DNA of 17,505 nt from Candidatus Poribacteria bacterium (GTDB taxonomy: Bacteria > Poribacteria > WGA-4E > WGA-3G): the NCBI GenBank assembly GCA_009835515.1, contig VXXH01000430.1, positions 1 to 17,505 of the forward strand, written 5' to 3'. Shown here piece by piece: positions 1 to 17,505 of the stretch. A program made the position numbers and the translations under genes. How positions within the stretch are numbered: the stretch's first letter is position 1; each line of letters begins with the position of its first letter. The notes beneath the pieces are model-generated. The model was given only the letters and a program-made list of their open reading frames with translations, was not told the DNA's origin and did not search any database.

Positions 1-186
1 ATCTTCGATAATCCCATCCGCTTTCAACTCGCGAATGATGCCGTCTACGACGCGAGCAAAACTGTCACGCACGCCATTGATAGCAGTCTCAGGAACAACA
101 CCTTTTAGTAGTAAGTATCCATCGTTTTCCCATTGCTCTATCTGTTCTGGCGATAGTGGGGTTACCTGTTTTTGACCGTTTTTCAT
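1..186 (-). CDS. Phytanoyl-CoA dioxygenase (PhyH) family protein, N-terminal fragment cut by window edge
   Basis: An open frame runs from an ATG at 186-184 to the window edge, giving 62 residues. It contains WENDGYLLLKGVVPE at about residues 17-31, the typical first beta-strand region of PhyH-family Fe(II)/2-oxoglutarate oxygenases, in which the enzyme oxidises a small substrate using a HxD...H iron site. That iron site lies beyond the visible part, so substrate and catalytic competence cannot be judged. The start is supported by the position of the family motif and by a good promoter upstream at 254-282. The ribosome binding site is weak (TTTGGAATT about 10 bases upstream). The gene diverges from the DmfA2-like gene at 354. 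Family assignment rests on this short motif only. Confidence 0.72.
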   Translation of the reverse strand, partial: MKNGQKQVTPLSPEQIEQWENDGYLLLKGVVPETAINGVRDSFARVVDGIIRELKADGIIED

Positions 187-253
187 TTTTATTCAATTCC
201 AAAGTTTGGATGATTCTGAGAATTAAGATGACAAAAGTCGAAAAGATTGTAAA

Positions 254-282
254 ATAATAGCATATTTGGCGAAAAGAGTCAA
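254..282 (-). promoter_or_regulatory. Sigma70-type promoter for the PhyH-family gene
   Basis: On the minus strand the -35 box TTGACT (282-277) and the -10 box TATTAT (259-254) are separated by exactly 17 bases. The -10 box lies 67 bases upstream of the ATG at 186, in an AT-rich intergenic region of 167 bases shared with the divergent plus-strand gene. Each box differs from the consensus at one position. No equally good promoter was found by eye for the plus-strand gene. Confidence 0.6.
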
Positions 283-353
283 AGAAAATAGCCTTGATCG
301 CGTCGGCACCTCGTTTAGCAGATGATACACTATACATCAAAGGAGTACGCATA

Positions 354-1727
354 ATGGCAACTTTAACGCAGACTGAAAACCAAATCAGACCGCTGTATAT
401 TGACGGATATACACATCAACTCAGTTATGCCCCCGGTGAAGAAATTGCATTCCACATCTCAACGAGCGCAGGCAGCTACTCACTTGAGATTGCACGTATC
501 GGTGCGACACGCGAGATCGTTTGGAGTCAAAATGAAATTCCCGGTGCAGCACATCCGATCCCCGCAGATGCCTCATCGCAGGGATGTGGATGGCCCGCTT
601 CCTTTACGCTCGAAGTGCCTGAATCGTGGCGGAGTGGTTATTATGAAGGCACACTCCGCGCAACAGATGGCGGCGGTGATGTTGTCTATCGGAACCATCG
701 TACTGCCGAAAGCACGCTCTTCTTTATTGTCCGTCCTGCGAAACCCGGCGCAAACACGCCGATGCTTCTCCAACTCTCTACTAACACCTACAACGCCTAC
801 AACAACTGGGGCGGTTTCAGTCTCTACGGATATCACGGGGCAAGCAAAATACAGGGAAACCGCGTCTCGTTTGACCGCCCTACTCGCGGTATTTTCAGTA
901 ACTGGGAGTCGGCGTTTATCGTCTGGGCGGAACAAAACGGATATACGCTTGATTATGCTGCGAACTCCGATTTGGAATTTCACCCTGAAATGTTGGAACA
1001 CTACAAACTCGTCTTGAGCGTTGGACATGATGAATACTGGTCTGCCCCGATGCGTGATCATCTTGAAGCATTTATTGCAAATGGTGGGAACGCTGCCTTC
1101 TTCAGTGGGAATTCGGTTTGCTGGCAGGTGCGTTCTGAAGATAATGGCCGGGCTCTCGTCTGCTGGAAACAGACCTACAATCAAGATCCAGTTTATAAGA
1201 CCGACGATCATAGTACCCTCAGTACGCTGTGGAGCCACTATCTGGTGGGTCGTCCCGAAAATGAGTTAACGGGTGTCGGTTTTCTGCAGGGTGGGTATCA
1301 TTTGAGTCACGGGCAGTTTATGGATGGTGCAGGCGAATACACAGTCCATCGTCCGGAACATTGGATCTTTGAAGGGACAGACCTCTCGCGAGATGATACT
1401 TTTGGTGGCGCAAATACGATTGTCGGCTACGAGTGCGACGGATGCGAATTCACCCTTGAAAACGGTTTACCGGTGCCGACCTATCGCGACGGCACGCCTG
1501 AAAGCTTCACGATCCTCGCGACTGCGCCTGTCCGATGGCATCCGGATGACTGTGAATGGTACGAACGTTGGGAAAGAGGGAGAACCGGTGCCGCAACGAT
1601 GGGCATCTATACACAAGGCGGGACGGTCTTCACTGCTGCCACAACCGATTGGTCGCACGGATTAGCAGGAGGCGATGCCGTCGTTGAGCGCATCACGCAC
1701 AACGTTCTGCGTCGGCTTGCAGAATAA
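354..1727 (+). CDS. N,N-dimethylformamidase large-subunit-like protein (DmfA2 C-terminal domain family)
   Basis: This 457-residue cytoplasmic-type protein has no signal peptide. The ATG at 354 is chosen because AAAGGAG (339-345) sits 8 bases before it; an in-frame ATG at 294 has no ribosome binding site. The N-terminal ~130 residues look like a beta-rich domain. Residues ~137-457 match the amidohydrolase-like half of the dimethylformamidase large subunit: TNTYNAYNNWGG (residues 143-154), SFDRP (~172) and LVLSVGHDEYWS (219-230). Known DMFase uses a mononuclear iron held by two Tyr and one Glu. Here Glu227 of HDE and Tyr146 are spaced as I recall for two of those ligands, and Tyr96/97 (SGYYEG) is a candidate for the third. 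DmfA2 is usually longer (about 760 residues) and pairs with a small subunit, which is absent here. It probably hydrolyses a C-N bond; the true substrate is unknown. The C-terminus converges on the permease genes with 22 bases between. Confidence 0.7.
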   Translation: MATLTQTENQIRPLYIDGYTHQLSYAPGEEIAFHISTSAGSYSLEIARIGATREIVWSQNEIPGAAHPIPADASSQGCGWPASFTLEVPESWRSGYYEGTLRATDGGGDVVYRNHRTAESTLFFIVRPAKPGANTPMLLQLSTNTYNAYNNWGGFSLYGYHGASKIQGNRVSFDRPTRGIFSNWESAFIVWAEQNGYTLDYAANSDLEFHPEMLEHYKLVLSVGHDEYWSAPMRDHLEAFIANGGNAAFFSGNSVCWQVRSEDNGRALVCWKQTYNQDPVYKTDDHSTLSTLWSHYLVGRPENELTGVGFLQGGYHLSHGQFMDGAGEYTVHRPEHWIFEGTDLSRDDTFGGANTIVGYECDGCEFTLENGLPVPTYRDGTPESFTILATAPVRWHPDDCEWYERWERGRTGAATMGIYTQGGTVFTAATTDWSHGLAGGDAVVERITHNVLRRLAE

Positions 1728-1749
1728 GCAAGCATGTTGTTTGCTGAGG

Positions 1750-3177
1750 TTATATCTCTTTCCGTTGAAATGAAACGTGTGCCGCCGCAAATAACACTGT
1801 AAAAAAGAGTAACAATAGCATCACGTCTAACATTGCGCCTTTGAATGCATCTCCTAAACGCACCCTGTCCTGAAACTTCGGAATGCTTTCAAAGGAGACA
1901 GGCTTATCAGACATACCTTCTCTGACGAAAGGAACATGTAGACTGTCTGGATCTGCGCGGTCGGCAGCGATGAGGAAATCGTTGAATACATCGGCATAAC
2001 GCTCGGCGTTTTTCAAGAAATCCAAATGCCTTTGGAACCCCGTTCCTGCAAGGGATTCAATGGCATATTGTGCAATTGCTGTCGGCGAGATACGATTGAA
2101 CTCTCTGGCAATCTGAATCTGGTTGATTTGTGCGTTTAAGTATGCTCTGTGCAATCTCGCGCCTTCTCTTGCCTCCTCATTTAGAAACTCAGCCCAGAGC
2201 AGTGTTGCGGGTGTCGGTGGACGCTCACGGGTGAGTGCTTCATCTTCTAATCCGCGGGCTATGTAGCGTTCTCGGAGACCACTATACCTGAAATATACTG
2301 GACTCGGACCCCGGCGGATTGACGGCTGGTTCAACCCACTCATAATGGTCCCAAGCATTGACGGCACGAGAATCACCCAAATTACCCATATCAGTAGCAG
2401 AATTACAAGGCTCGTTGAGGCGTTGTTAACGAGTGTGGAGATGAGAAACCCTAAGGCGATAAAGACAGCGATATATATCAAACCCACAACGAAAATACCA
2501 CCGATTCTACTCCATTCTTGGACATTGAGTTGGAGCGTTCCAGAGAGGTAAAGTAACAGGAGGTTAACCAACACGCCGCTCATAAAAACAGTACCCAGGC
2601 TGATAAGACTGCTTAAGAATTTACCCGTGAGTACTGTCCGACGCGCAACAGCATTGGATAGCGTCAATCGGAGGGTGCCGTGTTCCAGTTCACCAGAAAT
2701 CGCGTCAAACGTAAAAATGAGCGCGAGGAAACTGAGGACATTGGAGATGATGAGGATCCAGTCGATTTTTAAGAATACTGGGAATATATCTTTCGCCTTT
2801 ATGGATGGAAATCCACTATATTTTAATCGCCAGATACCAGAGATGTTATAGATCGTTCCCCATCCTGCACGTTCCCCGGATGCAAATTTCGGCAGACTAT
2901 TTTCACTGCCGTGTGCACAGAAAGAGAGCGGTGAAGGCTTTTTGTGAAGTTCGCCGGGACCGTTTAAAACGAGGTTGTAAAGATTATTACTATTCCCTTC
3001 AAGTCGCGCCGAGTACGCTGAAACCTGCTGTCCATATTCTGCCTGTTGTGTTTTATATTCGTCAATATGCCCCACGGCGTTGACGAGCATTAAGAAAACA
3101 ATCAGCAGCATCGCGAGTGCGAAACGGAGGCTATTGACTTGCTCAAACAATTCTCGTTTCACAATATGCCAAAGCAT
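1750..3177 (-). CDS. ABC-2-type transporter permease (second of a tandem pair)
   Basis: This 475-residue integral membrane protein starts at an ATG preceded by AGGAGGT (3183-3189). One membrane segment lies at ~17-36, followed by a soluble loop of about 100 residues. Segments follow at ~139-158 and within ~185-275, then a second large loop of about 170 residues and a last segment at ~450-470. The sequence FDAISGELEHGTLR (157-170) followed by a basic stretch and a Gly-Lys is the hallmark of ABC-2 permeases of the type that carry two large periplasmic loops (DUF3526-like). It starts one base after the stop of the upstream permease (TGAGATG), so the two are almost certainly co-translated and form a heterodimer. 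An ATPase partner is required for export but is not encoded nearby. The substrate is unknown. Confidence 0.82.
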   Translation of the reverse strand: MLWHIVKRELFEQVNSLRFALAMLLIVFLMLVNAVGHIDEYKTQQAEYGQQVSAYSARLEGNSNNLYNLVLNGPGELHKKPSPLSFCAHGSENSLPKFASGERAGWGTIYNISGIWRLKYSGFPSIKAKDIFPVFLKIDWILIISNVLSFLALIFTFDAISGELEHGTLRLTLSNAVARRTVLTGKFLSSLISLGTVFMSGVLVNLLLLYLSGTLQLNVQEWSRIGGIFVVGLIYIAVFIALGFLISTLVNNASTSLVILLLIWVIWVILVPSMLGTIMSGLNQPSIRRGPSPVYFRYSGLRERYIARGLEDEALTRERPPTPATLLWAEFLNEEAREGARLHRAYLNAQINQIQIAREFNRISPTAIAQYAIESLAGTGFQRHLDFLKNAERYADVFNDFLIAADRADPDSLHVPFVREGMSDKPVSFESIPKFQDRVRLGDAFKGAMLDVMLLLLFFTVLFAAAHVSFQRKEI

Positions 3178-3178
3178 C

Positions 3179-4654
3179 TCAGACCTCCTGCCGACTGAAA
3201 ACCGCGAAGGTCATCATAAGTAGCATTGGGTTCAGAGTGAAAAGTAGAAGTAGGTCGCGGAGTGCGCGGTTACTGGCATCCTCAAACACACTCGGCGGTT
3301 GATAAGAGAAGCGTGGGGCATCGTCCCATCGGACGGATCCTTTATCACTCGCAAACCATTGCCGTGAACTGAACGCCTTTTTATCGTAGAAATAGTCCAA
3401 TATTGTTTCCCTATACTGTCGTCCCGCTTTGAAAAAGTCTTGCATTCTCGCGAGATCAGTCCCTGCCCACGCCTCTGTGGAGAGGTGATATAAGCCTGCA
3501 GGTGAAAATCGGAGCGCGTTTCGAGCAATATTTGATTTATGAATATAGGTTTCGGAAAAGGTTGTCTCTCGTATTTGCCAGACTTTGTTAGCAGTCCGAA
3601 TCCGTCCAGATGTTAGTTCTTGAAAATAGGCTTTAACCGTCGGGACATGGATTTCCGATGCATCTGGAATGAACGTAATATTTTTCTTCAAATGTGTGTA
3701 ACTCGAACTCCCACCACTTGATTTACTACCCTTTAGTAATGGCGGGTTCTCAAACGGATCCCCAGGTACTTCTTCAGCCCAATAGAATTGTTCTAAAATC
3801 TGGTCAATCGCTTGATCCGCTTGCTTAACTCTCTCCTCCGTATCAATAAATCGGTTGACGAGGAATAGGCTCACATTCGGATAGAGCAGGGTCAACACCA
3901 CCCAAATAAACATTGAAACAATAAGCGATGTTGCTGTGCGGTGAATTACGCTGGAGATAAACAATCCGATGAGATAGAACGTAGAGGTATAGACGACCGT
4001 TGTGAGGAAAATACCGCCAATCCGAAGAAAGTCGTCGGCACCATAATGGATAGCATTAGATTGCAGTTGGAGCAGTAGTGTCAACAGAAAACTCATTAGC
4101 AGCGGTAGTGTAAGGCACAGCATGGCACCCAGATACTTTGCCAACACAATCCATCCGCGTCCAACAGGATTGACAAGGATTAGACGTAACGTACCGTTCT
4201 CACGGTCGCCAGCGATTGCGTCGTATGCGAAAACCAGAGCGAGAAGACTGAAAAGGATTTGGAAAATAGAGACCAAATCTATATCGGCGAGCAGGTATCG
4301 GAAAGGATTGCTGAACCCTGTATTACGGCTAACATCCCCCCATAAGAACGGAACTTTTCCAATTCTGATTTGGAGGGAATTCTTCGCGCGTTTGTCAAGT
4401 CCCTGATTAAAGAGGCTCAATGGATTGGGTGCTCTGTCAAGCTCCGGCATGAAAGATGAATATGTTTTTCCGCTAAAGTTCCCTTCTTGGTGTCTCTGGA
4501 AACCTTCGTTGTACCTCGCGAGTCTCCGCTCATAATTGTCCGTTAAGACGATGCTCCCCGCCAGTACAAGTGACATAGACGCAATAACCGTAACCAAAAA
4601 GCGGAACGTCATTAAATTCATTAAGAGTTCATGTCGAATCAGTGTCCAAAGCAT
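3179..4654 (-). CDS. ABC-2-type transporter permease (first of a tandem pair)
   Basis: The protein has 491 residues from the ATG at 4654. That start gives MLWTLIRHELL, which aligns with the MLWHIVKREL start of the neighbouring permease, and AAAGGAG (4666-4672) lies 11 bases upstream; an in-frame ATG at 4708 would add 18 unlikely residues. The architecture matches its neighbour: membrane segment ~17-37, large loop, segment ~126-146, signature AYDAIAGDRENGTLR (143-157), a cluster of segments to ~270, a second large loop and a C-terminal segment. The two proteins are diverged paralogues. The gene is preceded by its own promoter (4686-4715), so the pair can be expressed separately from the large operon upstream. 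The cargo is unknown. Confidence 0.82.
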   Translation of the reverse strand: MLWTLIRHELLMNLMTFRFLVTVIASMSLVLAGSIVLTDNYERRLARYNEGFQRHQEGNFSGKTYSSFMPELDRAPNPLSLFNQGLDKRAKNSLQIRIGKVPFLWGDVSRNTGFSNPFRYLLADIDLVSIFQILFSLLALVFAYDAIAGDRENGTLRLILVNPVGRGWIVLAKYLGAMLCLTLPLLMSFLLTLLLQLQSNAIHYGADDFLRIGGIFLTTVVYTSTFYLIGLFISSVIHRTATSLIVSMFIWVVLTLLYPNVSLFLVNRFIDTEERVKQADQAIDQILEQFYWAEEVPGDPFENPPLLKGSKSSGGSSSYTHLKKNITFIPDASEIHVPTVKAYFQELTSGRIRTANKVWQIRETTFSETYIHKSNIARNALRFSPAGLYHLSTEAWAGTDLARMQDFFKAGRQYRETILDYFYDKKAFSSRQWFASDKGSVRWDDAPRFSYQPPSVFEDASNRALRDLLLLFTLNPMLLMMTFAVFSRQEV

Positions 4655-4685
4655 TGAGGCGCATTCTCCTTTGATACAACCTTCA

Positions 4686-4715
4686 TTTATACGCCTACTT
4701 GGATGCACTTTTCAA
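4686..4715 (-). promoter_or_regulatory. Sigma70-type promoter for the twin permease operon
   Basis: On the minus strand TTGAAA (4715-4710) and TATAAA (4691-4686) are separated by 18 bases. The -10 box ends 31 bases upstream of the permease ATG at 4654, leaving a short leader that contains the ribosome binding site. It lies in the 129-base gap that separates the permeases from the lipoprotein gene ending at 4784. Confidence 0.55.
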
Positions 4716-4783
4716 GCGTTTAGCAGAATTATCAGGTTTTATTACGATGTGCCTCACATGAAACTTTACTCGGAGTACCTCCT

Positions 4784-6127
4784 TCACTTTCGCGAGGTAT
4801 GTTTAGAAATTGCAGACGGTTGTGTTGATGCTACGTCGGCATAGTAAGCTTCAAGTTCTGCTTTCACCCAACGGCGTATCATTTTTTCGTGTTGGGCACC
4901 CGAAGCATTTGGCGTTAACATGATAAGTGCCATCATCTCTTCTAAATCAAAGGGAGCCCGAAACTGACCATCAATAATAATATCAATGCCCCCATCTCTT
5001 TCGTCTTGCACTAAGCATGCCCAATGTTGATAGTCGTTACTCAAAACGAGTGTGCCGCTTATAGCGTGAGGGACATCCATCACAGCCCCATCGTAAAAGA
5101 CCGAGACGCTCCTGCCCCAAGGCTGTCCCATGTAGGCGAGGTGAAGCCCATCAGGACTGACAATCAAACGTCCTACCCATTTCAATGATGTGCCGCGAAT
5201 CGTATCTGCGACAACAAAGGTGTCACCGTCCCAACTTGCCTCATAAAATAGGGACTCTCCGGCAAAAGTAAGTTGACTGACACTACTAAAAGCAAGGCTA
5301 CGCGTGCCATCTCGGATAATGAACCAATTGTCATCGCGTTCTGCAGCGTAGGCATACTGTCCACCTTGCGAAAATCGGATGCTACTGAAATTATCAAAGA
5401 CTTCGCTCTCTTGTCCGTCTATTACTGCTCGCCAGCCATCGTCGGATCGAACCAGCATACCTAACCGCCCATTTGACCCGAGCGTGAAATCTGCTATTGC
5501 GTTAAAGGGGCCTAGCAATTGATTGTCCAGCGCGAGGTATTGCCGACCCCCTTTTCTGACGATATAGGCAAGTTGTTTACTATTGGGTCCGAATCGAAGG
5601 GCTCCAATACCTTCATAAAGAGGGCCCAATTCTCCCTTAACGACAACGCGGAATTGATTACCCTCGGCAATCACAAAAGCAAGAAAGTGCCCGTCAGGTG
5701 AAAAAGTGAGCGAGCCTTGCATCACTGCCTCAAAAGGAGCACTTCGGACACCTTCACGTACAACTTGCCAACCGTCTGAATCGGAGGCGACGTATGCAAG
5801 CTGCTGCCCCGGGCCAAATAAGATCTCTCCGATGCCTGTCCATGGACGGCTGTGTACACCATCAACTGTTACAATCCAACCCGCATCTGTCTTCGCAGCA
5901 TAGGCAAAACGCTGGGAATCTTCACTGAAGACGATGGTTTCGAGTGCCACGCCGAGGTAAGGTTGCGAAAGTGTTGCGTCTAACTTGAGTTGTTGACGCT
6001 TATCTTTTTCAATGACTTCTACTCGGTGGAGACGGTCAGGACTATGACCGTACCAAACGAGATATTCCTTGCTACAGCCGCATACGAGCAGTGTCAGCAT
6101 CAACGTTATCCAGCGGGAGATGGACAT
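4784..6127 (-). CDS. Beta-propeller repeat lipoprotein, last gene of the acyl-biosynthesis operon
   Basis: The protein has 447 residues from the ATG at 6127, which has AAAGGAG (6135-6141) 7 bases upstream. This start gives a lipoprotein signal: MSISRW, a hydrophobic core and LVCGC with Cys18 as lipidation site; the longer frame from 6229 would bury it. Residues ~55-410 hold about nine imperfect repeats of 36-42 residues, each with a FSPDG-like strand, an LAYVA-like strand, a W-x-VVVDG-like strand and a PFxxI ending. This is the pattern of WD40-like or TolB-like propellers. A short helical tail follows. It overlaps the FabZ-like gene by 22 bases and so is probably in its transcript. It may act as a scaffold or binding protein on the outer face of a membrane. 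No catalytic motif was seen, and specific function is unknown. Confidence 0.72.
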   Translation of the reverse strand: MSISRWITLMLTLLVCGCSKEYLVWYGHSPDRLHRVEVIEKDKRQQLKLDATLSQPYLGVALETIVFSEDSQRFAYAAKTDAGWIVTVDGVHSRPWTGIGEILFGPGQQLAYVASDSDGWQVVREGVRSAPFEAVMQGSLTFSPDGHFLAFVIAEGNQFRVVVKGELGPLYEGIGALRFGPNSKQLAYIVRKGGRQYLALDNQLLGPFNAIADFTLGSNGRLGMLVRSDDGWRAVIDGQESEVFDNFSSIRFSQGGQYAYAAERDDNWFIIRDGTRSLAFSSVSQLTFAGESLFYEASWDGDTFVVADTIRGTSLKWVGRLIVSPDGLHLAYMGQPWGRSVSVFYDGAVMDVPHAISGTLVLSNDYQHWACLVQDERDGGIDIIIDGQFRAPFDLEEMMALIMLTPNASGAQHEKMIRRWVKAELEAYYADVASTQPSAISKHTSRK

Positions 6128-6660
6128 AGAATTTCTCCTTTCGCAACGCTTTGTCCATTGACCTCGGCTTGCACTGACCACCTGTGCTTGTCTGAGGTAT
6201 TCTGATAGACCTGATACGCAATGATACATCCCGCGAAAACCGGCGCAAGCAGTTTTACGCGTAATCTTATGGGTGATTGCTCAAGCTGACGTATCTCCGA
6301 TAGATTATCAAGTACGTGCTGGCACAGCTCCTTGTCAACCTGCGGTTGTAGCATCTGGTACCTCTGAAGTTCAAGGAGCCCGTCAAGCAGGCCCACCTCC
6401 TCGAATTGGCGAATGACATCAAGAAGAACGCAGCACTGTCGGAGTCCCTCAATTGTATGAACACCGGGCCACAGTTTCAAATCTGGAAAATGCCCGACAA
6501 ATACCAGTTCGTTAGCAGACACATAGCGTTCGGCAGATAGTTGGGGGCGCGGTGAACTCTGATAATCAATAACCTGATCAACCATAAGCATTGGATGTCG
6601 CTCAGGTATCAAGTGTTCTATGACATCGGCACCAATAAGGAATTTTCTACTATCTTTCAA
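6106..6660 (-). CDS. FabZ-like 3-hydroxyacyl-ACP dehydratase with intact His/Glu
   Basis: This 184-residue hot-dog-fold protein would dehydrate 3-hydroxyacyl-ACP to trans-2-enoyl-ACP. RHPMLMVD (21-28) matches the FabZ start. GHFPDLKLWPGVHTIEGL (56-73) carries both catalytic residues, His57 and Glu71. It is longer than ordinary FabZ (about 150 residues) because of an insertion of roughly 30-35 residues after the central helix (~85-120), an insertion it shares with the second FabZ-like protein at 16264-16821. The start is a TTG at 6660 with GGAG (6668-6671) 7 bases upstream; the first in-frame ATG (Met24) would remove the conserved RHP motif. The gene follows the FabD-like gene after a 48-base gap and overlaps the lipoprotein gene downstream. 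Confidence 0.85.
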   Translation of the reverse strand: MKDSRKFLIGADVIEHLIPERHPMLMVDQVIDYQSSPRPQLSAERYVSANELVFVGHFPDLKLWPGVHTIEGLRQCCVLLDVIRQFEEVGLLDGLLELQRYQMLQPQVDKELCQHVLDNLSEIRQLEQSPIRLRVKLLAPVFAGCIIAYQVYQNTSDKHRWSVQAEVNGQSVAKGEILCPSPAG

Positions 6661-6708
6661 AAGGTGTCTCCGTGAACAAGGTGAGGTAAAGGCGTTTAGG
6701 GCTAATTT

Positions 6709-7569
6709 TTATATCAACGCTACTTTTGCTTGCGGTAGATTACGACGTACCAAATAACGGAGCACTCTGCCCGGACCCGCTATCACGAAACGTTCAACGC
6801 CTAACGCATCTAAGGTGGCGAGAGCAGTTGTCCAGTTTAACGGTTCAGTCAGTTGTGCCAGAAATTGAGGAACTATCTCTTTTGTGTCATTCATGCAGGC
6901 ACCGTTAAGTCCGGAAATAACAGGACGAATATGTGGTTTAACGCAGAGGCTCCCTAACGCAGTGGCAAGTTCCGGCTTTGCCACTTCCATAAGAGGACTA
7001 TGCCAGGGACCACCCACGTTTAAACGGCGGGATTGGCAGAGAGGTGCGACTGCTTGTAATGCCGGAAGTGTTCCTGTAAGGACGACTTCTCGAGGTGCAT
7101 TGTATGCTCCCACACTCAACGGACCGTGTGTCTGTCCGATCGTCAGCATTTGTTGCACCCCATCTGCATCAATATCAGTTAGCGCGAGCATATCGCCTTC
7201 ATAGATACGAGCGGCGGCTCCCATGGATCGCCCGCGAACCGCAGCGATTTCGACAGCATCCTCAGCGGACATCGCGCCCGCGAATGCCCATGCTGCAACT
7301 TCTCCGAGAGAATGACCAGCAAAGAAATCCGCTGCCAAGCCCTTTTCCCGCGCCCTGAGTGCTTGCGTCAACGCCAAAGCAATATGCAAGGGTTGAATTA
7401 CACGGCTTAACTGCAGCATGCGTCCACCATCAGAAAAAAGCAAGTCAGCCGTACAGTTGCTGGCACAAAGCGCACGTTCAATCAATGAAGAACCTTGTGC
7501 CATTTCCCGCTGCAGAACAGTGCGCGTAGTCGGGTCGCCCAATCCGCTAAAGAGAAGGGCAGTCTTCAC
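6709..7569 (-). CDS. FabD-like (malonyl)acyl-CoA:ACP transacylase
   Basis: This 286-residue acyltransferase would load malonyl (or another acyl) units from CoA onto the carrier protein. GHSLGE (85-90) gives nucleophile Ser87, GGPWHSPLM (186-194) gives catalytic His190, and AVRGRSM (110-116) gives Arg112, which in FabD binds the malonyl carboxylate and so favours a dicarboxylic extender. The N-terminal FPGQGSQ motif of the family is here FSGLGDP, so the Gln that normally supports the oxyanion hole is replaced by Leu10, which is odd. The start is GTG at 7569 with GGAGGA (7578-7583) 8 bases upstream, and its first bases overlap the FabG-like stop codon (GTGA). A fold in this position implies the operon supplies its own extender units. 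Confidence 0.85.
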   Translation of the reverse strand: MKTALLFSGLGDPTTRTVLQREMAQGSSLIERALCASNCTADLLFSDGGRMLQLSRVIQPLHIALALTQALRAREKGLAADFFAGHSLGEVAAWAFAGAMSAEDAVEIAAVRGRSMGAAARIYEGDMLALTDIDADGVQQMLTIGQTHGPLSVGAYNAPREVVLTGTLPALQAVAPLCQSRRLNVGGPWHSPLMEVAKPELATALGSLCVKPHIRPVISGLNGACMNDTKEIVPQFLAQLTEPLNWTTALATLDALGVERFVIAGPGRVLRYLVRRNLPQAKVALI

Positions 7570-8309
7570 AACGACAATCCTCCATCTACGACTAACTGCT
7601 GACCTGTGATATAACTTGCATCATCGGAAGCGAGAAAAAGCACAGCATGAGCGACTTCTTCAGGATTTCCAAAACGGGCTAAAGGAATGTGAATCCGCCT
7701 CTCCTCAGCAAGGTGTCTATTCATCCGCTGAGCCATACCTTCTGTTAGAAGTCCAGGTACGACAGTATTAACGCGGATACCTTTGGGCGCAAGTTCAGCC
7801 GCTAAAGTACGGGTCAAAGCGATAATTCCACCTTTAGCGGCTGCGTAATTGGCTTGTCCAGGGCTGGCAATATGCCCCGCTATAGAGCCGATGTTTACAA
7901 TAGCACCTTTACCTTTTGCCATCATTGAACGGACCACGGCGCGTGAACAATTGAAAACACCGCCGAGGTTAGTTTCCAGGATCGCTGTCCAACTCTCTGC
8001 AGACATGAGCGCGAAAGGTTTATCATCAACGATAGCAGCGTTGTTTACCAAAACATCAATACCATCACGCTGAACAAGGAAGGCTTTAATCGCTCTATCA
8101 ACTGCCTCAGCATCGCTCACATCTGCTTTTACCAGCGCAGCATCTCCACCCACCCGGCGGATTTCGGCAAGTGTTTGCTCGGCACCCTTGTCAAAGCGAT
8201 GGTAACCAATCCCGACGAAGGCACCTTCGGCGGCGAAGGCTTTAGCGATGATCCTTCCCAATCCTCGAGAAGCACCCGTGACTAACACAGTTGAACTCTC
8301 CCAACGCAT
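7566..8309 (-). CDS. FabG-like 3-oxoacyl-ACP reductase (SDR family)
   Basis: This 247-residue classical short-chain dehydrogenase would reduce 3-oxoacyl-ACP to 3-hydroxyacyl-ACP with NAD(P)H. The motifs are in order: TGASRGLG (11-18) binds the cofactor, VNNAA (88-92) follows, and the catalytic set is Asn114, Ser142 (NIGSIAG), Tyr155 and Lys159 (YAAAK), with PG at ~189. The last residues GQQLVVDGGLSL form the usual FabG C-terminus. Length and motifs are fully standard. The ATG at 8309 shares one base with the stop of the upstream GcvT-like gene (TGATG), indicating coupled translation. With no enoyl reductase in the operon, the KR and DH steps should leave a double bond in each cycle. Confidence 0.9.
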   Translation of the reverse strand: MRWESSTVLVTGASRGLGRIIAKAFAAEGAFVGIGYHRFDKGAEQTLAEIRRVGGDAALVKADVSDAEAVDRAIKAFLVQRDGIDVLVNNAAIVDDKPFALMSAESWTAILETNLGGVFNCSRAVVRSMMAKGKGAIVNIGSIAGHIASPGQANYAAAKGGIIALTRTLAAELAPKGIRVNTVVPGLLTEGMAQRMNRHLAEERRIHIPLARFGNPEEVAHAVLFLASDDASYITGQQLVVDGGLSL

Positions 8310-9337
8310 CAGCTCAAGTCCTCCGCTCGCGTGTGAAAACTGTGGCGGTAGGGGCTAACTTTCAAACTAAGGTTATTGATAGCTGGTGTCGAGATGGTCT
8401 TTAAAGGAATGCCACCAACTTGAAAGGCATCTAATCCAGCGTGCCAATACGGTTCGTTGAGCAATGCCTTACCGACGCAATCCCCTCGCGCAGGCGAATA
8501 TCCTGCCACTAAAACATGCCCCACGATTTCATCATCACAGGTAATTTCCGCATCGGCGTTTACAGGGTCAGGCGTAGCAAAACAGGTGAGCCTACGTGTC
8601 CATCCAGAGTGTCGGAGTGTGTGTAGTGCTTCAGCACCGGGGTATGTGGTTTTCTGTGAGGACAACCGCCACTGCAGCTGCAACTCCAAAGGGGTGAGAT
8701 GATACTGACCTTCTCTATTGATATCGAAGAAGAAACTCTCTAATACACATTGGGCTCGGACGGACTCGTCGGCGCGTGCCATCTCGAATGCTGCACCCGT
8801 AGCAAGCAAATTTTCGACCCAACGCTCTTTTTGGTCGGTCGGCACCAATAGGTGATACCCATATTCCCCTGTCCTCCCGGCCCGAAACACAAACATTGCA
8901 TCCAAGACCAGCATCCCCAAATAGGGTAAACCGAGTATGTCGGGCCCGAATACTTCCGCACATAATTCCCATGCATAGGGACCATCAATTGTTAAGTTAT
9001 CGTACGACTCCCCGAGATCGACGATTGAAAAATCGGTAATACCGGTTGCGTGATAGGTAACCCAGTTGGCAATTTCATCAGCACCGGATCCATAGCCAAT
9101 CAGATAAGCATTCTCACCTTCTCGGCAAACATAGACATCGGCAAAAGGGATACCCGTATCGTCCAGCAGCAATGTGTGCTTCATCTGCCCATCTTGGAGA
9201 AAGATATCGCATGGACATACGGCATCAAGCGCATCAAAGGCTTGGCTGCCAGTCAACTGTAGGCAACGCAGCTCAGGTTCTTCAGCGAAAGCCACCGAGT
9301 TACGAATGGCGTGATAACTAACTTCAGCTTCCGTCAT
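8309..9337 (-). CDS. GcvT-like (aminomethyltransferase / YgfZ-fold) folate-binding-fold protein
   Basis: The protein has 342 residues from the ATG at 9337, which has GAGGAG (9345-9350) 7 bases upstream; the longer frame from 9469 adds 44 residues lying inside the ACP gene and was rejected. It matches GcvT along its length: LLLDDTGIPFADVYV (56-70, family GGxxDD region), GPYAWEL (~119-125), RAGRTGEYGYHLLVP (152-166, family R-G-YTGE-GFE), TPLELQLQW (~215-223), and a C-terminal barrel with VGHVLVAGYSPARG. In the GGxxDD site one of the two Asp is Ala and the other (Asp67) is kept. GcvT moves a one-carbon unit to tetrahydrofolate, but no other glycine-cleavage gene is present. In this setting it may transfer or remove a methyl group on the acyl product, or be non-catalytic. 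The assignment to the fold is firm; the reaction is unknown. Confidence 0.75.
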   Translation of the reverse strand: MTEAEVSYHAIRNSVAFAEEPELRCLQLTGSQAFDALDAVCPCDIFLQDGQMKHTLLLDDTGIPFADVYVCREGENAYLIGYGSGADEIANWVTYHATGITDFSIVDLGESYDNLTIDGPYAWELCAEVFGPDILGLPYLGMLVLDAMFVFRAGRTGEYGYHLLVPTDQKERWVENLLATGAAFEMARADESVRAQCVLESFFFDINREGQYHLTPLELQLQWRLSSQKTTYPGAEALHTLRHSGWTRRLTCFATPDPVNADAEITCDDEIVGHVLVAGYSPARGDCVGKALLNEPYWHAGLDAFQVGGIPLKTISTPAINNLSLKVSPYRHSFHTRAEDLS

Positions 9338-9626
9338 CAAGATTCTCCTCACTTTGACGCAGTACCACATCCACAAGGGAATTAATTGTGCGTAGGGCGA
9401 ACATGCTATCACCTTCCTCCAGTGAAATTCCGAATTCCGATTCCAAAGCCACAACGATCTCGACAGCATCTACGGAGTCAAGTCCGAGTCCGGTACCGAA
9501 AAGCGGTGTATCCGGGTCTAACTCTTCATAAGAACGATCAAGTTGCAGACCGGAAATTAACAGTTCAATTACACGATTGAGTGTATTTTCACGACGTTCA
9601 ATTTTTTCTTTTAGTTCAGGTCGCAT
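9324..9626 (-). CDS. Acyl carrier protein
   Basis: This 100-residue acidic helical protein is the carrier on which the acyl chain is built. LGLDSVDAVEIV (47-58) is the 4'-phosphopantetheine attachment motif, with Ser51 as the attachment site. It is somewhat longer than FabC/AcpP (about 78 residues) because of about 12 extra N-terminal residues and a C-terminal tail of acidic residues. The ATG at 9626 overlaps the end of the ketosynthase gene by 16 bases and is preceded by GGGAG about 8 bases upstream. The 3' end overlaps the GcvT-like gene by 14 bases. A phosphopantetheinyl transferase is not encoded in the window. Confidence 0.92.
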   Translation of the reverse strand: MRPELKEKIERRENTLNRVIELLISGLQLDRSYEELDPDTPLFGTGLGLDSVDAVEIVVALESEFGISLEEGDSMFALRTINSLVDVVLRQSEENLDDGS

Positions 9627-11539
9627 GCTTTGCTCCCAGTTTCCAGAATGACAGCGGCACCCGCAGATCCCTCACTTCGGTTACTAATAAGAAAGGGACC
9701 CTGTTCGCCTGCTTTTAAGGCATCCATAGCAGCGATAACTGCCCAAAGTCCAGCAACGGTAGGGGGTCCCAGAACAGCCATCAGCACAACCTCTTCGCGG
9801 TTGAGAGATGCTTGCGCCAATGCCCGTTCAGTCGCTAATTCACAATTTGTTGCGAGTGCCCATCCGGTTAGATTCATAGGAGCCGACGCTTCTCCCGCTT
9901 TGAGAAGAATGCTGGCAGCTCCATTTTTATAATTATCCGATGCGTCGGGTTCGTCAACTCCTGCAGCCAATAGGTGATTAACATCATCACGCCAGGCGAG
10001 GCGGTCCGCCGCTAAAATAAGAGCCGTAAGTCCACTCTCTACCCCGGTTGAGAGTGTCGCCGTGGGCCCTTTTAATCCAAAAAGTCTGCAACAAACGCCG
10101 GTCGCATAGTTACAGACCATTCGCGTGAAGGCTGAGGCGGAGAGATGCGGTAATCCACGCATCTGAACACTTTTATCAAAGGCTTTGACACTCTCTGGCG
10201 AGACGCGGGTCTGACCGACAAAAAGCCCAATCCCTTCGCAGTCTGGTGTTCGTGTCCGGACACCGGCATCTGCTAAGGCAGTACCGGTTGCACTGGCGAG
10301 AAGGCGTGCTGACATATCTATGCCTCGCAGTTCAGTGCGCGGCGCAAATTGGTTAACCTGCTGACCATCCTGAGCTACACCTGCGCCAACAAGGCTAATA
10401 GAACGCGGAACTTTTCTCTCGTCCCGTGGTGTCCCATCTGCTTGCCCGAAAACTAAGGCAGTGTTGACCCCGCCAAACGCCGCATTGGTACATACAGCGT
10501 GCCGTATCATATACGGTCTCGGTTTTGGTCTTGCAACGGGATCCGTCGGGGCATTGCGGCGGGGTTGCGTAACATTGATGGTCGGAGGTACAACTTTGTG
10601 CGCCATCGCCATTAAAGTTACTATCGCCTCAAGCGCGCCGGCAGCCCCTTGGGCGTGGCCGAGGAAACTCTTGCTTGAACTGACAGGTAATTGGTTAGCA
10701 AAATCACCGAAAACGCGCTGGATCGCACGCCACTCAGACGCATCATTCGCGGCTGTGCCTGTGCCGTGCGCATTGAGATAGTCAATCGCCTCAGGTTCAA
10801 GACCAGCATCTCTTACTGCGACAGCGAGGGCTTTCGCCATCCCTAAACCTGACGGGATAGGGGTTGTATCGTGGTAAGCATCGGCAGAAAACCCATATCC
10901 CATGAATTCTGCTAACGGCATCGCGTCTCGTTCCTTCGCGGAGCGTTCAGATTCAAGAAGCATAAACGCAGCCCCTTCACCAAGGGTGGTTCCCATATTC
11001 GTGCTGAAGGGCGCGCAAGGATGTTTAGAGAGCAATCCGAGACTGTGAAAGCCAGCGAAAACTTCTGCACTGAGAATATCTACACCCCCTGCAAGCGCAG
11101 ACGGAACAACACCTCGTCGCACGAGATCTGCAGCGAAGCCTATCGCATGCGCGGACGATGCACACGCGGTTGAGAGGGTGATAGCGGGTTCTCCAAGTTT
11201 CAGGGCTTTCGAGAGATCGGTGGTTACGCTGTGTAGATCTCTCCCCAGCAATCCGTTACAGGTCCCAAGCACCAAAGCAACTCGATCCCTATTGCCAATT
11301 TTGGCATTTTGGAGAGCCTCATTAGCTGCAGCACACCCGTAAGCCAAGAGACGTTGTGCTTCAGTATCGCAGCAATTGTCCGAAGACACCATCGCCCCCA
11401 ACTCGGTATCAAACGTACCAACGTTAAAGCGATGGATGGGTGCAATACCGCTATGACCTTGCTCTATAGCATCCCAAAGTGTTTCAATGTTTTCACCCAA
11501 GGCACAGCGTGCCCCGAGCCCAGTAACAATGATTTTCAT
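9611..11539 (-). CDS. Fused ketosynthase / degenerate ketosynthase (chain-length-factor-like)
   Basis: The protein has 642 residues in two parts. Residues 1-365 form a FabF-type ketosynthase with the full triad: Cys126 (STACASSA), His258 (NAHGTGT) and His295 (KSFLGHAQGAAG, with Lys290). It should perform decarboxylative condensation of malonyl-ACP with the growing chain. Residues ~380-642 are a second, shorter ketosynthase-like domain: GLKGPTATLSTGVESG (488-503) aligns with the active-site loop but has Val500 in place of Cys, the two His motifs are missing, and the tail (LISNRSEGSAGAAVILE) resembles a KS C-terminus. It looks like a KS N-terminal-like domain acting as a chain-length factor or structural partner. 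The ATG overlaps the lipoprotein A stop (ATGA). A decayed copy of this gene's first ~118 bases lies at 12749-12865. Confidence 0.85.
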   Translation of the reverse strand: MKIIVTGLGARCALGENIETLWDAIEQGHSGIAPIHRFNVGTFDTELGAMVSSDNCCDTEAQRLLAYGCAAANEALQNAKIGNRDRVALVLGTCNGLLGRDLHSVTTDLSKALKLGEPAITLSTACASSAHAIGFAADLVRRGVVPSALAGGVDILSAEVFAGFHSLGLLSKHPCAPFSTNMGTTLGEGAAFMLLESERSAKERDAMPLAEFMGYGFSADAYHDTTPIPSGLGMAKALAVAVRDAGLEPEAIDYLNAHGTGTAANDASEWRAIQRVFGDFANQLPVSSSKSFLGHAQGAAGALEAIVTLMAMAHKVVPPTINVTQPRRNAPTDPVARPKPRPYMIRHAVCTNAAFGGVNTALVFGQADGTPRDERKVPRSISLVGAGVAQDGQQVNQFAPRTELRGIDMSARLLASATGTALADAGVRTRTPDCEGIGLFVGQTRVSPESVKAFDKSVQMRGLPHLSASAFTRMVCNYATGVCCRLFGLKGPTATLSTGVESGLTALILAADRLAWRDDVNHLLAAGVDEPDASDNYKNGAASILLKAGEASAPMNLTGWALATNCELATERALAQASLNREEVVLMAVLGPPTVAGLWAVIAAMDALKAGEQGPFLISNRSEGSAGAAVILETGSKACDLN

Positions 11540-12705
11540 GGACCATCAAATATATCTATAATCCCTCCGAGGAGGATAATACAACAACTAAACATCCCAA
11601 ATAACACAGCTCCGATGGTTATAAGCGCTCCAACGTGGCCCACTCCGGTATCCATGTCTCCACCACCAATTGCGATGAGTCCCAAACCGCCCACAAAGAC
11701 TACACCACTAATCCCAAGCATAAATAAACCTGTTCTGTACCAACCATCGCTTGGCTCGCTACCACTTTGTCTTGCTATATTTTCCGTTTTCGGCAATTGT
11801 TGTGGTTCGCGTTGCTCTTGGCTGGCATCATCTGGCGAATTTTCGTCGTTTATACCTTCATTTGTCACCAGTTGATAGCCAATAGGAATATCTTCAAGGT
11901 CCTGCCTTTGCCAATACCGCGCCGCGTTTTCTGCTTCCTTAATCAGGGCTTTAAAAGCTGACTGCCCTATGCGCGCCGCCATAAATCGCTGCGTTTCAGC
12001 AGCGGAACCTGATACGACTGTAAGTTTTTCGCACTTGGCGACATATTCGTTAATAAACATGTCTGAGGAGTGCTTCAAACGATCGATGATATGTTGACCT
12101 ATCACATGCAGCTGCTTTCGGCGACGGTTAGACGCCCCGACAGCAGCTGCTTCAAGGTCCATTGCCTCAAGCGTTTGGTCACCGAGCGTGGGATTCTCAC
12201 GGAGAGCTGATTGAATATCGGCTCGCGCAGTCGGAGACAGCGACTTCATCTGATTCACTGTCCCCTGAACGGCTGCGTCCATCTCCGGAGCAGAGTAGTG
12301 AAGCCTTTTCTGCATCCCTGGATGCACCTGGCCTGCTACCGATAAATCACCGAAGTTGCCAACGAGTAGGAGAGAGCGCATACTTTGACGGAACAGCTGC
12401 GCGTCTTTTTTACCCATCGGTTTCTGTTGAAGTTTACTGATAGCATGTCCTCCGTCTGGGTTTTCCACAATGCGATTCATTGCTGCATCCGAAGCAATTA
12501 GAAAACGATCCATCTCCAAAGGCGTAACATTGGGCCAACTTGGAGCAATCACTTGGCTGATCCCTGCGCAACCGGTAACACCAGTCGCCAGTGCCCCTAT
12601 ACTTCCAATTAAGAAATCTCTTCTTTTCATTATATGCCTCGCTGTTGAGTCATGTGTGTTGCGATTGCACACCAACTCCAGTTGATTGTCCGAAAATCGA
12701 AAACA
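11422..12705 (-). repeat. Tandem duplication, copy A (lipoprotein A plus intact KS 5' end)
   Basis: This is the downstream copy of a unit of about 1.32 kb. It contains a degenerate trace of the DUF1702-like 3' end (about 12631-12705), the whole lipoprotein A gene, and the first 118 bases of the intact ketosynthase gene. The start-to-start distance of the two lipoprotein genes is 1320 bases. The upstream boundary is approximate. Confidence 0.75.
11536..12630 (-). CDS. Tat-exported lipoprotein A with C-terminal membrane segments (uncharacterised)
   Basis: The protein has 364 residues from the ATG at 12630 (GAGG about 8 bases upstream); the longer frame from 12675 would hide the signal. MKRRDFLIGSIGALATG carries a twin-arginine motif, followed by VTGC with Cys21 as a plausible lipidation site. 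A helical soluble region (~35-270) includes LLLVGNFGDLSVAGQVHPG and a conserved ASNRRR stretch. A low-complexity polar linker rich in Glu, Gln and Pro follows, then about two hydrophobic segments in the last ~68 residues. I do not recognise the family. It is paralogous to the protein at 12862-13950, about 70% identical by eye over the soluble part. Its position directly before the ketosynthase, with ATGA overlap, suggests a role in the envelope step of the pathway, for example holding or delivering the lipid product. Confidence 0.7.
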   Translation of the reverse strand: MKRRDFLIGSIGALATGVTGCAGISQVIAPSWPNVTPLEMDRFLIASDAAMNRIVENPDGGHAISKLQQKPMGKKDAQLFRQSMRSLLLVGNFGDLSVAGQVHPGMQKRLHYSAPEMDAAVQGTVNQMKSLSPTARADIQSALRENPTLGDQTLEAMDLEAAAVGASNRRRKQLHVIGQHIIDRLKHSSDMFINEYVAKCEKLTVVSGSAAETQRFMAARIGQSAFKALIKEAENAARYWQRQDLEDIPIGYQLVTNEGINDENSPDDASQEQREPQQLPKTENIARQSGSEPSDGWYRTGLFMLGISGVVFVGGLGLIAIGGGDMDTGVGHVGALITIGAVLFGMFSCCIILLGGIIDIFDGP

Positions 12706-12748
12706 TAATGTTGTTGGTAACTATACTCTCTGATTGATAAAATCCAAG

Positions 12749-12865
12749 CGTTAAAGCGATTGATGGGTGCAATACCGCTGTTGCCTTGTTCTATGGCATG
12801 CCAGAGTATTTCAACATTTTCGCCCAAGGCGCAATGTGCCTGAGACCAGTGACAAGGACTTTCAT
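12749..12865 (-). pseudogene. Remnant of ketosynthase gene 5' end, left by tandem duplication
   Basis: The minus-strand sequence from the ATG at 12865-12863 matches the first 118 bases of the ketosynthase gene (11539-11422) over 117 bases. A one-base deletion near codon 9 shifts the frame, after which the frame GENVEILWHAIEQGNSGIAP aligns with the KS residues GENIETLWDAIEQGHSGIAP. Similarity stops abruptly after the codons for RFN. Its ATG overlaps the lipoprotein B stop codon (ATGA), exactly as the intact KS start overlaps the lipoprotein A stop. The remaining bases to 12630 are non-coding, with weak similarity to the 3' end of the DUF1702-like gene. Confidence 0.88.
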
Positions 12866-13950
12866 GGGCTATGACCTATTCCGATGAGAAACATGGCAAG
12901 GCCCGCCAATGTAAGTATAGGTCCAACAGTTAGTCCAGGTATTGTTCCCAAAAGTGCCAGACCGTTGCTATCAATCTCAAAGCTTCCAGCAGCCATCATT
13001 AACACGCCGACCCCAGTGGTTACAACACCAATGCCAAGCGTCCGGAGACCAGTTCTGTACCAGTAATTGCTCGCACCACTACTACCTTGCGGGGCTATAT
13101 CTTCTTTTTTCGATAACTCTTGTGGTTGAGGTTTCTCCTGGTGAGCGTTGTCGGATTTACTATTATCGTTTGTATCCTCTTGCACCACCAATTGATAGCC
13201 AATCGGAATATCCTCAATATGCTGCCTTTGCCAGTATTGAGCTGCATTTTCCGCTTCCCGAACCTGTGCCTTAAAAACTGCTTCCCCCATGCGCGCTGCC
13301 ATGAATCGCTGCGTTTCAGCAACAGAACCCGGCGTAACCGTTAGTTTTTCGCATTTTCTGACATATTCATTGATAAACATGTCCGAGGAATGCTTCAAAC
13401 GCTTGACGATGTGCTTGCCCATCACATGTAATTGCATCCGGCGGCGGTTAGATGCGCCAACGGCAGCCGCTTCAAGGTCAATCGTCTCAAGCACATGATC
13501 ACCGAGCGTAGCGTCCTTACGAAGGGCGGACTGTATATCCGCGCGCGCTGTTGGCGACAGTAATTTCATCTGATTCATTGTGTCCTCAACCGCTGCGTCC
13601 ATCTCCGGCGCAGAGTAGTGAAGCCGTTTCTGGACACCCGGATGTACTTGACCGGCTACCGATAAATCACCGAAATTACCGACGAGTAAAAGAGAACGCA
13701 TACCTTGGCGAAAGAACTGCGCGTCTTTTTCGCTGGGAGGCTGCCCTTGAAATTCACTGAGAAAACGTCCTCCTTCCCGATTCTCTGTAATTTGATTCAT
13801 GGAACCATCCAGACTTGTCAAAAAACGATTCATCTGCAAAGGTGTAATATTGGGCCAATTCGGAGCAATCACCTGACCAATGCCTGTGCAACCAGTAACA
13901 CCAGCAGCCAATGCCCCCATACCACTCATCAAGAAATCTCTTCTTTTCAC
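12862..13950 (-). CDS. Tat-exported lipoprotein B with C-terminal membrane segments (uncharacterised)
   Basis: The protein has 362 residues from a GTG at 13950 with GGAGGA (13957-13962) 6 bases upstream; the GTG overlaps the DUF1702-like stop (GTGA). An ATG at 13983 is possible but lacks a good ribosome site and would spoil the signal. KRRDFLMSGMGALAAG is a twin-arginine signal and VTGC puts the lipidation Cys at residue 21. The layout copies lipoprotein A: helical domain with LLLVGNFGDLSVAGQVHPG and ASNRRR, polar linker, and hydrophobic segments near the C-terminus. The signal, central and linker-adjacent regions are most conserved between the copies, while the C-terminal membrane part has diverged most. 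The family is unrecognised. Retention of two open copies after a duplication whose junction has decayed argues that both are selected. Confidence 0.7.
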   Translation of the reverse strand: MKRRDFLMSGMGALAAGVTGCTGIGQVIAPNWPNITPLQMNRFLTSLDGSMNQITENREGGRFLSEFQGQPPSEKDAQFFRQGMRSLLLVGNFGDLSVAGQVHPGVQKRLHYSAPEMDAAVEDTMNQMKLLSPTARADIQSALRKDATLGDHVLETIDLEAAAVGASNRRRMQLHVMGKHIVKRLKHSSDMFINEYVRKCEKLTVTPGSVAETQRFMAARMGEAVFKAQVREAENAAQYWQRQHIEDIPIGYQLVVQEDTNDNSKSDNAHQEKPQPQELSKKEDIAPQGSSGASNYWYRTGLRTLGIGVVTTGVGVLMMAAGSFEIDSNGLALLGTIPGLTVGPILTLAGLAMFLIGIGHSP

Positions 13951-14726
13951 AATATTTCCTCCGTTTGTTGTGCAAGTGTGCACAGCAATTGTGTACCGGT
14001 CTCTAATCCTGCCGAGAAATGCGATTCAAAGTTTCCAGCGGCTTCACTCATCTGTGTTGCCGCAAGTGTTGCGTTACCAGTAAAAGCACAAGCAGTGCCG
14101 ACACCACGCCAAAGTTGTTTGCGTCGGGCCGGTAAAAATCTGTCAATCGTGTGGACAATAGGTTCAACGCGACCGATATGAACAAACCACAATGCCCGTC
14201 CGAGACCAATATCATAGAAAGTGCTTAATTCGCCTGTGTTCATAGGAAATCCTCTGCCTGTGAACCGCTCGGAATGGAAGAATCCTTGGTGAAAGCCGTA
14301 ACCGTCTACAACTGCGGACATATAATGTGAGCCTAACGCTGTCGGTGTCCAGTCAAGCGATTTGCCCAAACGCGCACTTGCCCATCCGACACCAATCGCA
14401 ACAAGTGTCTGTTCTTCAGCAGATCTACCATCAAATAAGACACAGAGCCTGCTATGGGGTACTGGGCTTAATTCATCCATTAAGGTAAGTGCCATAGCCA
14501 TACCTTCAATTGCGAAACCACGTCCTTGAAACGGCATAACCTGCAAAAGTTGAGGCAGGGCTTCCGGTGGCACCTTCAGTGCTTCACTGAATCCACGCAA
14601 AAAGTATGCACGTGCATCCGATACCCGCTCATATATTTTTGGATGGACATCAATAGGCGAAGGTTGTGGTATATCACGGAATAATCGAGATAACCGCACC
14701 CGTACGCGATCAGCGTGTGTACTCAC
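13947..14726 (-). CDS. DUF1702-like protein
   Basis: This 259-residue soluble protein starts at GTG 14726, whose bases overlap the stop of the flavoprotein gene (GTGA); AGAGGA lies about 9 bases upstream. Features resembling DUF1702 as I remember it are FLRGF (~38), GRGFAIEGMAMAL (~68-80), GVGWASARLG (~117-126), a SHYM then DGYGFHQGFF run (~138-152), and a C-terminal region with GRALWF and WRGVGTA. DUF1702 proteins have no established reaction; I recall them as neighbours of polyketide clusters, including enediyne loci. Here the gene sits between a halogenase-like flavoprotein and the lipoproteins. The family name rests on pattern memory rather than a search. Its last few dozen bases appear to have been caught in the lipoprotein duplication. 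Confidence 0.6.
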   Translation of the reverse strand: MSTHADRVRVRLSRLFRDIPQPSPIDVHPKIYERVSDARAYFLRGFSEALKVPPEALPQLLQVMPFQGRGFAIEGMAMALTLMDELSPVPHSRLCVLFDGRSAEEQTLVAIGVGWASARLGKSLDWTPTALGSHYMSAVVDGYGFHQGFFHSERFTGRGFPMNTGELSTFYDIGLGRALWFVHIGRVEPIVHTIDRFLPARRKQLWRGVGTACAFTGNATLAATQMSEAAGNFESHFSAGLETGTQLLCTLAQQTEEIL

Positions 14727-16267
14727 CTTACAATTTCCTCTATCGTGTTACTAAAGGATTCTAAAATTTTTATGTTTTCTTCTAACCGAACCTTGAGCAC
14801 ATCAGCAGCTTCCAAACGGTCTTCACTGGACAAATAGAGCGACTGAACAGCTTCAACACAGGCTTGATCAATAAAGTGCCCAGCGTAAGAACTTCTTGGT
14901 GCTTCATACCGTTTGAAACGATGTATCATCCGTTGTTGCAGGCTCTCCAATAAGGCATTTTCCTTTTTAATCATCTGGTGAAACCCAGGGTCACAGAAAC
15001 GATCGTTACAGAAAAGTAAGACATTGTAGGCAAAGTAAACTGCGGTGTCCCACGCTACTTTCTGTAGCATAGCACCCGGGTTATCCATCAACATGTAATT
15101 TCCGTGATACAATCCAAAATACTGTCGGTACATACCATTAAGCAACTCCTCACCAAATCTGGAAAGAATTGCGAATCGGAGTCGATCTTCGGCGTGATCT
15201 GCCGCAATCATCTGTGTGATGAGGGTGTTCCCCACAGCGATGAAATCTCCACCCGGTGAATAGAGGGCATCCACAAAAAAGGCAGATTCACCGCAGAGTG
15301 CCCAACGATCCACCGAGAGCGTCCGCCGACTGAGATAAGACCTCGCTTTCATGGCGTGGAAATCAAGATGTTCAAAGGAAGAAACAACTTTAGCCAATTG
15401 AGGTTCCCGGGGTTTGAGCCAAGTCAACACCTTTTCAAATCGGTTGAATTGCTCAAGGGCGTGCTGGTTAGGATCTGCCATAATCCCGACACTCGTGGCT
15501 CCACTTGGCAGCGGAATCAGCCAGATCCAGTAGCCGTCTCCCATTAAATGGTTCGTGCTAAGCCAACGCAGCCCTGGGCGTGTTCTCCTATGATACGCTG
15601 CATCCTCGGTCCAATGATCTGGATCAATTCGTCCAGCAAGCCGAAACCAGGCAGCATTGACCGCATGCGCTTGCGTCTGTCTGAGTTTCAAACGACGCGC
15701 GAGGAACCCCGCACGACCGGTTGCGTCAATAACCCAACGAGCGTTAATCTTCAAATCGGAAGTGCTTGCGTCAGCAACAAGTTCATGCGGATCACCAAAA
15801 TTCAAACGCTTAACTTTGCAGGCTTCTAAGACTTCTACATCGGTTTCACGACAGCGTTTCAAGAGATAGTTCTCCAAGCGACCCCGGTCAACGTTGTATG
15901 TCGGCAGATGGATTCCGGGAAGGTTCATCTTTGGTTTAGTGGGCATATCTTCTGGAATTCTGAGCAGACCATATTCCGGACGGCACCCCAGATCCCTGTT
16001 GTCCGAGTTGCTCATAAAAAAACGCAACCCAAACTTGGGCAGATGTGACGCAAGCAGATGATCGCCTAATCCCAGCGTTTCTCGGAGATACCAAGAAGAG
16101 ACCTCGACCATTGACTCGCCAACCTTGAAAGTTGTTTCAGGCACAGGGTATCGGTGCCGCTCAAGCACCGTCACACTAAGTGTAGGGAGAGTTTGCCGCA
16201 GCTGAAGTGCCAAAGTCAGCCCTGCAAGACCGCCGCCAATAATCACTACATCGGAATAGCGCGTCAT
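14723..16267 (-). CDS. FAD-dependent halogenase-like oxidoreductase
   Basis: This 514-residue soluble flavoprotein has VVIIGGGLAGLTLA (7-20) as dinucleotide-binding fold, FKVGESMVE (47-55), DATGRAGFLARR (181-192) and CGESAFFVDALYSPGGD (325-341) as the later FAD motif. Two features of flavin-dependent halogenases are visible: WIWLIP (247-252) fits the WxWxIP motif, and Lys78 in LPKFGLRFF lies where halogenases carry the essential Lys. A helical C-terminal part (~365-514) is also typical of the tryptophan-halogenase-like family. Many relatives of this family in fatty acid or polyene clusters are hydroxylases or dehydrogenases, so chlorination is not proven. The substrate is likely ACP-bound. 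No flavin reductase is visible. The ATG overlaps the FabZ-like stop (ATGA). Confidence 0.75.
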   Translation of the reverse strand: MTRYSDVVIIGGGLAGLTLALQLRQTLPTLSVTVLERHRYPVPETTFKVGESMVEVSSWYLRETLGLGDHLLASHLPKFGLRFFMSNSDNRDLGCRPEYGLLRIPEDMPTKPKMNLPGIHLPTYNVDRGRLENYLLKRCRETDVEVLEACKVKRLNFGDPHELVADASTSDLKINARWVIDATGRAGFLARRLKLRQTQAHAVNAAWFRLAGRIDPDHWTEDAAYHRRTRPGLRWLSTNHLMGDGYWIWLIPLPSGATSVGIMADPNQHALEQFNRFEKVLTWLKPREPQLAKVVSSFEHLDFHAMKARSYLSRRTLSVDRWALCGESAFFVDALYSPGGDFIAVGNTLITQMIAADHAEDRLRFAILSRFGEELLNGMYRQYFGLYHGNYMLMDNPGAMLQKVAWDTAVYFAYNVLLFCNDRFCDPGFHQMIKKENALLESLQQRMIHRFKRYEAPRSSYAGHFIDQACVEAVQSLYLSSEDRLEAADVLKVRLEENIKILESFSNTIEEIVR

Positions 16268-16821
16268 AAAGGATTCTCCAATTTTGCGCCCACTATCGTG
16301 CCCTGGGTAACAACTTGTGCTTCAACAGACGCTTGCACCGCAAAACGGGACAAATTTTCAAGCACATGCGTCTGTTCCACTTTGTATTCAAGCAACTCAC
16401 CAGCTCGAACTCGACCGACGACCTCAACATCTACCGAAGCCAACATGCCGATCTTGGAAGCGGCATTCATTGTGCTATCCCCAAAAATCTCCAATAATCG
16501 CTCTAATGTATAATAATTGTCGTCAGCACCGTCTGTATTCGTTAAGAGATCACTAATATTTTCCGTTCCCAATGCGTCCGCCTCACGTCTACGTTCACAT
16601 GTCCAAATGTAACTCAGGAGGCTGCAGCATTGCCCCAGTCCTTCAATGACGTATACCGATGGCCAGTAAAACGGCGGTTCGACACCAGAAAACACAGGTT
16701 CAGAGCGGCAAATAGGTCGCTCGGCGTTGAGAATAGGAACATCACCACCTATGTATCTAATGATCGATTTGACCATTAGAAACGGAGGACGATGCGGCAG
16801 GGAAGATTCTACAGTTTTCAT
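16264..16821 (-). CDS. FabZ-like protein lacking the catalytic His
   Basis: This 185-residue hot-dog-fold protein is paralogous to the dehydratase at 6106-6660. LPHRPPFLMV (8-17) is the FabZ start, and WPSVYVIEGLGQCCSLL (53-69) aligns with the central helix and keeps Glu60. The GHFP motif is replaced by FSGVEPPFYW (44-53), so Val47 stands where the catalytic His should be, and the PG of the family becomes PS. Both homologues share an insertion of about 35 residues after this helix (~75-115). It may be a non-catalytic partner in a heterodimer with the intact dehydratase, or may have an altered activity. The ATG overlaps the upstream stop (ATGA) and has no clear ribosome binding site, so translation is probably coupled. 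Confidence 0.75.
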   Translation of the reverse strand: MKTVESSLPHRPPFLMVKSIIRYIGGDVPILNAERPICRSEPVFSGVEPPFYWPSVYVIEGLGQCCSLLSYIWTCERRREADALGTENISDLLTNTDGADDNYYTLERLLEIFGDSTMNAASKIGMLASVDVEVVGRVRAGELLEYKVEQTHVLENLSRFAVQASVEAQVVTQGTIVGAKLENPL

Positions 16822-17198
16822 TGTTCAGATATAGAAACGTATAAGTAAAAAGCGAGGGTTCCAGCAAGACAACCCAGAACAGCAGGACCTGTTTGGCGAT
16901 TGCGAACTTTTGCTTTGTAGGTTTGTGTGTAAATCTGGATATATTCTGGTGATTTACCAACGAACCTTGCTGCAGGTGGTGCTTGGGCGAAATAAGCTAC
17001 GAGAACCGTCCCTGCCCCGCACAGAAAACCAACAGCACCCCACACACCTTGCTTAATATCGGCTTTGGCATCTCGTTCAGCAGCAGCTACGGCTTCAGCC
17101 CGTTCTGAATTTTGTTGTGCAAGGGCAATCATGGGCGTACTGAAGACCAACACTGCCATAAAAAACACTAAAAGACAAAAAGTCGAATCTATTTTCAC
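16818..17198 (-). CDS. Small exported membrane protein, first gene of the operon (uncharacterised)
   Basis: The protein has 126 residues from a GTG at 17198 with AAGGAG 8 bases upstream. An N-terminal signal peptide (hydrophobic ~8-23, likely cleavage after IALA at residue 27) is followed by a short charged, Ala/Glu-rich stretch. A first hydrophobic segment follows (~50-71, VGFLCGAGTVLVAYFA), then a polar loop with SPEYIQIYTQTYKAKVRNRQ (~83-102), and a second segment (~104-122). I do not recognise a named family. As first gene of the run, its upstream region (17199-17505) should carry the main promoter. The combination of membrane anchor and basic loop fits a small inner-membrane accessory protein; function is unknown. 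Confidence 0.65.
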   Translation of the reverse strand: MKIDSTFCLLVFFMAVLVFSTPMIALAQQNSERAEAVAAAERDAKADIKQGVWGAVGFLCGAGTVLVAYFAQAPPAARFVGKSPEYIQIYTQTYKAKVRNRQTGPAVLGCLAGTLAFYLYVSISEQ

Positions 17199-17371
17199 TT
17201 TATTTCTCCTTGTGGATTACGGTATGGTTGCTTTAGATGAAGTTTTTCAGATACTTTCGGCTCCAGTCAAATTCAGGAAGTTATAAATCCTTTCACGCGC
17301 TAATTCCGCAGCGCATCGCCAACGAAACCAGCACGCAGCAAGCGGCTGCAAAGTATAGAGCCCACCATCAG

Positions 17372-17426
17372 AAAACCAGAAAAATTGGGGTATTTGGACG
17401 TTGTCTTCTTAGACGCATACCCAATT
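17372..17426 (-). terminator. Terminator-like hairpin with T-run on the minus strand
   Basis: On the minus strand AATTGGGTAT (17426-17417) pairs with ATACCCCAATT (17393-17383), with one bulged base, followed at once by TTTTTCTGGTTTTC. The 23-base loop contains one arm of the 9-bp outer stem (17395-17403), so the two structures compete or form a pseudoknot. It may end a gene outside the window or act as an attenuator for the operon starting at 17198. Confidence 0.5.
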
Positions 17427-17436
17427 GCCAGATGGC

Positions 17437-17477
17437 GGAGACGGAGGTAGCAGGAGCTACTTCGGTAATCCGTCTCC
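17437..17477 (-). other. Nested inverted repeat (9-bp stem with inner hairpin) in the operon leader
   Basis: GGAGACGGA (17437-17445) and TCCGTCTCC (17469-17477) form a perfect 9-bp stem. Inside it GTAGC AGGA GCTAC forms a second 5-bp hairpin. A further perfect 9-bp pair, TGGACGTTG (17395-17403) with CAACGTCCA (17477-17485), encloses the whole element. On the minus strand this would form a compact RNA domain upstream of the operon. I match it to no known riboswitch class. Confidence 0.6.
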
Positions 17478-17505
17478 AACGTCCATTCGCAACCATACCT
17501 GATTC

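Follow-up and report, generated by a model that had tools for sequence, protein, structure and literature searches.

A candidate type II polyketide synthase cassette with a fused ketosynthase and a folate-type enzyme in sponge-associated Poribacteria

An operon from a sponge-associated Candidatus Poribacteria bacterium has, judging from its sequence, about an even chance of encoding a stand-alone type II polyketide synthase of the iterative, reducing kind, which gives an unsaturated acyl-ACP and includes a folate one-carbon step. The product would probably be an unusual unsaturated fatty-acid-like molecule, possibly a chlorinated one. The core gene set, including the unexpected folate-type enzyme, is also present in quite different bacteria. 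The original prediction knew of no characterised cluster with this exact set, and none was found in the literature searched. If our reading is right, these genes belong to a compact, probably widespread family of biosynthetic systems that has escaped description because its members are uncultured or annotated piecemeal.

In the proposed pathway, an acyltransferase (AT) would put malonyl units onto a dedicated acyl carrier protein (ACP). A fused ketosynthase (KS) would condense these units, its partner domain setting the number of rounds. The ketoreductase (KR) and a dehydratase (DH2) would leave one double bond each round, since no separate enoyl reductase was found; a second dehydratase-like protein (DH1) would be a structural partner in the extended form of the cassette. 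A GcvT-like protein would act on the ACP-bound chain in a folate-dependent one-carbon step. In the extended form, a flavin enzyme would halogenate or oxidise the bound chain, and a DUF1702 protein would have an accessory role.

Gene layout and recurrence of the operon

The window is the whole 17,505-nucleotide stretch of Poribacteria contig analysed. All named genes lie on its minus strand, from 17198 to 4784, and family matches support the predicted ACP, KS, KR, AT, two DH proteins, flavoprotein, DUF1702 and GcvT-like protein. Stop/start overlaps had been said to link most genes; of the 12 pairs of adjacent genes, 10 share 1-22 nt (with the GcvT-like start reset to the ATG at 9337 for this analysis). 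The only two gaps are those between lipA and lipB (231 nt) and between AT and DH2 (48 nt). The Pfam and NCBIfam scan covered 17 of the 71 listed window ORFs. Among these 17, as predicted, no AMP-ligase, thioesterase or aromatic-starter family was matched, nor any further SDR that might serve as a distinct enoyl reductase.

Conserved synteny across lineages had been proposed as a check, and it came out positive. The full set, in the same order, is also present in another Poribacteria MAG and in one KSB1 MAG. That order is DH1, flavin halogenase-like, DUF1702, lipoprotein, KS, ACP, GcvT-like, KR, AT, DH2 and propeller lipoprotein, and it is kept in loci L007 and L008. A further 20 loci (L089-L108), from Deltaproteobacteria-type genomes, were fetched via the fused KS. 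ACP and GcvT-like genes lie near the fused KS at 19 of them, and KS, ACP and GcvT are consecutive, counting only the genes sought, at 17. The lipoprotein is matched at 17 loci as well and is immediately upstream of KS, again among genes sought, at 14. The halogenase-like gene (3/20) and DUF1702 (1/20) form the variable part. The GcvT-like and lipoprotein genes are frequent neighbours of fused KS genes rather than out-of-place extras, and it is the halogenase-like and DUF1702 genes that vary. A five-gene form with open frames, consisting of DH1, KS, ACP, GcvT-like and DH2 (genome G020), points to a minimal core.

Some loci depart from this pattern and count against the main reading. The order is scrambled at L106, KS is displaced at L104, and neither ACP nor the GcvT-like gene is near KS at L107. 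The search for a cassette KR found none in L040, L099, L100, L106 or L107. Pairwise KS distances correlate with those of GcvT, KR, DH2, ACP and AT: Mantel rho is 0.48-0.83, and no more than 4 in 2000 permutations reached the observed correlation. Since the order recurs in other genomes and KS distances track those of the partner genes, the gene set is beyond chance. The same recurrence upholds the view of a distinct type II system.

The first gene of the window operon, smp126 (16818..17198, minus strand), encodes a small membrane protein of 126 aa. It has homologues in L006 and L007 and a fragment in L040, and no match in L008 or the 20 fetched loci; among the loci searched it is confined to Poribacteria.

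The fused ketosynthase and its reductive partners

KS (9611..11539, minus strand) is a single chain of 642 residues. Its ketosynthase half (1-370) carries the triad C126/H258/H295 and matches PF00109 (5.6e-32) and PF02801 (8.2e-37). It is joined to a half-size CLF/CYF-like partner domain (about 372-642) with Gly499 where Cys would sit. Across 24 aligned fused KS rows the triad columns are intact in every row and the partner-domain column lacks Cys in every row, although L098 and L104 carry a Cys two or three residues off. The partner half matches KS proteins over their N-terminal thiolase half; its best PDB chain is 9s5h_C (9.1e-9). The ACP (9324..9626, minus strand) has the motif GLDSV and matches PF00550 (1.9e-11). 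NCBIfam scores for fabF, fabZ, fabD and gcvT all fall under their curated cut-offs, which weighs against the main reading.

KR (7566..8309, minus strand) is a FabG-type SDR, with NCBIfam NF009466 at 245.5 bits against a cut-off of 222; its best Pfam model, PF13561, carries the name enoyl-ACP reductase, a point against the main reading. AT (6709..7569, minus strand) is FabD/MdcH-like (PF00698, 4.1e-20; GHSLGE). The active-site motifs of KR and AT are present. DH2 (6106..6660, minus strand) has GHFP plus Glu and matches PF07977 (1.5e-9), with the His kept in 20/20 rows. DH1 (16264..16821, minus strand) matches FabZ models only, at 6e-12 and under cut-off, and has GVEP or GAEP instead of GHFP. 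The catalytic His is missing in all three assessable rows and in 4/4 rows of a separate alignment (two rows shared). By these alignments DH1 is probably catalytically dead.

The cassette had been likened to aryl polyene (APE) systems in outline only, and this is how the comparison turned out. A KS with a half-size partner, a KR and a hot-dog dehydratase pair are common to both (in APE systems, ApeO-ApeC with ApeQ and ApeI/ApeP), and other parts differ. The ACP matches include NCBIfam PRK09184 and the KS matches PRK09185, models that we take to be APE-type. PF13723, presumably the ApeC-type domain, gives matches at E up to 1 in two of the 34 fused members (best 0.029). ApeC is a half-size CLF of one thiolase fold, according to PMC8358021. 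By its sequence, the cassette KS appears to have the same type of partner as ApeO-ApeC, here as a fusion: KS and CLF are one chain, and there is one ACP only. Against the APE gene list, as given in PMC8253772, the 17 scanned ORFs lack the acyl-ACP synthetase, second KS, two ACPs, thioesterase and Lol/RND parts, and the acyltransferases for anchoring are missing as well; a GcvT-like protein, AT and the cassette's own lipoproteins stand instead. KS and CLF likewise share a polypeptide in the PUFA synthase protein PfaC (PMC12895367). A PUFA synthase is a megasynthase with tandem ACPs and an enoyl reductase, whereas the cassette consists of small free-standing proteins from separate genes, with one ACP, a half-size partner domain and no distinct enoyl reductase found.

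A different assignment, built on matches to cispentacin-family models that count against the main reading, would place the cassette with the KS-CYF systems of cispentacin and coronafacic acid. The chain would then go through few condensations before a ring closes in the cavity between KS and partner, the hot-dog enzyme would be a decarboxylase or dehydratase, and no polyene would form. The KS half has the length and layout of AmcF: the AmcF model matches at 2e-72, unbroken over the whole half (3-365 to 2-368 of 369), and is found in 34/34 fused members scanned. AmcG is the top NCBIfam match for the partner half in L008 (9.9e-6); it is also listed for those of L040 and the window (8.6e-5 and 0.021), but is absent from the matches listed for L089 and L096. 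ACP weakly matches AmcB (4e-7) and DH2 AmcE (9e-12), FabZ outscoring the latter (67.9 vs 45.3 bits). All Amc scores lie under curated cut-offs (AmcF 244.3 vs 325 bits; AmcG 14.5-25.3 vs 80). The AmcF-AmcG paper describes a CYF without some CLF secondary structures, a point for this assignment, and places amcH in almost all such clusters. No AMP-binding family was matched among the window ORFs scanned, and an adenylation signature (used without a positive control) was found in 0/23 loci. The cassette is also fused, shows no AmcH, AmcC or AmcD, and adds KR, AT, the GcvT-like protein and lipoproteins. We consider the KS-CYF assignment unlikely.

Folate-type enzyme, flavin enzyme and DUF1702

The GcvT-like protein (8309..9337, minus strand) belongs to the GcvT folate-binding family. 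It matches PF01571 (GCV_T) at 3.8e-25, with 89 bits against a gathering threshold of 25.6, and Asp96, Glu191 and Arg227 of the T-protein 1woo align with D111, E202 and R238 (386-aa ORF numbering). We take this Asp/Glu/Arg set to be the T-protein folate site. It is not a glycine cleavage T-protein proper, as NCBIfam gcvT scores 55.4 against 235.85 bits. One rather unlikely proposal is that these genes define a type II polyketide synthase subfamily of their own, with the fused KS-partner and the GcvT-like protein as an obligate pair: tetrahydrofolate would deliver a one-carbon unit to the chain on ACP or take one away, and the phosphopantetheine arm would stand in for the lipoyl arm of glycine cleavage. 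If true, sponge Poribacteria, KSB1 and myxobacteria-like genomes would share a folate-dependent editing of carrier-bound chains. Since a GcvT-like gene lies next to ACP almost without exception, it can be tested directly whether a T-protein fold is able to carry out one-carbon chemistry with ACP as its carrier. The chemistry under this proposal would be branching, aminomethylation or demethylation of the chain.

The flavin enzyme (14723..16267, minus strand; 514 aa) matches DAO/Trp_halogenase families. Its best PDB matches are halogenases, ChlB4 and PltA foremost, at some distance (E 5.7e-21). Lys78 (LPKFG) and WIWLIP are present, and Lys and WIW(L/M)IP are kept in 5/5 rows; we assume a catalytic Lys and WxWxIP to be the motifs of flavin-dependent halogenases. 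PltA and ChlB4, which share both motifs and are the nearest solved relatives, presumably act on carrier-bound substrates. NCBIfam places the monooxygenase QhpG above the halogenase CmlS, which speaks against the main reading.

The DUF1702 protein (13947..14726, minus strand) matches PF08012 at 3.8e-41 (141.4 bits vs gathering 25) and is all-helical in the predicted model (pLDDT 90). Enediyne clusters also contain a DUF1702 member ('E3'). The cassette's DUF1702 proteins are short (250-275 aa), and the window is without an enediyne type I PKS. The extended form is thus a small, non-enediyne setting for testing the family. One of 22 enediyne-type DUF1702 contigs of at least 8 kb is the same size as a fused-KS contig, probably by coincidence.

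Lipoproteins and distribution in Poribacteria

Placement of the product in the envelope had been predicted, and the lipoproteins may take it up or anchor it there. They are the basis for this placement, and with neither a transporter nor a release enzyme linked to the operon, the step is a guess. The twin-arginine lipoprotein lipA (12862..13950, minus strand) belongs to a family of 137 homologues with a hydrophobic hairpin at the C-terminus and, in 40 members scanned, no Pfam model beyond Tat-signal models. Its paralogue lipB (11536..12630, minus strand) is 65% identical. The predicted paralogy thus stands, and the pair reduces to one lipoprotein and a duplication product. Left over in the 231-nt gap between them is a piece of KS 5'-end sequence (12744..12865, minus strand; 82% identical to the KS start), with 101/123 positions identical to KS nt 1-122, which indicates a tandem duplication of lip and KS as the origin of the second lipoprotein.

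This remnant would also suit a decaying window copy whose product is no longer made, as would the related cluster of SB0675_bin_22, which is truncated past KS residue 69. All 13 window genes, however, have open frames, with the active-site motifs looked for present, and the order is the one kept in L007 and L008. We regard decay as very improbable.

Within the Poribacteria genus the cluster is an accessory insertion: two genomes carry all of it, two others carry part, and six that were checked have an empty site. The KS partner half is clearly present in 3/84 Poribacteria genomes; a fourth, G049, has it at only 29% identity. This distribution bears on whether the cassette is instead a specialised fatty acid synthase, working alongside the housekeeping one to make unsaturated or branched acyl chains for membranes or lipoproteins, outside secondary metabolism. 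The FabF-, FabG-, FabZ- and FabD-like parts and the lipoproteins in the operon agree with such a role, and sponge Poribacteria have, going by the title of one paper, been proposed to make methyl-branched fatty acids. A synthase so rarely carried fits it poorly, and a partner domain that is half-size and inactive is what CLF-type systems typically have. We think this role quite unlikely.

The last gene of the operon (4784..6127, minus strand) encodes a beta-propeller-like lipoprotein with a partial TmcD match (2.3e-14). It starts MSISRW, has a lipobox-like CGC and is kept in L007 and L008.

Organization of the cassette and its insertion site

The window corresponds to contig C279 of its genome bin (G000; 4.85 Mb, 78.6% complete), whose closest named relatives are MAGs of Candidatus Poribacteria. 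The cluster is transcribed from the minus strand in the order small membrane protein (smp126), DH1, flavin enzyme, DUF1702, lipA, lipB, KS, ACP, GcvT-like, KR, AT, DH2 and propeller lipoprotein. The original prediction held that stop/start overlaps link most of the genes, and overlaps are found in 10 of the 12 adjacent pairs, taking the ATG at 9337 as the GcvT-like start. On the downstream side lie two ABC-2 permeases and then a plus-strand DMFA2_C protein. The permease pair (ABC-2/DUF3526; window 1750-4708) belongs to a family that is matched 2 to 18 times per genome in the genus (E 1e-100).

Between the Tat lipoprotein genes lipA and lipB sits the remnant of a second KS 5' end (window 12631-12865). 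It is identical to the KS start at 101 of 123 positions and is also detected as a protein match. A lip-KS unit was thus duplicated in tandem, giving lipA and lipB, and one KS was then lost. In L007, a second Poribacteria locus (jk18x1bz bin 25), the interval separating the two lipoproteins retains a few KS-like N-terminal residues.

Conserved synteny had been proposed as a check on the cluster. L007 carries the whole set in the same order at 65-95% identity (best match per gene). The order also holds at 56-80% identity (best match per gene) in L008, from the KSB1 MAG PMV_1_maxbin.001, which lacks smp126 and has a single lipoprotein. The flank of L008 differs, placing the cassette boundaries at DH1 and the propeller gene. 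This MAG locus may be mis-binned, yet its sequence differs from those of the Poribacteria loci. L008 also has a gene inserted between its DUF1702 and lipoprotein genes (8027-8683), which by eye resembles DUF3800.

We fetched seven cluster-free genomes of the genus with a close permease orthologue. A radical-SAM gene directly adjoins the ABC permease in six of these (L073-L078). The remaining genome (L079) lacks both the radical-SAM gene and its neighbor, and an SDR gene comes next. Genome G032 has the full insertion at the permease/radical-SAM site, on the L007 contig; the insertion in G029, on the contig of Poribacteria locus L006, ends after KS residue 69. G020 has a five-gene insertion there (DH1, KS, ACP, GcvT-like, DH2) plus an smp126 fragment. 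The window contig stops short of the radical-SAM gene, so its left flank lies outside the contig.

DUF1702 and the lipoprotein were each detected in 3 of 84 Poribacteria genomes; the KS partner half was detected in four, including one weak match (29%, G049). In the KSB1 MAG's phylum, DUF1702 and the partner half each match 1 of 82 genomes, the MAG itself. A further locus of the Poribacteria phylum (L042; G049, contig C617, 3507-14777) has two adjoining KS-type genes, one ACP-like and one FabZ-like gene, and, by eye, an FAD-desaturase-like gene and UnbV/FG-GAP-like repeat proteins; no GcvT match was found there.

Wider distribution and co-inheritance

Of 377 genomes in the phylum of the Deltaproteobacteria MAG SZUA-265, at least 21 contain a match to the partner half (E 1e-12), with up to six candidates scored per genome. 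Twenty of these 21 loci were fetched, picked by fused KS, which is therefore present in 20/20 by design. An iterated search, in which drift is possible, found ACP (19), GcvT-like (19), KR (16), AT (16), DH2 (17) and propeller (9) genes within 12 kb of KS. A profile search (E 1e-3) added the lipoprotein in 17 loci (weakest 4e-4), the flavin enzyme in three and DUF1702 in one. Among the genes sought, KS is immediately preceded by the lipoprotein in 14/20 loci, and KS, ACP and GcvT-like are consecutive in 17/20. The exceptions are L104 (KS last), L106 (strands split) and L107 (neither ACP nor GcvT-like). One locus, L100, has the extended order DH1, FAD, DUF1702, lip, KS, ACP, GcvT-like, AT, DH2, propeller, with KR missing.

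KS distances correlate with those of KR (rho 0.83), GcvT-like (0.73) and DH2 (0.66), each with 0/2000 permutations as high, and with ACP (0.49; 1/2000) and AT (0.48; 4/2000). These comparisons cover 19-23 loci, omitting L107 throughout, L007 for ACP and L040 for KR. A single 11-row set of the KS tree (100/100) unites the Poribacteria and KSB1 sequences with related database proteins. L100 falls far from it, so the extended module is old or was exchanged. A label test on this tree, which has several long branches, did not reveal clustering of the extended form.

Equal contig size served as a proxy for a shared contig in the protein database. On contigs of at least 8 kb, close DUF1702 homologues were size-matched to a fused KS in 26/45 cases, a lipoprotein in 24/45 and either in 34/45. 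Fused-KS matches numbered 0/11 for distant and 1/22 for enediyne-type DUF1702. Short DUF1702 proteins (P0071-P0082), some labelled as coming from Bacteroidota MAGs, include none size-matched to a fused-KS contig at ≥8 kb. A second lipoprotein-homologue group (P0197-P0220; about 335-343 aa, 54-57% identical) had 0/14 members on such contigs size-matched to fused KS or DUF1702, and may have another role.

Fused ketosynthase and dehydratases

KS residues 1-370 form a ketosynthase with Cys126, His258 and His295. Residues 398-497 align to FabF residues 59-158 and mark another thiolase-fold domain of half size, in which Gly takes the position of the active Cys. The Cys and both His are kept in 24/24 aligned fused proteins, and Cys occurs at the aligned partner-domain column in 0/24. 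With the partner half as query, at least 86 proteins matched among the best 7999 candidates scored, 74 of them 600-700 aa. Known half-size KS partners include ApeC of aryl polyene systems (PMC8358021) and the cyclization factor AmcG of the cispentacin system (PMC10698177); in the window, by contrast, the half-size partner is fused to KS.

DH2 keeps GHFP and Glu, whereas DH1 has GVEP or GAEP instead of GHFP in 4/4 sequences. In a wider alignment the His is kept in 20/20 DH2-type rows and missing in 3/3 DH1-type rows, with the fourth (L100) gapped at the site. From these residues, the extended form probably pairs a catalytic DH2 subunit with an inactive DH1 partner.

Elongation would be iterative, and the action of KR and DH2 would leave double bonds in the chain. 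The chief alternative is that a ring is formed, as in cispentacin. The AmcF model matched all 34 fused members scanned, AmcG was the first match of the L008 partner half, and ACP and DH2 match AmcB and AmcE, but all four score under the cut-off. Nor was an AmcH-like gene found by a Pfam/NCBIfam scan of 17 window ORFs or by an adenylation-signature pattern, run with no positive control, in 23 loci.

Flavin enzyme and GcvT-like protein

Alongside iterative elongation, a folate-linked one-carbon step is predicted. D111, E202 and R238 of the GcvT-like protein (386-aa ORF numbering) align with T-protein Asp96, Glu191 and Arg227, and the protein is 70-81% identical to its three relatives in alignment A8. 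The product may be destined for the envelope.

The architecture, active-site residues and linkage of the cassette are direct observations. The cassette represents a real, conserved family of type II polyketide-like systems that combine a fused KS with a GcvT-like partner and are, to our knowledge, uncharacterised. Searches of open-licence papers yielded no prior description of the family and, in keeping with the original prediction, no characterised cluster of the same gene set.

The flavin enzyme would halogenate or oxidise. In the PDB it is best matched by ChlB4 (5.7e-21) and PltA (5.9e-18). Lys78 and WIW(L/M)IP, which we take to be meaningful for halogenation, are present in 5/5 aligned rows. 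The NCBIfam scores for monooxygenase QhpG (73.8 bits) and halogenase CmlS (70.2 bits) are near each other and both far under cut-off, so the enzyme may oxidise. Separately, a Deltaproteobacteria MAG locus (L009, 1524-11578) has a 2816-aa type I PKS-like gene adjoining a flavin halogenase-like gene (35% identical).
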